From Alphaproteobacteria bacterium (GTDB taxonomy: Bacteria; Pseudomonadota; Alphaproteobacteria; Micropepsales; Micropepsaceae), in contig JAHFQC010000018.1 in the NCBI GenBank assembly GCA_023259375.1, positions 1 to 64,000 on the forward strand: a stretch of DNA of 64,000 bases, written 5' to 3'. Shown one piece after another: positions 1 to 64,000 of the stretch (positions are counted from its first letter, which is position 1; the number at the start of each line of letters is the position of its first letter). The notes under the pieces were generated by a model. The model was not told the DNA's origin. It saw nothing but the letters and a program-made list of their open reading frames with translations, and searched no databases. Made by a program: the position numbers and the translations under genes.

Positions 1-26
1 ATTCCCGCGCGCCTGCCGCGCAACGG

Positions 27-70
27 CGAGATTCGGGGCGGAATCCGGTTTCCACATCCCTGAAAGCGCG
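27..70. repeat. REP-like palindromic repeat, degenerate copy 1
   Basis: Aligns over 44 bases with the copies at 87-130 and 3478-3521. The right half (TCCGGTTTCCAC, then CTGAAAGCGC) is well kept and the left arm is degraded. It lies directly upstream of the second copy, ahead of asd. Confidence 0.6.
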
Positions 71-86
71 CTCTTAGGCGTTATCC

Positions 87-130
87 CGCTTTCGGACGGA
101 AAACCGGTTTCCACTTTTCCTGAAAGCGCT
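87..130. repeat. REP-like palindromic repeat, copy 2
   Basis: A 44-base element whose outer ends are complementary (CGCTTTC at the left, GAAAGCG at the right), with a near-palindromic core GGAAAACCGGTTTCC. It matches the copy at 3478-3521 except for one base in the core. It sits about 35 bases before the asd start codon. Confidence 0.8.
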
Positions 131-164
131 CTAGTAAGCATCTGCAAAACGAGGACGAAATCCC

Positions 165-1190
165 ATGGCCATCAAAGTCGCCGTTGTCGGCGCGACCGGA
201 AATGTCGGACGCGAGATGCTGAGCGTGCTCAAGGAGCGCCAGTTCCCCGCCGGCGAAGTGGTCGCGCTGGCCTCGAACCGCTCGGTCGGGGTCGAGGTCT
301 CGTTCGGCGACGGCGTGCTCAAGGTGCATGCGCTCGAACACTACGATTTCAAGGGCACCGACATCGTCCTGATGAGCGCCGGCGGGGCGGTCTCCAAGGA
401 ATGGGCGCCCAAAATTGCCAAGGACGTGCCGTTCGTCATCGACAATTCGTCGACCTGGCGCATGGATCGCGACGTGCCGCTGATCGTGCCGGAAGTGAAT
501 GCGAGCGTGCTCGATGCGGGCGTCAAGAAAGGCATCATCGCCAATCCCAACTGCTCCACCGCCCAGCTCGTCGTCGCGCTGAAGCCGCTGCACGACGAAG
601 CGACCATCAAGCGGGTCGTGGTATCGACCTATCAATCGGTGTCGGGCGCCGGCAAGGACGCCATGGACGAGCTCTTCCGCCAGACCCGATCCGTATTCGT
701 CGCCGATCCGATCGAGATCGAACATTTCACCAAGCAGATCGCTTTCAACGTCATCCCGCACATCGATGACTTCCTCGATTCCGGTTACACCAAGGAAGAA
801 TGGAAGATGATGGTCGAGGTGCAGAAGATCCTCGATCCCGATATCCAGGTGACTGCGACCTGCGTCCGCGTGCCGGTGTTCATCGGTCATTCCGAGGCGG
901 TCAACCTCGAATTCGAAAAGCCCGTCACGGCCCAGCGCGCCCGCGCCATCCTGCGCGAGGCGCCCGGATGCCTGGTGGTCGACAAGCATGAGGACGGCGG
1001 TTACGTAACGCCGGTGGAATGTGCCGGCGAAGACGCCACCTACATCAGCCGCATCCGCAAGGACCCCACCGTCGAACATGGGCTGTCACTGTGGGTGGTT
1101 TCGGATAATCTGCGCAAAGGCGCGGCCCTCAATGCCGTGCAGATTGCCGAATGCCTGCTCAATCGCGGGCTGGTCAGTGCGGAGGATTGA
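165..1190 (+). CDS. asd: aspartate-semialdehyde dehydrogenase
   Basis: Reduces aspartyl phosphate to aspartate semialdehyde with NADPH, the branch point to lysine/diaminopimelate, threonine and methionine. The 341-residue protein has the usual length. An N-terminal Rossmann motif VGATGNVG lies at residues 8-15, VIDNSSTWRM follows at 91-100, and the catalytic cysteine sits in NPNCST (Cys130). A GHSEAVNLEF segment near residue 245 carries the active-site histidine region. The stop codon overlaps the next start (TGATG), so the downstream lyase gene is probably co-translated. Two REP-like repeats occupy the upstream gap. Confidence 0.97.
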   Translation: MAIKVAVVGATGNVGREMLSVLKERQFPAGEVVALASNRSVGVEVSFGDGVLKVHALEHYDFKGTDIVLMSAGGAVSKEWAPKIAKDVPFVIDNSSTWRMDRDVPLIVPEVNASVLDAGVKKGIIANPNCSTAQLVVALKPLHDEATIKRVVVSTYQSVSGAGKDAMDELFRQTRSVFVADPIEIEHFTKQIAFNVIPHIDDFLDSGYTKEEWKMMVEVQKILDPDIQVTATCVRVPVFIGHSEAVNLEFEKPVTAQRARAILREAPGCLVVDKHEDGGYVTPVECAGEDATYISRIRKDPTVEHGLSLWVVSDNLRKGAALNAVQIAECLLNRGLVSAED

Positions 1191-2047
1191 TGATCCGGCC
1201 ACGGCGGAGCGTTTTGTACATGCCGGGCTCCAATGCGCGCGCATTGGAGAAAGCCAAGACACTGCCGGCCGATGCGTTGATCCTCGATCTCGAGGATGCC
1301 GTCGCCCCCGAAGCCAAGGACGCGGCCCGCGATGCTGTTTGCGCCGCGATGCGCGGCGGGTTCGGCAAGCGCGAAGTCATCGTGCGGATCAATTCACTCG
1401 ACAGCGATTGGGGCGATCGCGATTTGTTGGCCGTCGCCGCCGTCCGACCCGATGCCATCTTGATTCCGAAAGTCGCTTCGGCGCGCGACATTCACCGTGC
1501 CGATCAGCGCCTCTGCCACGCCGCCGATGCGGGGGGCCTGGCGCTATGGGCGATGATCGAAACGCCCCGCGCCATCATGGACGTCAACGGCATTGCCGAA
1601 GCCGGCGGACGGTTGACGGGCTTCGTCATAGGTACCAACGATCTCATCAAGGAGATGGGCGGCCGCCATACGCCGGACCGCACCAACATTGCGGCCGCAC
1701 TGACGTTCGTCGTGCTGTCTGCGCGCTGTCACGGTCTTGCGATCATCGACGGCGTCTACAACGACATTGCCGACGCCGAAGGGTTTGCGGCGCAATGCGC
1801 CCAAGGACGCAGTTTCGGTTTCGACGGCAAGACGGTGATCCATCCCAGCCAGATCGGCCCCGCCAACGACGCCTTCGGCCCCAGCGCCGACGAGGTGGAG
1901 GCGGCACGCCATATCATTGCGGCCTTCGACGCCCCCGAAAACAAGGGCAAAGGCGCGCTCTTGGTCGATGGGTGCATGGTGGAACGCCTGCACGCCGAAA
2001 CCGCCCGCCGCACGGTTGCCTTGAGCGAGGCCATCAAAGCCTTATGA
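1190..2047 (+). CDS. HpcH/HpaI aldolase / citrate-lyase beta (CitE-like) family lyase
   Basis: A 285-residue TIM-barrel C-C lyase of the CitE/malyl-CoA lyase family. These enzymes cleave or form CoA-ester or citramalyl-type substrates using Mg2+. Family marks are RRSVLYMPGSN at the N terminus, the metal-binding DLEDAV stretch near residue 35, a conserved MIETPRAI near residue 120, and GFDGKTVIHPSQI in the C-terminal third. The start codon overlaps the asd stop by one base, which is why I prefer it to an in-frame ATG at 1151. The stop overlaps the zapE start by four bases (ATGA). The exact substrate (malyl-CoA, citramalyl-CoA or other) cannot be read from sequence alone. Confidence 0.9.
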   Translation: MIRPRRSVLYMPGSNARALEKAKTLPADALILDLEDAVAPEAKDAARDAVCAAMRGGFGKREVIVRINSLDSDWGDRDLLAVAAVRPDAILIPKVASARDIHRADQRLCHAADAGGLALWAMIETPRAIMDVNGIAEAGGRLTGFVIGTNDLIKEMGGRHTPDRTNIAAALTFVVLSARCHGLAIIDGVYNDIADAEGFAAQCAQGRSFGFDGKTVIHPSQIGPANDAFGPSADEVEAARHIIAAFDAPENKGKGALLVDGCMVERLHAETARRTVALSEAIKAL

Positions 2048-3084
2048 GCGTTCTCTCGCAGTATCGCGCCTTGGCCGCGGACGGCACCATCACGCCCGAT
2101 CCGCGCCAGGAAGCCGCCGCCGAGCGGCTCGACCGGCTTGCCTATGATGTCGCCGAATGGCGCCCGGGTTTCTTCCGCCGCAATGTGCCGCCGCGCGGCC
2201 TTTATCTGTGGGGCGGTGTCGGCCGCGGCAAGTCGATGCTGATGGATATGTTCTTCGCGGCAGCGGAGGTGACGCCGAAGCGGCGCGTCCACTTCAACGA
2301 CTTCATGGCCGAAGTGCATGCTTTGCTGCATGACCTGCGCAAGCGCGAAAACATCCGCGATCCCCTGCCCGAGGCCGCCAAACGGCTGGAGCACCGCCTG
2401 TTGTGCTTCGACGAATTCCAGGTCGAGGATGTGGCCGACGCCATGATCCTCGGACGCTTGTTCGATCATCTGTTGGCGCGCGGCACGGTGATTGTTGCCA
2501 CCTCCAACACGCCGCCCGACCGGCTCTATCAGCATGGCCTCAACCGGCAGCTTTTCCTTCCCTTCATTGCCATTCTGAAGGCCCGGCTGGATGTGGTGCA
2601 TCTGGCCGGCAGCGACCATCGCCGCGCCTTTGCCGGCGAGGCTTATCAAACCGGCCCCGAGGCCGCGGCCGCAATGGATGCGGTCTGGGCGAGCCTCGGC
2701 GGCCATCACGCGCATGCCACCTCGCTGACCGTCCTCGGCCGCCGGCTGGCGATCCCGCGCGCCGTGAGAGGCGCGGCGCGGTTTTCCTTTACTGAATTGT
2801 GCGAACGCCCGCTCGGTCCGGCCGATTACCTGGCGCTGGCCGGTGCCTTCCAAACGCTGGTGATCGACGCCATTCCGGTATTCGGACCCACCTCGCGCGA
2901 AGCCGCCAAGCGTTTCCAGGTCCTGATCGACATCCTGTACGACCGCGGGGTGCGCCTGTTTTGTTCCGCGGCAGCGGCGCCCGACGCACTGTTCCCCGAA
3001 AGTGACGGTTTTGCCCGAACAGTTTCGCGGCTTCTTGAAATGCGCGCGTCCGCCTATATTTCCAGGACATGTTCTGGAACCTGA
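2044..3084 (+). CDS. zapE: cell division ATPase ZapE (AFG1-like)
   Basis: A 346-residue AFG1/LACE1-family AAA+-like ATPase. In E. coli ZapE associates with the Z-ring; mitochondrial relatives act in protein quality control. Walker A is GGVGRGKS at residues 57-64, Walker B is LLCFDEFQ near 120-127, and a sensor-type ATSNTPP follows. The start ATG overlaps the preceding stop (ATGA), so it is likely coupled to the CitE-like gene. The frame stays open far upstream inside asd and the lyase, but only this start fits the neighbours and the family length. Its last 16 bases overlap the next small gene. Confidence 0.93.
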   Translation: MSVLSQYRALAADGTITPDPRQEAAAERLDRLAYDVAEWRPGFFRRNVPPRGLYLWGGVGRGKSMLMDMFFAAAEVTPKRRVHFNDFMAEVHALLHDLRKRENIRDPLPEAAKRLEHRLLCFDEFQVEDVADAMILGRLFDHLLARGTVIVATSNTPPDRLYQHGLNRQLFLPFIAILKARLDVVHLAGSDHRRAFAGEAYQTGPEAAAAMDAVWASLGGHHAHATSLTVLGRRLAIPRAVRGAARFSFTELCERPLGPADYLALAGAFQTLVIDAIPVFGPTSREAAKRFQVLIDILYDRGVRLFCSAAAAPDALFPESDGFARTVSRLLEMRASAYISRTCSGT

Positions 3085-3464
3085 CCTCCGTCGCCCTGAT
3101 CACGCTCGCCGGTATCGTGTTGTACTGGCTGTGGCCGCGGCTGACGGCTGCGTTCAAGCGATTCGATCAGGACAACCGCGACCGCATCATCCGCCAATGG
3201 GAGGACCGCCGCGATTCGGGCGCCCATGTCCGCCACACCTTGGAAGTGGCGGGTGAGCAGGTCGAGGCGATCGTCGAGATCAAGGACAAAGATCCTCGTA
3301 CCGGCACGCCGGTGACGCGCTTTTCGTTCGAAGGCGTCTGGTACCCCACACGCGACGAAGCCGAACAGGTGCGCGCCGAAAAGATCGGTGATATCGCGCG
3401 CGGCTTTTATCGCGACCTGCCCGCTGCGCTGGCTGCGCGTCGGCGGGACGGACGTCTGAATTAA
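3069..3464 (+). CDS. small membrane-anchored protein of unknown function
   Basis: 131 residues. One hydrophobic N-terminal segment (about residues 5-22, ending VLYWLWP) is followed by a charged soluble domain rich in Arg, Asp and Glu. I do not recognise a named family. It overlaps the 3' end of zapE by 16 bases in another frame, which suggests co-transcription. It ends about 14 bases before a REP-like repeat. Codon use looks like its neighbours, so it is probably a real gene. Confidence 0.7.
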   Translation: MFWNLTSVALITLAGIVLYWLWPRLTAAFKRFDQDNRDRIIRQWEDRRDSGAHVRHTLEVAGEQVEAIVEIKDKDPRTGTPVTRFSFEGVWYPTRDEAEQVRAEKIGDIARGFYRDLPAALAARRRDGRLN

Positions 3465-3477
3465 TCTAAGTTTGTCG

Positions 3478-3521
3478 CGCTTTCGGACGGAAAACCGGTT
3501 CCCACTTTTCCTGAAAGCGCT
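3478..3521. repeat. REP-like palindromic repeat, copy 3
   Basis: Nearly identical to 87-130, with the core changed from CGGTTTCC to CGGTTCCC. It fills the space between two convergent genes and abuts the stop codon of the ubiquinone hydroxylase at 3522. That is a typical position for REP elements, which can stabilise or end transcripts. Confidence 0.8.
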
Positions 3522-4730
3522 TTATGCCTGCATCAAACTCGGCAGTTTGCCGACATCACCGCCGGCTTCGCGCATGAAGTAACGGCGCAGCGGGGCGATT
3601 TTATCGACCACCCCCATGCCGAGATCGCGCGCCATCCTGAGAGGTGCGACGTCGTTGGAGAACAACCGATTGAAGGCATCCATGGTGAGACCCATGGCGA
3701 AGGAATCGAAGCGCCGCCAGCGTTCGTAGGCCTTCAACACATCGAGCGTACCGACATCGCGGCCAAGCTCGGCGGCGTCGGTGATGACATCGGCCAAGGC
3801 CGCAACATCGCGCAAACCGAGATTGAGCCCCTGCCCGGCAATCGGATGAATGCCATGCGCGGCATCGCCGGCGAGGGCAAAGCGCGGCCGCACATAGTCG
3901 CGGGATAGATGGAAACGCAACGGATAGCTCCAGCGCGGACCGTCCTGGGTAATCGCCCCCAGATGATCGCCGAAGCGGCGCGCGATCTCGGCGAGGAAGG
4001 CCTCGGGTTCGAGACGCATAAAACGGGCGGCATCGGCCGTTTTCTCGGTCCACACCAACGACAAGCGATTGCCGGTCAGCGGCAGGATCGCGAACGGGCC
4101 CGACGGCAGGAAATGCTCATAGGCCGTGCCGTTGTGCGGCTTTTCATGGCTGACGGTCGTGACGATGCCGTTCTGGCCATAGGACCAGCCGACCGTGCCG
4201 ATCCCCATTTCCTCGCGCAGGCGGGAGTCCCGTCCATCAGCCGCCACCAGCAACGGGGCGGAGAGCGTGGTGCCGTCGGCCAGGCGCGCGGTAATCTTGG
4301 AAGCCTCCGCCGTGCAGGCCCTCACCGCAGCGGGTGCGATCAGGCGGATGCTGCCCTGGCGGGCGACGGCGGCGTAGAGGGCGCGGCGGATGGCGCGATT
4401 TTCGGCAATGGCACCGAGCGGACCGCCGATCTCCTCACTGTCGAAATGCAGCGAGAACGGCGACGGCGGGCGGCCCAAGGCCGCATCGGTCACCAGAATC
4501 TGCTCGATCGGCTGCGCCTCGGGCGCGAGATCGTCCCACACGCCGAGGCGGCGAAACATGCGCAAGGTCGCGTAAGACAAGGCGGAAACCCGGCCGTCGA
4601 AAGCCGCTTCGGCCGCCGCCGCGGGGGTTACCGGATCGGCCACCGCCACGGACAGCCCCTTGCAGGCCAGCGCCAGCGCCAGGCTGAGGCCGACAAAACC
4701 GCCGCCACCGATGATCACATCTGCATCCAT
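3522..4730 (-). CDS. FAD-dependent UbiH/UbiF/COQ6-family hydroxylase
   Basis: A flavoprotein monooxygenase that hydroxylates the ring of a ubiquinone precursor. About 402 residues from the ATG at 4730. A GTG five codons upstream is possible, but the ATG puts the FAD-binding IIGGGGFVGLSLALA right at the N terminus, as in the family. RVSALS follows near residue 45, and the second FAD motif GDAAHGIHPIAGQGLNLG lies near residue 285. Alphaproteobacteria use several paralogues for different ring positions (UbiH, UbiF, UbiL, UbiM), and the position acted on here cannot be decided. Confidence 0.9.
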   Translation of the reverse strand: MDADVIIGGGGFVGLSLALALACKGLSVAVADPVTPAAAAEAAFDGRVSALSYATLRMFRRLGVWDDLAPEAQPIEQILVTDAALGRPPSPFSLHFDSEEIGGPLGAIAENRAIRRALYAAVARQGSIRLIAPAAVRACTAEASKITARLADGTTLSAPLLVAADGRDSRLREEMGIGTVGWSYGQNGIVTTVSHEKPHNGTAYEHFLPSGPFAILPLTGNRLSLVWTEKTADAARFMRLEPEAFLAEIARRFGDHLGAITQDGPRWSYPLRFHLSRDYVRPRFALAGDAAHGIHPIAGQGLNLGLRDVAALADVITDAAELGRDVGTLDVLKAYERWRRFDSFAMGLTMDAFNRLFSNDVAPLRMARDLGMGVVDKIAPLRRYFMREAGGDVGKLPSLMQA

Positions 4731-4946
4731 GATTCCGATTCTCACGCCGCCGCACGGTTCGTCAATGCCTATTTATTAGACACCATTTGGCCGCAGGGCA
4801 GAAATTAGGCACATACCGTCTAGAATCCAACGGCAACTTCCTGTCGTGTGACATTTTCTCAACCAAAAACAACCGGTTAGGTCTGCGCACCGAGTCGGCA
4901 CAGTTCTTGATGAAGAGGAAAGGACGAGGCTTAACAGCGGGACTGA

Positions 4947-5288
<342 letters not shown>

Positions 5289-5329
5289 GGCGGGCCGCGA
5301 TCTTGGGATCGATTAGGGGAACTACAGTC

Positions 5330-6661
5330 ATGAAAGGATCGAACATGAAGAAGCTGGCGCATGGTGCGCTTGCGGGAATGGCAGCCCTCGTTGCCATGTC
5401 GGGCGCCGCCTTTGCCGCGGGTCCGAAGATCGATACCGGCGATACCGCCTGGATGCTCACTTCCAGCGCGCTGGTTCTGTTGATGACCATCCCGGGTCTT
5501 GCCCTGTTCTACGGCGGCATGGTCCGGCGCAAGAACGTCCTGGCGACGATGGCACAAAGCTTCGGCGCTACCTGCCTGATGACGGTGCTGTGGTACATCA
5601 TCGGTTACTCGATCGCCTTCACGAACAATCCCGATGCCGGTCTCAACCAGTTGATCGGCGGCTTCGACAATCTGTTCCTCAAGAACATGACGCTGAATTC
5701 GCAGACCGCCCTGGCCGGGACGATTCCGGAATCGGTCTACATGTTCTTCCAGATGACCTTCGCGATCATCACGCCCGCGCTGATCGCCGGCGCCCTCGCC
5801 GACCGCATGAAGTATTCCGCCTTTCTGTGGTTCATGGGCCTGTGGCTGATCTTCGTGTATTGCCCGGTCGCACACTGGGTTTGGGGCGGCGGCTGGCTCG
5901 GCGCCAAGGGTGCTCTCGACTACGCCGGCGGTTCGGTCGTGCATCTGAATGCCGGTACCGCGGCGCTCGTCACCTGCTTGGTGCTCGGCAAGCGCAAGGG
6001 CTACGGCACCGAGAACATGGCGCCGCACAACCTCGTCCTGTCGGTCATCGGCGCGTCGCTGTTGTGGGTCGGCTGGTTCGGCTTCAACGCCGGTTCGGCC
6101 GTGACCTCGAACGTCAATGCCGGCATGGCGGCCGCTGCCACCCAGATCGCCACCGCGACGGCGGCGCTTTCCTGGTCGTTCATCGAATGGCTGATTGCCA
6201 AGAAGCCGTCGGTCCTCGGCCTGATTTCGGGTGCCGTCGCCGGTCTCGTCGCCATCACTCCGGCGTCCGGTTTCGTCGATGCCACCGGCGCCTTCTTCAT
6301 CGGCCTCGCCGCGGGCGCGGTCTGCTACACCTCGTCGGTGTGGGTGAAGAAGTGGATCGGTTACGACGATGCGCTCGACGCCTGGGGCGTGCACGGTGTC
6401 GGCGGTGCGCTCGGCGCCATCCTGACCGGTGTGTTCGCCAAGAACGCGATCAACTCGCTCGGCAAGGGCTGGCTCTACGACGGCAACGTCGCCCAGCTCG
6501 GCATCCAGGGCATCGATATCCTGGCTGTGTTCCTCTACTCGGGCATCGTCACCTTCATCATCCTGAAGCTGATCGATCTCGTGATCGGCCTGCGCGTGTC
6601 GCCGGAAGTCGAAGTCGAGGGTCTCGACATCAACCTCCACGGCGAAACGGTCCACGGCTAA
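5330..6661 (+). CDS. amtB: ammonium transporter AmtB
   Basis: Inner-membrane ammonium channel, about 443 residues with 11 predicted membrane helices. A cleavable signal peptide (ending GAAFAAG) precedes the first helix, as in many Amt proteins. Family marks are ALFYGGMVRRKN, the DRMKYSAFLWF region, and DYAGGSVVHLNAG, which carries a pore histidine; the second pore His lies in DAWGVHGVGG. Either the ATG at 5330 (preceded by AGGGGAA) or the ATG at 5345 could start it. It follows glnK and is closed by a strong terminator. Confidence 0.96.
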   Translation: MKGSNMKKLAHGALAGMAALVAMSGAAFAAGPKIDTGDTAWMLTSSALVLLMTIPGLALFYGGMVRRKNVLATMAQSFGATCLMTVLWYIIGYSIAFTNNPDAGLNQLIGGFDNLFLKNMTLNSQTALAGTIPESVYMFFQMTFAIITPALIAGALADRMKYSAFLWFMGLWLIFVYCPVAHWVWGGGWLGAKGALDYAGGSVVHLNAGTAALVTCLVLGKRKGYGTENMAPHNLVLSVIGASLLWVGWFGFNAGSAVTSNVNAGMAAAATQIATATAALSWSFIEWLIAKKPSVLGLISGAVAGLVAITPASGFVDATGAFFIGLAAGAVCYTSSVWVKKWIGYDDALDAWGVHGVGGALGAILTGVFAKNAINSLGKGWLYDGNVAQLGIQGIDILAVFLYSGIVTFIILKLIDLVIGLRVSPEVEVEGLDINLHGETVHG

Positions 6662-6682
6662 ACCTCTCCTCCAGAGAGAACT

Positions 6683-6711
6683 GGGGCGCTCCTTCGGGGG
6701 CGCCCTTTTTT
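6683..6711 (+). terminator. rho-independent terminator after amtB
   Basis: GGGGCGCTCC and GGGGGCGCCC form a GC-rich stem around a short TTC loop, followed by T6. The T run overlaps the stop codon of the convergent HD-domain gene. Confidence 0.9.
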
Positions 6712-7327
6712 ATGGTGCCTTCTTCATCCAGCCGCACTTGACCGCATCTTCGAACACGGCGTTGGCGGCGGCCCACAGCGTCGGCGAGCCTTTGTCGATC
6801 TTGTTGGTCAGGGCCCGCTCGCGTTCGATATCGACGTCATAGGCGATCCAGCTGCCGCCGCCGACGGCGTGGTTCTGCAGGATCGGCTGCAGCCGGTCGA
6901 GCGCCTTGGCGAACTTGGCGTCCGCCGTTTCGGCGGCTTCAAACTCTTCCCAGACCGCCCGCAGTTCTTGGTTCTGGTCCTCGGGCAACCGGCCGAACAC
7001 GACATCGGCGGCTTTCTGTTCGCGGTCGGCTTGGGTGGCGGCCGCGGCGGCGAAGATCGGCGTGTCGCCACACTCGTATTCGATGAGATCGTGCAGCACC
7101 AGCATCTGCACCACGCGGGCGATATCGATGGGGGCGACCGCGTATTCCTTCAGCACCAGCGCGAACAGCGTCAGATGCCAGGAATGCTCCGCCGAATTCT
7201 CGAACCGCGCCCCGCTGGTCACCTTGCAGGCGCGATAGACCTCTTTCAGCCGATCCGCCGCGAGTAGGAATTTCAGTTGCGCCGCCAGACGTTCGTCCAG
7301 CGCACTCAGCCAAGCCTCGGATTTCAT
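6710..7327 (-). CDS. HD-domain hydrolase (HDDC2/YfbR-like)
   Basis: 205-residue metal-dependent HD phosphohydrolase. The H...HD...D pattern is visible as ENSAEHSWHLTLFA (about residue 45) and VLHDLIEYECGD (about residue 75). This resembles HDDC2/YfbR 5'-nucleotidases acting on nucleoside monophosphates. The start at 7327 has GGAG seven bases upstream; the open frame continues upstream, but that part lacks family similarity and a ribosome site. It is convergent with amtB. Confidence 0.85.
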   Translation of the reverse strand: MKSEAWLSALDERLAAQLKFLLAADRLKEVYRACKVTSGARFENSAEHSWHLTLFALVLKEYAVAPIDIARVVQMLVLHDLIEYECGDTPIFAAAAATQADREQKAADVVFGRLPEDQNQELRAVWEEFEAAETADAKFAKALDRLQPILQNHAVGGGSWIAYDVDIERERALTNKIDKGSPTLWAAANAVFEDAVKCGWMKKAP

Positions 7328-7471
7328 GAACGCACTCCGTTGTTTGGCGATCCGTCCTAAGCCGTCCCGAGCCGGCGCGCCAGCCCCGGACAAACTTCGC
7401 GACATTTCCGCCGCAGTACCGCGAAAATGTTCTCTTATTGTTCTCACGATGTCATTGGTATGGAGGACGCC

Positions 7472-7804
7472 ATGGAAATCACCGCTGACGCCATGATCCA
7501 ATTGTCAGACGGCGAATTGTTGGAAACCTATCGCAAATCACTCCGGCTCTATGCCGAGAAGAAATTTGCGCGCGACACCGAGCGCGGCCGCATCGCTTGG
7601 CAGGGCGCCAGATTTTTCGTCACCAGCCGCGGCGGGGTGACGGAACGCCAAATGGCGCTCGAAGCCTCGGAAGACTTCGCCAAGAAAAACCAGGTCGTCC
7701 GCGAGATGACACTCGACCTCGACCTTCTGAAAGCAGATGTCGACGTGCTGGCGCTGGCGTTCCGCGTTCGCGGCACGGATCCGCCTGAAAAGTCGGAACG
7801 ATAA
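7472..7804 (+). CDS. conserved hypothetical protein, 110 residues
   Basis: A charged, mostly helical protein with a heptad-like C-terminal half (ASEDFAKKNQVVREMTLDLDLLKADVDVLALAFR). No signal peptide or membrane segment. The start at 7472 is supported by GGAGG nine bases upstream; in-frame ATGs at 7427 and 7460 lack this. I do not recognise the family. It converges with the DUF5694 gene with a one-base gap. Confidence 0.7.
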   Translation: MEITADAMIQLSDGELLETYRKSLRLYAEKKFARDTERGRIAWQGARFFVTSRGGVTERQMALEASEDFAKKNQVVREMTLDLDLLKADVDVLALAFRVRGTDPPEKSER

Positions 7805-7805
7805 A

Positions 7806-8591
7806 TCACTGCGGCAGGAAGTCGTCGGCCTCGACCAGTCGGTAGCCGGGCAACTCGGCGAAGCACTGGCGCAGCAGGAAGGCGTGACCGGCGCCGTACA
7901 CTACGACCACGCGGTCGCCCGGCTTGGCCTGCTGCACGAGATTGGCGCAGATGCGGAAATTGCGGTCGTACCACGCCGTCAGAAGAGCGACGCCGGGCTG
8001 CTCGTTGCCGCCGCCGACGCGCAGCATGGTGCGATAGAAGTCATGGTCGCGCGCGATTCGCTCGGGCTCGTTGAGGAAGTGCAGCGTGGCGCCGATCGTG
8101 TGGCTTGTCAGCGTGGCATTGATCGCATCGACCCGAGCCTGACCGTCCTTCCAGAGGCCGTCGAGAAACGCCTTTTGCCCATGCGCCTTGGCATAGGCGT
8201 CGACCGCTTCATAGGGAAAGTCTGTCAGCACATCGATGCCGGCGACATGATCGAGACCGGCCTTGGCCGCAAGACGAAAGCCGATCTGCACCGATTCATC
8301 GCGGCTCGGCGGCAATGTCCCGGCGCGGTATTGGCCGTAGCGCTGATCGGCTTTGTCGGCCGGCCATTCGACCGCCACCAGCGTGGGCTTGAAGCGGTTC
8401 AGCGCCTCGGCGACGGCGGCAATCTCGTCCTGCCGCTTGGGCGCCAGCACGTCGTCGGCGGCGACGTTGTGCATGTCGTGGCCGGGATTGCTCATATGGA
8501 ACACCCCGACCACCATCACCGTCACCGGCGCCTCGGCAGCAACACAGGGGCTCAGGGCGAAAAGCGCGGCAAGCGCGGCGGCAAGTTTCAT
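7806..8591 (-). CDS. secreted DUF5694 family protein
   Basis: 261 residues with an N-terminal signal peptide (cleavage after SPCVAA). The mature part begins VMVVGVFHMSNPG and contains the acidic AVEWPADK, then YGQY, and a C-terminal VVVVYGAGHAFLLRQ. These GxxH ... E ... GxGH marks match DUF5694 and resemble the TraB/Tiki and EreA/ChaN superfamily of putative metalloenzymes. The substrate is unknown and the protein is probably periplasmic. Two other members of this broad fold appear to be in the window (32662-33909 and 42996-43964). Confidence 0.8.
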   Translation of the reverse strand: MKLAAALAALFALSPCVAAEAPVTVMVVGVFHMSNPGHDMHNVAADDVLAPKRQDEIAAVAEALNRFKPTLVAVEWPADKADQRYGQYRAGTLPPSRDESVQIGFRLAAKAGLDHVAGIDVLTDFPYEAVDAYAKAHGQKAFLDGLWKDGQARVDAINATLTSHTIGATLHFLNEPERIARDHDFYRTMLRVGGGNEQPGVALLTAWYDRNFRICANLVQQAKPGDRVVVVYGAGHAFLLRQCFAELPGYRLVEADDFLPQ

Positions 8592-8693
8592 GGGGCACTC
8601 CAGAGTGCGTCGAGCCTAGCGCGGCGGTTGCCGTATGCAGAAATTCCGCCGGCAGAGAGCCAGCGTTCCGATTCGGAATGGCTGCAGACTAGT

Positions 8694-9332
8694 CTACGGC
8701 GTAGCGGGCGCGGCCGGGTCCGCCGCCGGTGCAACCGGCTCGGGCGCCGGAGTTGCGACCTCTTTGACAGTCACCTTCTTGATGACGATCGGCTTCATCG
8801 GATAGGCGGTCGGGAACGAGCCTTTCATGCCGCCGAGCGGCACCAGGGCGATGGCGTCGAGCACTTCCTGGCCGCTGATCACCTTGCCGAACACCGCAAA
8901 GCCGGTGGTGTTGGGGGCGTCCTCCGGCTTGGGATCGAGCGCCTTGGCGTTGGTATCGGCAAGGTTAAAGAAAAACTCGGCTTTGGCGGAGTTGGTCGGC
9001 TTGGTTTCGCGCGCCATCGCCACCGTGCCGCGCTTGTTCGACAGCCCGTTCGCGGTTTCGAGCGGAATCGGGTTGGCGGTGGGGCGCCATTTGAGGTCGG
9101 CGCCGAACGAGCCGGTCTGGATCACATAGCCGGGCACGATGCGGTAGATCACGGTATTGTTGTAAAGGCCCTGCTTGGCATAGCGGATGAAGTTGGCGAC
9201 GGTCTTGGGCGCCTTGTCCTTCTCCAGAGCCACCACGACGGTGCCCATGCTGGTTTCGAACTTGGCTTGGGGTTGCGCCGGAGCGGCGGCGGCAAACACG
9301 GCAGCGGCGAGAAGGGCGGTCACAAGGCGCAT
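8694..9332 (-). CDS. secreted peptidyl-prolyl cis-trans isomerase, cyclophilin type
   Basis: 212 residues. The signal peptide ends near AAAAPAQ. A compact bacterial cyclophilin domain follows: F-TSMGTVVVALE, APKTVANFIRYAKQGLYNNTVIYRIVPGYVIQTG, and AEFFFNLADTN. The tail is Ala/Pro rich (PAPEPVAPAADPAAP) and low in complexity. It probably catalyses proline isomerisation on periplasmic proteins. Cyclophilins of PpiA type are similar, but I give no symbol because paralogues are common. Confidence 0.92.
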   Translation of the reverse strand: MRLVTALLAAAVFAAAAPAQPQAKFETSMGTVVVALEKDKAPKTVANFIRYAKQGLYNNTVIYRIVPGYVIQTGSFGADLKWRPTANPIPLETANGLSNKRGTVAMARETKPTNSAKAEFFFNLADTNAKALDPKPEDAPNTTGFAVFGKVISGQEVLDAIALVPLGGMKGSFPTAYPMKPIVIKKVTVKEVATPAPEPVAPAADPAAPATP

Positions 9333-9517
9333 TTTGATTCCCCCATGGAAGGCAGGCGGTCTTCTAGCATGCCACGCGGCAAAGCGCGCGCGTAGGAATT
9401 CTGCCCGGCCGCGAATTTGGTCGCGGCGCGTGCTTGACGGCGGACCCCGGAAGGGCTTGATAGACCGCCCGTCGGCGCTCCGGAGCAGCGCCGGACGACT
9501 GCAAAAGGTTTAAATTC

Positions 9518-9751
9518 GTGAAGAAGCCAGACCAGTACGTCTTCAAATATCCTTCCGAGGACGAGGCATATGTCCGCCGGCTCGGCGCGGCGCTGCTGAT
9601 TCACTGGGCGGAGCTTCCGGAAGAGGCGCGCGTCGCCATTCTTGCCGAAGCGGCGGTGGTGTGGGACCGCGAGTTCCACATTCCGCAGATCTCCAAGAAG
9701 CTCGAAGCTTTCATCCGGCGCCGGCCGGTTCCGCCGCCAAAGGAAGATTAA
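9518..9751 (+). CDS. small conserved hypothetical protein, 77 residues
   Basis: A small soluble protein starting at GTG with AAAAGG about ten bases upstream. It is rich in charged residues and ends RRRPVPPPKED. No motif that I can name. A hairpin GGCGCT-N7-AGCGCC at 9474-9492 lies in its leader. The coding pattern is plausible but short, so confidence is moderate. Confidence 0.6.
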   Translation: MKKPDQYVFKYPSEDEAYVRRLGAALLIHWAELPEEARVAILAEAAVVWDREFHIPQISKKLEAFIRRRPVPPPKED

Positions 9752-9835
9752 CGGCCTGCAATTGATGGCGGGCGCGCCTTGTGCCCCGCAATTGCCATGG
9801 AATACTGGGAGCCTCGGCGTTCCAGGAGCAGATGC

Positions 9836-10489
9836 ATGAACAAAACGGTCGAACGGGTCCATCGCCTTTACACCCAGCACGAGCAGTTGGCCGACAACAT
9901 CGTGCACGTCGCCGGCATCCTGTTCGCGATCAACGCCTCGTTGTGGCTGCTCTGGCATGTCACCGGCATGAGTGTGCTGGTCTCGGTCTCGATCTACTGC
10001 CTCGGCCTCTTGGCGATGATCGGCTGCTCTGCCGCCTACAACATGACGCCGCATTCGCGCCCGTCGAAGACGATCCTGAGGCGTCTCGATCATTCCGCCA
10101 TCTTCATCATGATCGCGGCGACCTATACGCCGTTCGCCGTCAACCGGCTGGGCGCGACGTCGGGGACGATCATCCTCACCGTGGTCTGGCTGTGCGCGAC
10201 CTTCGGCGTGGTGATGAAGCTGGTTTGGCCGCGCCGCTTCGAATGGCTGTCGCTCGGGCTTTATCTCGCCATGGGCTGGGTGATCGTCACGGTGATCCAG
10301 CCGCTGTCGCTGTCGCTTGCCCACGTCAATTTCTGGCTGTTGATGGCCGGCGGCATCGTCTATTCGGCCGGCGTGATCTTCTACGTCTGGGAACGCATCC
10401 CCTATCATCGCGCCATCTGGCACGCCTTCGTGCTGACCGCGACCATCCTGCAGTTCGGCTCGATCGTCGGCGAATTCACTTTACGCTGA
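9836..10489 (+). CDS. hemolysin III / PAQR-family membrane protein
   Basis: 217 residues with seven predicted membrane helices. HlyIII/PAQR marks are visible: EQLADNIVHVAG near the N terminus, SAAYNMTPH, LDHSAIFIMIAATYTPF with the first metal-binding His, and RAIWHAFV with the C-terminal His. The bacterial role of the family is unclear; eukaryotic relatives are adiponectin receptors with zinc-dependent hydrolase activity. The start at 9836 has AGGAGCAG upstream. Confidence 0.92.
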   Translation: MNKTVERVHRLYTQHEQLADNIVHVAGILFAINASLWLLWHVTGMSVLVSVSIYCLGLLAMIGCSAAYNMTPHSRPSKTILRRLDHSAIFIMIAATYTPFAVNRLGATSGTIILTVVWLCATFGVVMKLVWPRRFEWLSLGLYLAMGWVIVTVIQPLSLSLAHVNFWLLMAGGIVYSAGVIFYVWERIPYHRAIWHAFVLTATILQFGSIVGEFTLR

Positions 10490-10494
10490 CGCCT

Positions 10495-10526
10495 CGCACG
10501 CAGCCGCCACGCCAACCCTGCGTGCG
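10495..10526. terminator. hairpin between convergent genes (possible bidirectional terminator)
   Basis: Perfect 9-base arms CGCACGCAG and CTGCGTGCG separated by 14 bases, placed between the stops of the hemolysin III gene and gloB. There is no T run, so intrinsic termination is uncertain. Confidence 0.4.
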
Positions 10527-10538
10527 TGGCGCATGACT

Positions 10539-11294
10539 CTAGAAATTATCCTTCCGCCTGCGGATTTCCGCGAACACGGCGACGTCGTCGGCCTTTGCCA
10601 TGCCGAGATTGGCGCGAATTTCGGCTGAGTTCGTCCGCAGGAATGGATTGGTGGCCTTTTCAAGCGCAATGGTCGAAGGCACCGAGAATTTGCCGTCGTT
10701 CCGCAGCACTTCGATCTCCTTGAAGCGCTGCTGCAAGGCGGCGTTGCCCGGTTCCACGCTCAACGCAAAGCGCGCGTTGGCGAGGGTGTATTCGTGGCCG
10801 CAATAGACCTTGGTGTCGTCGGGCAAGGCGGCGATTTTGGCAAGGCTCGCGTGCATCATTTCCGCCGAACCTTCGAACAGACGACCGCAGCCCATCACGA
10901 ACATGGTGTCGCCGGTGAATACGGCATCGCCAAACACGTAAGCGACGGCGCCGCGGGTGTGGGCCGGGACCTCCAGCACCTGGACCTTGAAATCGCCGAA
11001 CTGCCAGCCGTTCTCATCCACGCCGGTATCGATCGCCGGAATGCGGGTGCGATCCTTCTCCGGACCGACCACCTCGGCGTCGTAGGCGGCCTTCAGCTCC
11101 CGGTTGCCGCCGGAATGGTCCCAGTGGTGGTGGGTGTTGAGAATGTGGGTCAGGCGGGTCCCGCTGGCCTTCAGCACGGCCTCTACCGGCCCGACCTCCG
11201 CCGGATCGATGACGGCGCACAAGTCCCCGGCGCGGACGAGGTAGGCGTAATTGTCCTGAAGGCAGGGGATGACGGTGATTTCGAGTGCGGTCAT
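10539..11294 (-). CDS. gloB: hydroxyacylglutathione hydrolase (glyoxalase II)
   Basis: 251-residue metallo-beta-lactamase-fold enzyme that hydrolyses S-lactoylglutathione to lactate and glutathione, the second step of methylglyoxal detoxification. The binuclear metal motif is NTHHHWDHSGGN (His55, His57, Asp59, His60). Further ligands lie in VPAHTRGAVAY (His), FTGDTMFVMGCGRLFEG (Asp) and VYCGHEYT (His). The C-terminal NPFLR is typical of substrate binding. The start at 11294 is preceded by GAGGAG. It is divergent from the methyltransferase gene. Confidence 0.95.
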   Translation of the reverse strand: MTALEITVIPCLQDNYAYLVRAGDLCAVIDPAEVGPVEAVLKASGTRLTHILNTHHHWDHSGGNRELKAAYDAEVVGPEKDRTRIPAIDTGVDENGWQFGDFKVQVLEVPAHTRGAVAYVFGDAVFTGDTMFVMGCGRLFEGSAEMMHASLAKIAALPDDTKVYCGHEYTLANARFALSVEPGNAALQQRFKEIEVLRNDGKFSVPSTIALEKATNPFLRTNSAEIRANLGMAKADDVAVFAEIRRRKDNF

Positions 11295-11374
11295 GGCGAA
11301 CTCCTCTGGAACGATTCTTATCAGTCCTGCGCCCCGCATTGAACCCTGGGCCGGATCGGCTTAAGCCTCCTGTC

Positions 11375-12094
11375 ATGCAGCTGGACGCAGGCGAGCTCTC
11401 CGATTTCTACGAGTCGGCGCTGGGCCGGGCCGCCCGGCGGCAGATCTGCCACCGCCTCAAGGAATTCTGGCCGCATTGCCGGGGCTTGCGCGTGCTCGGC
11501 TACGGCTTTGCCCCACCCTACCTCAAATCCTGGCTGCCCGAAGCGGAGCGGGTGGTTGCGATGATGCCAGCGCGCACCGGCGTCACCGCATGGCCCGCCA
11601 ACCGGCAGCTGGCAGTGCTGGGCGACGAGGACGTTCTGCCGTTCGCCGATGCCGTGTTCGATCGCATCCTGGTGGTGCACGGATTGGAAGGTGCCGACGC
11701 GGCGCGCGTTCTGTTACGGCAGCTTTGGCGCGTGCTGGCGCCGGAAGGACGCGTCCTTCTGGTGACGCCCAATCGCGCCAGCCTGTGGGCGCAGCTCGAA
11801 GCATCGCCTTTTGCTTGCGGCAGACCGTTCCACAAGAGCGAGCTTGCCGGCCTTCTCACCGATACGCTGTTCGAACCGGTGAAATGGGACCGCGCGCTTT
11901 ATCTGCCGCCGTTCGCGGGCCGTCGCATGGCGCGCCTTGGCGATGGCTTCGAACGGCTTGGCCGCCGTCTTTGTCCCGGCGTCGCTGGTGTGCATTTGGT
12001 GGAAGCGTCGAAGTCGCTCTATGGACGCGCGCTGCGCAAGGCACCCGCGAAAGCGAAAGCGGCATTGCGCCCGGCCACGACATTCCCCGGTTGA
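11375..12094 (+). CDS. class I SAM-dependent methyltransferase-like protein
   Basis: 239 residues. The fold is recognised by GLRVLGYGFAPPYL (an altered SAM-binding motif I), VLGDEDVLPFADAVFDRILVVHGLE (motifs II/III) and LRQLWRVLAPEGRVLLVTPNR (motif post-III). The usual acidic-glycine loop (DxGxGxG) is degenerate, so SAM binding may be altered. It is often found beside gloB in alphaproteobacteria, and the two are divergent here with about 80 bases between starts. Substrate unknown. Confidence 0.82.
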   Translation: MQLDAGELSDFYESALGRAARRQICHRLKEFWPHCRGLRVLGYGFAPPYLKSWLPEAERVVAMMPARTGVTAWPANRQLAVLGDEDVLPFADAVFDRILVVHGLEGADAARVLLRQLWRVLAPEGRVLLVTPNRASLWAQLEASPFACGRPFHKSELAGLLTDTLFEPVKWDRALYLPPFAGRRMARLGDGFERLGRRLCPGVAGVHLVEASKSLYGRALRKAPAKAKAALRPATTFPG

Positions 12095-12300
12095 CACACA
12101 ATCACTCCTTTGTGAATGCGGTATTGAGGGATCGCTGCAGCCTCTGCAAGACCGCCATGCGCGGCGCGGGCATCAAACCGGCGACGTCAAAAAAATCCTT
12201 ATAAACCTGGCTTTTCTCGCAGCCGCGCAATTTTCGAACAGCAGACCTCGCAAAACTGTGAATCAGAAAGGGCTACAATAGTTGCCAGTCAACGACCACA

Positions 12301-12314
12301 TCCGGATTACCGGA
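12301..12314. repeat. short palindrome in the leader of the small secreted protein gene
   Basis: TCCGG-ATTA-CCGGA, perfect 5-base arms, seven bases before the AAGGAGG ribosome-binding site. Could be a small leader hairpin or an operator. Confidence 0.4.
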
Positions 12315-12334
12315 CCCTGTTAAGGAGGAAACTC

Positions 12335-12592
12335 ATGAAACTCGCATTTGCACTGGTTGCGCTTTCGACGCTCGCTCTTGCCCCTGCCGCCAATGCTGCT
12401 GACGCCCGTCTCACCGACTGCGTCCAGATGGCCAAGCAAGTATCGGCCGCTCTCGAAGCCGCTCAGCCCAGCACCTCGACGGATCAGGCGCGCCAGCAGG
12501 CGTCGGCCGGCCGTTCCTATTGCGGCTCGCAGATGTATACCGCGGGCGTCGCCCACTACAGCAAAGCGCTGCAGCTCCTCGGCAAGAACTAA
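12335..12592 (+). CDS. small secreted protein of unknown function
   Basis: 85 residues. A clear signal peptide (cleavage after APAANA) leaves a mature chain of about 64 residues that is Ala, Gln and Ser rich, with two cysteines (in TDCVQM and SYCGSQ) that could form a disulfide. The ribosome site AAGGAGG is near-perfect at optimal spacing, so translation should be strong. No family recognised. It is followed by a 275-base structured region ending in an intrinsic terminator. Confidence 0.75.
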   Translation: MKLAFALVALSTLALAPAANAADARLTDCVQMAKQVSAALEAAQPSTSTDQARQQASAGRSYCGSQMYTAGVAHYSKALQLLGKN

Positions 12593-12613
12593 GCTGCCGC
12601 CCGCTAAGGTGCA

Positions 12614-12636
12614 ATTTGCATAGCCCGTATGCAAAT
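12614..12636. repeat. perfect inverted repeat after the small secreted protein gene
   Basis: ATTTGCAT-N7-ATGCAAAT, 8-base perfect AT-rich arms, 21 bases after the stop codon. There is no T run, so it may be a protein-binding site or an RNA stem rather than a terminator. Confidence 0.55.
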
Positions 12637-12831
12637 AGCTCCCTTGGGGAATGATAAACGTAAGTCTTTGACTTGAATATGAAATTGGCGGAGTTTCTGC
12701 GCCAGTTTCCGCCGCCGGGCAGCCATGCTGCTGGCGGTTGTTCCCGAGGGGAGAAAACGGGCGTACCCCTTGTGACGTGATCGCGTGACGGCAACCCCCT
12801 GCCGTCATCCGACAAAGCCACCGACGGGTGA

Positions 12832-12867
12832 GGAGCGGCTGCCGCAACAGCCGCTCCTTCCGTTTTT
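12832..12867 (+). terminator. rho-independent terminator (plus strand)
   Basis: Perfect 10-base stem GGAGCGGCTG / CAGCCGCTCC with loop CCGCAA, followed by TTCCGTTTTT. It ends plus-strand transcription before the convergent metW. Confidence 0.88.
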
Positions 12868-12881
12868 CAGCGCCTTCCGTT

Positions 12882-13490
12882 TCAGTGATTGCCGCGCAGC
12901 AGAAAGATCGCCGCTTCGGCCAAGAGATTGGGGCCCCAGGACCGCGGGCTCATCGGCTTGGTGCGTCCGGTCGGGGTCAATGCAAACGCCTGTTCGATTT
13001 CAGCACCGCAGGTTTCGGCGAGATCGACGAAATCGGCGATGGTGCACAGATGAATGTTGGGCGTGTCGTACCACTCGTTGTCGAGCGTCTTGTTGCGCGG
13101 CATGCGTCCTTGAGCGAGCAGGCCCAGCCGGATGTGCCAGTGACCGAAATTCGGCAGCGAGACGATGGTCCGCCGGCCGATCCGCAGCATCTCGCTGAGC
13201 ACGGCCCTGGGATTGCGCGTTGCCTGGATGGTCAGGCTCAGGATCACCACGTCGAACACTTGCGACGGGTATTCGCCGAGATCGGTGTCGGCATCGCCCT
13301 GGATCACCGGCAGGCCGCGCGCCACGCTGGCGTTGACCTTCTGTTGCGACAGTTCCAGGCCGCGGCCGTCGACGTTTTTGGTTTCGCTCAGATATTCGAG
13401 CAAGGCGCCGTCACCGCAACCGACATCGAGCACGCGGGCGTTCTGCGGAATCAGCCCGGCGATGGCGGCAAGATCGGAGCGCAGGCTCAT
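12882..13490 (-). CDS. metW: methionine biosynthesis protein MetW
   Basis: 202-residue methyltransferase-fold protein that is the obligate partner gene of metX in many proteobacteria. SAM-fold motif [15 protein letters not shown] lies at residues 20-34, with [25 protein letters not shown] downstream and the MetW-typical [13 protein letters not shown] near residue 140. MetW is thought to support MetX activity or methionine synthesis. Its ATG overlaps the metX stop by four bases (ATGA), so the two are translationally coupled. Confidence 0.95.
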
Positions 13491-14677
13491 GGTGCTACGC
13501 CTTCGCTGCCGGCCACCGCATTGATGAAGCCGCGCACCGTCGCGAACATCTGCGGCTCGTTGAGCAGGAAAGCATCGTGGCCGCGGTCGCTTTCGATCTC
13601 GACGAAACTGACATTGGCCGCCGCCGCGTTGAGCGCGTGGGCGATGCGCTTGTTCTCGTGCGTCGGATAAAGCCAGTCGCTGGTGAAGGAAATCAGGCAG
13701 AACCGGGTCTTGCAGCCGCGGAACGCTTCCGCCAGCACGCCGCCGTAATCGGCCGCGATGTCAAAATAGTCGGTGGCGCGAGTGATGTAGAGATAGGAGT
13801 TGGCGTCGAAGCGGTCGACGAACGCCGAACCTTGATGGTGCAGATAGGATTCGACCTGGAAATCGGGCGCAAACGCGAAGCTGATGCCGCCGGCCTTCTG
13901 CAGATTGCGGCCGAATTTGCGCTGCAAAGCCGGTTCCGACAGATAGGTGATGTGGGCCGCCATGCGGGCCACCGCGAGACCCTTCGAGGGCTGGGTGTCG
14001 TGCTCGTAGTACGCGCCGCCATGCCACTCGGGATCCGCCATGATCGCCTGGCGTCCGACTTCATGGAACGCAATGTTCTGGGCCGAATGGCGCGCCGCGC
14101 AGGCGATCGGCATCGCCGCCACCACCCGTTCGGGGTGACTGACGGTCCACTGCAACGCCTGCATGCCGCCCATCGAACCGCCCATCACGCACATCAGCCG
14201 GTCGACGCCGAGATGATCGATCATAAAAGTCTGCGCCCGCACCATGTCGCGGATGGTGACGAGCGGAAAATCGAGGCCGTAAGGCTTGCCGGTTTCGGGA
14301 TTGACTTCGGCCGGTCCGCTCGAACCCATGCAGCCGCCGAGAACGTTGGAGGCGATAACAAAAAAGCGGTCGGTATCGATCGGCTTGCCGGGGCCCACCA
14401 TGGTCTCCCACCACCCGGGCTTGCCGGTGACGGGATGCGCCGATGCGACGAATTGGTCGCCGGTCAAGGCATGGCAGATCAGGATCGCGTTGGAGCGCGC
14501 CGCATTCAATTTCCCGTAGGTCTTGAAGGCCAGCCGCCAGCTGGTGAGAGTCCGGCCGCAATCGAGCGTCAGGGCCTTATCCGGCCCGAACTCGACCACT
14601 TCGCCGCGATCGGCGTCCGGGGCGGTCAAAGGACGCAGGAAGATGGGATCGGACAACGAAACCTCTCCACCGGACAC
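13487..14677 (-). CDS. metX: homoserine O-acyltransferase MetX
   Basis: Alpha/beta-hydrolase-fold enzyme that acylates homoserine for methionine synthesis. About 396 residues from a GTG at 14677. A TTG at 14656 has the better ribosome site (GGAGAGG five bases upstream) and would give 389 residues, so the true start may be the TTG. Nucleophile Ser168 lies in [20 protein letters not shown] forms the oxyanion-loop region; the C-terminal SDWLYP (Asp) and DRGHDAFL (His) complete the triad. Acetyl- versus succinyl-CoA preference cannot be told from fold alone. It leads the metX-metW pair and is divergent from hisC. Confidence 0.95.
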
Positions 14678-14717
14678 GAGCCGGGCGGGCTAGCTAAGGC
14701 CAAGGCGACCCGGTGTC

Positions 14718-14736
14718 AATCAAACCGGTTTTGATT
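14718..14736. promoter_or_regulatory. palindrome between divergent metX and hisC
   Basis: AATCAAA-CCGGT-TTTGATT: perfect 7-base arms with a 5-base spacer, in the roughly 105-base gap between the metX and hisC start regions. Position and symmetry suit a repressor operator for one or both genes. The regulator is unknown. Confidence 0.5.
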
Positions 14737-14781
14737 TTGGCGGCGCAGAGCCTTATCAGGAAGGCTGCAAAGGAGAAAGAA

Positions 14782-15873
14782 ATGGCCTTTGAGCCCAAGC
14801 CCGGCGTTCTGGATATTGCGCCTTATGTCGGCGGCCGCGCCTCGGTGCCGGGTGTCGCTGCGCCGATCAAGCTGTCGTCCAACGAAGGGGCGCTGGGGCC
14901 CAGCCCCAAAGGGCTCGCCGCCTATACCGCTGCGACGTCCGATGTCTCGGTTTATCCGGAAGGTTCGGCCGCAATCCTGCGCCAAGCAGTCGGCGCGGCG
15001 TTCGGGCTCGATCCCGCCCGCATCGTCTGCGGCAACGGCTCCGACGAGCTTCTGACCTTGATCGCCAACGCTTATGTGCAGCCCGGCGACGAAGTCCTGT
15101 TCAGTGAGCATTCTTTCCTCGTTTACAAGATCGCCGCCCTGGCCAATTCGGGGGTGCCGGTTTCGGTCAAGGAAAAAGACCGCCGCATCGACGTCGACGC
15201 CATGCTGGCCGCCGTCACGCCGAGGACCAAGCTCGTTTATCTCGCCAATCCGGCCAATCCGACCGGCACCTATCTGTCGCTCGACGAAGTGCAGCGCCTG
15301 CACGCCGGCCTGTCGCCCAATACGCTCTTGGTGCTCGACGCCGCTTACGCCGAATTCGTCGGCCGCAACGATTACGATGCCGGCATCGCGCTTGCCTTGA
15401 AGCACGACAATGTCGTGATGACCCGCACCTTCTCGAAGGTTTACGGCCTTGCGGGCCTGCGCGTCGGCTGGGCGCTGGTTTCGCCGGCGGTTGCCGATGT
15501 GCTGAACCGCATCCGCATGCCGTTCAATGTTTCGATCCCGGCGCAGCACGCGGCCGCGGCGGCGCTCTCCGATCACGACCACCTGACCGCTGCGCTCGAG
15601 CACAACACGCTGTGGCGCGACCGCCTGACCACCGCGATCCGCGATCTTGGCCTCGCGGTCGATGACAGCGTCACCAATTTCCTGCTGATCCGCTTTCCCG
15701 GCACGCCGGGCAAGACCGCGGCCGAGGCCGACAAATATCTCGGCGAACATGGCCTGATCCTGCGCGCCATGGCGGCGTACGGCCTGCCCGAGAGTTTGCG
15801 GCTGACCGTCGGTCCGGCCGACGCCTGCGAGAAATTCATTCACGTGCTGACCGAGTTCATGGCGCGAAAATGA
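14782..15873 (+). CDS. hisC: histidinol-phosphate aminotransferase
   Basis: 363-residue PLP enzyme of class I/II aminotransferases. Converts imidazole acetol phosphate to histidinol phosphate, and many alphaproteobacterial versions also transaminate aromatic keto acids. Marks: KLSSNEGALGPSP near the N terminus, CGNGSDELL, NPANPTGTYL, and TRTFSKVYGLAGLRVGWA with the PLP lysine, then an Arg in PESLRLTVG. The start at 14782 has AAAGGAG eight bases upstream; the in-frame ATG at 14713 does not. The stop overlaps the tyrA start (ATGA). Pairing with prephenate dehydrogenase suggests an aromatic-amino-acid role as well. Confidence 0.95.
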   Translation: MAFEPKPGVLDIAPYVGGRASVPGVAAPIKLSSNEGALGPSPKGLAAYTAATSDVSVYPEGSAAILRQAVGAAFGLDPARIVCGNGSDELLTLIANAYVQPGDEVLFSEHSFLVYKIAALANSGVPVSVKEKDRRIDVDAMLAAVTPRTKLVYLANPANPTGTYLSLDEVQRLHAGLSPNTLLVLDAAYAEFVGRNDYDAGIALALKHDNVVMTRTFSKVYGLAGLRVGWALVSPAVADVLNRIRMPFNVSIPAQHAAAAALSDHDHLTAALEHNTLWRDRLTTAIRDLGLAVDDSVTNFLLIRFPGTPGKTAAEADKYLGEHGLILRAMAAYGLPESLRLTVGPADACEKFIHVLTEFMARK

Positions 15874-16790
15874 GTGCAATGTTTGCCAAAGTGGCCCTGT
15901 TGGGCGTCGGCTTGATCGGCTCCTCGATGGCCCACGCGATGCGTCGCGCCGGGCTTGCCGGGCATATCGCCGGCTATTCCCATCGCGTCGAAACCATCGA
16001 TCTCGCCCGCACCGTCGGCTTTGCGGATTCGCTCTATACCGATCCGGCGGCGTGCGTGAAGGACGCCGATCTCGTCGTTCTGTGCACCCCGGTCGGCACT
16101 TTCAAAGCCCTGGCCGAGGAAATCGCACCGGCCTTGAAGCGCGGCGCCATCCTGTCGGATGCCGGTTCGGTCAAGAGCGCGGTGATCCGCGACGTCGGTC
16201 CGTATGTGCCGGAAGGCGTTCATTTCATTCCGGCCCATCCGATCGCCGGTACCGAACAATCCGGCCCGACCGCGGGCTTTGCCGAGTTGTTCGACGGGCG
16301 CTGGTGCATCCTGACCCCGCCGGAAGAAGCCGATCCAGAGGCCGTCGCCAAACTGAAGGCGTTCTGGGAAGCGCTCGGCAGCAATGTCGAGGTGATGGAC
16401 GCCCACCGCCATGATCTGGTGCTGGCGATCACCAGTCATGTGCCGCATCTCATCGCCTACAATATCGTCGGTACCGCCGACGATCTCGAGAACGTCACCG
16501 AAGGCGAAGTGATCAAATACTCCGCCGGCGGCTTTCGCGACTTCACCCGTATCGCGGCGTCCGATCCGACCATGTGGCGCGACATCTTCCTCAACAACAA
16601 GGAAGCCGTGCTGGAAGTGCTCGGCCGTTTCGGCGAGGATCTTTCGGCGCTGCAACGGGCGATCCGCTGGGGCGACGGCGATACGCTGTTCAACCTGTTC
16701 GCCCGCACCCGCGCCATCCGCCGCTCGATCATCGATGCCGGCCAGGACACCGCCTCGCCGAACTTCGGCCGCGCGGAAAAAAAGAAATAG
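15870..16790 (+). CDS. tyrA: prephenate/arogenate (cyclohexadienyl) dehydrogenase
   Basis: 306-residue NAD(P)-dependent dehydrogenase for tyrosine synthesis. N-terminal GVGLIGSSMAHAM is the Rossmann dinucleotide motif; LCTPVG and SDAGSVKSA follow. The catalytic-site stretch HFIPAHPIAGTEQSGP contains the conserved His, and TSHVPHLIAYNIV the second. It is stand-alone, without chorismate mutase or ACT domains. Coupled to hisC by a four-base overlap. The same family is named TyrC when cyclohexadienyl specific. Confidence 0.93.
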   Translation: MSAMFAKVALLGVGLIGSSMAHAMRRAGLAGHIAGYSHRVETIDLARTVGFADSLYTDPAACVKDADLVVLCTPVGTFKALAEEIAPALKRGAILSDAGSVKSAVIRDVGPYVPEGVHFIPAHPIAGTEQSGPTAGFAELFDGRWCILTPPEEADPEAVAKLKAFWEALGSNVEVMDAHRHDLVLAITSHVPHLIAYNIVGTADDLENVTEGEVIKYSAGGFRDFTRIAASDPTMWRDIFLNNKEAVLEVLGRFGEDLSALQRAIRWGDGDTLFNLFARTRAIRRSIIDAGQDTASPNFGRAEKKK

Positions 16791-16854
16791 CGCGATTTCA
16801 GGGTCGTTTTGGACAGACTCCGGGCTTCGTCGATTTTCGGATTTTGAAAAACGC

Positions 16855-16886
16855 CCGAAACGAAAACGGCCCGGGTGACCGGGCCG
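16855..16886 (-). terminator. minus-strand intrinsic terminator
   Basis: Read on the minus strand, an 8-base perfect stem CGGCCCGG / CCGGGCCG with a 4-base loop is followed by TTTTCGTTT. It would end transcripts of the DUF2125 gene, whose stop is about 160 bases upstream. Confidence 0.75.
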
Positions 16887-16927
16887 CTGTCTCATACTTC
16901 ATCGGATGTAATGGAAATGGGGAAACC

Positions 16928-16952
16928 ACCCTCCGATTTCAAGAGGGTTTTT
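16928..16952 (+). terminator. plus-strand intrinsic terminator after tyrA
   Basis: ACCCTC / GAGGGT stem with a 9-base loop followed by TTTT, about 140 bases after the tyrA stop. The stem is short, so strength is uncertain. Confidence 0.6.
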
Positions 16953-17046
16953 CGGATTTCTTTTCGTTCGTAATCACAACGACTTAAACCAAATCAGCGC
17001 GCGGCCGCTTCTTAAGTGCAATGCAGTCTGCGGAATTTATTTGCGA

Positions 17047-17802
17047 TCAACGACAGGCGATCTCAGCCAGCGCATCCGGGTTCAGCAGATCTTCGGCGGC
17101 CAACGCGGACAGTGGGCCCGGCTTGTCGGCGGAGACGGTACCGCCGGCGGCGCGCCAGCGCGCGATCGCGTCGGTCCACGCTTCTTCCGCCCGTTGCAGA
17201 TGTCCGAATGCCTCGGCCTTGGCGACTGTTGCGGCAGTGCGGAGCGCGGCGCGCCGGCAGTTGGTAACGCCATCGGTGGTGACGAACACCTGTAATGCGC
17301 CGGCCTCCTGGCGCGCGTGCAACTGCAGCTGCTGTGCAATGAACGCCTTTGACCCGAAGCCGATGAGATCGAGATCGAAGCGGTCAAGCGCGCCGCGGCG
17401 CAGGATGGCGCTGGCCCGCAAGGCGCCGACGGCAAAATTGAGCGAGCGCCCGCCGTCCCATTCGAGCCGCTGCTTCCCCGCCGCTTCGAAAATGGTCTCG
17501 TTGCGGCCGTAGGTCAGCGCATGCAGCGCGAATTTCTCCGAGCGCCAGCGCGTCGGACCATGCGGCGTCGCGACGGCGACCGCGAAATCGGTGAACTCGG
17601 TATCGAGACTGAACGGAAAGCCGCCGATCTTCTTGGTCGCGAACGACACCGTGACGCCCGGCATCACTGCGTGTCCGTTGACGGCCGCAAGGCGGCTCGA
17701 CAGCGCCGAGGCCAGCAGCCACCAATGCACACCGGCCGCGACGCACAAAAGCAGGAACACACCGAGCGGCGCGTAGAGGAAGAATCGGCTGGAATATTTC
17801 AT
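17047..17802 (-). CDS. DUF2125 domain-containing membrane-anchored protein
   Basis: 251 residues. One N-terminal hydrophobic helix (about residues 8-30) anchors it in the inner membrane with the rest outside. The segment KKIGGFPFSLDTEF (about residues 57-70) is the DUF2125 signature, shared with AsmA-like beta-sheet proteins of alphaproteobacteria. Function unknown, with a possible role in envelope or lipid handling by analogy with AsmA-like proteins. The gene is monocistronic, with a terminator candidate at 16855-16886. Confidence 0.85.
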   Translation of the reverse strand: MKYSSRFFLYAPLGVFLLLCVAAGVHWWLLASALSSRLAAVNGHAVMPGVTVSFATKKIGGFPFSLDTEFTDFAVAVATPHGPTRWRSEKFALHALTYGRNETIFEAAGKQRLEWDGGRSLNFAVGALRASAILRRGALDRFDLDLIGFGSKAFIAQQLQLHARQEAGALQVFVTTDGVTNCRRAALRTAATVAKAEAFGHLQRAEEAWTDAIARWRAAGGTVSADKPGPLSALAAEDLLNPDALAEIACR

Positions 17803-17822
17803 GCCTGATCAGTGTAGCCGCA

Positions 17823-20096
17823 TCACCCGCACTTGGAATAGCTGCACGACAGGCAGGAATCGCAGCCTTCGAGTTTGACGAAGCTGGGCGAGCCGCAGCG
17901 CGGGCAATGGCGGGCCGGGGCGCCTTCCGCCGCGACCGCGGCCATCTTTGGCTCGGGCACCAGGTGATCGCCGGCATCGGCCATGAAGCCGATCGCAACC
18001 AGATGCTGGTGAATCACTTCGCCGATCGCAGCGAGCAGCGACGGCACGTAATGGCCGCCCATCCATTGGCCGCCGCGCGGATCGAACACCGCCTTTAATT
18101 CGTCGACCACGAACGAGACGTCGCCGCCGCGGCGGAACACGGCCGAGATCATCCGCGTCAGCGCCAGCGTCCAGGCGTAGGCTTCCATGTTCTTCGAGTT
18201 GATGAAGACCTCAAACGGCCGCCGCCGCCCATTCTTCTCGACGTCGTTGACGGTGATGTAGAAGGCGTGATCGGAATCGAGCCACTTGATCTTGTAGGTC
18301 TGGCCGATCAGCACGTCGGGCCGGTCGAGCGGACGGTGCATGTAGACGATATCGCCGGTCTTGGGCGTTTCGTCGCTCGCATCATCATCAGGCTCCGCGG
18401 CGGCTTCCGTTACCGTCAGCACCGAACCGGTGACGTCGTTGGGACGATAGGTGGTGCAGCCTTTGCAGCCAGATTCGTAGGCCTTGATATAGATGTCCTT
18501 GAACGCCTCGAACGAAATCGTCTCCGGCAGGTTGATGGTCTTGGAGATCGAGGAGTCGACGTATTTCTGTGCCGCCGCCTGCACCGCGAGGTGATCGTCG
18601 GGGCTGAGCGTCTGGGCGCTGACGAAATAGTCGGGCAGTTCGGCTGTGTCGCCGAATTTCTGGCGGAAGGCGGTGACCGCGAAATCGCGCACCACCTGCT
18701 CTTCCGGCGTGCCGTCGGGCATCAAGACGCGGCGGTTGTAGCTGTAGGCGAACACCGGCTCGATGCCGCTCGAGACATTGCCGGCGTAGAGCGAAATTGT
18801 GCCGGTCGGTGCGATCGAGGTGAGAAGTCCGTTGCGGATGCCGTGCTCGGCAATGCCCTCGCGGATATCGTCGGGCAAACGCTGGATGAACGGCCGCTTC
18901 AGATATTCGTCGGCATCGAATAGCGGGAACGGGCCTTTCAGCTTGGCGAGTTCGACCGAAGCGCGATAGGCGGCATGAGCGATGGTTTCGAGCCAGCGCT
19001 CGATCAGCACAATGCTTTCGGGTGAGCCATAGCGCTGGCGGCAGAAGATCAGCGCATCGGCCAAACCGGTGACGCCGAGACCGATGCGGCGCTTGGCGTG
19101 CGCTTCGGCGCGCTGGGCTTCGAGCGGAAAGCGCGATACGTCGATGACATTGTCGAGCAAGCGGATCGCGGTCGCGGTCAGCCGTTCCAGCTCGGCGATG
19201 TCGAGCTCGGCATTCTCTTCGAACGGATGCTTGACGAGCCGCGCCAGATTGATCGAACCGAGCAGGCACGCCCCATACGGCGGCAACGGCTGCTCGCCGC
19301 ACGGATTGGTGGCGCGGATGGTTTCGCAATAGCCGAGATTGTCTTGGTTGTTGATGCGGTCGATGAAGATCACGCCGGGTTCGGCGTAATCGTAGGTCGA
19401 CTGCATGATGCGGTCCCACAGCGCGCGGGCCTTGATGGTCTTGTAGACGCGGCCACCGAATTTGAGCGGCCAATCGGCGTCGGTCTTGACCGCTTCCATG
19501 AAGGCATCAGTCACCAGCACCGAGAGATTGAACATCTGCAAGCGGCCGGGACGGCGCTTGGCGGCGATGAAATCTTCGACGTCGGGATGATCGCACAAGA
19601 GCGTCGCCATCATGGCGCCGCGGCGGCTGCCGGCACTCATGATGGTGCGGCACATGGCGTCCCACACATCCATGAACGACACCGGCCCGGACGCATCGGC
19701 ACCGACGCCTTCGACGGCGGCGCCTTTGGGACGGATGGTCGAAAAATCGTAGCCGATGCCGCCGCCCTGCTGCAGCGTCAGCGCCGCTTCGCGCAACGCC
19801 CCGAAGATGCCGTCCATCGAATCCGGGATGGTGCCCATGACGAAGCAATTGAACAGCGTCACCGCGCGGCCGGTGCCGGCACCGGCGAGAATGCGTCCTG
19901 CCGGCAGGAAGCGATACCCGGCGAGGGCTTCGGCAAAAGCCAGCGCCTGTTCGCGCTGCTGCTCGGGCGCTTCGGCGAGACTGGCCGCGAGCGCGACGCG
20001 GGCCCAGCTGGCAGCAACATCGCCGTCGATCGGCGTGCCGTCGGGCTGCCGGAAACGGTATTTCATATCCCAGATCTGGTGGGCGATGTCGCTCAT
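17823..20096 (-). CDS. nrdJ: adenosylcobalamin-dependent ribonucleotide reductase (class II)
   Basis: 757-residue B12-dependent reductase that makes deoxyribonucleotides with or without oxygen. Marks: [32 protein letters not shown], the active-site [23 protein letters not shown] (split here as a description), [11 protein letters not shown], and a C-terminal cysteine-rich zinc ribbon / redox tail (CPRC...C..C...C). Start at 20096; an open extension upstream of ten codons lacks a ribosome site. I see no cobalamin riboswitch in the 105 bases upstream. Class II enzymes commonly serve alphaproteobacteria alone or beside NrdAB. Confidence 0.96.
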
Positions 20097-20201
20097 TCGG
20101 GGTCCTATACGGGGCCGCCCCAGCATACGAGGACGGGTTAAACAATTAACTGCCGATCGGCTGGTTTACAACCGATCCTGCGCCGACAGCAGAGGCGGAA
20201 A

Positions 20202-20921
20202 TTAATCTTGCCGCAGCGTCCGGCTGCCTTCGGCAACCAGCGCCGTGGTGGCGGTCTCGATGCGCTGTTCGAGTTCGCGCATGAATTCCCTGCGCTTCAA
20301 GCCCGCCGGAATCGGGGGCAGGAATTCGATCACAATGGTCCCCGGCCGCTTCAGGAAGCCGGTCCAGAACTGGCCCGAGTTCAGTGCCACCGGCACGCAC
20401 GACACGCCGAGCTGGGCATAGAGCCCGGCCACGCCCGGCTTGTAGTCGGTGGCCGCGCCGGGTTTCTTGCGGGTTCCTTCCGGGAAGATGGCCACGGCCC
20501 GTCCGCTCGCGAACACCGCTTTGGCTTCGGCCGCCATCTGGCGCAGCGCACTGGCGCCGGCCTTGCGGTCGACCGCGATGACGCCGGCCCTGTTGATGTA
20601 CCAGCCATAGAACGGAATGCTGATCAGCTCGCGCTTGACCACGATGCAGACGTCGTCGATCAGGGCAAACAGCGCCAGCGTGTCCCACATGCTCATATGC
20701 TTGGCGGCAAACAGATGCGGGCCCTTGGGGATGTCGCCGCGCACCTCGTAGCCGCAGCCGGCGATCACCTTCAGACCCCAGAACATCGCCCGGCTCCAGG
20801 TCTGCGATGCCCGCACCATCATCATCCGCGGCAGCACCAAGAGCGGCAGCACGACAATGAACATCACCGCCGAGAACGCGACGAAGAACAGCATATAGAG
20901 GACGGAACGGACGGCGGTCAC
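20202..20921 (-). CDS. plsC: 1-acyl-sn-glycerol-3-phosphate acyltransferase
   Basis: 239-residue membrane acyltransferase that makes phosphatidic acid from lysophosphatidic acid. Motif I appears as AKHMSMWDTLAL (His-x4-Asp, with Lys in place of the usual Asn before the His). Motif III is IFPEGTRKKPG, and CVPVALNSG is motif IV. One or two N-terminal hydrophobic segments (residues 6-32). Lies in a minus-strand run with ydcF-like, ftsX and ftsE, an order common in alphaproteobacteria. Confidence 0.93.
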   Translation of the reverse strand: MTAVRSVLYMLFFVAFSAVMFIVVLPLLVLPRMMMVRASQTWSRAMFWGLKVIAGCGYEVRGDIPKGPHLFAAKHMSMWDTLALFALIDDVCIVVKRELISIPFYGWYINRAGVIAVDRKAGASALRQMAAEAKAVFASGRAVAIFPEGTRKKPGAATDYKPGVAGLYAQLGVSCVPVALNSGQFWTGFLKRPGTIVIEFLPPIPAGLKRREFMRELEQRIETATTALVAEGSRTLRQD

Positions 20922-20933
20922 GGCGGATCTGGC

Positions 20934-21608
20934 TCAGATTTCGGGGCGAGACTCGGAGCTTGACCCGGTGTGGTCAAGACCCGGCTCAAGACCGGTGGCG
21001 GTCAAAAAGGTCACGGCGAGGAACTTGGCGTATTCGCTGTGGAGCAGCTTCAAGGCGCGCAGTTTGCCGGCGTTGCCTTTGCCGGTTTCGGCTTCGACGG
21101 GATAGGGAATGCGCTTCACGTCCGGCATCACATCGCGGAATTCGGCGATCGCGCGCGGCATGTGATAGCGCGAAGTGACGATCAGGATGGAGCGGAAGTG
21201 GTGGAAGCGGGTCCAGGCGGCCGCTTCCTTGGCATTGCCGAATGTGTTCTCCGCGGCGTAGCCGAGATCGGCGCAGCAATCGAAACGCTTCTTGCCGTGC
21301 AGCAGCTTCTTCAGGTCGCGCCTGGAGGTCTGCGTGTTGACGCCCGAGATCAACAGCCGCTCGCCTTTGCCTGATTCAAACAGCGCCACCGCGGCGTCGA
21401 GGCGCGAGCCACCGCCGGTCAGCGCGACGATGCCGTCGACATCGCCAATGGTGCGCGGCGCCGTCGGCAGCGCCATCGCGAACACGACGAAGCCGGCTCC
21501 GTACAAAAACACCAGCGTGATGACCAAACGCTTCAGCAACCGTGAACTCCGCTCCAGCCCGGCAACTATGCAATGCGGCGTCGGCGAGGTGAAGACCCCG
21601 AATGTCAC
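20934..21608 (-). CDS. YdcF family (DUF218) envelope protein
   Basis: 224 residues. One N-terminal membrane helix (about residues 27-45). DUF218 marks are DGIVALTGGGSRLDAAVALFESGKGERLLISGVN, AENTFGNAKEAAAW and ILIVTSRYHMPRAIAEF. DUF218 proteins include SanA and ElyC, which affect envelope integrity; the activity is not defined. It sits between plsC and ftsX, 32 bases after the ftsX stop. Confidence 0.88.
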   Translation of the reverse strand: MTFGVFTSPTPHCIVAGLERSSRLLKRLVITLVFLYGAGFVVFAMALPTAPRTIGDVDGIVALTGGGSRLDAAVALFESGKGERLLISGVNTQTSRRDLKKLLHGKKRFDCCADLGYAAENTFGNAKEAAAWTRFHHFRSILIVTSRYHMPRAIAEFRDVMPDVKRIPYPVEAETGKGNAGKLRALKLLHSEYAKFLAVTFLTATGLEPGLDHTGSSSESRPEI

Positions 21609-21640
21609 AACGCGGAAAACGGATTATTTCACAGGATTTG

Positions 21641-22528
21641 CTAATGAATCTGACGCAAAGCGGCCAAGACGGAAAGCCGCGCCGTGAACAGCGCGATGAG
21701 CGCAGCTGCGGCCGGCACCGTGATGAGCCATAAGAGCTCGATCGGTTTCAAGCCCAGCGGCGGCAGGAACGGGACGGCTTCGTAACCCACCGACTGCAAT
21801 CCGCCGGCGGTCAGGAACACCACCGCGGCAAACGCGGCACCGGTCCCGGCTGCGACCAGCGCGGCGCGAAAATAGTGGCCCTCGAAAACCCGCGAAATGA
21901 ATCCGGCTTGCGCCCCCATCTGGTGCAGCAGCGAGACCATGTCGTTGTGGGCATCGAGTCCGGCGCGGGTGGCAAACGCGACGATCGACGCGGTCGCCAC
22001 CGCAATCAGGAACAGAATGCCGTAGGCCGACCACACCAAGGTCTGCGCCAGATCGCGCAGCCGGCTGATCCAGTGGCTGTGATCGTCGAGCACCGCATGC
22101 GGGGCGGCGGTTTTCAACTGACGCGCCAGCGCTGCGATGTCGAGCACGGAGCCGGGCGCGATATCGGCGTCGATCAGTTGCGGCAGCGGCAGATCCGCGA
22201 CCAGGGCTTCGGCGCCAAGCCAGGGCTGCACTAGCTTGAGCTGTTCGGCTTGCGACAGCGGCGCGGCGTGGACGATGCCGGGGGTGGCGCGCAACACTGC
22301 CAGGGCAGCGTCGGTTTCGGCGGTGAGGCTGTCGCGGGCCGGGCCCGTACTCGCCGGCAGGATCTGGACCGTGATCTTGCCCGACAGGCCTTCGCTCCAG
22401 CTCTCGGCGGCGTGGCGGGCGATCAGCGAGGCGCCGAGCGCCAGGGCGGCGAGGAACGCCATCACGGTGATGACGACGTCGAGCGGGGCGGCCCCCTTGG
22501 AATTGGGCATGATGCGCCGTTTTTTCAT
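21641..22528 (-). CDS. ftsX: cell division protein FtsX
   Basis: 295-residue four-helix inner-membrane partner of FtsE. Together they form an ABC-type complex that activates septal peptidoglycan hydrolases. One helix lies near residues 20-42, followed by a periplasmic domain, and three helices near 170-295. The C-terminal region has HNDMVSLLHQMGAQAGFI and VFEGHYFRAA typical of FtsX. The start ATG at 22528 overlaps the ftsE stop (ATGA); the open frame upstream runs antisense-like through ftsE and is not coding. Confidence 0.92.
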   Translation of the reverse strand: MKKRRIMPNSKGAAPLDVVITVMAFLAALALGASLIARHAAESWSEGLSGKITVQILPASTGPARDSLTAETDAALAVLRATPGIVHAAPLSQAEQLKLVQPWLGAEALVADLPLPQLIDADIAPGSVLDIAALARQLKTAAPHAVLDDHSHWISRLRDLAQTLVWSAYGILFLIAVATASIVAFATRAGLDAHNDMVSLLHQMGAQAGFISRVFEGHYFRAALVAAGTGAAFAAVVFLTAGGLQSVGYEAVPFLPPLGLKPIELLWLITVPAAAALIALFTARLSVLAALRQIH

Positions 22529-23196
22529 GGCCGCGGCGTCCTCAGTTCGACCAGACGGCCGTCCACCAACCGCATTTCCCGCGCCCGCGTCGATTCGACC
22601 AGAGCGCGGTCGTGAGTGGCGATCAGGACCGTGGTGCCGAGCCGGTTCAGTTCGGCAAACAGGCGGATCAGCCGGGCCCCGATCTCGGGGTCGACGTTGC
22701 CGGTCGGCTCGTCGGCCACTAGGAGGTCGGGTTTGGCGACCACGGCGCGGGCAATGGCCACCCGCTGCTGCTCGCCGCCCGAGAGGGTTTGCGGGACGGC
22801 GTTCATACGGTCGCCGAGGCCGACCCAAACCAAAAGTTCTTCGACGTCACGGGCGTATTCGGATTCCTTGCGGCCGGCGATGCGCAGGGGCAGTGCGACA
22901 TTATCGAACGCCGAGAGGTGGTCGAGCAGGCGGAAATCCTGAAAAACGACGCCAATCCGGCGCCTTAGCGCGGGCAAGGCGGAGCGCTTGGCGGTCGCCA
23001 GATCGTGCCCGAACAGGGTGATGAGGCCGCGGCTGGGTGGCTCGGCGATCGAAATCAGCTTCAAAATTGTGGTCTTGCCCGCCCCCGACAGGCCGGTCAA
23101 AAAGGTAAACGACCCGGCCTCCAGGACGAACGTGACATCCCTTAAGACTTCCGGGCCGGCGCCGTAGCGCATCCCAACGTTTTCAAAGCGAACCAT
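22525..23196 (-). CDS. ftsE: cell division ATP-binding protein FtsE
   Basis: 223-residue ABC ATPase. Walker A GLSGAGKTT (residues 35-43), Q-loop VFQDFRLLDHLSA, signature LSGGEQQRVAIARA, Walker B LLVADEPTGNVD, and the H-loop IATHDRAL. Short FtsE-type length with no fused domains. Coupled to ftsX downstream. Divergent from the DUF3426 gene. Confidence 0.95.
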   Translation of the reverse strand: MVRFENVGMRYGAGPEVLRDVTFVLEAGSFTFLTGLSGAGKTTILKLISIAEPPSRGLITLFGHDLATAKRSALPALRRRIGVVFQDFRLLDHLSAFDNVALPLRIAGRKESEYARDVEELLVWVGLGDRMNAVPQTLSGGEQQRVAIARAVVAKPDLLVADEPTGNVDPEIGARLIRLFAELNRLGTTVLIATHDRALVESTRAREMRLVDGRLVELRTPRP

Positions 23197-23329
23197 GACG
23201 CCCGGACCATAACCAAGGCCGGGTTTGGTTACGAGTGTTTCAGGCCTTTCGGTTACTCTGCTTGCGGCGTACCCCTCCGCTGCGCCACATTTGGGGTCTT
23301 AGGGGGACGTTTTGGGGACTACCGTCGGC

Positions 23330-24013
23330 ATGATTTTAACCTGCCCGGCCTGTCAGACGCGCTATGAGGTCGATGCGACGAGCTTTCCGCCGCAGGGCCG
23401 CAATGTCCGCTGCGCGCGCTGCAGCCATGTCTGGCATGCCGACGCCGAAATGCCCACGGCCGAGCCGGAGCCAGCTTCGTCGCCGCAAGAGGCTTATGCA
23501 CAGCCCGAACCGCGCGACCCGGAGCCGCAGGAACGCGAATCATTCGAAGAGACCGCCACCGAGTCGGGCGTGAAACTGTGGCAGCGCCCCTGGTTCCTCA
23601 AGGCGGGATGGGCCGCTTTGGCGGCAATTGTCATCCTCATCGGGGTGATCGCGACGGTTTATCGCCATCAGGTTGTCGAAACCTGGCCGCAGAGCGCGTC
23701 GGTCTACTCAAAGCTGGGGATGAAAGTCCCTGCCAACGGCCTGAAGCTCGATAATACCAGGAATTCGCGCGAATTGCGCAATGGCCGCCTCGTCTTGACG
23801 GTAAGCGGCGCGCTGACCAATGTGACGGACAGAGAGCTGCCGGTGCCGCAGATTCGCATTGGGCTGATCGATAACGACAAGCGCGAGGTCTACCATTGGA
23901 CCGTGGCGCCGGACGTCATTACCCTGAAGCCCGGTCAATCCACGCGTTTCGTCACCCGGCTTTCGAACCCCCCGGAAGGGGTTAGCGAAGTTCGAATAGC
24001 GAAAGCTGAGTGA
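23330..24013 (+). CDS. zinc-ribbon (MJ0042-type) DUF3426 membrane protein
   Basis: 227 residues. The N terminus MILTCPACQTRYEVD plus VRCARCSHVWHAD is a CxxC-CxxC zinc ribbon of the MJ0042/zf-ribbon type. A Pro/Glu-rich linker, a single membrane helix (about residues 95-117) and a C-terminal DUF3426 domain follow. The gene commonly sits between ftsE and hpt in alphaproteobacteria, as here, and its stop overlaps the next start (TGATG). The role is unknown; the layout suggests an envelope sensor or scaffold. Confidence 0.85.
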   Translation: MILTCPACQTRYEVDATSFPPQGRNVRCARCSHVWHADAEMPTAEPEPASSPQEAYAQPEPRDPEPQERESFEETATESGVKLWQRPWFLKAGWAALAAIVILIGVIATVYRHQVVETWPQSASVYSKLGMKVPANGLKLDNTRNSRELRNGRLVLTVSGALTNVTDRELPVPQIRIGLIDNDKREVYHWTVAPDVITLKPGQSTRFVTRLSNPPEGVSEVRIAKAE

Positions 24014-24525
24014 TGCGCCATACGATTCTCTATAGCGAAGAACAGATTGCCGAACGCGTGAAGGCCCTGGCCCACGACATCGCGCACGGTCCCGTTGTGC
24101 CGCATGTGGCGGTCCCGATCCTGGTCGGCGCCTACGTGTTCGCGGCCGACTTGCTGCGGGCCTTGGCGGCGGAAGGCATTTCCATCCCGACCGAATTCCT
24201 CTGGCTGCGCTCCTATGTCGGCCATCAGTCGACCAAGAGCGTCAAGATCCTGATCGGCCCCAATGACGCCTATCGCGGCAAGAACGTCCTGATCATCGAC
24301 GGCGTCCTCGACGGCGGCAACACGATGAAGAAGGCCAAGGAACTGGCGCTCGAATACGGCGCCACCGGCGTCGTCTCGGCGGTGGTGGTCGACAAGCTGT
24401 TGCCGACCGCAATCGCCAAGGCCGATTACGCCTGCTTCACCGGCACCACCGAGTTCATCGTCGGTTACGGCATGGACGATTCCGGCGATCACCGCGCCCT
24501 GCCCTACATCGCCAAGTGCGAATAG
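24013..24525 (+). CDS. hypoxanthine phosphoribosyltransferase-like protein with altered PRPP loop
   Basis: 170 residues of the type I phosphoribosyltransferase fold. Matches to HPRT: VPILVGAYVFAADLLRALA, FLWLRSYVGHQSTKSV, and the PRPP-binding region VLIIDGVLDGGNTM. In typical HPRT this loop reads V-x-D/E-D-I-x-D-T-G-x-T. Here the second acidic residue and the T-G pair are changed (IDGVLDGGNT). The C-terminal YGMDDSGDHRALPYI matches the HPRT end. Position after the DUF3426 gene, as in related genomes, supports hpt. The loop change makes the substrate or activity less certain. Confidence 0.8.
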   Translation: MRHTILYSEEQIAERVKALAHDIAHGPVVPHVAVPILVGAYVFAADLLRALAAEGISIPTEFLWLRSYVGHQSTKSVKILIGPNDAYRGKNVLIIDGVLDGGNTMKKAKELALEYGATGVVSAVVVDKLLPTAIAKADYACFTGTTEFIVGYGMDDSGDHRALPYIAKCE

Positions 24526-24528
24526 CAG

Positions 24529-24711
24529 ACTTGTCATCCCCGGCCGACTAGACGCGCGAAGCGCGGATAGGAGGTAAAGGGGACCCAGGTCTCAACATTT
24601 GCACGTTCGCCAAAGAACGCGCCGTGCCTATTCTCTGAATTCATGGGGGCCCAATCACCTGGGTCCCCTTTCCGTCGCTGCGCCGCGCTTGCTCCGCCGG
24701 GGATGACAAGT
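24529..24711. repeat. 183-bp palindromic (MITE-like) intergenic element
   Basis: Outer 16-base perfect terminal inverted repeats (ACTTGTCATCCCCGGC at the left, its complement at 24696-24711) enclose inner arms of 15 bases (24576-24590 and 24657-24671, AAAGGGGACCCAGGT type). It fills the gap between the convergent hpt-like and DUF4175 genes and has no open frame. It could fold into a long cruciform or RNA hairpin and act as a bidirectional terminator. Only one copy is in the window. Confidence 0.75.
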
Positions 24712-24732
24712 GTTGGCGCGTGACCCGCTTGG

Positions 24733-27078
24733 TCAAAACTGCTTCAGCAGCCGGTCGATGTAATCGAGTTCTTGCTTGGGGCGGCCTTGCTGGCCGGCGC
24801 GGCGGCGTAGCTCCAACAGGATATCGCGCGCCCGCTGCAGCGTCTGGGCATCGGGAATGCGGAGGTCGCCGCTGGCTTTGCCTTGCGCGGCATTGGCGCG
24901 GCCCATCGGGTCTTGCCCCTCTTTGCCGGGCTGGTTCTGGCCAGCGGCCTTGGCCATCGCCTCGCCGCCTTTGCGCAACTCATCGAGCATGTATTTCTGC
25001 AACGTGGTGGCACGGCCGAAATCGGACAACCCCAGCGCCTGCTGCGCTTCATCCATATAGCGCCCGGCCTTGTCGAGATTGGGCCCGCCGGCGCCGTGAT
25101 TCTTGCCCGACTTTTTCTTGAGCGCCTCGAGATCGCCGCGCAGCTGGCCCTGCTGACCCGACAGGCCCTTGGCGCCGCCGTCCTTGGGATCGCCGGTGCC
25201 GTCCGACTGGCGGAAGGTCTTGTCGAGCAGAAGCCGCTGCTTGCCCATCAGCTCGCCGAGCCCTTGCAGCGCTTCGTTGGCCGCTTGATCGCCTTGTCCC
25301 GATCCGCCCTGACCTTCGCCGCCGGCGACCTGCACGTTCTCAAGCAAAGCCTGCAGCATCGCCATCAACTGCATGGCGCGCTCGCGGTCGCCCGCTTGGC
25401 TCAGTTCCTGGATCGCCTTGAGCAGTTCCTGGATATCGCGGTCGCCCAGCACTTTGGCATTGGGATTGGACTCGGCTCCGGCCTTCTGTCCGGTGGCGGC
25501 GAGTGCCGCCAGATAGCGCTGCATCAACTCGTTGTAGCGCTGCAACAGCGCGTCGATCTCGGACTGCGGCGCACCTTGCGCCATCGCCTGCATGATCATC
25601 TGCTGCAGCCGGCGCAGCTGATCGGCCATGGTGAGAATGCCGCCGTGTTCCAGACTGATGGCGGTCTGCCACAACAGATCTTCGACGCGTTTGAAGTCCG
25701 CCGGACTTTCGGCGGTGTTGGTGCTGCGCATCGCCACGCGCATGGCGAGATAGGCGCTTTGCTTGCCGTCGAAGAACAGGTCGGGCGCATAGGTCAGAGC
25801 ATCGAGCGTCCGCACCGTGCGAAGCCGCGCGCCGGCGCCTTGGGTGGCGAGATTCTGCCGCTGTTCGATCAGCGCCCGCGCCAACGGATCGGTGAACAGG
25901 CGTTGCGGCAGCTTGAAGGTCACCGTGGCGCTGGTGGTCTTGTTGCCCGCCGCATCCATGGCTTCAAGCGTGATGTCGACCTCAAGCCCGGCATAGGGAT
26001 GCTCGGTGAGATCGTGGAAGCTGGTCAGCTTGACCGGCTGATCGGAATGCGGCGGCAGCGGCAGATCGACGATCAGCGGCGCGCCCGTACCGTTGTGCGG
26101 CTTGATGATCGCGCGTGCGGCGGTGATGCCGTAATCGTCGCCGGCCAAGTAGGTGAGCTTCAAGGCTTGGCGCTCGGTCGCCGCGGGCGGCGCGGCGAAG
26201 GCAATCATTGGCGCCTTGTCGGGTATCAAGGTGATCCGCCACGAACCGATGGTGCGCCCGGCGGCGCGAACACGGACATGATCGCTGTCGGTCAGCTTGG
26301 CTTCGGCGGCGTACTCGCCGTTATCGCCATCGAAGCGGACATCATCGAGCGTCACCGAGGGGCGGTGATCGGCGCCGTGCACGCGCATCTTCAGCACCGA
26401 TCCCGCCGGCACCGCCAGCTTGGCACTGGCGCCGAGATAGACCGGTTCCTGGCCGGTATAGGCGGGCGGCTCGATCCAGGCATCCAAGGTGGCAATCACG
26501 CCGGGGTTGGGCGTGAAGAGAGACTCCAGCCGCCGCCAGGAATCGCCGCGCGCCACCACCAGTCCGAACAGGATCAACAGCAGCACGCCGAAACGCAGAC
26601 CGCGGCGGTCGCGTGCGGGCAAGGTCGAGTGCGGCAGGGCGAGACGGAAGGCGGGCAGCAAGGCCAGCCGCGATTTCAGATGGGCGCGCCACAGGTCTTC
26701 GGCAAACGGATCGCCGGCACCGGCGGCCAACTCATCGACGCTTTCCGAGATCGGGCGATGTTCGAGGGCGCTGTCGCGTTCGAGACGCCGGGCGCCTTCG
26801 TCCCAACTCGGCCAGCGGAAGTTTTCGAGGTTGAAATAGAGCGTCAGCGCGATGGCGGTGACGAGGCACGCCAGCACCAGCGCATGCAGCGGCCACGCCA
26901 GCAGCGGAAACACGCCGAACAGCGCGGCGGCGATAGCGAGCCCGGCGATCCCGGTCGCAGGCCACAGCGCCGGCCAGACGCGCTCGAAGGCGATGATGCC
27001 GCGTGCGCCCGCAATGAAACGCTCGGCGCGTTCAGCCCAGCCAGGCCGGAATTCTGTCGTTGCCGAAAAGCGCGTCAT
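24733..27078 (-). CDS. DUF4175 / TIGR02302-type low-complexity membrane protein
   Basis: About 781 residues. Two N-terminal membrane helices (about residues 30-75) and another near 175-190 precede a long extracytoplasmic region with Ig-like beta content. A C-terminal third of Gln, Gly, Met and Ala-rich helices follows (for example MAMLQALLENVQVAGGEGQG). This matches the alphaproteobacterial TIGR02302/DUF4175 family of unknown role. The ATG at 27078 lies inside the lysA 3' end, a 47-base overlap; upstream in-frame residues have no ribosome site. Downstream of lysA in the same direction, so likely one operon argH-lptM-lysA-DUF4175. Confidence 0.85.
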   Translation of the reverse strand: MTRFSATTEFRPGWAERAERFIAGARGIIAFERVWPALWPATGIAGLAIAAALFGVFPLLAWPLHALVLACLVTAIALTLYFNLENFRWPSWDEGARRLERDSALEHRPISESVDELAAGAGDPFAEDLWRAHLKSRLALLPAFRLALPHSTLPARDRRGLRFGVLLLILFGLVVARGDSWRRLESLFTPNPGVIATLDAWIEPPAYTGQEPVYLGASAKLAVPAGSVLKMRVHGADHRPSVTLDDVRFDGDNGEYAAEAKLTDSDHVRVRAAGRTIGSWRITLIPDKAPMIAFAAPPAATERQALKLTYLAGDDYGITAARAIIKPHNGTGAPLIVDLPLPPHSDQPVKLTSFHDLTEHPYAGLEVDITLEAMDAAGNKTTSATVTFKLPQRLFTDPLARALIEQRQNLATQGAGARLRTVRTLDALTYAPDLFFDGKQSAYLAMRVAMRSTNTAESPADFKRVEDLLWQTAISLEHGGILTMADQLRRLQQMIMQAMAQGAPQSEIDALLQRYNELMQRYLAALAATGQKAGAESNPNAKVLGDRDIQELLKAIQELSQAGDRERAMQLMAMLQALLENVQVAGGEGQGGSGQGDQAANEALQGLGELMGKQRLLLDKTFRQSDGTGDPKDGGAKGLSGQQGQLRGDLEALKKKSGKNHGAGGPNLDKAGRYMDEAQQALGLSDFGRATTLQKYMLDELRKGGEAMAKAAGQNQPGKEGQDPMGRANAAQGKASGDLRIPDAQTLQRARDILLELRRRAGQQGRPKQELDYIDRLLKQF

Positions 27079-28297
27079 CATCCATCCGCGGCCGCACCAC
27101 GGCCCATTCGCCGCCCTTGACCAGCACCTCGGCGGCGAGCGGGCGGGCATTGTAGGCCGATGACATCGTCGCGCCATAGGCGCCGGCGGTCAAAATCGCG
27201 ACGAGGTCGTCGGATTTGAGCGCCGGCAATGCCCGGTCGGCGGCGAAGATGTCGGAGGTTTCACACACCGGCCCGACCACATCATAACGCGTCCACTGGG
27301 TATCCGGTGTCGGCGCCGTGACCGGCACGATTTCGTGATAGGCGTCGTAGAAAGCCGGACGGATGAGATCGTTCATCGCCGCATCGAGGATGAGGAACTT
27401 CTTGTTCTCGCCCTGCTTCACATAGATGACTCCGGCCACCAGGATGCCGGCATTGGCGGCGATCAGCCGTCCCGGTTCCATGATCAGGCGGGCGCCGGTG
27501 TCCTTGGTGATGCGGGCCGCGAGCGCGCCATAAGCGGCCGGATCGGGCGGCGGCATGTTGTCGTGGCGATAAGGAACACCGAGACCACCGCCGAGATCGA
27601 TGCGCGAAATCGCATGGCCTTCGCGGCGCAAATCGCCGACCAGTTCGACCACGCGGGTGAACGCAGCTTCGAACGGCGCCAGATCGGTGAGCTGGCTGCC
27701 GATATGCACATCGACGCCGACGATCTCGATGTTCTTCAGCTTGGCGGCGGCGGCATAGGCGGCGTGGACATGGCTCCACGGCACGCCGAATTTGGTCTCG
27801 GCCCCGCCGGTGGAAATTTTCGCGTGGGTCTTGGCATCGACATCGGGATTGACCCGGAACGCCACCGGCGCCCTGACGCCGAGCGCGCCGGCGACTTCAT
27901 CGAGCGCCAGCAGTTCGACTTCGCTTTCGACGTTGAACTGATAGATGCGGTTTTTCAGACCCAGCGCCATTTCGGCTTTGGTCTTGCCGACGCCGGAGAA
28001 CACGATCTTCTCGCCCGGAATGCCGGCGGCGAGCGCCCGCTTCATTTCTCCGCCCGACACCACGTCGGCCCCGGCGCCTAGCTTGGCCAGCGTTTTCAGG
28101 ACGGCGAGATTGCCGTTGGCTTTGACTGAGAACGCGATGAGGGCGTCCTTCTGCATCGCTTCGGAAAAGACGCGGTAATGGCGCTCCAGCGTGGCCGTGG
28201 AATAGCAATAGAACGGCGTGCCGATGGCCGCCGCGATCACCGACAGCGGCACGTCTTCGGCGTGAAGTTCGCCGTTTTTGTAATCGAAATGATTCAT
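27032..28297 (-). CDS. lysA: diaminopimelate decarboxylase
   Basis: 421-residue PLP enzyme making lysine from meso-diaminopimelate. Fold III marks: FSVKANGNLAVLK with PLP Lys59, GGGLGVPY in the phosphate-binding loop, EPGRLIAANAG, and the substrate-site CETSDIFA (Cys) plus AYGATMSSAYNARP with Tyr. The ATG at 28297 overlaps the lptM stop by four bases. The 3' end is shared with the start of the next gene in another frame. The argH-lptM-lysA order is conserved widely. Confidence 0.96.
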   Translation of the reverse strand: MNHFDYKNGELHAEDVPLSVIAAAIGTPFYCYSTATLERHYRVFSEAMQKDALIAFSVKANGNLAVLKTLAKLGAGADVVSGGEMKRALAAGIPGEKIVFSGVGKTKAEMALGLKNRIYQFNVESEVELLALDEVAGALGVRAPVAFRVNPDVDAKTHAKISTGGAETKFGVPWSHVHAAYAAAAKLKNIEIVGVDVHIGSQLTDLAPFEAAFTRVVELVGDLRREGHAISRIDLGGGLGVPYRHDNMPPPDPAAYGALAARITKDTGARLIMEPGRLIAANAGILVAGVIYVKQGENKKFLILDAAMNDLIRPAFYDAYHEIVPVTAPTPDTQWTRYDVVGPVCETSDIFAADRALPALKSDDLVAILTAGAYGATMSSAYNARPLAAEVLVKGGEWAVVRPRMDDDALFGNDRIPAWLG

Positions 28298-28437
28298 CGG
28301 CCGAGCTGCGATGGCGGTTTGGACGGATCTTTGTCGGACTTCTGGGTCTGGGCCGTCGGCTTTTCGAGATCGCCTTTGACCCCGCATCCGGCCAGCGCCA
28401 GCGCCGCCGCGAATGCGATCAGCATACGCAACTTCAT
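28294..28437 (-). CDS. lptM: small lipoprotein, LptM-like
   Basis: 47 residues. A signal peptide ending in the lipobox LAGC (Cys18) is followed by GVKGDLEKP, which matches the LptM/YifL family, and then a Lys/Pro/Gln-rich tail. LptM helps maturation of the LptDE lipopolysaccharide translocon in E. coli. It overlaps argH upstream and lysA downstream by four bases each, the usual place for this gene. Too short for many gene callers. Confidence 0.85.
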
Positions 28438-29816
28438 TTGAGCTTTTCCCTCCAGAAGAAGAGCTGCTCGCGCACCCGGTCGGGTGCGGTACCGCCGTAC
28501 GACATGCGCGCGGCAACCGAGGCTTCGACGCTGAGGACTTTCATGACCTCGGCGGTGATGCCGGGCTCGATCTTCTGCATTTCCTCGAGCGGCAGTTTGT
28601 CGAGATCGACACCGAGATCCTCGGCGCGCTTCACGATCGAGCCGGTGATGTGATGGGCTTCGCGGAACGGCTTGTTCAAGGTCTGCACCAGCCAGTCGGC
28701 GAGATCGGTGGCGGTGGGATAGCCGGCATTGGCAAGCGCCCGCATCCGGGTCGGGTTGACGGTGAGATCGGCGAACATGCCGGCCATCACCTTGAGCGAG
28801 GCTTCCACCGCATCGGAAGCATCGAATACGCGCTCTTTGTCTTCCTGCAGATCGGTGCCGTAAGCCAGCACCAGGCCTTTGACCACGGCGGCCAGTGCCA
28901 CGAAATCGCCGATCACCCGGCCCGACTTGCCGCGGATCAGTTCGGCGGCATCGGGATTGCGCTTCTGCGGCATGATCGAGGAGCCAGTGGTAAAGGCATC
29001 CGACAGCTTGATGAAGCCGAAGCCGGGCGAGCACCACTGCACCAGCTCGCCGGCGAGCTTCGACAGATGGGTCGCGGCGATCGCGGCAGCGGCGAGATAC
29101 TCCAGCGCGAAATCGCGGCTCGACACCGCATCGAGCGAATTGCGCATCGGCCGGGTGAAGCCGAGCTGCATCGCGGTGTATTCGCGGTCGATCGGATAGG
29201 GCGTGCCGGCCAGCGCGGCAGAGCCCAGCGGGCATTCGTTGAGCCGCTTGGCGGCATCGGCGAAGCGCAAGCGGTCGCGCCCGAACATCTCGACATAGGC
29301 GAGACAGTGATGGGCGAAGGTGATGGGCTGCGCCGACTGCATATGGGTGAAGCCGGGCATGATCGTCGTGATATTGGCTTCGGCCTGCTTGAACAGCGCC
29401 TGCTGCAACTCGGTCAGGCCCGCATCGGCGCGGCCGCAAGCGGCGCGGACCCAGAGGCGGAAGTCGGTCGCCACCTGATCGTTGCGCGAGCGCGCGGTGT
29501 GCAGCCGCCCCGCTGCCGGGCCGGCAAGTTCGGCGAGGCGCGACTCGATGTTGAGATGAATGTCCTCGAGGCTGCGCTTGAATTCGAATTTGCCCGCCTT
29601 GATCTCGGCCTCGATGGTCTCGAGGCCTTTCAGGATGGCGCTGTAGTCTTCGCGGCTGATGATGCCTTGGGTGGCCAGCATCTTGGCATGGGCGCGGCTG
29701 CCCTGAATGTCCTGGCCGGCCAGCCGTTGGTCGAATCCGATGGAGGGGGTAAACTCCTCCATGATTTTCGCTGGGCCGCCTTCGAAGCGGCCGCCCCACA
29801 TTTTATTAGCGCTCAT
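28434..29816 (-). CDS. argH: argininosuccinate lyase
   Basis: 460-residue fumarase/aspartase-superfamily enzyme that splits argininosuccinate into arginine and fumarate. N-terminal [10 protein letters not shown], the catalytic-loop signature [12 protein letters not shown], and [13 protein letters not shown] are diagnostic. Divergent from the thioredoxin-like gene, with only nine bases between starts, so promoters must overlap the coding ends. Confidence 0.96.
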
Positions 29817-29825
29817 GAGACATCC

Positions 29826-30389
29826 GTGACCAAGCCTCGCCTTCTTGTCTTCGCGACCCTTGCCGGCGCGGCTTTGCTGCTGCTGGGCGTTCTATATTGG
29901 ATGACAGCCACGACTGTCCACGCACCGCCGCCGTCGCTGGACCCTTTGAAATTTTCTGCGCAGCCCCGGCCGGCCCCGGCGGTGGCGTTCAACGGTCCCG
30001 GCGGACGGGTCGCCAACCTCTCCGAGTTCAAGGGCAAATATGTGCTTTTGAACCTGTGGGCGCCGTGGTGCGGCCCCTGCGTCAAGGAATTGCCCGCCCT
30101 CGCCGCGCTGCAAAAAGCCCTGCCGACAGACCGTTTTGTGGTGATTCCGGTCGATGTCGGCCGTGAAGGTCAGGCGGACGCCCAGAGCTTCCTCGCCGGG
30201 CACGGCGCCGGAGCGCTGCAAACCTACGTCGACGCCAACGCGGCGCTTCTCAGGGCTTTCGGCGGCTACGGCCTGCCGATGACGGTGCTGATCGACCCCG
30301 ACGGCAATGAAATTGCGCGCGCCGAAGGCGCCCCGGCCTGGGAAAAGCCTGAGTCGGTGGCGTATCTCAAGCAAGTGGTCAGCAGGTAA
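29826..30389 (+). CDS. TlpA-like thioredoxin-fold protein, membrane anchored
   Basis: 187 residues from a GTG at 29826. One N-terminal helix (about residues 7-27) anchors it with the domain in the periplasm. Redox motif [13 protein letters not shown] is at about residues 77-89, followed by [12 protein letters not shown] and the cis-proline stretch [14 protein letters not shown]. TlpA/ResE-type proteins reduce apocytochrome c or copper-site cysteines. The gene next to argH in alphaproteobacteria is commonly of this type. A longer in-frame extension upstream runs through argH on the opposite strand and is not used. Confidence 0.9.
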
Positions 30390-30398
30390 CGCAAGAAT

Positions 30399-31274
30399 CT
30401 ATCGCGTCGGAACCGGGTGATCGCTGCGGTAATCGTAGAAACCGCGTCCCGTCTTGCGGCCGAGCCAGCCGGCTTCGACGTATTTCACCAAGAGCGGGCA
30501 CGGGCGGTATTTCGAATCCGCGAGGCCTTCGTACAGCACCTGCATCACCGCAAGGCAGGTATCGAGGCCGATGAAATCGGCGAGCTGCAACGGGCCCATC
30601 GGATGATTGGCGCCGAGCCGCATGGCGGTGTCGATCGCCTCGACGTTGCCGACGCCTTCGTACAGCGTGTAGACGGCCTCGTTGATCATCGGCAGCAAAA
30701 TGCGGTTGACGATGAAGGCCGGGAAATCTTCGGCATAAGCGGCGGTCTTGCCGATCCGCTTCACCAGATCGAGCGCCGCCTGATAGGTCGGATCGTCGGT
30801 GGCGATGCCGCGGATCACTTCGACAAGCTGCATCACCGGCACCGGGTTCATGAAATGCAGGCCGATGAAGCGTTCGGCGCGTCCGGTCGCCGCCGCCAGC
30901 CGCGTCACCGAGATCGATGAGGTGTTGGTGGCAATGATCGCTTCCGGCTTCAGGATCGATCCGAGCTCCTGATAAATGAAGCGCTTCAACGCCTCGTCCT
31001 CGAACACCGACTCGATCACCAGATCGCGATCGCCGAGGCTTTCCAATCCGACCACCGGCTTGATGCGCGCGAGCGCGGCCTCGATGTCGGCGTCCTGTAT
31101 CAGGCCGCGCGCCGCCTGGCGGGCCATGTTCTTGCGGATCAGCGCCACCGACTTGTCGAGAGTCTCGGTGTTCAGGTCTTCCAGCACGACGTCGTACCCG
31201 GCGAGGGCCAGAGCGTGGGCGATACCGCTGCCCATTTGGCCGGCGCCGACGACTGCAATGCGTTCGATGCTCAT
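30399..31274 (-). CDS. 3-hydroxybutyryl-CoA dehydrogenase
   Basis: 291 residues. Rossmann motif VVGAGQMGSGIAHALALAG near the N terminus; IATNTSSISVT; the catalytic His in GLHFMNPVPVMQLVEVI; and C-terminal NHPMGPLQLADFIGLD. Converts 3-hydroxyacyl-CoA to acetoacetyl-CoA with NAD(P). The gene lies 47 bases downstream of etfA in the same direction, the etfBA-hbd order common in alphaproteobacteria, so its redox chemistry may be linked to the ETF. The symbol hbdA is also used for this family. Confidence 0.93.
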   Translation of the reverse strand: MSIERIAVVGAGQMGSGIAHALALAGYDVVLEDLNTETLDKSVALIRKNMARQAARGLIQDADIEAALARIKPVVGLESLGDRDLVIESVFEDEALKRFIYQELGSILKPEAIIATNTSSISVTRLAAATGRAERFIGLHFMNPVPVMQLVEVIRGIATDDPTYQAALDLVKRIGKTAAYAEDFPAFIVNRILLPMINEAVYTLYEGVGNVEAIDTAMRLGANHPMGPLQLADFIGLDTCLAVMQVLYEGLADSKYRPCPLLVKYVEAGWLGRKTGRGFYDYRSDHPVPTR

Positions 31275-31321
31275 GATGTCCTCATTGGCGTGGCACCGGT
31301 TACCCCAGCTCCGCGCGTCAT

Positions 31322-31891
31322 TCAATTGTAGCCCCGGCGGGCCAGCTCTGCGTCGATTTCAGGGAGGATCTGGAAAAGATCCCCGACCAGCCCCAGGTCT
31401 GCAACCTGGAAGATCGGCGCTTCGTCATCCTTGTTGATGGCGACGATGGTCTTGGCCTGTTTGACGCCGCACAGGTGCTGCAGCGCGCCGGAAATGCCGA
31501 AAGCGATGTAAAGCTCTGGCGCAACAACCTTTCCGGTCTGGCCGATCTGACAGTCATTAGCCGCAAAACCGGCGTCCACCGCAGCTCGGGAAGCCCCCAC
31601 GGCCGCATTCAGCCGGCTGGCGATGCGGTCGAGGAGCCGGAAGTTGTCGGCCGTCGCCAAGCCGCGCCCGCCCGCCACCACAACCTTGGCGCTGGTCAGT
31701 TCGGGACCAGCGACCTGCGACACTGTCTCCGTCACAAAGCGCGACAGAGCGGGATCGGGTCCGGCCGGAAGGACCGTGATCGGGGCCGCGACACCCGTTT
31801 GGGGTGCAGCCGGGAATGCGGTTGGACGCACGGTGATCACCAGCTTGCCCGGCGGCGCTTTGACATGCTCGGCAATGACGAGGCTGGTCAT
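31322..31891 (-). CDS. etfA: electron transfer flavoprotein alpha subunit, lacking domain I
   Basis: 189 residues, against about 310 in the family. The first nine residues, MTSLVIAEH, match the EtfA start. The chain then jumps to [15 protein letters not shown], which normally lies near residue 140. The FAD domain is complete: [53 protein letters not shown] and [13 protein letters not shown]. So about 120-130 residues of domain I are missing without any frame shift. It is coupled to etfB by an ATGA overlap. Either a reduced ETF or a remnant kept open by chance; see findings. Confidence 0.85.
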
Positions 31892-32460
31892 CGGATTGCT
31901 CCCGCCTCGTGCAAGCGGTCGAACAGTTCACCGACGCTTTTCACTTTGATGCCGGCGGGACGCGGCGCCAAAGTCTCGGTGCCGCGATCGGTTTCGCATT
32001 CGACCTCGGCGGTTTCGCCCTCAATCCTCAGGCGGCGGGCGCGGGTCGCGGCAGCCCAGCCGAGCAACGCGGCGAGCATCACACCGGTCTGGCCGCAATC
32101 GTCATCGATCGCCTGCTTGCCGGCGATCACCAGCCCCGGCTGTTCGGCTTTACAGACGGCGTTCAGGATTTTCGCCACCGCCAGCGGCTCGATCTCATCG
32201 GCACACACCACCTGGATGCCGCGGTCGGCGCCCATCGCGAGCGCGGTGCGGATGGTCTCGATACACTCACGCGGGCCCACCGACACCACCACGACCTCGT
32301 CCGCTTTGCCGCTCTCCTTGAGACGCACCGCCGCTTCGACGGCGATTTCGTCGAAGGGGTTCATGCTCATCTTGATATTGGCAAGATCGACGACCGCACC
32401 CTTGAGCCGGACCCTGACGTTGTAATCCACCACCCGTTTTACGGGCACCACGACTTTCAT
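31888..32460 (-). CDS. etfB: electron transfer flavoprotein beta subunit, lacking the recognition-loop segment
   Basis: 190 residues from the ATG at 32460, against about 250 in the family. The N-terminal Rossmann-like part is intact: [38 protein letters not shown] and the AMP-site [21 protein letters not shown] (described in two parts). After TETLA the sequence goes straight to [12 protein letters not shown]. About 57 residues, including the LRLNEPRYA...IMKAKKK region that forms the partner-recognition loop in known EtfB, are absent. Translation is coupled to etfA. Confidence 0.85.
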
Positions 32461-32661
32461 GCGCTGTCCTGCGGAAGCTTGGGTGCTTCCGACGCGCAAA
32501 CGCTAGGCGGGGCTCCGGAGTCTGTCAACGAACCGAGGCCGGCCTGGTAAACCACAGCAAATTCATGGCCTTCCGCCTCGGCATGCGCCATTGTGCCGCA
32601 CAACGCGGAGGGCCGACAACGTTACGGAAACGAGCCCAAACAGGCGCACACTGGGGACGCG

Positions 32662-33909
32662 ATGACCACGTCCTTGTCCATCAGCCGCCGGTCCTTGCTG
32701 GCCGCGGCCGCCGCTCTTGCCGCTACCCGGCGCAGCTTCGCCGAGGATGGTCCTCCCGGCAGCGCCGAATTCAGTCTGCTGATGAAACAGGGGCGCTATC
32801 TGCCGTTGCTGCGCTTCTATAACAGCCAGAACACGACGGCGGCGGCGTGGCTTGAGGCGCAACTGGCGGCGATGACCGGCGACGAGGTTGCGGCGTTTGC
32901 CGTTCCCGACACGGCGCCGCGCCCGGTACCGGACCTCGCCGGTTGCCGCGCCGTCGATGCGCTGGAGACGATTGTCCAGGCGGCGCGCACGCGCCAGATC
33001 GTGATTCTCAACGAAGCCCATCATGCCTCGCGCTGCCGCGCTTTTGCGGCCCACGTGGCGGCGCGGCTTCACGGCGAAGGCTTTTCGGTGTTCGCCGCCG
33101 AGGCGTTCGACAATTCCGCCCGTCCGTCAGCCGCGGCCGCAGCGCTCAATGCCGGCGGAGCAGTGACGCCCGAGACCGGCTGGTATCTCGCCGATCCGGT
33201 CTATGCCGAGATGGTGCGCGCGGCCCGCCGCCAGGGCTATCGCTTCGCCGCTTATGAGGCGCGCGCCAGCCAGCTCCAAGGCACCAGCGGCGACAGCGAG
33301 ATCGAAGCGCGCGAAGATGCCGAAGCCAACAACTTCATCGCCGATGTTCTCGACCGCCATCCCAAGGCGCGCATCTTCGTGTTGTGCGGCTATGACCATG
33401 TCGTGAAGACGGCGACGCCCGACGGACGGACCTGGTTTGCAGGAAGGCTCAAGGCCAAGACCGGCATCGATCCTTTGTGCATCGCGCAGAGCTGGGCGCT
33501 GCCGTCGGCGGCGGAAGAGCCGGCCTTGAAGACGGTGCTCGATACGTTTGCGCCAACGGCGCCGGCGATCCTGTTCGACAAGCACGACCGGCCGTTCAAT
33601 CCGTCGATGGCCCGCGCGGTCGATGTCGAAGTCATTCATCCCAGGCTCGCCGCGGTTGATGGCCGTCCGGGCTGGCTGGCGACTGGACGCAAACGCGCGA
33701 CGTTCACGTTGTCCGCCTTGGTCGGGCCACACGATCTGATTCAGGCCGTGCCCGCCGCCGAAGCGTCGGCGCCCAACGCAGTGCCGGCCGATCAGTATCC
33801 GATGACGCCCAGCGCGCGCGAAGCGGTGTTCTTCCTGCACGAAGGCCGCTACGAGATCCGTCTCGAGACCGAAGACGATCGCCGCGTGCTAGGCGAACTC
33901 AAAGCCTAG
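32662..33909 (+). CDS. Tat-exported EreA/ChaN-like protein
   Basis: 415 residues. A twin-arginine signal ([16 protein letters not shown]) at the N terminus. The domain begins IVILNEAHHASRCRAFAAHVA, a sequence like the heme/metal-binding or esterase-like fold shared by ChaN, EreA and TraB proteins; FVLCGYDHVVK resembles the second His motif, and a long substrate region follows. The start at 32662 places the RR motif correctly, and an ATG 23 codons upstream would bury it. Substrate unknown. Convergent with the cytochrome gene, stop to stop. Confidence 0.75.
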   Translation: MTTSLSISRRSLLAAAAALAATRRSFAEDGPPGSAEFSLLMKQGRYLPLLRFYNSQNTTAAAWLEAQLAAMTGDEVAAFAVPDTAPRPVPDLAGCRAVDALETIVQAARTRQIVILNEAHHASRCRAFAAHVAARLHGEGFSVFAAEAFDNSARPSAAAAALNAGGAVTPETGWYLADPVYAEMVRAARRQGYRFAAYEARASQLQGTSGDSEIEAREDAEANNFIADVLDRHPKARIFVLCGYDHVVKTATPDGRTWFAGRLKAKTGIDPLCIAQSWALPSAAEEPALKTVLDTFAPTAPAILFDKHDRPFNPSMARAVDVEVIHPRLAAVDGRPGWLATGRKRATFTLSALVGPHDLIQAVPAAEASAPNAVPADQYPMTPSAREAVFFLHEGRYEIRLETEDDRRVLGELKA

Positions 33910-34287
33910 TTATTTTTTGCTGTGCAGATAAGCGATGAGGTCGTCGGCATCCTGCTGGTTCTTCAATCCGGCGAACACCATGCGCGTGCCCGGCACCAGT
34001 TTCTGCGGATTGCTCACCCACTGTTTCAGCTTGGCGTCGGTCCAGACGATGCCCGATTTCTTCAGCGCCGGAGAATAATAGAAGTTCGGCAGCGATGCCG
34101 CCTTGCGCCCGGCAACACCGAACAGATTGGGACCGAGTCCATTGCCGCCGCCCTTGTCGGCATTATGGCACTGGGCACAGCGGCCGAAGACTTGTTCGCC
34201 GTGCTTGGCATCGGCGGCCACCGCTTGGTGGGTAATGCAAACCAATGCGGCCAGCGCCGCGAGACCGTAACGAAGCATGAAGCGCAT
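33910..34287 (-). CDS. class I cytochrome c, secreted
   Basis: 125 residues. The signal peptide ends near QAVAADA. One heme site CAQCH (Cys37, Cys40, His41), and an axial Met in GTRMVFAG near residue 103. Size and the GLGPNLFGVAGRKAA segment resemble cytochrome c2/c550 electron carriers of alphaproteobacteria. Periplasmic electron transfer is likely. Confidence 0.94.
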   Translation of the reverse strand: MRFMLRYGLAALAALVCITHQAVAADAKHGEQVFGRCAQCHNADKGGGNGLGPNLFGVAGRKAASLPNFYYSPALKKSGIVWTDAKLKQWVSNPQKLVPGTRMVFAGLKNQQDADDLIAYLHSKK

Positions 34288-34353
34288 CCCGGTTAAGGAT
34301 GCGCTTCTAGCCGTCCGCCGCGCCTCAGGCCAGCCTGTCGCAGCGGCATTTTC

Positions 34354-35499
34354 CTAGCGGAACAGCAGCGGCGTGAATTCGCTCAAGTAGCGGCGCCAGT
34401 TGGTCATGTCATGGCCGCCGGGCGTTTCCTCGTGCTGGAACTTCACGCCTTTGGACGCCAGCATCTTCATCATCGCCAGCGAGTTGTCGTGGGCGATGTC
34501 GGTTTCGCCGTGGGCGATCCATAGCAACTTGAGGCGATGGCTATTGGCCTTGAGTTGGCTGCCGTACTTGGCTTCGAACTCTTTCAGCGTGTCGGGCAGC
34601 CAGCCGGACGAGAACACGCCGACATAGCGGAACTCGTCGGTGTGCAGCAGGCCGATATTGAGGGTCTGGATGCCGCCCATCGAGAGGCCCGCGAGGGCGC
34701 GGTCTTGCGGCCGCTTGGAGACGTTGAAGCTCTTCTGGATCAAGGGGACGATCACGGTACGCAACTCGTCGCCGAACTTGTCCTGATCGGGCGAACCCAT
34801 GCCCCAGCTGCCTTTGATCACCCCTTCGGGAAAGACCACCACCATCGGCTTGATTTTGTGCTGGGCGATGAGGTTGTCGAGAATGATGCCGGCACGGCCT
34901 TCGGTCGGCCAATCGAGATCGGAATCGTTGCCGCCATGGAGAAGATAAAGCACGGGATAGTTCTTGCCCTTGCTGTATCCCGGCGGCATGTAGACGTGCA
35001 GCCGCCGTTCCGGGCCGGCCACCGTTGAATCGTATTTCAGTTCGGCCACCAGCCCGTGCGCCACGCCGGGACGATAGGTCTGCAGATCGTCGGCGCCGCC
35101 GGGAACCTCGACCAGACTGTAGTTGTCGCTGTTCATCGGCGAATTGTAGGTGTTGCGGGTATCGGCGATGGTCGATCCGTCGACCACGAAGCGATAGCGA
35201 TAAGCGCCGGGCTTGGCCGGATCGGTGGTCACGCTCCACACGCCATCGGCATTCTTGCTCAGCTTGATCTCGCCCGGCAGCCCCGGAATCCACGGCTTCA
35301 CCGAAACGGCCTCGGCTTTGGGTGCATAGACGCGGAAGGTGATGCGTCCGTCGGCCGCCACGTCCGGCGACACCAGCGTATCGAACGGCGTCTGCGGCGC
35401 CATCGGGAACGGCAGCTTCACGCCGGGCGGCGGGGTTTGCGCCGCAGCGCCGGCAGTAAGAAGGATCACGGCCGCGGCGGCTTTCAGGATTGTTCTCAT
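34354..35499 (-). CDS. secreted esterase, enterochelin-esterase-like (CBM48 + alpha/beta-hydrolase)
   Basis: 381 residues from the ATG at 35499. The signal peptide ends near AAAQ. An E-set/CBM48-like N-terminal domain (ITFRVYAPKAEAVSVK...YRYRFVVDG) precedes an esterase D/Fes-type hydrolase: VLYLLHGGNDSDLDW, nucleophile in LAGLSMGGIQTL, and a C-terminal His in GGHDMTNWRRYL. This is the architecture of feruloyl/acetyl-xylan esterases and IroE-like enzymes acting on esterified sugars. The ORF runs further upstream, but those residues lack a start signal. Confidence 0.88.
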   Translation of the reverse strand: MRTILKAAAAVILLTAGAAAQTPPPGVKLPFPMAPQTPFDTLVSPDVAADGRITFRVYAPKAEAVSVKPWIPGLPGEIKLSKNADGVWSVTTDPAKPGAYRYRFVVDGSTIADTRNTYNSPMNSDNYSLVEVPGGADDLQTYRPGVAHGLVAELKYDSTVAGPERRLHVYMPPGYSKGKNYPVLYLLHGGNDSDLDWPTEGRAGIILDNLIAQHKIKPMVVVFPEGVIKGSWGMGSPDQDKFGDELRTVIVPLIQKSFNVSKRPQDRALAGLSMGGIQTLNIGLLHTDEFRYVGVFSSGWLPDTLKEFEAKYGSQLKANSHRLKLLWIAHGETDIAHDNSLAMMKMLASKGVKFQHEETPGGHDMTNWRRYLSEFTPLLFR

Positions 35500-35613
35500 G
35501 TGGTCATTTCCCCCTGTTTGGGATGACCAAATTATGTCTGAGTTATTTCCGCCGCAAGCATAGGGCCGCGTATCGCTTCTTCGCGGTTGAGCGAGTTTCA
35601 AGACAAATGGAAA

Positions 35614-36057
35614 TTATGCCGACGGGCACCGCGGCCTTTGCTTGGCCGACACCGACTTGATTACCAAGCGCCGGCCTTCGAACGGCTTTTCGACGTTCGC
35701 CAAGGCTTGCGCCATCAGCGCCGCCACATCCGGTTCGTCGAGCGTCTTGGCCCCGGCCTCGAGTACGATGTGCCTGATTTTTTTGCCGCTGCCTTTGAGC
35801 CGCTTGGAGGGATCCTTCAACGCGCCGTTCGCGAAGAACAGGCTGATCCAGCGCGGATAGAGGGCAATCGAAAACACGATATCGGCGACCTTTTCGCCGG
35901 TGGCAAAACCGATCGCGAGGGCATTGTAGTTGTCGTAGACGAGTTCCACCGCGCCCGGCACGAGCTGGCGCATTTTCGCCAGCACAGCCTTGGCCTGTTT
36001 TGCGATGGTCGGATCGTATTTGGCGATAAACCCATCAAGCTCTTTGGCCGGCGTCAT
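35614..36057 (-). CDS. DUF1801 family protein
   Basis: 147 residues. The family (YdhG/YdeI-like) is marked by FIAKYDPTIAKQAKAVLAKMRQLVPGA near the N terminus and ALYPRWISLFFANGALKDP in the middle. Function unknown. The ATG at 36057 directly follows a TAA that closes an in-frame tail after ftsK, with GGGGGAA as ribosome site, so it may be translated from ftsK read-through or coupling. Confidence 0.85.
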   Translation of the reverse strand: MTPAKELDGFIAKYDPTIAKQAKAVLAKMRQLVPGAVELVYDNYNALAIGFATGEKVADIVFSIALYPRWISLFFANGALKDPSKRLKGSGKKIRHIVLEAGAKTLDEPDVAALMAQALANVEKPFEGRRLVIKSVSAKQRPRCPSA

Positions 36058-36138
36058 TTATCGTTCCCCCACCCGCTCTTGATGCTCGGGCAGATGCACT
36101 TCGCGCGCCCCCCGCGCGCCATCAAAAAAAACGGCGGG
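36058..36138 (-). pseudogene. in-frame duplicated ftsK C-terminal tail after the stop codon
   Basis: After the ftsK TAG (36139-36141) the same frame stays open for 26 codons to a TAA. A T8 run lies within it. The encoded AREVHLPEHQER copies the true FtsK end VREVLLPDHRDE. It looks like a vestige of a duplicated or longer C terminus. Confidence 0.5.
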
Positions 36139-38535
36139 CTATTCGTCGCGATGATCGGGCAACAGGACTTCGCGCACGCCCTTGTGATTGGGCTTGGAGA
36201 TGACCTGCTCTTCTTCCATCCGCTCGATCAGGCGGGCGGCGCGGTTGTAGCCGATCTGCAGCCGGCGCTGGATGTAGCTGGTCGTCGCCTTGCGTTCGCG
36301 CGCCACGATGTCGAGCGCCTTGTCGTAGAGATCGTCGCCCGAACTGCCGTTGCCTTCGCCGAATGCGCCGATCGAACCCTCGTCGCCTTCCGGCTCTTCG
36401 GTGACCTCTTCGAGGTATTCCGGCGTGCCTTGGGTCTTGAGGAACTTGACGATCTCTTCGACTTCGCCGTCGCTGACGAACGGGCCGTGGACGCGGCGGA
36501 TACGCCCGCCCGCCATCATGTAGAGCATGTCGCCCTGGCCCAAGAGCTGTTCGGCGCCTTGCTCGCCCAGGATGGTGCGGCTGTCGATCTTGGAGGTAAC
36601 CTGGAAGGAAATGCGGGTCGGGAAGTTGGCCTTGATTGTGCCGGTGATGACGTCGACCGACGGGCGTTGAGTCGCCGCGATCAAGTGAATGCCGGCGGCA
36701 CGGGCCATCTGGGCGAGGCGCTGCACCGCGCCTTCGATTTCCTTGCCCGACACCATCATCAGGTCGGCCATTTCGTCGACCACCACCACGATGTACGGCA
36801 TCGGCTCGAGTTCGAGCACTTCGTCTTCATAGACCGGCTTGCCGGTTTCCTTGTCGAAGCCGGTCTGCACCGTGCGCTTGAGGACTTCGTTCTTGGATTT
36901 GGCTTTCTTGACGCGCTCGTTGAACGCTTCGACGCCGCGCACGCCGAGCTTCGACATCTTGCGATAGCGCTCTTCCATTTCGCGCACCGCCCATTTGAGA
37001 GCGACGACGGCCTTGCGCGGATCGGTGACGACGGCGGTGAGCAGATGCGGAATGCCGTCATAGGCCGACAGTTCCAGCATCTTGGGGTCGATCATGATCA
37101 GTTTGCACTGGTCCGGCGGCAGCCGGTAGAGCAGCGACAGGATCATGGTGTTGATGGCCACCGATTTGCCCGAACCGGTAGTACCGGCGATCATCAAGTG
37201 AGGCATCTTGGCGAGGTCGGCCATCACCGGCTCGCCGCCGATGGTTTTGCCGAGCGCCAGGATCAGCGGCGCGCGCGCCTTTTCGAATTCGGCCGAGCCG
37301 ACCAACTCGCGCAGATAGACCATCTCGCGGGTCTGGTTCGGCAATTCGATGCCCATCACGTTACGGCCGGGGATCACGGCGATACGGGCGGCGACCGCCG
37401 ACATCGAGCGCGCCACGTCGTCGGCCAGCGCAATCACGCGCGACGACTTCACGCCCGCGGCCGGTTCGAATTCATACAGCGTCACGACCGGGCCCGGACG
37501 CACCGCCATGATGCGTCCTTTGACGCCGAAATCGGACAGCACCGATTCCAGCATGCGGGCGTTTTCTTCCAGGCTTTCGTCGGAGAAAGCGGCTTCGTCG
37601 CGGTTGTGCTGCGGCTCGGCCAGCAGCGTCACGGGCGGCAGCTCGTATTCGCCCGAGTTGAACAGCGCCGGCTGTTTCGGGTTCTTGGATACCGTGGTCT
37701 TTTTGGGTTCGTCGCGCCGGATGCGGGTGACGTTCGAGGGCGTTGCCGGCTCGGGCTCGCCGTCCTCCTCTTCGACTTCTTCCTCGTCCTCGTCGACTTC
37801 TTCCTCACCGTCCTCGGCGATGATCCGCGGCGCCCGCGGCTCGACCCGGCGTTTCGGCGCCTTGCCTTCGGGGGCCTTGAGCAGACCGGCGACCCAGGTA
37901 ACGAGCGCCAGGGCATGGAAGGCGGCGCGGCCGATGGCGCGCGGCTTGATATCGGCGGCGACGATCGCGAGCGCCAGCCCGGCAAACAGAAGAATCAGCG
38001 GCAGCGCCCAGCCGACCCAGGTCTGACCCCAGCTCACGCCGAGATTGACCGCCATCTGAACCGCTGCGATGCCGATATTGCCGCCGGCAGCGAAACTCTC
38101 GGGCCGCGGCAGGATGCCGAGACCGGAGGCGAGCAGCATGGTGGCCGCCGGCCAGGCAATGACCCGCAGCATGGCGCGGCGCAGTGGCCAGCCCATCATG
38201 GCGCGGGTGCCCCAGACGATCGGCGGCACCAGGAAGGCAAGCGAAGCGAAGCCGAAATACTGCAGCAGGATATTGGCCGCCGTGGCGCCGAAGGGACCCA
38301 AGAGATTGGTCGCCTCGCGGCCGGTGGCGGTATCGGGACTGGGATCGTTGGGATTGTAGCTGATCAGGGCGACCAGAACCGCGGCCGCGCCGGCGAGCAG
38401 CACCAGTCCGGCGCCGCGAAACAGCGCCAGCCGCAACAGTTCCGCCGTCTTGCGACGGGCTTCCGCCAAAGTCTCGGACAACCAAGCCCCTTTGCGGCGT
38501 GGCTGGTAGACCCCCGAAGTTCGAGCGCCGCTCAT
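36139..38535 (-). CDS. ftsK: DNA translocase FtsK
   Basis: 798 residues. Four N-terminal membrane helices (about residues 40-205), an acidic linker (EEEVDEDEEEVEEEDGEPE region near 245-260), then the RecA-like motor with Walker A AGTTGSGKSVAINTM near residue 460, Walker B VVVVDEMADLMM near 585, and a C-terminal winged-helix gamma domain (YIQRRLQIGYNRAARLIERMEEE). FtsK moves chromosomal ends during division and activates XerCD at dif. Its start overlaps the aminotransferase stop by four bases. Confidence 0.97.
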   Translation of the reverse strand: MSGARTSGVYQPRRKGAWLSETLAEARRKTAELLRLALFRGAGLVLLAGAAAVLVALISYNPNDPSPDTATGREATNLLGPFGATAANILLQYFGFASLAFLVPPIVWGTRAMMGWPLRRAMLRVIAWPAATMLLASGLGILPRPESFAAGGNIGIAAVQMAVNLGVSWGQTWVGWALPLILLFAGLALAIVAADIKPRAIGRAAFHALALVTWVAGLLKAPEGKAPKRRVEPRAPRIIAEDGEEEVDEDEEEVEEEDGEPEPATPSNVTRIRRDEPKKTTVSKNPKQPALFNSGEYELPPVTLLAEPQHNRDEAAFSDESLEENARMLESVLSDFGVKGRIMAVRPGPVVTLYEFEPAAGVKSSRVIALADDVARSMSAVAARIAVIPGRNVMGIELPNQTREMVYLRELVGSAEFEKARAPLILALGKTIGGEPVMADLAKMPHLMIAGTTGSGKSVAINTMILSLLYRLPPDQCKLIMIDPKMLELSAYDGIPHLLTAVVTDPRKAVVALKWAVREMEERYRKMSKLGVRGVEAFNERVKKAKSKNEVLKRTVQTGFDKETGKPVYEDEVLELEPMPYIVVVVDEMADLMMVSGKEIEGAVQRLAQMARAAGIHLIAATQRPSVDVITGTIKANFPTRISFQVTSKIDSRTILGEQGAEQLLGQGDMLYMMAGGRIRRVHGPFVSDGEVEEIVKFLKTQGTPEYLEEVTEEPEGDEGSIGAFGEGNGSSGDDLYDKALDIVARERKATTSYIQRRLQIGYNRAARLIERMEEEQVISKPNHKGVREVLLPDHRDE

Positions 38536-39725
38536 GGTCCCGCTTCACTCAAAAGAGAACCGATCTTAACCAGTGCCGCACGAATGGTTGACAAATCGTT
38601 TACCAGGGCAATCCGGATAAACGAAAAACCAGGGTTTGTGCGGAGTTTTCCCGCTACGATTTCCCGCCCCATATAGGCCCCGGGCAGCACTTTGACCCCG
38701 CCCTCGCGCCACAGCTTGAGGGCGGTGGCTTCGCCGTCACCGACCTCGAGCCAGAGGAAAAAGCCGCCTTTGGGCAGGTCGAACCCCGGCAAATGGCCCA
38801 GCACCTCTTCCGCCAGTTCAAACCGCTCGGCGTAGGTCGCCCGGTTGCGGCGGACATGCTCTTCGTCATTCCAGCAGGCGGCGGAAGCGGCCTGGATCGG
38901 CAGCGGCACCTGGGGACCGGCGTAGTTCCGCAGGGCGCGGAAACGGGTCATCAGCTTGGGGTCGCCGGTGACGATGCCGGACCGCAGCCCCGGCAGGCCG
39001 GAACGCTTGGACAGGGAATGGAAGCTGAGCAGGCGGTCATACGGCGGCCGCCGCACCGACAGGGCGCCCAGCGGCGGGGTATCGAGATAGATATCGGCGT
39101 AGCATTCGTCCGCGAACACTGTGAACTCGTAGGCATCCGCCAAAGCGAACAGTGTTTGCCAATAGGCTTCGCCCGCCGCCGCACCTTCTGGGTTGGATGG
39201 CGAGCAGAAGTAAGCGGCCACGGTGCGGGTCAGCACCGACAGAGGCAGCGAGGCGTAATCGGGCAGGAAGCCGGTCTCCGCCCGCGCCGGCACATAAACC
39301 GGTTCGGCCCCGGCCGCATAGATCGCCGCCGCGTAGCATTGGTAGAACGGGTTCGGCAGCAGGATCACCGGCCGGCCGCCGCCCTTGCCGTCGGGCGTGA
39401 CGATCTTGGGGGCCAGGAACAGACCTTCGCGGGTGCCGTTGAGCGGCAAACCCTGAGTCTCGGGGTCAATCTCGGCGCCGAACCGGCGCTTCAGCCAGCC
39501 GGCCGCCGCTGCCCGCCATTCCGGGGTGCCGTCGATCGGCGGGTACTGGCCGAATTCATGGGCGTGCGAAGCGATCGCCTCGCGCACAAAAGCCGGGACT
39601 TCGCCGCGCGGATCGCCGACCGCCAGACTGACCGGCGTATCGCCCGGCGGCACGCCTTCGAACAGGAGCGCGAGCTTGGCGAAAGATCCTTGCGGGAGGT
39701 CGGCGAGACGGCCTGGGAAAATCAC
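38532..39725 (-). CDS. class I/II PLP-dependent aminotransferase (DapC-like candidate)
   Basis: 397 residues from a GTG at 39725. PLP enzyme with SPSNPEGAAAGEAYW, FADECYADIYL (Asp/Tyr at the cofactor) and the PLP lysine in SFHSLSKRSGLPGLRSG; C-terminal GFSFIRIAL with the carboxylate Arg. Resembles the aspartate/LL-DAP-like branch used as succinyldiaminopimelate transaminase in alphaproteobacteria, but the substrate is not certain. Upstream of ftsK in the same direction and coupled to it. Confidence 0.85.
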   Translation of the reverse strand: MIFPGRLADLPQGSFAKLALLFEGVPPGDTPVSLAVGDPRGEVPAFVREAIASHAHEFGQYPPIDGTPEWRAAAAGWLKRRFGAEIDPETQGLPLNGTREGLFLAPKIVTPDGKGGGRPVILLPNPFYQCYAAAIYAAGAEPVYVPARAETGFLPDYASLPLSVLTRTVAAYFCSPSNPEGAAAGEAYWQTLFALADAYEFTVFADECYADIYLDTPPLGALSVRRPPYDRLLSFHSLSKRSGLPGLRSGIVTGDPKLMTRFRALRNYAGPQVPLPIQAASAACWNDEEHVRRNRATYAERFELAEEVLGHLPGFDLPKGGFFLWLEVGDGEATALKLWREGGVKVLPGAYMGREIVAGKLRTNPGFSFIRIALVNDLSTIRAALVKIGSLLSEAGP

Positions 39726-39830
39726 GGTTCTGTCTTTCTGGCGGGACGCAGCCGCCCATTTATAGGCAAGTCTACGGACTCTGTTCACAAATCTCTAACC
39801 ACGCCCGCCATAATACTTACCGTACAGGCG

Positions 39831-39846
39831 TACACATACATGTGTA
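39831..39846. promoter_or_regulatory. palindrome ahead of the glycan cassette
   Basis: TACACAT-AC-ATGTGTA, perfect 7-base arms, 15 bases before the ATG at 39862 and next to another GTACA direct half-repeat. Suits a repressor operator controlling the three-gene cassette. Confidence 0.55.
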
Positions 39847-39861
39847 TCTGCAGAGGGCAAT

Positions 39862-40992
39862 ATGAACCTGCCGCTTTCCCGCGCCGTGACCGGTCCCGCC
39901 GAGCTGCTCTTCCGGGCCGTCATCAAGAAGGCGTTGGCTTGTGCAGATCCGCCGAAACCCATTCTCTCCAACAAACGGCGTTATGAGCGCGTACTGCCGC
40001 CGCTGCTCAGCGAAATGGGCGGCGAAATCCGGTTTCATATCGCACGTGTCGAGCCGTGGCTGCGCGCCGGTTGGAAGGTGATGTCGCGCCACGCTGCGTT
40101 TTATCCCGAAGGCACTGCCATCTACGATCCCGAATTCTTTGCAGCTGCCGAAACGATTCTCAAGAATTTCGGCGTCGTCGGTTCGCGCGGGGGCTTTGTG
40201 ACCCCGCCGGTCGACCGCTATCCGCCCCAGGTGGAGGCTCAGTTCGACGGCGCCAGCGGGAAGATCGTGTTGTCCGTGGCTGATTCCAGCCAGCTCATGG
40301 CGCAGGCCTTGGCCGAGATCGAATTGCGCAAGCTCTTCATCGCGTGGTTCGACTATGACGACCGCCGCATCAACGACATCGACCATTTTGTGCTGTCGTT
40401 CGCTTCGGCGGCCTGGGGTTTTTGGGAATACCGCTCCGCCTCGGTGTTGTGCCCCAGCTTCAAGCCGCCGGCGTTTGAAAATCCGCCGGAACCGATTCCC
40501 GATCATGTCGGCGTGCAAATCCGCAACCTGACGCATGTGAAGCCGCAGCCGCGCAACAGCGATCCGGACTGGATGATGGCAACCGCCACGGCGATCGCCA
40601 AACATCTCGGTCTCGAACTGATCGTCTATGGCCATCCCCATGGCTGCATCATTCCCGAAGGCTGCAAAACGAGCTGGGACCCATCGCGTCCCACAGGCCA
40701 GAAGGAACGGGAGCTCGGATATCTCAAATCCTGCCGGCTGATGCTGTCGCCTGATTCCGGTTGGGCCGATCTGATGGCCTGGCTGCAGGTGCCGACCCTG
40801 CTCGAACAGTCCTACCTCCCCGGCGATTTCGAATGCCTGCGCGACACCTTTCAGCCGCGCCTTGGTCTCGTCGACCGCAACCGGCCGATCGCGGAGCAGG
40901 TCGACGCCTTGCTCGCCGCGCCGGGGCCGCAGTTATTCCCGGCCGAAGCCGCATTTCCCGTCGATAAGCAATCCTATCCGTGGGAGCCCTGA
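39862..40992 (+). CDS. glycosyltransferase-like protein
   Basis: 376 residues. No signal peptide. The C-terminal half looks like a nucleotide-sugar binding domain of GT9/heptosyltransferase-type enzymes: DHVGVQIRNLTH, LGLELIVYGHPHGC, then RLMLSPDSGWADLMAWLQVPTLL, comparable to the donor-site SPDSG loop. The N-terminal half has no recognised family. First gene of a close three-gene unit: a two-base gap to the next gene. It would act on a cell-surface or secreted glycan, but the acceptor is unknown. Confidence 0.7.
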   Translation: MNLPLSRAVTGPAELLFRAVIKKALACADPPKPILSNKRRYERVLPPLLSEMGGEIRFHIARVEPWLRAGWKVMSRHAAFYPEGTAIYDPEFFAAAETILKNFGVVGSRGGFVTPPVDRYPPQVEAQFDGASGKIVLSVADSSQLMAQALAEIELRKLFIAWFDYDDRRINDIDHFVLSFASAAWGFWEYRSASVLCPSFKPPAFENPPEPIPDHVGVQIRNLTHVKPQPRNSDPDWMMATATAIAKHLGLELIVYGHPHGCIIPEGCKTSWDPSRPTGQKERELGYLKSCRLMLSPDSGWADLMAWLQVPTLLEQSYLPGDFECLRDTFQPRLGLVDRNRPIAEQVDALLAAPGPQLFPAEAAFPVDKQSYPWEP

Positions 40993-40994
40993 TC

Positions 40995-42542
40995 ATGAAC
41001 GCCGTACCGCGTCTCGATGAAACGCCCCGTCCCGCCGTTCCCACTTATATCGTGCAGGCCGGAGGGCAAGGCACGCGGATGGAGCACTACACCTGGAACA
41101 AACCCAAGTGTCTGGTGCCGATCGACGGCAAACCGCTGCTCTATCATCTTTTCAATGCGGCGCCCGATGCGCACTTCATCGTCATCGGCGATTACCTGTT
41201 CGACGTGCTCAAGGCCTATATCGAGACGTTTCCGCCGCCGGCGAGGACGACGCTGGTGCGCTCCACCGGCAAGGGCACCTGTGCGGGAATATCCGAGGCG
41301 CTCAGTCTGGTCGAGGATGACACCGCGCCGGTCGGACTTGTCTGGTGTGACCTGCTGTTCGGGCGCCTGCCCGAACATCAAGCCGTCAGCCGTCCGGTGA
41401 TCGGCATTTCGACGCATTTCCCTTGCCGCTGGTCGCTTCACCCCCGCCGCGGCCTGATCGAGGATCTGTCGTTCGACCGCGGCGTGGCGGGATATTTCGC
41501 GTTTCCGAATGCGAGCTTCCTGCATTCCGTTCCGGCGGAAGGCGAGTTCGTGCGCTGGCTCAGCACGGTGCTGGGCGATTTCGAGACGGTTACGCTCGAT
41601 CACTGCAACGAGGTCGGCAACAGTGCGGTGGCGATCCGGCATTGGGAGCAGCGCGGCTTTGCCCGCTTCTTCAACGATGTGAAGATGCTGCCGGACCGGG
41701 TGGAAAAACGCGCCCGGATAGCGAGCCTGTCGTACAAGCTCGACGAAGAGGCCGCCTGGTATGAAGAGGTCGCGCGCCGCGGTTATAAGAACGTGCCGGA
41801 GCTCATCGGCCGGTCGCCTTTGACGCTGTCGCGCATCGACGGGGCCCATCCCGACGAGATCAATCTCAAACCGAAGGAAAAGCACGAACTGCTCGGCCGG
41901 GTATTCCAGTCGCTCAAGGATCTGCACGATCTCGGCTCGGCGCCGGCCGTCCCCCAGGATTGCGAAGATACCTATGTCGACAAGACCGTGATGCGGGTCG
42001 CCAAGATCCTCTCGCTGGTGCCGGGGCACGATCAGCCGTTCGTCACCATAAACGGCAAACGCTGCCGCAATCCCTTTGCCGACGGCAACGGACTGAAGCA
42101 ATTGATCGGCGACGTCGCTTGCGAGAAATTCACGTTCTTCCACGGCGATCCCACCTTCGCCAACATGCTGGTCGGCAAGAGCGGCGAGATCTTCCTGATC
42201 GACCCGCGCGTCGTTTTCGGCCGCAGCCGCTTTTTCGGCGATCCCGATTACGACTGGGCCAAGCTCTACTATTCCGCCATCGGCGACTACGACGCTTTCA
42301 ACAAGCGCCGCTTCCGGCTGGTGGTTTGGAACTCGACCATTTCGCTCGACATCGACAGCGCCGGATTCTCCTTCACCAAGTCCCTGTTCCGCGACGTGCT
42401 TGGCGAAAAGCGGTTCCATAAGGTCGAACTGCTCCACGCGCTGATCTGGCTGTCGCTCGCGGGCTATGTCGACGACGACGTCGATTCGATGATCGCGGCG
42501 TTCTACAACGGCCTCTACTGGCTGGAGGAATGGGCGCAATGA
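40995..42542 (+). CDS. fused nucleotidyltransferase and aminoglycoside-phosphotransferase-like kinase
   Basis: 515 residues in two domains. Residues 18-250 are a sugar/choline-phosphate-type nucleotidyltransferase: VQAGGQGTRM (21-29) and NKPKCLVPIDGKPLLYHL (35-52). Residues about 260-515 are an APH/choline-kinase-like fold: catalytic HGDPTFANML near residue 383 and metal-binding FLIDPRVVFG near 400. Such fusions would phosphorylate a small molecule and activate it as an NDP derivative in one protein, like LicA plus LicC. The substrate (choline, sugar or polyol) is not known. The start ATG follows the previous stop by two bases; the stop overlaps the HAD gene (ATGA). Confidence 0.82.
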   Translation: MNAVPRLDETPRPAVPTYIVQAGGQGTRMEHYTWNKPKCLVPIDGKPLLYHLFNAAPDAHFIVIGDYLFDVLKAYIETFPPPARTTLVRSTGKGTCAGISEALSLVEDDTAPVGLVWCDLLFGRLPEHQAVSRPVIGISTHFPCRWSLHPRRGLIEDLSFDRGVAGYFAFPNASFLHSVPAEGEFVRWLSTVLGDFETVTLDHCNEVGNSAVAIRHWEQRGFARFFNDVKMLPDRVEKRARIASLSYKLDEEAAWYEEVARRGYKNVPELIGRSPLTLSRIDGAHPDEINLKPKEKHELLGRVFQSLKDLHDLGSAPAVPQDCEDTYVDKTVMRVAKILSLVPGHDQPFVTINGKRCRNPFADGNGLKQLIGDVACEKFTFFHGDPTFANMLVGKSGEIFLIDPRVVFGRSRFFGDPDYDWAKLYYSAIGDYDAFNKRRFRLVVWNSTISLDIDSAGFSFTKSLFRDVLGEKRFHKVELLHALIWLSLAGYVDDDVDSMIAAFYNGLYWLEEWAQ

Positions 42543-42907
42543 TCCGGGTTTCGGCGCTGCCCAAGACCTGGATCTTCGATCTCGACGGCTGCCTGGTCGT
42601 CCATTGCGGTCATCTCGGCGACGGCGACCGCCTGTTGCCGGGGGTGCGCGAGTGGATGGCGCAGATCCCCGCCAGCGACCGCATCGTGCTCTTTTCGGCG
42701 CGCGAAGAATGCTATCGCGAATCCTCGCTCGCATTCCTCAGACGCGAAGGCATTCGCATCGATCACGCCGTATTCGGTCTGCCGGTGGGCGAGCGCATCT
42801 TGTTCAACGACCGCAAACCCAAAGGCCTCGACACCGCGTTGGCGATCAATCTGCCGCGGGACGCCGGCCCCTCCGCCGTCGCCGTGGAATGCGATCCGGC
42901 GCTTTGA
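42539..42907 (+). CDS. small HAD-family phosphatase-like protein
   Basis: 122 residues. HAD motif I IFDLDGCLV (Asp14, Asp16), motif II LFSAREE with Ser, and motif IV-type LFNDRKPKG. No cap domain of note. HAD phosphatases of this size often dephosphorylate an intermediate of activated-sugar or polyol pathways. It closes the cassette and is coupled to the NTase-kinase gene. Confidence 0.78.
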   Translation: MIRVSALPKTWIFDLDGCLVVHCGHLGDGDRLLPGVREWMAQIPASDRIVLFSAREECYRESSLAFLRREGIRIDHAVFGLPVGERILFNDRKPKGLDTALAINLPRDAGPSAVAVECDPAL

Positions 42908-42995
42908 AGCGTCGCTTACGGATATTTAAGCTGCCGGCGAAAAGACGTTCATTCGACTTATGGTAGTGTGCTGCCTCCACTGTGGCGGAGGGGCT

Positions 42996-43964
42996 ATGAG
43001 GCGGTTTGTTCTGGCGTCGGCGGCATCGGTTTTCCTTTCCTGGCCGGCGACAGCCGCAGCGGATTCCCCGCCGCCGGTCGCGCCTGTTTCCGATTGGGTG
43101 CCCGATGAGACCGTGGTGGTGTCTGCGCAAGGCGCCGGTCCTGCCTTCTGGCACATCAAGAAGGGCGACTCCGAAATCTGGGTCCTGGGCACGGTGGAGC
43201 CGATGCCGAAAGGACTGGCGTGGAACAGCGCCCATCTCGGCGAGATCATCAAAGGCGCGCGCGCCGTGCTGACGCCGCCGACGGCTTCGTCCGGCTTTTT
43301 CGAAACCAGCTGGTTTCTCCTCACCCATCGCGGCCTGTTGTCGATGCCCGACGGCAAGAAGCTGGACGTTACCCTGTCTCCCGCCTTGCGCGACCGCCTC
43401 GCTGCCCAGCGTACGGCGCTGAAGCTCAAGGCCGACGAATTCGCCGACGATCCGCCGATCATCGCGGCGCTGAAGCTGCAAGGTTTCTTCAGCAAGGAAC
43501 ATCAGCTCAATACCGACGAGCCGCTGGAAACGGTGAAGCGTCTGGCCAAGGAAAACCACGTGCCGGTGCGCTCCATCGGCGACTACGGCGCGCTAGGGAT
43601 GGTCAAAGAGGGTTTGCGGCTGCCGCAGGAAAGCCAGCGCGTCTGTCTCGAAGAGTCGGTGACCTTCGCCGAGACCCAGAGTCTGCACAACACGGCCTTA
43701 TCGCAGGCCTGGGCCGCCGGGAATCTGGCGCAGATCAAGGCCCATTACGTGCCGGGTGCGTTCGAGAAATGCATCAAGCAGGTGACGAGCTTCGGCAAGC
43801 TGACCGACCGCGCCGTCGCCGATTACCTCAAGGCGATCCATCAGGCTTTGTCCCAGCCCGGCAAAGTGGTGATGCTGACCGATATCGGTTCGCTGTTGCG
43901 CACCACCGGCGTCGCCGAGGAACTGCACAAGGAAGGCGTCCTCATCGAAGGCCCGGCCGAATAG
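42996..43964 (+). CDS. TraB/GumN-like secreted protein, altered active-site motif
   Basis: 322 residues with a signal peptide (about residues 1-22, ATAAADS). The family opening FWHIKKGDSEIWVLGTVEPMPKGLAWNS matches TraB/GumN proteins, but the GTxH histidine is replaced by Glu, and the later GxGH stretch reads TDIGSLLRTTG. Related His-less variants are known among alphaproteobacteria, so this may be a stable subfamily without the usual metal chemistry. Strong ribosome site GGCGGAGGGG. Confidence 0.78.
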   Translation: MRRFVLASAASVFLSWPATAAADSPPPVAPVSDWVPDETVVVSAQGAGPAFWHIKKGDSEIWVLGTVEPMPKGLAWNSAHLGEIIKGARAVLTPPTASSGFFETSWFLLTHRGLLSMPDGKKLDVTLSPALRDRLAAQRTALKLKADEFADDPPIIAALKLQGFFSKEHQLNTDEPLETVKRLAKENHVPVRSIGDYGALGMVKEGLRLPQESQRVCLEESVTFAETQSLHNTALSQAWAAGNLAQIKAHYVPGAFEKCIKQVTSFGKLTDRAVADYLKAIHQALSQPGKVVMLTDIGSLLRTTGVAEELHKEGVLIEGPAE

Positions 43965-43966
43965 GC

Positions 43967-44545
43967 CTAACCGTAAGTCACCGTGTCGTCTTCGTGCAGA
44001 TAGAACAGCTTGTGGCGCTGCATGCGGGCAAGAATGGCGTTGATCTGCAGCGCTGTGGGCTTGGGACGCTGGGTGGCGGCGATCAGCTTGATCAGGCTGA
44101 GGCGGCTATGCGGACGCGATTTCTTCGGGATTTTGCCGAGCGCTTCGACCGCCCGCCGGAAATTGCGTTCGTCGTCCGGCGACAGGTCGATGCCCAGCGG
44201 CGCCAGATTGTCGATCCGCGTGCAGGGCAAGCCGATCCCGTTGAGGTACTTCAACAGCGGATCGAAGCCCTTGTCGCGCGAGAGCACGTAGCAGGCGTAT
44301 TTCTTGCTGATTTCGAGCACCCGCCCGAGATAGCAGGCGATGTGGAAATCGAGCGCGTTGTGGCCGGTGCCGCCCATCTTGAGCCAGATCACCCGGTCGC
44401 CCAGTGCGGCGGCGGCATCATGAAGCGCGAGCGGCACTTTCTGGTCGGCGCCGACGAACACCACGATGTCGACGTCGGGCTCGAGCCGCGACAGGTCGAA
44501 GGTGGCGATGTTCTCGAAATCGATCAGCAGCAGCCGACGAATCAT
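43967..44545 (-). CDS. NYN/PIN-like nuclease-domain protein
   Basis: 192 residues. PIN-like core LLLIDFENI (Asp), the GGTGHNALDFHIACYLG motif (Asp) and YVLSRDKGFDPLLKYL (Asp): three or four acidic residues that bind metal in NYN/PIN ribonucleases. The C-terminal 70 residues are basic and may be a helix-turn-helix-like RNA- or DNA-binding part. Convergent with the TraB-like gene. Target RNA unknown. Confidence 0.82.
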   Translation of the reverse strand: MIRRLLLIDFENIATFDLSRLEPDVDIVVFVGADQKVPLALHDAAAALGDRVIWLKMGGTGHNALDFHIACYLGRVLEISKKYACYVLSRDKGFDPLLKYLNGIGLPCTRIDNLAPLGIDLSPDDERNFRRAVEALGKIPKKSRPHSRLSLIKLIAATQRPKPTALQINAILARMQRHKLFYLHEDDTVTYG

Positions 44546-44626
44546 GGCACCCCCGTGCGGCCGGCACGAAGGTCCTGAACGACAGGCCGCGAATCGACCG
44601 GCGCCGGCAGTATACGCCGGACCGGC

Positions 44627-45052
44627 TTAGCGCTTTTGGCGGGCCTTGCGGGCGGCGTAGCGGGCGTCGCGAGCGGCCTTCTGGGCGGCGAGGAGATCGG
44701 CGTACTTGGCCATTTCCTCGTGCTTCTGGCGCTCGGCTTCGGCCGCAGCCTCGGCTTCCAGGCGCAGACGCTCTTCTTCGACGGCGCGCTTCTCGGCTTC
44801 GATGCGCTCCTGTTCGGCCTTTTTCTCGGCTTCACGGGCGGCGCGGCGCTCGTCGCGTTCCTTGGCGATACGAGCACGCTCGGCGGCGCGTTCGGTAGCG
44901 CCTTCCTTCATCGCTTCGGCGCGCTTCTTGACGCGCTCAAGCTCCGCTTGACGGGCGGCATTACGGTCTTTCAGACGGTCGGCAAAATTATTCGGATTGA
45001 ACGCGGGCATTGGGTCGTAAGGTACCTTTTCTTCATCATCAGTGGCGGACAT
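44627..45052 (-). CDS. DUF6481 family coiled-coil protein
   Basis: 141 residues, almost all a charged Ala/Glu/Arg/Lys helix (about residues 30-135), which would form a long coiled coil. The N-terminal NNFADRLKDRNAARQAEL matches the DUF6481 family of alphaproteobacteria. Function unknown. Lies downstream of rpoD in the same direction with an 83-base gap. Confidence 0.8.
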   Translation of the reverse strand: MSATDDEEKVPYDPMPAFNPNNFADRLKDRNAARQAELERVKKRAEAMKEGATERAAERARIAKERDERRAAREAEKKAEQERIEAEKRAVEEERLRLEAEAAAEAERQKHEEMAKYADLLAAQKAARDARYAARKARQKR

Positions 45053-45091
45053 CGCCCCAACTCGCAGCTGCGAATTGGACTTTTCCCATCA

Positions 45092-45116
45092 GGCCGCGCC
45101 GCATCGCAACGCGGCC
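45092..45116. repeat. hairpin between rpoD and the DUF6481 gene
   Basis: GGCCGCG / CGCGGCC perfect 7-base arms with an 11-base loop, 20 bases after the rpoD stop. No T run follows on either strand, so a processing or attenuation site is more likely than a full terminator. Confidence 0.4.
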
Positions 45117-45135
45117 ATGGAAATTCAGGATCTCG

Positions 45136-47568
<2,433 letters not shown>

Positions 47569-47638
47569 TTTTCGTCCGTTACTATATCCGTCGCGCGCGC
47601 GAGCGGGAGATTTCAGGTATCTGCCCGTAGTCCGTTGT

Positions 47639-47944
47639 TCACACGGCCTCGGGGGTGCCTTCCGGTGCCGGAGCCGGCGCGGACTCGACGGGAGCCGGAG
47701 CGGGGGCGACGACCTTCTTGGCGCGCCGCTTGGCGGTCTTCTTCGCCGGAGCGGACTTCTTGACGGCCTTTTTGGCCTTTTTCACGGCGCCCTTCTTGGC
47801 GACCTTTTTTGCAGGCTTTTTTGCGACTTTCTTAGCGACTTTCTTAGCGGCCTTCTTGGCGACTTTCTTGGCGGCCTTGGGGGCCACTTTCTTGGCGACT
47901 TTCTTAGCTTTTTTCGCCTTCTTCGCTTTCTTCTTCGCTGCCAT
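47639..47944 (-). CDS. histone H1-like DNA-binding protein
   Basis: 101 residues, extremely rich in Lys and Ala, built from KK-A and KVAKK repeats to residue 80, then an Ala/Pro/Glu tail. Typical of bacterial H1-like proteins (AlgP, BpH1, Hc1 type) that bind DNA nonspecifically and compact it. It sits between dnaG and rpoD in the same direction, with GAGGGAA before the ATG. The same composition as the RpoD N-terminal tail next door suggests a shared origin by duplication or fusion. Confidence 0.88.
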
Positions 47945-47983
47945 GTTCGGTTTCCCTCTTTGTGGTCCGCCGCGCGCGCGCCG

Positions 47984-48016
47984 GTAGAATCACAATCTAT
48001 AACACTTGGATTCTAC
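47984..48016. repeat. inverted repeat between dnaG and the H1-like gene
   Basis: GTAGAATC and GATTCTAC, perfect 8-base arms separated by 17 AT-rich bases. Ten bases after the dnaG stop and 40 before the H1-like start. It could be an operator or an RNA stem affecting the H1-like gene and rpoD. Confidence 0.5.
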
Positions 48017-48025
48017 GTGCTTGCC

Positions 48026-49867
48026 CTATTCACCGGAACGGTCTTGTCGAAAGCGAAGTGCCTCACGTTGATGCTCCTCGGTCGGCTCTCGCTTGAAACG
48101 TTCCCATGCCGCCTTTTGCTCCGGACCGAGTTCTGCCATATCACGCAACTGGCTTGCGGCACGCAGGAAACGGGCATCGGCATCCTCGCCTGAAGCGGTC
48201 CCCTCACCCATCTCATGCGTCGGCGCCTTCAGACGCGCCACGATGTCGGCCATACCTCGACGGATCAGATGGTTCTCCAGCCCCTGTTTTTCAAGCCTGG
48301 AGCCGGAAGCGGCGACGTTTAGAAGTTCCGCCCGCAATCTGTCAAGGTGAAGGTCCGAAAACGGCAGCGCCGCAAGCATTTCTGCGTGCCGGGCGGCCAA
48401 TTCCGGCTCGTTAAGCACAAGCCGCAAGATCTCGCTTTCCTTCACCATAACGGCCCCGGCGGCGTTCCGCACCAGAAGGCTGGCCTTGACCGCCTCGGAT
48501 ACGCCCTCCGGTTGCGGCGGGAAACGGCTGTTGCGGTCGCCCCGGCCCCGCTTCCAGTCCCGGTTGCCGCCTTGGCTGGGGCGATTGGACTTGGGGCGGC
48601 GTTTGAAGGCGTCGAAGACGCGGCTGTCGAAATCGCGTCGGTAGTAGTCGGCGATCGTTCCGTCGGTGATCTGACCGACGAGATCGGCGAGCGTCCGCTC
48701 CAGCCCGGCCCGGCGTTCCGGCGTCGTGAGGTCCTTGCCCTCGGTTTCGCTCTTCCACAGCACGTCGGCAAGCGGCTCGGCGGCATCGAGCACCTTCTGC
48801 ATCGCTGCCGCTCCGAAGGTGCGGATCAGGCTGTCGGGGTCGTCGTCGCCGGGGATGAAGGCGAAGCGCAACGAATGGCCGGGCTTCAGATGCGGCAGCG
48901 CGATGTGAGCCGCCCTGAGCGCCGCCTTCTTGCCCGCCGCATCGCCGTCGAACGAACAGACCGGCTCCGGCGCCACCTTCCACAACAGCTGCAGCTGGTC
49001 TTCGGTCAGGGCGGTGCCGAGCGGAGCCACCGCCGCCTCGAACCCGGCCCGCACCAGGGCGATGACGTCCATGTAGCCTTCGCAGACGATAATCGTCTGG
49101 GCTTTGATCCCGGCCGGCCGCGCTTGATGGAAATTGTAGAGCAGGCGGCCTTTGGAGAAGAACTCGGTTTCGCCGGTGTTGATGTATTTGGGCTTGGCAT
49201 CGGCCGCGAGACCGCGCCCGCCGAACGCCACGATCCGGCCGCGGCCATCGGCGATCGGGAACATCAGCCGGTTGAAAAAGAAATCGCGCACGCCATGGTT
49301 TTCGTCGCCGGCACGGGCGAGGCCCGCCGCGATCATGTCGTCCATGGTGACATTGAGACTGGTGAGGTGCGCGATCAGCGCCGAACCCGCTGCCGGGGCG
49401 TAGCCGAGACGGAACTTTTTGGCGGTGTCGAGATCCAGCGCCCGGCCTTTCAAATACTCGCGCGCCGCCTTGCCGGCTGGACCGGCGAGCTGCTCTTCGA
49501 AAAATTTCGCCGCGGCCTCGATGACGTCGTAGAGCGATTTCTTCTTTTCCTCGCGCGCCTCGTCTTCCGGGCTCCATTTCGGCAGCTCGACACCGGCTTC
49601 GCCGGCCAGCCGCTCGACCGCTTCGGGGAACGACAGGCCTTCGGTTTCCATCAGCCATTTGAAGGCGTCGCCGCCTTTGCCGCAGCCGAAGCAGTGATAG
49701 GTCCGGCGCGCGTTTTCGACCTTGAACGACGCGGTTTTCTCGCCATGGAACGGACAGCAGCCCCAGAACGCCTGCCCTTTGCGCGTGAGCTTCACACGCC
49801 GCCCGACCAGCTGGACGATGTCCGTCCGGCGGAGGATTTCTTCGAGCAGGTTGGGACCGTAGCGCAT
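48026..49867 (-). CDS. dnaG: DNA primase
   Basis: 613 residues. N-terminal zinc finger CPFHGEKTASFKV and YHCFGCGKGGD (Cys38, His41, Cys59, Cys62); the RNA-polymerase core with TOPRIM motif IVCEGYMDVIAL near residue 265 and SFDGDAAGKKAAL near 310; and a C-terminal DnaB-binding domain. Lays primers for replication. Forms the dnaG-(H1-like)-rpoD series, a variant of the macromolecular synthesis operon. Confidence 0.97.
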   Translation of the reverse strand: MRYGPNLLEEILRRTDIVQLVGRRVKLTRKGQAFWGCCPFHGEKTASFKVENARRTYHCFGCGKGGDAFKWLMETEGLSFPEAVERLAGEAGVELPKWSPEDEAREEKKKSLYDVIEAAAKFFEEQLAGPAGKAAREYLKGRALDLDTAKKFRLGYAPAAGSALIAHLTSLNVTMDDMIAAGLARAGDENHGVRDFFFNRLMFPIADGRGRIVAFGGRGLAADAKPKYINTGETEFFSKGRLLYNFHQARPAGIKAQTIIVCEGYMDVIALVRAGFEAAVAPLGTALTEDQLQLLWKVAPEPVCSFDGDAAGKKAALRAAHIALPHLKPGHSLRFAFIPGDDDPDSLIRTFGAAAMQKVLDAAEPLADVLWKSETEGKDLTTPERRAGLERTLADLVGQITDGTIADYYRRDFDSRVFDAFKRRPKSNRPSQGGNRDWKRGRGDRNSRFPPQPEGVSEAVKASLLVRNAAGAVMVKESEILRLVLNEPELAARHAEMLAALPFSDLHLDRLRAELLNVAASGSRLEKQGLENHLIRRGMADIVARLKAPTHEMGEGTASGEDADARFLRAASQLRDMAELGPEQKAAWERFKREPTEEHQREALRFRQDRSGE

Positions 49868-50096
49868 GAGCCTATTCTGGCAGGGTTCAACACCCCTGGC
49901 GTGCCTGTTGTCGACGAAATCCTATTAACACGGGATCACCACAGACTGGCACCGACAGCGGCTGCCTGTACGCGCTGTGCTTGCATTCGGCAATTGTTAA
50001 ATGCTTCCAACTTACGTATTCTCGTCACGTTTACGGCCGTTTGTTCCGTCTGTGAACCAGGTCCGGTTCGTGACGCAGTCGAGGGTGTTAGGGCCC

Positions 50097-51671
50097 ATGG
50101 CCTTGGCAATGCTGAAAAACCCGACCGAGGCGCAACTGGGCTGGCAGGCCTTGGTTAAGGCCGTCGAGCAATTCGCCACCGCCGCCGATCTTGCCGACAT
50201 CATCGCCATCGTCCGCGCCACCGCCCGCGACATTTCCGGCGCCGACGGCGTCTGTTTCGTGATGCGCGACGGCGAGTGCTGCCATTATGTCGAGGAACAC
50301 GCGATCGGCCCACTGTGGAAGGGCAAACGCTTTCCGCTCACCGCCTGCATCTCGGGCTGGTGCATGCTGAACGACAAGTCCGCGGTCATTCCCGACATTT
50401 ATGTCGACCCCCGCATTCCGCATGACGCCTACCGCCCGACCTTCGTCAAATCGCTGGTCATGGTGCCGGTCAAAACCGACACCCCGATCGCCGCGATCGG
50501 CACCTATTGGGCCGAGACACGCGAATTCTCCGCCGACGAGCTGGCGCTGATCGAGGCGCTCGGCCGCTCCACCTCGGCCGCGATCGGCGCGGTGCAACTG
50601 CGCCAGTCACTGATCGAAAGCGAACATCGCTTGGCCATGGCGCTCGATGCCGGCGGCCTCGGCGCCTTCGAACTCAATGTTGCGACCAGCGAAATGATCG
50701 CGACACCGGCAGCCAAGGCGATGTTCGGGATCGATCCGGACGCCGCTTGCAGCCGCAACGATTTCGTTGCCGCGATCCATCCCGACGATCGCGATGCCGT
50801 CGCTTGGCTGTTCGAAACCGGTCTCAGCCGCGATGAGGAATACCGCACCGCCGACAGCAGCCGCCGCCTCGAATTGCGCTGCCGGATGGTGACCGACGGC
50901 GACGGCACCCCGATCCGCGTCACCGGCGTGGTGCGCGACGTCACCGAACGCCATCAAGCCAAGGAACGCCTGGAATCGTTGCGCGCCGAACTGGTGCGGG
51001 TGGCCCGCCTCAACGATCTCGGCGCCATGGCCTCGGCGCTGGCGCACGAACTCAACCAGCCGCTGGCCGCCGCTTCCAACTATCTGCACGCCGCCGAGCG
51101 GCTGCTCGACCGCGACCTCACCCAGGCCCGCGGCGCCATCACCAAGGCCGAAGCCCAGTTCGTCCGCACCAAGGACATCATCCAGCGCATCCGCGGCTTC
51201 GTCGGCCAAGGCAAGAGCGAACGCACCAGCGAAGACATCGAGGTGGTTTGCCGCGAAGTGCTGGAACTCGCCCGCATGACGGCGCGCTATGAAGACGTCG
51301 CGATGTACCTCAAGGCCGAGACCGGGCTGCCCAAGGTCGAGATCGACAAAGTGCAGATCCAGCAGGTGCTGTTCAACCTGTTGCGCAACGCGGTCGAAGC
51401 CATGGGCGGCAGCGCCAAACGCCGCGTCACCATCAGCGTGAGCCGCGACGGCGACATGGTGAAACTCGTGGTCGCCGATACCGGCCCCGGCCTCGCTCCC
51501 GAAATCGCGGCGCATTTGTTCCTGCCCTTCCACACCACCAAGGAAGGCGGCATGGGCGTCGGCCTGTCGCTGTGCCGCAAGATCGTCGAAGCCCAAGGCG
51601 GCAAGCTGTGGCACGAGCCGGGTGATCCGGGCGCGACGTTCATCTTCACCGTGCCGGTGGCCGCGGCCTGA
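50097..51671 (+). CDS. GAF-PAS sensor histidine kinase (orphan)
   Basis: About 524 residues from the ATG at 50097 (AGGG upstream); an ATG at 50001 would add 32 residues without similarity. A GAF domain (about residues 20-180) and a PAS/PAC domain (about 185-305, VTGVVRDVTERHQAKERL) precede a FixL/ThcS-type kinase core: H-box ALAHELNQPLAAASNYL, N-box LLRNAVEAMG, and G-boxes VADTGPGLAPEIAAHLFLPFHTTKEGGMGVGLSLC. No membrane segments, so it is a soluble sensor. No response regulator is next to it. Confidence 0.92.
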   Translation: MALAMLKNPTEAQLGWQALVKAVEQFATAADLADIIAIVRATARDISGADGVCFVMRDGECCHYVEEHAIGPLWKGKRFPLTACISGWCMLNDKSAVIPDIYVDPRIPHDAYRPTFVKSLVMVPVKTDTPIAAIGTYWAETREFSADELALIEALGRSTSAAIGAVQLRQSLIESEHRLAMALDAGGLGAFELNVATSEMIATPAAKAMFGIDPDAACSRNDFVAAIHPDDRDAVAWLFETGLSRDEEYRTADSSRRLELRCRMVTDGDGTPIRVTGVVRDVTERHQAKERLESLRAELVRVARLNDLGAMASALAHELNQPLAAASNYLHAAERLLDRDLTQARGAITKAEAQFVRTKDIIQRIRGFVGQGKSERTSEDIEVVCREVLELARMTARYEDVAMYLKAETGLPKVEIDKVQIQQVLFNLLRNAVEAMGGSAKRRVTISVSRDGDMVKLVVADTGPGLAPEIAAHLFLPFHTTKEGGMGVGLSLCRKIVEAQGGKLWHEPGDPGATFIFTVPVAAA

Positions 51672-51685
51672 GACCCGTCCCGCAA

Positions 51686-52249
51686 CTACGGCGTTTTGGC
51701 CGCCGTCTTGAAATCCGGGTCGGACACCAGCTTCAGCACCAACTGGTCGAATAGCTGATTGAAGTGGTTGGTCGCGTCCGGAATCGCTTCGACTCCGATG
51801 AAGGTGGACGACCACGTCGCCTCCACCTGGAACGGCCGCTCGAATACCGTCTGACCGTCGCGCACCAGCTTGAACGTCGCAGCCAGACGGGCGTGTCCGT
51901 CGGGAAGGCCGGAACTGACGTCGGTATCGGTGAGAAGACCTTCCACCACTAGCGCGGCGTGCGGATCGAGCTTGCCGGCGGCGCGCAGATTGGCCGTCAA
52001 CGTGGCGCCGAGATGGCTCGCAAACGAGCCGCCCTGCGGCGACGAGACCGCCCACGACCGGATCGTCACCGAGCGGTCCTTGTCCGGCTTGAGCTTGGGA
52101 TCGGGCGCAAAGCGGCCCACCTGCATCGACGGCAGGCCGCCGGCGCGCAATTCCTCGAGCACCGGCAGGGACGCCTTGGGCGCCCCCATCGGTACTGCAA
52201 CACAGCCGCTCGCCATCACGGCGAGCGCCGCAACCAGCACGGTCCTCAC
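51686..52249 (-). CDS. lipoprotein of unknown function
   Basis: 187 residues. Signal peptide ending in the lipobox MASGC. The mature part has DKDRSVTIRSWAVSSPQGGSFASHLGATL and repeats of hydrophobic strands typical of small beta-rich outer-membrane or periplasmic domains. No named family seen. Coupled to the upstream lipoprotein gene by an ATGA overlap; the two form a pair. Confidence 0.75.
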   Translation of the reverse strand: MRTVLVAALAVMASGCVAVPMGAPKASLPVLEELRAGGLPSMQVGRFAPDPKLKPDKDRSVTIRSWAVSSPQGGSFASHLGATLTANLRAAGKLDPHAALVVEGLLTDTDVSSGLPDGHARLAATFKLVRDGQTVFERPFQVEATWSSTFIGVEAIPDATNHFNQLFDQLVLKLVSDPDFKTAAKTP

Positions 52250-52851
52250 GGAGTGGCCTTCGAAATCTCGCGACCGACTTCATTCAGCGGATTGGCGAGA
52301 CACTTGGTGGCCATGGCTTTCACCGCCTCGTCGCCGCTCTTCATCTTGCGGGCATGGGGCGGATTGGATGTTGCCCCCAGCGAGGTATAGATCGCGTCGC
52401 GCGTCGTCTTGGTGATCTTGGCGCCGCCGCCGGCCGGCAGATAGTCAACCGTGCAGATGTAGCCGTCGCCAACAGTGTTGCCGACCAGGCCGAACGTGAA
52501 GCCGGTGACGAAGCCCTTGGCATAGGCATCGTCGGTCAGCGGCACGTTGTTGATGGTCAGGCTGACCACCGCGCCCGTCGGCGCCGGTGTCTCGCTCACG
52601 CTCGAAAACAAGCCGCTATTCTTCACCACCGCCTCGGCGTTCTTCTTGACGAAGTCGGTCGCCCGGCTGTTGAGGACTCCTTTGGTTTGGAACTCGAACA
52701 GCATCTGCACCGGTTGCGGCGATGCCACTTTGGCTTTGTCGGCCGCCGCGACGTCTTTGAGCTGATCATCGACATAGAATGTGGCGCAGCCGCCCAGGCT
52801 GAGACTTCCAACCAGACATGCGGAAAGAACCGCAACGCGTGCGATTTTCAT
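52246..52851 (-). CDS. lipoprotein of unknown function
   Basis: 201 residues from the ATG at 52851. Lipobox LGGC near residue 22. The mature region starts FYVDDQLKDV and includes GFVTGFTFGLVGNTVGDGYICTVDYL. No named family recognised. First gene of the two-lipoprotein unit; the ribosome site is weak. Possibly an envelope complex with its partner. Confidence 0.75.
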   Translation of the reverse strand: MKIARVAVLSACLVGSLSLGGCATFYVDDQLKDVAAADKAKVASPQPVQMLFEFQTKGVLNSRATDFVKKNAEAVVKNSGLFSSVSETPAPTGAVVSLTINNVPLTDDAYAKGFVTGFTFGLVGNTVGDGYICTVDYLPAGGGAKITKTTRDAIYTSLGATSNPPHARKMKSGDEAVKAMATKCLANPLNEVGREISKATP

Positions 52852-52966
52852 AGTTGCCCCCAATATTACAGCCCCGAATGGGACTGCCCCACTATCAGCT
52901 TAACACAAGCGCAGGTTGCCGGTCCTTCACGCATTGCCGCAGCCCGTGACGGCGATTTCACACGAC

Positions 52967-52987
52967 ATACCTTGGACGACGAGGTAT
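52967..52987. promoter_or_regulatory. candidate PadR operator
   Basis: ATACCT-N9-AGGTAT, perfect 6-base arms, about 31 bases before the padR-like start. PadR proteins often bind such dyads and repress their own gene. Confidence 0.5.
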
Positions 52988-53017
52988 AGGCGACAGACAG
53001 ATTTCAAGGAGCCTGTC

Positions 53018-53362
53018 TTGCCCGGCAATCCCAATTTCATGGCGGGCGTGCCCGAGCTGGTCGTGCTGCGCCTTTTGCGCGACCGCGAAATGTACGGCTA
53101 CGAGATCGTCCAGGCGATCCGCGAGCAAAGCAGCGACGTGCTCAGTGTCGGTGAAGGCGTGATCTATCCGGTGCTGCACGCCCTCGAAAAGGACGGCGCG
53201 CTCAAATCGCGGCGCAAAACCGTCGCCGGACGCAGCCGGGTCTACTACGTGGTGACACCCAAAGGCCTGAAGCGCTTCGAAGCCTTAGCCAGCGACTGGA
53301 CCACGCTCGCCGCCGCCATCCGGTCGGTTCTGAATGGAGGCCAGCATGTCCCGGCCGTTTGA
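53018..53362 (+). CDS. PadR-family transcriptional repressor
   Basis: 114 residues from a TTG at 53018. The TTG has AAGGAG six bases upstream, an ideal spacing, and yields the family-typical N terminus before FMAGVPELVVLRLLRDREMYGYEI (wing-helix). Helix 3 region GEGVIYPVLHALEKDGAL and the wing SRVYYVVTPKGLKRFE follow. The domain ends without a long dimer helix (PadR-s2 type). It overlaps the next gene by 17 bases, so it probably controls it. Confidence 0.88.
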   Translation: MPGNPNFMAGVPELVVLRLLRDREMYGYEIVQAIREQSSDVLSVGEGVIYPVLHALEKDGALKSRRKTVAGRSRVYYVVTPKGLKRFEALASDWTTLAAAIRSVLNGGQHVPAV

Positions 53363-54035
53363 CAGCCTTACGGAGAACCTGCTCCAGGCCGGGGTGGCGC
53401 CGCGCCATGTCCGCCGCTACGTGCGCGAACTGGAAGAACACCTCGACGATCTCATTTCGATGCAGAACGAGCGCGGCTACGACGGCGAAGACGCGACTTT
53501 GCGCGCCCGCGCTTTGCTCGGCTCCGACGAAGAGCTTGCCGAGGCGATGAAGACACGGCCCGAGTTCCGCTCGCTGGCCGCGCGGGCGCCGTGGCTGGTG
53601 TTCGGATTGGTCCCGCCGCTGCTGGTTTTTCTGCTTCTTGCCGGTGAAGGTCTGATGATGCTGGGCGTGTGGGCGCTGCTGCCGGGCTATCACCGCGTCG
53701 CGCCGGAATGGTTGCATCAGATTGCTGCCACCTGGGGCATGCTCGCCAATCTGGCGGCGGGGCCGCTGGCCGCGGTGTTCCTGACCGTCGTCGCCGTCAA
53801 TCAGCGCGCACCGTGGCGCTGGCCGCTGTTCGCGGTTTGCTTCACCGCCCTGTTCAGCGCCTTCACCGAGTTCGTGATCCGCCTGCCGCGGCACGGCAAA
53901 CTGGGCGAGATCGGCCTGGGGCTCGGCAGCGACAATGCCACGCTTTGGCAGAATTTCGGACGCTTCGGCCTGACCATGATGATCGTGCTCGCCGCGTATG
54001 CGCTGTTGCGTCGTCAGGTCCGCACGCTCGCCTGA
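53346..54035 (+). CDS. membrane protein with permease-prefix-like N-terminal domain
   Basis: 229 residues. N-terminal soluble alpha-helical part (residues 1-80, with LTENLLQAGVAPRHVRRYVRELEEHLDDL) resembles permease-prefix/DUF1700 domains, which commonly follow PadR genes. About four membrane helices follow (80-225). Ribosome site GGAGG. Coupled to the PadR gene; a possible PadR-controlled membrane module. Confidence 0.8.
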   Translation: MSRPFDSLTENLLQAGVAPRHVRRYVRELEEHLDDLISMQNERGYDGEDATLRARALLGSDEELAEAMKTRPEFRSLAARAPWLVFGLVPPLLVFLLLAGEGLMMLGVWALLPGYHRVAPEWLHQIAATWGMLANLAAGPLAAVFLTVVAVNQRAPWRWPLFAVCFTALFSAFTEFVIRLPRHGKLGEIGLGLGSDNATLWQNFGRFGLTMMIVLAAYALLRRQVRTLA

Positions 54036-54041
54036 GGCTGC

Positions 54042-54599
54042 ATGCGCGCGATTTCCCAACGGCTGACCGGCGCAGTTCTGGTCGCGGCCTTGCACGTGCC
54101 GGTCGTGCTGGGCCTGCTGTTCGTCAATCTGGCGCCCGGCGTGCGCGAGCTTTTGGCCGCAACCCCGCCTGAAACCATAGTGGCGCTGCCGCCGCTGCCG
54201 CAAACCTCGACCGCGCCGACCCGCGGGGAACTGCGCAACGGCTCGGCGACCGTGACGGTGCCGAGCGATCTGAAACTGCCTTTCGCCACCACCGCTCCGT
54301 CCGCGGCTGCACCAGCCTTAGGCCTGCCGCTGTTCGCTTGCGCGCCGGAAAACCTGCGCAACCTCTCCCGCCAGGAGCAGGAAAAGTGCCTCAAGCTTTC
54401 CGGCGGGCGTTACGTCGCGATGAAGGACGGGCTGCCCAAATATGTGAAGCTACCCGGTCCCGAATGGGAAGGTTTGCGCAACAGCGATATCCGCGCCCGC
54501 GAGCGCAACACCGCCGATCCTTGCGCCATCGCCAAAATGGGCAAGATGGCGGGCGCCGAGTGCTATCACGACATCACGCACGAAAAGGGGCTGTGGTAG
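54042..54599 (+). CDS. secreted or membrane-anchored hypothetical protein
   Basis: 185 residues with one N-terminal hydrophobic helix (about 8-30), a Pro/Thr/Ala-rich linker (TSTAPTRGELRNGSATVTVPS) and a C-terminal domain with four cysteines (FACAPENLRN, EKCLKLS, DPCAIAKM, GAECYHDI) that may form two disulfides. Six bases after the previous stop, so in the PadR unit. No family recognised. Convergent with yqeY. Confidence 0.75.
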   Translation: MRAISQRLTGAVLVAALHVPVVLGLLFVNLAPGVRELLAATPPETIVALPPLPQTSTAPTRGELRNGSATVTVPSDLKLPFATTAPSAAAPALGLPLFACAPENLRNLSRQEQEKCLKLSGGRYVAMKDGLPKYVKLPGPEWEGLRNSDIRARERNTADPCAIAKMGKMAGAECYHDITHEKGLW

Positions 54600-55064
54600 C
54601 TATTTGCCGCCGAGCTGGGCTTTGACCATCGCGCCGGCTTTGCCGAAATCCATCGTGCCGGTGTAGCGCTCTTTCAGCGCCGCCATGACCTTGCCCATGT
54701 CCTTGAGCGAGGCGGCGCCGACCTCGGCCACCACCGCCGCAATCGCGGCCTTGGTCTCGGTCTCGTCGAGCTGGCGCGGCATGAATTCGTGCAGGATAGC
54801 GATCTCGTCTTTCTCCGCCTGCGCCAGTTCCGGGCGGCCGCCTTTTTCGTAGAGCGCGATCGAGTCTTCTCTGGATTTCACCAGCTTGCCGAACAGCGCC
54901 AGAATTTCGTCGTCGGAGATGCCGTCGCGGCTTTCCTCGGTGCGGCCGGCGATGTCCTTGTCCTTGATGTTGGCCTGGATGAGACGGAGCGTGCCCAAAC
55001 GCTTCTGGTCGCGCGCCTTCATCGCTTCCTTGACGGCCGTGTTCAATTGATCGCGCAAACCCAT
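54600..55064 (-). CDS. GatB/YqeY domain-containing protein
   Basis: 154 residues. Helical N-terminal part MGLRDQLNTAVKEAMKARDQKRLGTLRLIQA and the YqeY domain DMGKVMAALKERYTGTMDFGKAGAMVKAQL, which is related to the C-terminal tRNA-binding part of GatB. The role is uncertain, possibly tRNA-related. Start at 55064 has GGAAAGGAG upstream. Divergent from carA, an arrangement widespread in alphaproteobacteria. Confidence 0.92.
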   Translation of the reverse strand: MGLRDQLNTAVKEAMKARDQKRLGTLRLIQANIKDKDIAGRTEESRDGISDDEILALFGKLVKSREDSIALYEKGGRPELAQAEKDEIAILHEFMPRQLDETETKAAIAAVVAEVGAASLKDMGKVMAALKERYTGTMDFGKAGAMVKAQLGGK

Positions 55065-55191
55065 ATCCGTTCTCCTTTCCGGCGATTCTAGGACGGCCGG
55101 CCTAGCAGCGAAAGCCTTGAAATGCCGCAAATTCTCCGGGGTTGACCCCACCGGTCGCGGTCCCTATTTTCCGGGAAATTCGAGGCATCCC

Positions 55192-56355
55192 ATGACCGAC
55201 ACTCTTTCCGCCCCCTCCGCCCTTGCGGAGGCCCCATTTCCGCGCGCGAAACTGGTTCTGGCCGACGGCACCGTGTTCGAAGGCTATGGCTTCGGCGCCG
55301 CGGGCGAAGCGGTCGGCGAGGTCTGCTTCAACACCGCGATGACCGGCTACCAGGAGATCCTGTCGGACCCGTCCTACGCCGGGCAGATCGTCTGCTTCAC
55401 CTTCCCCCATATCGGCATCGTCGGCGCCAATCACGAGGACATCGAATACGGCACCCCGCATGTGCGCGGCCTGATCGTGCGCGCTGATGCCGCCAACCCG
55501 TCGAACTACCGCGCTCTGATGAGCCTCGATGCCTGGCTGAAGAAGCACAATATTCCGGCGATCGCGGGGATCGACACCCGCGCCCTGACCAGCCGCATCC
55601 GCGAATGCGGCATGCCGCACGGCGTCATCGGACGCGGTGAGACGGCGGCGCTGACCGAAGCGGCGTGCGCCTTCCCCGGTCTTGTCGGCCTCGATCTCGC
55701 CAAGGAAGTGACGTCCCGCCAGATGTACAAATGGGACGAGACGCCGTGGGAATGGAACAAGGGCTACGGCAAGGTCGAAAACCCGACCTTCCGCGCCGTG
55801 GTGCTCGATTATGGCGTCAAGCGGAACATCCTGCGCATGCTGGCGGGCCTCGGCGCCGACATCACGGTGCTGCCGGCGCAGTCCTCGCTGGACGATGTGA
55901 TGCGCTATGAACCGCACGGCGTGGTGCTGTCGAACGGCCCCGGCGATCCGGCGGCAACCGGCGAATACGCCATTCCGGTGATCAAAGGCGTGATCGACAA
56001 AGGGCTGCCGGTGTTCGGCATCTGCCTCGGTCACCAGATGCTCGGCCTGGCGCTCGGCGGCAAGACCAAGAAAATGCCGCAAGGCCATCACGGCGCCAAT
56101 CATCCGGTGAAAGACCTCGAGACCGGCAAAGTCGAAATCGTGTCGATGAACCACGGCTTCACCGTCGACGCCGACACCCTGCCCAAGAGCGTCATCCAGA
56201 CCCACGTTTCGCTGTTCGACGGCTCCAACTGCGGCATCCGCCTCGATGGCGCGCCGGTGTTCAGCGTCCAGTACCACCCCGAAGCCTCGCCTGGCCCGAT
56301 GGACTCGCACTATCTGTTCGTACGCTTCGCTGAAGCGGCGAAGGCAAGGGGGTAA
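55192..56355 (+). CDS. carA: carbamoyl-phosphate synthase small subunit
   Basis: 387 residues. Glutamine amidotransferase that supplies ammonia to CarB for carbamoyl phosphate (arginine and pyrimidine synthesis). N-terminal CarA domain FNTAMTGYQEILSDPSYAGQIV and IAGIDTRALTSRIRE; class I amidotransferase with LSNGPGDP, nucleophile Cys in FGICLGHQMLGLALGG, and the His/Glu pair in QYHPEASPGP. carB is not next to it. Confidence 0.96.
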   Translation: MTDTLSAPSALAEAPFPRAKLVLADGTVFEGYGFGAAGEAVGEVCFNTAMTGYQEILSDPSYAGQIVCFTFPHIGIVGANHEDIEYGTPHVRGLIVRADAANPSNYRALMSLDAWLKKHNIPAIAGIDTRALTSRIRECGMPHGVIGRGETAALTEAACAFPGLVGLDLAKEVTSRQMYKWDETPWEWNKGYGKVENPTFRAVVLDYGVKRNILRMLAGLGADITVLPAQSSLDDVMRYEPHGVVLSNGPGDPAATGEYAIPVIKGVIDKGLPVFGICLGHQMLGLALGGKTKKMPQGHHGANHPVKDLETGKVEIVSMNHGFTVDADTLPKSVIQTHVSLFDGSNCGIRLDGAPVFSVQYHPEASPGPMDSHYLFVRFAEAAKARG

Positions 56356-56356
56356 T

Positions 56357-56770
56357 TCACGGCCGTCGCAGCGCCTTGCGCACGACGGCTTTCAATCCTG
56401 ACCACGCCTCGGAAACGGCGCAGACCTTCACGTCGACAAGGTCGCCGGCAAGCATGCGGGCGCGAATGACGTCTTCCGTTAGATCGGTTTCGATGCCGGA
56501 CGACTTCTTGTACCACGACACCCAGACGGCACCGTCGATCTTCATGGCCTTGCGTGCACGAGGCAGACCAGTCTCGAACGCCGCCAGAGATGGCGCGAAG
56601 AGATGCACGATGTCGGCACCGCCTCTTGGCGGCTTGCTGCCGATCGCAACGTCCGCAGGTAACGGCGCCAAGAGATGTTCGTAATCCTCCGGTGCGCCGA
56701 TCACGAACAGACGGTGACCGGGCTTAAGACCCAGTTTCTTGGCGAGCGGTGTGCCGGAATATCCTGCCAT
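56357..56770 (-). CDS. DUF3052 family protein
   Basis: 137 residues. The N terminus AGYSGTPLAKKLGLKPGHRL is the family mark; further on is VWVSWYKKSSGIETDLTED. No catalytic residues recognised. Convergent with carA with a one-base gap. Confidence 0.85.
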   Translation of the reverse strand: MAGYSGTPLAKKLGLKPGHRLFVIGAPEDYEHLLAPLPADVAIGSKPPRGGADIVHLFAPSLAAFETGLPRARKAMKIDGAVWVSWYKKSSGIETDLTEDVIRARMLAGDLVDVKVCAVSEAWSGLKAVVRKALRRP

Positions 56771-56781
56771 GCGGCAGATGA

Positions 56782-57378
56782 TCAGCGCTTCAGCTCGATG
56801 ACGTCAAATGTCGATTCCTGCACCGGGTATGGCAGTTCGAGGCGGGCGCGGCCGTCGTAGGTGACGGTCAAGCGGCCGATCTGGTCGTCGGGGGTTTGCG
56901 CCGCGCCGACGGACGCGCCGGTGCCGGAATAGGCGGGTGGCTTCTCGTTGGCGCCGTTGTAGTGAACGTAGGACGCGCCCAGATACACGTAGCCGCCGGC
57001 GTCGGGATAGAGGTAGCCGCCGGTGCGCTGGCTGCCGCCGAGCTTTTCGAAGTAAAGGCGTCCGCCGCGCGCGCTGATGCGGCAGCTGAACCAGCTATAG
57101 ACGATCGCCGGCGTGACGCCGCCGAGCTTCATAGTGCGGCACTTCCAGGTGCCGGCGACGCGGCCCGCCGCAACCGGTCCGGCCTGCAGGATCGAGGTGA
57201 TCGCGGCATGATCGGACGGCTTGGCGTCTTGCGCTTCCAACAGACCTTTGGCACGGGCTTCGCTGAGCTGGCCGAGACGCTGAACATCGGCCGGCGAAGC
57301 ATCTTCCCGCCAGCCGGCGTTCGCGGCACACGTCAGTACGAGAAGCGCGAGTGCTGCTTCAGCCTTCCGGACCCTCAT
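56782..57378 (-). CDS. secreted DUF4893 family protein
   Basis: 198 residues with a signal peptide (cleavage near AANAGW). Family marks are AAITSILQAGP, GTWKCRTMKLGG and YVYLGASYVHYN. Two cysteines. Function unknown, probably periplasmic. Overlaps fabI by 20 bases in another frame and lies downstream of it. Confidence 0.8.
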   Translation of the reverse strand: MRVRKAEAALALLVLTCAANAGWREDASPADVQRLGQLSEARAKGLLEAQDAKPSDHAAITSILQAGPVAAGRVAGTWKCRTMKLGGVTPAIVYSWFSCRISARGGRLYFEKLGGSQRTGGYLYPDAGGYVYLGASYVHYNGANEKPPAYSGTGASVGAAQTPDDQIGRLTVTYDGRARLELPYPVQESTFDVIELKR

Positions 57379-58207
57379 CGGATTTGCCCCCTTCGGCCGC
57401 CCACTGATCGAGATACGAGGCCGGCGGCACGCCCATCACGTTATACCCGGCATCGACATAATGCACTTCGCCGGTAACCCCCGCCGACAATCCGGAAAGA
57501 AGGTAAAGAGCGGAGCCGCCGAGATGATCGAGCTCGATGGTCTTTTTCAGCGGCGTCAGGCCTTTGATCCACTTGAACATGGTCCGCCCGCCGCCGACCG
57601 CGGCACCGGCCAGAGTGCGGACCGGACCGGCGCTGATGGCATTGACCCGAATATTGTCGGCACCGAGATCGGCCGCCAGATAGCGCACCGAAGCTTCCAG
57701 TGCCGCCTTGGCCACGCCCATTACATTGTAGGACGGCATCACCTGCTTGGCGCCGAGATAGGAGAGCGTCAGCATCGCACCGTCGCGGCCAGCCATCAGG
57801 CGCGCCGCGCGCTGCGCCACCGCGGTGAAGGAATAGCACGACACGCTCAGCGTCTTGGCGAAATTGGCCCGGGAGGTATCGACGTAACGGCCCTTGAGCT
57901 CGTTGCGGTCGGAAAACGCGATGGCATGGACGAGAAAATCGATGCCGCCCCATTGCTTGCCGATCTCGGCAAAGGCGGCGTCGAGCTGGGCGTCGTCTTC
58001 GACATCAGCGGGCAAGAGCATGGTGGCGCCGATCGAGGCCGCTAGCGGCTTCAAGCGCTTGAGCTGCGCATCACCTTGATACGTGAACGCGACTTCGGCG
58101 CCTTGCGCCGCCAAGGCGCGCGCGATGCCCCAGGCGATCGAGTGGTCGTTCGCCACGCCCATCACCACACCACGCTTGCCGGCCATTAATTTGGGTTCGT
58201 TTGTCAT
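57359..58207 (-). CDS. fabI: enoyl-ACP reductase (NADH), FabI type
   Basis: 282-residue short-chain dehydrogenase-like reductase for the last step of fatty-acid elongation. GVANDHSIAWGIARALAAQG at the N terminus is the FabI nucleotide site; Tyr160 and Lys167 form the Y-x6-K pair in SYNVMGVAKAALE. Target of triclosan in this family. Downstream of fabA-fabB with a 203-base gap that may hold its own promoter. Confidence 0.95.
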   Translation of the reverse strand: MTNEPKLMAGKRGVVMGVANDHSIAWGIARALAAQGAEVAFTYQGDAQLKRLKPLAASIGATMLLPADVEDDAQLDAAFAEIGKQWGGIDFLVHAIAFSDRNELKGRYVDTSRANFAKTLSVSCYSFTAVAQRAARLMAGRDGAMLTLSYLGAKQVMPSYNVMGVAKAALEASVRYLAADLGADNIRVNAISAGPVRTLAGAAVGGGRTMFKWIKGLTPLKKTIELDHLGGSALYLLSGLSAGVTGEVHYVDAGYNVMGVPPASYLDQWAAEGGKSDEGPEG

Positions 58208-58410
58208 TTTCCAGTTCTACCAGATGCCGCCGCCGCCCTAGAACGCGACGTAATTGCACGAAATATGACATCGCCGCCATGCGCGCCCGCACACGAAGGC
58301 GCGCCTCGAAGCAGGCTCAACGCAACATCTGGGAAGCAGCATGGTGAATCCCCGCTCGCGCCCGAGGCGCGAACGGTAAATTCACAACGGAGGCGCGTCC
58401 GGGACAGCTG

Positions 58411-59622
58411 CTAAATCCGCTCGAAGACCAGCGTCGCGTTGGTACCGCCGAAGCCGAAGGAGTTGGAAAGAACCCGCTCCAGCTTGGCGTTATCGACGCG
58501 GGACCGCACGATCGGAACGTCGGCAAAGTCGGGATCGATTTCCGCGATATTGGCGCTTTCGGCGATGAACCCGGCCTGCTGCTGCAAGATGGAATAGATC
58601 GCCTCCTGAGCGCCGGCGGCGCCGAGCGAATGGCCGGTCAGCGACTTGGTCGAATTGATCGGCGGGAACTTGTCGCCGAACACTTCGCGCGCCGCCTTGA
58701 TCTCGGCGGCATCGCCGACCGACGTCGAGGTGCCGTGAGCGTTGATGTAGTCGATCGGGCCTTTCACGGTCGACAGCGCCTGCTGCATGCAGCGCATCGC
58801 GCCTTCGCCCGAGGGTGCCACCATGTCGTGGCCGTCGCTGGTGGCGCCGTAGCCGACCAGTTCGCAATAGATCTTGGCGCCGCGCGCCTTGGCGTGTTCG
58901 AGTTCTTCCAGAACCAGAATGCCGCCGCCGCCGGCGATGACGAAGCCGTCGCGATCCTTGTCGAAGGCGCGCGAGGCTTTTTCCGGGGTCTCGTTATACT
59001 TGCTCGACATCGCGCCCATGGCGTCGAACAGCGCGGCGAGCGTCCAGTCGAGTTCTTCGGCACCGCCGGCGAACATCACGTCCTGCTTGCCCCACTGGAT
59101 CATTTCGGCAGCATTGCCGATGCAATGGGAGCTGGTCGCGCAGGCCGACGAAATCGAATAGTTGACGCCCTTGATCTTGAACCAGGTCGACAGCACCGCC
59201 GAGCAGGTCGACGACATGCATTTCGGCACCGCAAAGGGGCCGATCTTCTTGGGGCCGGTCGCTTCGGCGATCTTGTCGGCGGCAAACAGGGTCTTGGTCG
59301 AAGGTCCGCCGGAACCGACGATCAGGCCGGTCTTGGGATTGATGACGTCTTTTTCTTCGAGACCGGAATCCTTCAACGCCTGATCCATGGCGATGAAGGC
59401 ATAAGCGGCGGTGTCGCCCATGAAGCGGCGGGCGCGGCGGTCAATCAGCGCTTCGGTATCGATCTTCACCGGGCCGCCGACCTGCGCCTTGAAGCCCAGG
59501 TCGCGATGCGCTTCGAGCAGCGCCAGGCCCGAGCGCGCCGTGCGCAGACTTTCGGTGACTTCCGTGGCGTTGTTGCCGATGGATGAAACAATACCGAGTC
59601 CGGTAACGACGACGCGCCTCAT
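58411..59622 (-). CDS. fabB: beta-ketoacyl-ACP synthase I
   Basis: 403-residue thiolase-fold condensing enzyme. Nucleophile Cys161 in [15 protein letters not shown]; the two histidines in [12 protein letters not shown] and [12 protein letters not shown]-terminal [14 protein letters not shown]. FabB works with FabA to elongate unsaturated acyl chains. Start at 59622 follows GAGGAACTCTCC. Located 110 bases downstream of fabA. Confidence 0.96.
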
Positions 59623-59732
59623 GGAGAGTTCCTCTCGAATTCGAATCCGGAACGCTTTTAACAGCTTGCCGGCGGCGCGGAAGACCACGCCCCACCGGCA
59701 AACTCAGATGACACAGTCAAGCCTGTCGCCGC

Positions 59733-60281
59733 TTACGCGGGCGCCGCTGCGTCCTGGAACAGACCGACGCGCAGATCCTTGGCTTCGTAGATCACCTTGC
59801 CGTCGACCTTCATGATGCCGTCGGCAATGCCCATCACCAGCCGGCGCATGATCACGCGCTTGAAGTCGATGGTGTAGCTGATCAGCTTGTTGGTCGGCAG
59901 CACCATGCCGGAGAACTTGACTTCGCCGACACCGAGGGCGCGGCCTTTGCCGGCGCCACCGGCCCAGCCGAGGAAGAAGCCTACGAGCTGCCACATCGCG
60001 TCGAGACCGAGACAGCCCGGCATCACCGGATCGTTCTCGAAATGGCATTTGAAGAACCAGAGATCGGGACGCACTTCCATCTCGGCCTGGACTTCACCCT
60101 TGTCATGGGTGCCGCCCTTGTCGGTGATTTTGGTAATGCGATCGAACATCAGCATCGGCGGCATTGGCAGCCGGGCGTTGCCGAGACCGAACAATTCCCC
60201 CTTGGCGCAAGCAATCAGACCCGCCAGATCGAAGTTCGACCGACGCACGGGGCTGTTTTGATCTACTTTTTCCATGTCCAT
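59733..60281 (-). CDS. fabA: 3-hydroxydecanoyl-ACP dehydratase/isomerase
   Basis: 182 residues. Hot-dog-fold dehydratase that also isomerises trans-2 to cis-3 decenoyl-ACP, giving unsaturated fatty acids. Catalytic His80 and Asp94 in [23 protein letters not shown] (read in two pieces). Start at 60281 or, two codons later, 60275. Divergent from irr; the Irr-type box at 60333-60349 lies about 52 bases upstream of the start and could also affect it. Confidence 0.95.
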
Positions 60282-60332
60282 CAACAGCTTATGTCCAGTT
60301 CCCTGAATGTGGGTGCCTGCGACGATTTCTAC

Positions 60333-60349
60333 GTTAGAACTATTCTAAC
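60333..60349. promoter_or_regulatory. Irr-type iron control element (ICE-like) between fabA and irr
   Basis: GTTAGAA-CTA-TTCTAAC, perfect 7-base arms with a 3-base spacer. This matches the known Irr ICE motif TTAGAA-N3-TTCTAA. It lies in the divergent fabA/irr gap, suggesting self-control by Irr. Confidence 0.75.
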
Positions 60350-60405
60350 GACTAGCGTAGTATGCTCTCAAGAATGCCCTTGACGAGCGACATCCAGGTC
60401 ATAGC

Positions 60406-60463
60406 CCGGACCGTACGGAAAGGCGAGAAAGAATCGAAGACGTAAGAGGGCCGTACGGTCCGG
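60406..60463. repeat. 13-base inverted repeat in the irr leader
   Basis: CCGGACCGTACGG (60406-60418) and its exact complement CCGTACGGTCCGG (60451-60463), separated by 32 bases and ending just before the irr ribosome site AAAGGAAG. In RNA this would be a strong stem near the start codon; in DNA each arm holds the palindrome CCGTACGG. Confidence 0.7.
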
Positions 60464-60482
60464 TCAGTCAAAAGGAAGTCCT

Positions 60483-60911
60483 ATGCGTAAGAGAATGCGT
60501 GATGCGACGAATGAATCTGCCGTAACGCGCTTGCGGGCCGCGGGCCTCCGCCCGACGCGGCAGCGCAACGAGCTGGCCGACCTGTTGTTCCACGATGGAC
60601 ACCGGCATCTGACGGCCGAAACGCTGCATGCCGAAGCCGTCAACCGCGGTATTCGCGTCTCGTTGGCGACCGTTTACAACACGCTGCATCAGTTCACCAA
60701 CGCCGGCCTGCTGCGCCAGGTCATGGTGGATGCGACGCGTTCCTATTTCGACACCAACGTCACCGAGCACCAGCACTTCTACTACGAAGACGACGGCATG
60801 CTGTCGGACATTCCGGGTTCGGAAGAGATCGCGGTGTCGAAGCTGCCGGATGCGCCGGAAGGCACAGAGGTCAGCCGCGTCGACGTCGTGGTTCGCCTTA
60901 AGCGCCATTGA
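60483..60911 (+). CDS. irr: Fur-family iron response regulator Irr
   Basis: 142 residues. Winged-helix RLRAAGLRPTRQRNELADLLF and VSLATVYNTLHQF is the Fur DNA-binding part; TEHQHFYYEDDG is the metal/heme-site region in the dimer domain. There is no N-terminal heme-regulatory GCPWHD seen in Bradyrhizobium Irr. Irr represses iron-use genes when iron is low. Divergent from fabA as is widespread in alphaproteobacteria; an Irr-type box lies between. Followed by hairpins at 60935-60957 and 60990-61024. Confidence 0.93.
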   Translation: MRKRMRDATNESAVTRLRAAGLRPTRQRNELADLLFHDGHRHLTAETLHAEAVNRGIRVSLATVYNTLHQFTNAGLLRQVMVDATRSYFDTNVTEHQHFYYEDDGMLSDIPGSEEIAVSKLPDAPEGTEVSRVDVVVRLKRH

Positions 60912-60934
60912 CAGCGCTCTCTCGCAATCGTGTG

Positions 60935-60957
60935 GCGCCCGGATAAATTTCGGGCGC
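60935..60957. terminator. hairpin after irr
   Basis: GCGCCCG / CGGGCGC 7-base arms with a 9-base loop, 23 bases after the irr stop; no T run, so an RNA stabiliser or weak terminator. Confidence 0.4.
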
Positions 60958-60989
60958 TTCTGCGCTTGCGCCGCTTCGCCAAATAAGCC

Positions 60990-61024
60990 AACCCTCCCGC
61001 CCGTCTGGGTTGCGGAGGGTTTTT
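60990..61024 (+). terminator. intrinsic terminator overlapping the ribosome site of the next gene
   Basis: AACCCTCC and GGAGGGTT arms with a 16-base loop, then TTTT. The GGAGGG in the 3' arm is also the Shine-Dalgarno sequence, six bases before the ATG at 61026. Termination and translation of the following gene therefore compete for the same bases. Confidence 0.75.
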
Positions 61025-61025
61025 C

Positions 61026-61544
61026 ATGCTCGGCCTTATGATCATCGATGTGCAGCAGGCCATGTTCGGAGGACCGCAGCCGTTTCATGGCGACACGGTC
61101 GTAGCCCGCATCGCCGATCTGCTCGGCCGGGCGCGTGCGGCCAGGACGCCGGTCTTCTTCGTGCAGCATGACGGCGGCCCCGGCGATCCGTTCGACAAGA
61201 ACGGGCCCGGCTTTGCGTTTCATCCGGCGCTCGCGCCGCAACCCGGCGAACCGATCACGGTAAAACGCCGCAACAGCGGCCTTTACGAAACCGATCTCGA
61301 TGCCACGCTGAAGGCGGCCGGTATCGATGCGCTGGTGATCTGCGGCATGCAGACCGAATACTGCGTCGACGCCACAGTGCGCTCGGCCTTCGACCGCTTC
61401 TACCGCGTCACCGTCGTCGCCGATGCGCATACGACCTTCGACTCCGAGCTGCTTCCTGCTGCCACCATCATCGCCCACACCCAGCACATCTGGAACGGCC
61501 GCTTTGCCCGGCTGAAAACGGCGGACGAGATCGTGTTCGGGTGA
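61026..61544 (+). CDS. isochorismatase-family cysteine hydrolase
   Basis: 172 residues. Catalytic triad Asp8 (MIIDVQQAM), Lys80 (ITVKRRNSG) and Cys113 (MQTEYCVDATVRSA). Family members hydrolyse amides or isochorismate; the Cys triad suggests an amidase rather than true isochorismatase. Its Shine-Dalgarno sequence lies in the 3' arm of the preceding hairpin. The stop overlaps the tusA-like start (GTGA). Confidence 0.9.
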   Translation: MLGLMIIDVQQAMFGGPQPFHGDTVVARIADLLGRARAARTPVFFVQHDGGPGDPFDKNGPGFAFHPALAPQPGEPITVKRRNSGLYETDLDATLKAAGIDALVICGMQTEYCVDATVRSAFDRFYRVTVVADAHTTFDSELLPAATIIAHTQHIWNGRFARLKTADEIVFG

Positions 61545-61759
61545 ACCGCCTCGATCTCACCGGACTGAAATGCCCGCTGCCGGCGCTCATGACCAAGCGG
61601 GCGCTCAACAAGCAGCCGTCCGGAACAATACTGGAAGTGATCGCCGACGATCCGCTCGCCTATATCGACATTCCGCATATGTGCGATCGCGAGGGCTTCG
61701 AGATGATCGAAACCCATCGCGACGGCGATGCGGTGCGTTTACTGGTGCGCCGGAATTGA
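61541..61759 (+). CDS. TusA-family sulfurtransferase
   Basis: 72 residues from a GTG. LTGLKCPLPALMTKRAL with active Cys11 in the CPxP motif. Carries sulfur between partners for thiouridine or cofactor synthesis. Coupled to the isochorismatase-like gene. Its 3' end overlaps the convergent lipoprotein gene by 21 bases. Confidence 0.9.
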   Translation: MNRLDLTGLKCPLPALMTKRALNKQPSGTILEVIADDPLAYIDIPHMCDREGFEMIETHRDGDAVRLLVRRN

Positions 61760-62278
61760 CGGCTGACGGGCCATCGGCCCGATGTGATCGAGCACGTCCT
61801 GGGCGTTCATCGCCCGCGGCTCTTTCTTGGCCTGGTCGTCGGTCAGGAGCACGATTTCGGCATAGGCCTCATACGAGGTGATCGGCCGCGTCGTTTCCAT
61901 GCCGCCGCCGGCGCCCCAGCCGCCGCCATACGGCCAGCTATGCCAATACCAGCCGCGGCCGCGCCAGCCCGGCCAGCCGACGAAATCGCTCTGATAAGTG
62001 GTTTGCGCCTCGGTATCGCGGGTATCGAACACGAACCAGCGATAGTCCGACTTGAGCGTGACTTCGGCCGCCCGCAGCATCAGATAGCTTTCGACGGTCT
62101 CGCGCCGGGTGGCGGAATTGCCGGTGAAGGTCACGCGCCAGCGATTATGCGTGATCTGCTCGTCGGTATAGCCAGTGCTCGAGCCGGGCGTACGCGGCTG
62201 ATAGGTCGCCGGGGTTTGACATGCCGCCAGCAGCAACACCGCGCCGAGAGCCACCGAAAACTTCACGAACCGCGACAT
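61739..62278 (-). CDS. CC0125/CC1285-family lipoprotein
   Basis: 179 residues from the ATG at 62278. Lipobox LLAAC; conserved YTDEQITHNRWRVTFTGNSATRRETVE matches this alphaproteobacterial lipoprotein family. A Trp/Gly/Tyr-rich stretch (GWPGWRGRGWYWHSWPYGGG) lies in the middle. Function unknown. A further open frame upstream lacks a ribosome site. Confidence 0.85.
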   Translation of the reverse strand: MSRFVKFSVALGAVLLLAACQTPATYQPRTPGSSTGYTDEQITHNRWRVTFTGNSATRRETVESYLMLRAAEVTLKSDYRWFVFDTRDTEAQTTYQSDFVGWPGWRGRGWYWHSWPYGGGWGAGGGMETTRPITSYEAYAEIVLLTDDQAKKEPRAMNAQDVLDHIGPMARQPSIPAHQ

Positions 62279-62402
62279 GACCGCCTCCCGAGGCGTTTCT
62301 GGACACGCTGGGCTCATCTTAACCCTTTGGCCCGGCGTTCGTTCCTGAATTTTTGCCCATTTTCCCAATTTCTCCCGCGACGTGGCAATCCGCCACTTGC
62401 TA

Positions 62403-62416
62403 ACTGACCATTCAGT
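62403..62416. promoter_or_regulatory. candidate TetR operator
   Basis: ACTGA-CCAT-TCAGT, perfect 5-base arms (extended imperfectly as TAACTGA/TCAGTAA), 16 bases before the tetR start. TetR proteins of efflux operons often self-repress at such sites. Confidence 0.6.
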
Positions 62417-62432
62417 AATTTATAACGCCAAC

Positions 62433-63086
62433 ATGGATACGAACACCCCCCAACGCCATCTCCGCAGCTGGCAGCGCCGCAAGCAGGCCCGCCCCGGAGA
62501 AATTCTCGAATCCGCCCTCGCCGTGTTTGCCGAAAAGGGCTTCGCCGCCGCCCGTATGGAGGACATCGCCGCCCGCGCGGGCGTCACCAAGGGCACGATC
62601 TATCTCTACTTCCCGTCGAAGGAAGAGGTGTTCAAATCCCTGGCGCGCGAACATGTCAGCCGGAGCCTGCTTTTCGCCACCGAACAGGCCGAAAAATTCG
62701 AAGGCACGGTGTTCGACTTCCTCCGCCACTTCTACGCTGGCTTCATCACCCTGGTGCTGAACAGCGAGGTCGCCGTGCTGCCCAAGATCATCATCGGCGA
62801 AGCCGGCAACTTCCCCGAACTGGCGCGGTTCTGGCGCGAAGAGGTGATCGAAAAGGCCGCCAGCATGATGTCCGGTGTGTTCACCCGCGCCATCGCCCGC
62901 GGTGAAATCCGCAATCTGCCGACGGATCATGTCGCCAAGCTGGCAATGGCGCCGATCCTGATGTGCCTCGTCTGGCGCACCACGTTCGAGAAAACCTCGG
63001 ATCAGGTGTTCGATTACCACGCCTATCTCGAGAGCCACTGCAACGTGTTCTTCAAGGGCCTCGCTCCCGAAGGATCTGCCTCATGA
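62433..63086 (+). CDS. TetR-family transcriptional regulator
   Basis: 217 residues. HTH in the N-terminal 60 residues: ILESALAVFAEKGFAAARMEDIAARAGVTKGTIYLYFPSKEEV (described in parts). The C-terminal ligand domain is of the AcrR/YbiH type (FWREEVIEKAASMMSGVF). First gene of the operon with hlyD-like and ABC genes; the stop overlaps the next start (ATGA). Probably represses the operon until a substrate binds. Confidence 0.92.
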   Translation: MDTNTPQRHLRSWQRRKQARPGEILESALAVFAEKGFAAARMEDIAARAGVTKGTIYLYFPSKEEVFKSLAREHVSRSLLFATEQAEKFEGTVFDFLRHFYAGFITLVLNSEVAVLPKIIIGEAGNFPELARFWREEVIEKAASMMSGVFTRAIARGEIRNLPTDHVAKLAMAPILMCLVWRTTFEKTSDQVFDYHAYLESHCNVFFKGLAPEGSAS

Positions 63087-63913
63087 ACGTCAAGCCGCTG
63101 CTCGGACTTGCGCTTGTTCTGGTGGTTGCCGGCTGCGAGAAGCCGCATCAGGGCCAATGGCTCGGCTATGCCGAGGGCGATACCGCCTTCATTGCGGCGC
63201 CGACCGCCGGCTGGGTCACCGATCTCAAGGTCAAGCGCGGCGATTGGGTCAAGAAGGGCGACCTGCTGTTCGTGCTCGACAACACCAGCCAGACCGCCTC
63301 GCGCGATCAGGCCCTGGCGCAGATTTCTGAGGCGCAAAGCCAGCGCGCCTCCTCCACCGCCAGTCTCGATCTCGCCAAGCGCCAGCTCGACCGCCAGAAA
63401 GGGCTGATGCGAACCTCGGCGACGTCGAAACAGGCCTATGACCAGGCCAAATCCGCCTACGACGCGGCGGTGGCGCAAGTGGCGGCGATCGATGCCCAGG
63501 AAGCTCAGGCCAAGGCGACGCTGTCCAATGCCGCCTATCAGCTGTCACAGCGCCAGATCGTGGCCCTCACCACCGGCCGGGTGCAGGACGTCTATTTCCG
63601 CCAGGGCGAATACGCGCCGGCGATGACGACGGTCGTCTCCGTGCTGCCGCCGGAAAACGTCTATGTCCGCTTCTTCGTGCCGGAACAGCAATTCGCCCGC
63701 ATCAAGCTCGGCCAGAAAGTGAAAGTGCATTGCGATGCCTGCGGCGACGGCACTGTCGCCACCATCGCCTTCATCGCCAGCCAGCAGGAATACACCCCGC
63801 CGGTGATCTTCTCGAACCAGAGCCGCGCCCAGCTCGTGTTCAAGGTCGAAGCGCGCGCCGACGGCGGACTGAAGCTCAATCCCGGTCAGCCTGTCGACGT
63901 TGATCCACTGTAG
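63083..63913 (+). CDS. HlyD-family periplasmic adaptor, lipoprotein
   Basis: 276 residues. Lipobox VVAGC near residue 18, so it is anchored by lipid rather than by a membrane helix. Biotinyl-lipoyl-like AAPTAGWVTDLKVKRGDWVKKGDLLFVLDN, a coiled-coil hairpin (ASRDQALAQISEAQ ... AAYQLSQR), and the barrel part GRVQDVYFRQGEYAPAMTTVVSVLPPENVYVRFFVPE. Resembles YbhG/YhiI adaptors of ABC exporters. Next gene is the ABC ATPase. Confidence 0.92.
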   Translation: MNVKPLLGLALVLVVAGCEKPHQGQWLGYAEGDTAFIAAPTAGWVTDLKVKRGDWVKKGDLLFVLDNTSQTASRDQALAQISEAQSQRASSTASLDLAKRQLDRQKGLMRTSATSKQAYDQAKSAYDAAVAQVAAIDAQEAQAKATLSNAAYQLSQRQIVALTTGRVQDVYFRQGEYAPAMTTVVSVLPPENVYVRFFVPEQQFARIKLGQKVKVHCDACGDGTVATIAFIASQQEYTPPVIFSNQSRAQLVFKVEARADGGLKLNPGQPVDVDPL

Positions 63914-63924
63914 GAGTCGCGACG

Positions 63925-64000
63925 TGGAGTACGCCATCAACGTTCGCGGCCTGACCAAGCGCTTCGGCAAGAAGGTCGCCGTCAATAACGTCGACATCGC
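63925..64000 (+). CDS. ABC transporter ATP-binding protein, partial (cut by window end)
   Basis: Only the first 25 codons are in the window, from a GTG at 63925 with TAGGAG upstream. VRGLTKRFGKKVAVNNVDI is the usual N-terminal strand before Walker A. With HlyD and TetR upstream it fits the YbhF/YhiH-type drug exporter. Confidence 0.85.

What the first reader, a model, noticed from the sequence alone, without database searches (positions are those of the whole stretch)
39831..42907. Glycosyltransferase, NTase-kinase fusion and HAD phosphatase cassette behind a palindrome
Three tightly packed genes (two-base gap, then ATGA overlap) sit alone among housekeeping genes. The middle protein fuses a nucleotidyltransferase to an APH/choline-kinase-like domain. 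With a HAD phosphatase and a glycosyltransferase-like protein this could make and transfer an activated small molecule (sugar, choline or polyol phosphate) to a surface glycan. A perfect 7-base palindrome lies just before the first start. I recognise no described system with exactly this set.
Basis: partly seen in the sequence, partly recalled or inferred. Interest (0 to 1): 0.62.

Follow-up and report, generated by a model that had tools for sequence, protein, structure and literature searches.

The report
Sugar-activation cassette shared with phages
Three genes inserted between housekeeping genes of a soil bacterium most likely turn a sugar phosphate, probably D-arabinose 5-phosphate, into an activated sugar; two of the three match, in combination, genes found in phages, including phages that decorate their own DNA with arabinose.

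Summary
The cassette is real: three packed + strand genes (39862-42907) in a Rhizomicrobium-like alphaproteobacterium. Gene 2 is a fused sugar-1-phosphate nucleotidyltransferase and APH-fold kinase with intact catalytic motifs (AlphaFold pLDDT 89.6). Gene 3 is a small PNKP-like HAD phosphatase. Gene 1 is an orphan; its glycosyltransferase label has no support. The cassette sits in 2 of 69 genus members, at a site where 8 other members have the flanking genes directly adjacent, so it looks acquired. The fusion has full-length relatives in T-even phages (including RB69, whose DNA carries arabinose), cyanophages, a Planktothrix plasmid and scattered proteobacteria. A HAD gene accompanies it in every complete locus examined. 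In phages a KdsD-like arabinose-5-phosphate isomerase accompanies both; the window lacks this gene, but its genome carries a true KdsD. Best model: ribulose-5-P to D-arabinose-5-P (KdsD), then 1,5-bisphosphate (kinase), 1-phosphate (HAD), then NDP-D-arabinose (nucleotidyltransferase), transferred perhaps by gene 1. It is a convergent analogue of GmhA/HldE/GmhB. Sugar activation is well supported; D-arabinose is inferred; the acceptor is unknown. The palindrome is not conserved. New variant of a known but biochemically uncharacterised kind.

The parts
39862..40992 (+). Gene 1: orphan 376-aa protein, candidate transferase of the activated sugar (inferred from position only)
   Evidence: ORF; 76% identical in R. 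electricum at the same place; no family, PDB, phage or plasmid match; found in 1 of 385 class genomes, its own; AlphaFold failed, pLDDT 32
40995..42542 (+). Gene 2: fused sugar-1-phosphate nucleotidyltransferase (about residues 15-222) and APH-fold kinase (about 230-515)
   Evidence: PF12804 6.9e-10, PF01636 1.7e-4; AlphaFold pLDDT 89.6, pTM 0.88; nucleotidyltransferase part matches HddC, MurU and LicC, Z about 20; conserved GG.G.R...KPK and W(S/C)D; kinase K238, E252, HGD383-385, N390, D403 invariant
42530..42907 (+). Gene 3: small PNKP-like HAD phosphatase (alternative start 42539, giving the ATGA overlap)
   Evidence: Profile A3 to Pnkp1 1e-5 and T4 Pnkp 0.0019; DxD (D17, D19) and ND (N93, D94) motifs invariant; 48-53% identical to the HAD beside the fusion in Planktothrix and S-SRM01
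39831..39846 (.). Inverted repeat TACACAT-AC-ATGTGTA, 15 bases before the gene 1 start; probably not a conserved element
   Evidence: Absent upstream of gene 1 in R. electricum and in six empty sites; 43 comparable repeats in the window
38532..39788 (-). Left flank: class I/II aminotransferase, directly next to the TraB gene in relatives without the cassette
   Evidence: PF00155 8.6e-39; empty sites in L059-L066
42975..43964 (+). Right flank: TraB/PrgY/GumN-family gene
   Evidence: PF01963 1.7e-23; empty sites in L059-L066

Best explanation
A laterally acquired sugar-activation operon. The kinase half of gene 2 phosphorylates the anomeric oxygen of an aldose phosphate, most likely D-arabinose 5-phosphate supplied by the housekeeping isomerase KdsD. 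The HAD phosphatase (gene 3) removes the terminal phosphate, leaving the sugar 1-phosphate. The nucleotidyltransferase half of gene 2 then couples this to an NTP, giving an NDP-sugar (NDP-D-arabinose). Gene 1 is likely, but not shown, to be the transferase that uses it. Shown: gene content, domains, fold, catalytic motifs, linkage of fusion, HAD and SIS in phages, empty sites, KdsD in the genome. Inferred: reaction order, sugar, nucleotide, role of gene 1, acceptor. My probabilities: sugar-phosphate to NDP-sugar 0.8; D-arabinose 0.5; gene 1 a transferase 0.45.
For: tblastn matches of the fusion over at least 80% of its length in 318 phage records (T-even types, S-SRM01) and one plasmid. Phage RB69, in whose DNA arabinose was found, carries in a row an arabinose-5-P isomerase, the split fusion and a HAD-type gene; Acj61 has the same isomerase and fusion side by side. 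All 17 viral loci with a (near-)full fusion carry both a SIS gene and a HAD gene close by. The SIS tested is KpsF/GutQ/KdsD-like (1e-24 to 1e-32) and far from GmhA (1e-5 or absent). The own genome has a true KdsD at 283.8 bits against a cut-off of 203.7, as do G041 (taken to be R. electricum), G110, G114 and G238. All 7 complete bacterial loci pair the fusion with the same HAD type. AlphaFold gives two confident domains; BFVD matches include RB69ORF052c and RB69ORF053c. In RB69 the fusion was shown to be a single 561-residue protein and proposed for UDP-arabinose synthesis (PMC6024577).
Against: No isomerase lies in the window cassette. One carrier, the reduced genome G254, has no detectable KdsD and instead has ManA-like and Rpe-like genes in the operon, so the sugar may differ between lineages. 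Identity to the T-even fusion is only about 25%, and the T-even HAD gene is not detectably related to gene 3 by BLAST. The nucleotidyltransferase fold does not discriminate the sugar or the NTP. Gene 1 has no evidence of function.
Confidence: 0.55

Rival explanations
1. Same chemistry, another sugar: the module activates a hexose or heptose phosphate (mannose-6-P, altrose-6-P, a heptose-7-P), as in GDP-heptose synthesis by GmhA, HddA, GmhB and HddC.
For: The closest solved relative of the nucleotidyltransferase by sequence is HddC (5xhw 4.7e-13), also Foldseek rank 1; G254 pairs the module with a ManA-like isomerase and lacks KdsD.
Against: In phages the partner isomerase is KdsD-like, not GmhA-like, and RB69 DNA contains arabinose.
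Confidence: 0.25
2. LicC/LicA-like activation of choline, another amino alcohol or a polyol phosphate for decoration of a surface glycan.
For: LicC is among the structural matches (1jyk Z 20.0); the APH fold includes choline kinases (general knowledge).
Against: PF01633 choline kinase not reported at E up to 1; HAD in every complete locus and a KdsD-like SIS in phages have no role in such a route.
Confidence: 0.08
3. Anomeric kinase plus uridylyltransferase salvage of a free sugar, as in AmgK/MurU cell-wall recycling.
For: MurU is a close structural match of the nucleotidyltransferase (4y7v Z 19.8) and AmgK has an APH-type fold (general knowledge).
Against: A free sugar needs no phosphatase, yet HAD accompanies the fusion in every complete locus; the SIS isomerase points to a phosphorylated sugar.
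Confidence: 0.08
4. A remnant or recent acquisition without a function of its own in this host.
For: 2 of 69 genus genomes; the fusion diverges faster (67%) than gene 1 (76%), HAD (90%) and the flanking aminotransferase (93%).
Against: All three frames are intact in two species, with catalytic motifs kept.
Confidence: 0.04

Closest known systems
Arabinose module of T-even phage RB69 (ORF055c SIS, ORF53_52c fusion, ORF051c HAD-type)
   Same: Full-length homologous nucleotidyltransferase-kinase fusion and an adjacent small HAD-type phosphatase gene (PMC6024577, PMC8056088)
   Different: The window has no SIS gene in the cassette, its HAD is of another subfamily, gene 1 is not found in phages, identity is about 25%, and it is chromosomal with no thymidylate-synthase homologue in the cassette
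Cyanophage S-SRM01 glycan island (SIS, 'NDP-sugar synthase', '3-prime phosphatase')
   Same: Fusion 35% and HAD 53% identical, adjacent and in the same order
   Different: The SIS gene is present and lies among GDP-fucose and glycosyltransferase genes; no gene 1 homologue
Planktothrix agardhii NIES-204 plasmid pair BBD57030/BBD57029
   Same: Fusion 45% and HAD 49% identical, adjacent, no SIS gene nearby
   Different: Sits in what looks like a secondary-metabolite cluster; no gene 1 homologue
ADP-heptose pathway GmhA / HldE / GmhB
   Same: Same predicted logic: SIS isomerase, kinase fused to nucleotidyltransferase, and a HAD phosphatase acting between the two
   Different: HldE kinase is PfkB-type and its transferase is of another fold (general knowledge); here APH-type and MobA/HddC-type
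Leishmania arabino/fuco-kinase-pyrophosphorylase
   Same: One bifunctional protein makes GDP-D-arabinopyranose via D-arabinose 1-phosphate (PMC3347535, abstract)
   Different: Starts from free D-arabinose, with no phosphatase step

Membership tests
Sugar-1-phosphate nucleotidyltransferases (PF12804/PF00483) | Family score over cut-off and G-x-G-T-R ... K-P-K signature | tested here: met
   39.8 bits against 27; signature conserved in A1 and A4; fold matches with Z about 20
APH-type kinases (PF01636) | Family score over the gathering cut-off | tested here: inconclusive
   21.9 bits against 23.2 for the window protein; 7 of 12 relatives match, best 1.4e-8
APH-type kinases (PF01636) | Catalytic HGDxxxxN and the metal-binding Asp | tested here: met
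   HGD 383-385, N390 and D403 invariant in 12 sequences
HAD phosphatases, PNKP-like | DxD motif and a family or profile match | tested here: met
   D17 and D19 invariant; Pnkp1 1e-5 by profile; single-sequence Pfam matches weak
RB69-type arabinose module | Homologous nucleotidyltransferase-kinase fusion | tested here: met
   Full-length tblastn to T-even phages; Foldseek to RB69ORF052c and 053c
RB69-type arabinose module | Adjacent KdsD-like SIS isomerase | tested here: not met
   None in the cassette; a separate KdsD is in the genome
RB69-type arabinose module | Makes an arabinosyl donor | not testable with these tools
   Needs biochemistry
ADP-heptose pathway (GmhA/HldE/GmhB) | PfkB-type kinase in the fusion | tested here: not met
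   No PfkB match; the kinase is APH-type
LicCA choline activation | Choline kinase family PF01633 | tested here: inconclusive
   Not reported at E up to 1, but related folds overlap
Glycosyltransferase (gene 1) | Any GT family match or GT fold | tested here: inconclusive
   No match in Pfam, NCBIfam, PHROGs or PDB; AlphaFold pLDDT 32; hhalign to neighbouring orphan proteins 0.2%

The most novel reading that the evidence does not exclude
A nucleotide-sugar route not among those I know, going through D-arabinose 1,5-bisphosphate to NDP-D-arabinose, with a fused kinase-nucleotidyltransferase shared by bacteria and phages, and gene 1 founding a new family of D-arabinosyltransferases in Rhizomicrobium.
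Probability: 0.3. Interest if true: 0.7.

Novelty: new variant of a known kind. Interest (0 to 1): 0.5.

Why it matters
A 2026 paper states that the full arabinosylation pathway of T-even phages has not been characterised and that the arabinose precursor is unclear (PMC13390438). A small, non-phage, two-enzyme version whose partners are only KdsD and one HAD makes the predicted route easy to test in vitro. It would also add an NDP-sugar route to the three prokaryotic D-arabinose routes listed in PMC11301363. Two papers cited in PMC13390438 that might already hold the answer (Lee 2025, Mahler 2025) could not be read here: the first is not held, the second was not found in the library searches.

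Tried and rejected
Palindrome as a regulatory element: not conserved. Gene 1 as a glycosyltransferase: no evidence by HMM, PDB, phage, plasmid, viral-contig or genome searches; AlphaFold on 2 sequences failed; hhalign against neighbouring orphan proteins of other carriers gave 0.2% probability. The tree of 16 fusions did not resolve deep branches; it shows only that SIS-linked members lie on several branches. Literature searches for a described kinase-nucleotidyltransferase-HAD module found nothing beyond the RB69-related papers.

Full report
What is there. The window is from a Rhizomicrobium-like alphaproteobacterium: the flanking genes are 81-95% identical to R. electricum (L013). Genes 39862-40992, 40995-42542 and 42530-42907 lie on the + strand with a 2-base gap and an overlap. 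Gene 2 has a MobA-like nucleotidyltransferase domain (PF12804, 6.9e-10) and an APH-type kinase domain (PF01636, 1.7e-4, slightly under its cut-off, but 7 of 12 relatives match, best 1.4e-8). Gene 3 is a HAD protein (profile to Pnkp1 1e-5). Gene 1 matches nothing.

Acquisition. The fusion occurs in 2 of 69 genomes of the genus and 2 of 96 of the order. In eight genus members whose region was fetched (L059-L066) the aminotransferase and the TraB gene are directly adjacent with no cassette, while R. electricum has the cassette at the same place. In two further members (L067, L068) only the TraB gene was found in the stretch. GC content is close to the flanks, so composition does not betray the origin. 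Between the two carriers the fusion is the least conserved gene (67%), then gene 1 (76%) and HAD (90%).

Structure. AlphaFold with 12 sequences gives pLDDT 89.6 and pTM 0.88 for the fusion. The first domain matches HddC, MurU, LicC and other sugar-1-phosphate nucleotidyltransferases at Z about 20; these are tied, so the fold does not name the sugar. Against viral predictions the whole protein matches Tenacibaculum phage PTm1 'guanylyltransferase' (TM 0.78), and its halves match RB69ORF052c and RB69ORF053c. Kinase residues K238, E252, HGD 383-385, N390 and D403 and the nucleotidyltransferase signature are conserved.

Relatives and linkage. tblastn finds the fusion over at least 80% of its length in 318 phage records and one plasmid. 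In S-SRM01 the order is SIS, fusion, HAD. RB69 and Acj61 have a KpsF/GutQ-type isomerase next to the fusion and, in RB69, a HAD-type gene (PMC8056088). All 17 IMG/VR loci holding a full or nearly full fusion have both SIS and HAD genes nearby; many are near-identical, and they amount to about four lineages, lying on several branches of a weakly resolved tree. The SIS proteins tested score best with KpsF/GutQ/KdsD models (1e-24 to 1e-32), with GmhA at 1e-5 or absent. The seven complete bacterial loci (window, R. electricum, Planktothrix plasmid, G110, G114, G254, G575) have fusion and HAD but no SIS next to them. Five carriers tested (own, G041, G110, G114, G238) have a genomic KdsD over its cut-off; G254 does not.

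Mechanism. The set isomerase, kinase, phosphatase, nucleotidyltransferase is the logic of ADP-heptose synthesis, where a kinase phosphorylates C1 of a phosphorylated sugar, a HAD enzyme removes the distal phosphate and a fused nucleotidyltransferase completes activation (general knowledge of GmhA/HldE/GmhB). With a KdsD-type isomerase the substrate would be D-arabinose 5-phosphate and the product NDP-D-arabinose. This agrees with arabinose in RB69 DNA and with the proposal by Thomas et al. that ORF53_52c serves UDP-arabinose synthesis (PMC6024577). A later paper corrects the RB69-type linkage to 5-hydroxycytosine and says the pathway is not fully characterised (PMC13390438). For the window the isomerase would be the housekeeping KdsD. 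This last step, the sugar, the nucleotide and the reaction order are inferences.

Doubts. G254 joins the module to ManA-like and Rpe-like genes and lacks KdsD; it has a second Rpe elsewhere, so the operon copy may be dedicated. This fits a pentose phosphate but also other ketose phosphates. Sugar specificity may thus vary. In G110 an orphan protein lies just upstream of the fusion, as gene 1 does in the window, but no homology is detectable.

Palindrome. Perfect 7-base arms with a spacer of up to 4 occur 43 times in the window; this one is not upstream of gene 1 in R. electricum.

Verdict. I call it a new bacterial variant of the phage arabinose-type sugar-activation module.

Noticed in passing
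L050-L052, L083-L089: A second subfamily, several members in surface-glycan gene clusters: a HAD gene, a kinase protein whose N-terminal nucleotidyltransferase-like part lacks the GxGTR signature in the examples read, and a separate nucleotidyltransferase of about 240 aa, as if the activity had moved to a new gene.
   Followed up: partly
L015 (Planktothrix agardhii NIES-204 plasmid), 633-13628: The fusion and HAD pair lies in what looks like a secondary-metabolite cluster with amidinotransferase, sterol-desaturase-like, sulfotransferase and taurine-dioxygenase-like genes; product not identified.
   Followed up: no
L048, 5977-9453: A 0.9 Mb alphaproteobacterial genome without a detectable KdsD carries fusion, HAD, ManA-like and Rpe-like genes as a tight operon, and has a second Rpe gene elsewhere.
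   Followed up: partly
L046, 7845-10685: An orphan 309-aa protein with a RSGLCDLL motif immediately precedes the fusion and HAD, in the position gene 1 has in the window; weak similarity only to an orphan next to the module in L047.
   Followed up: partly
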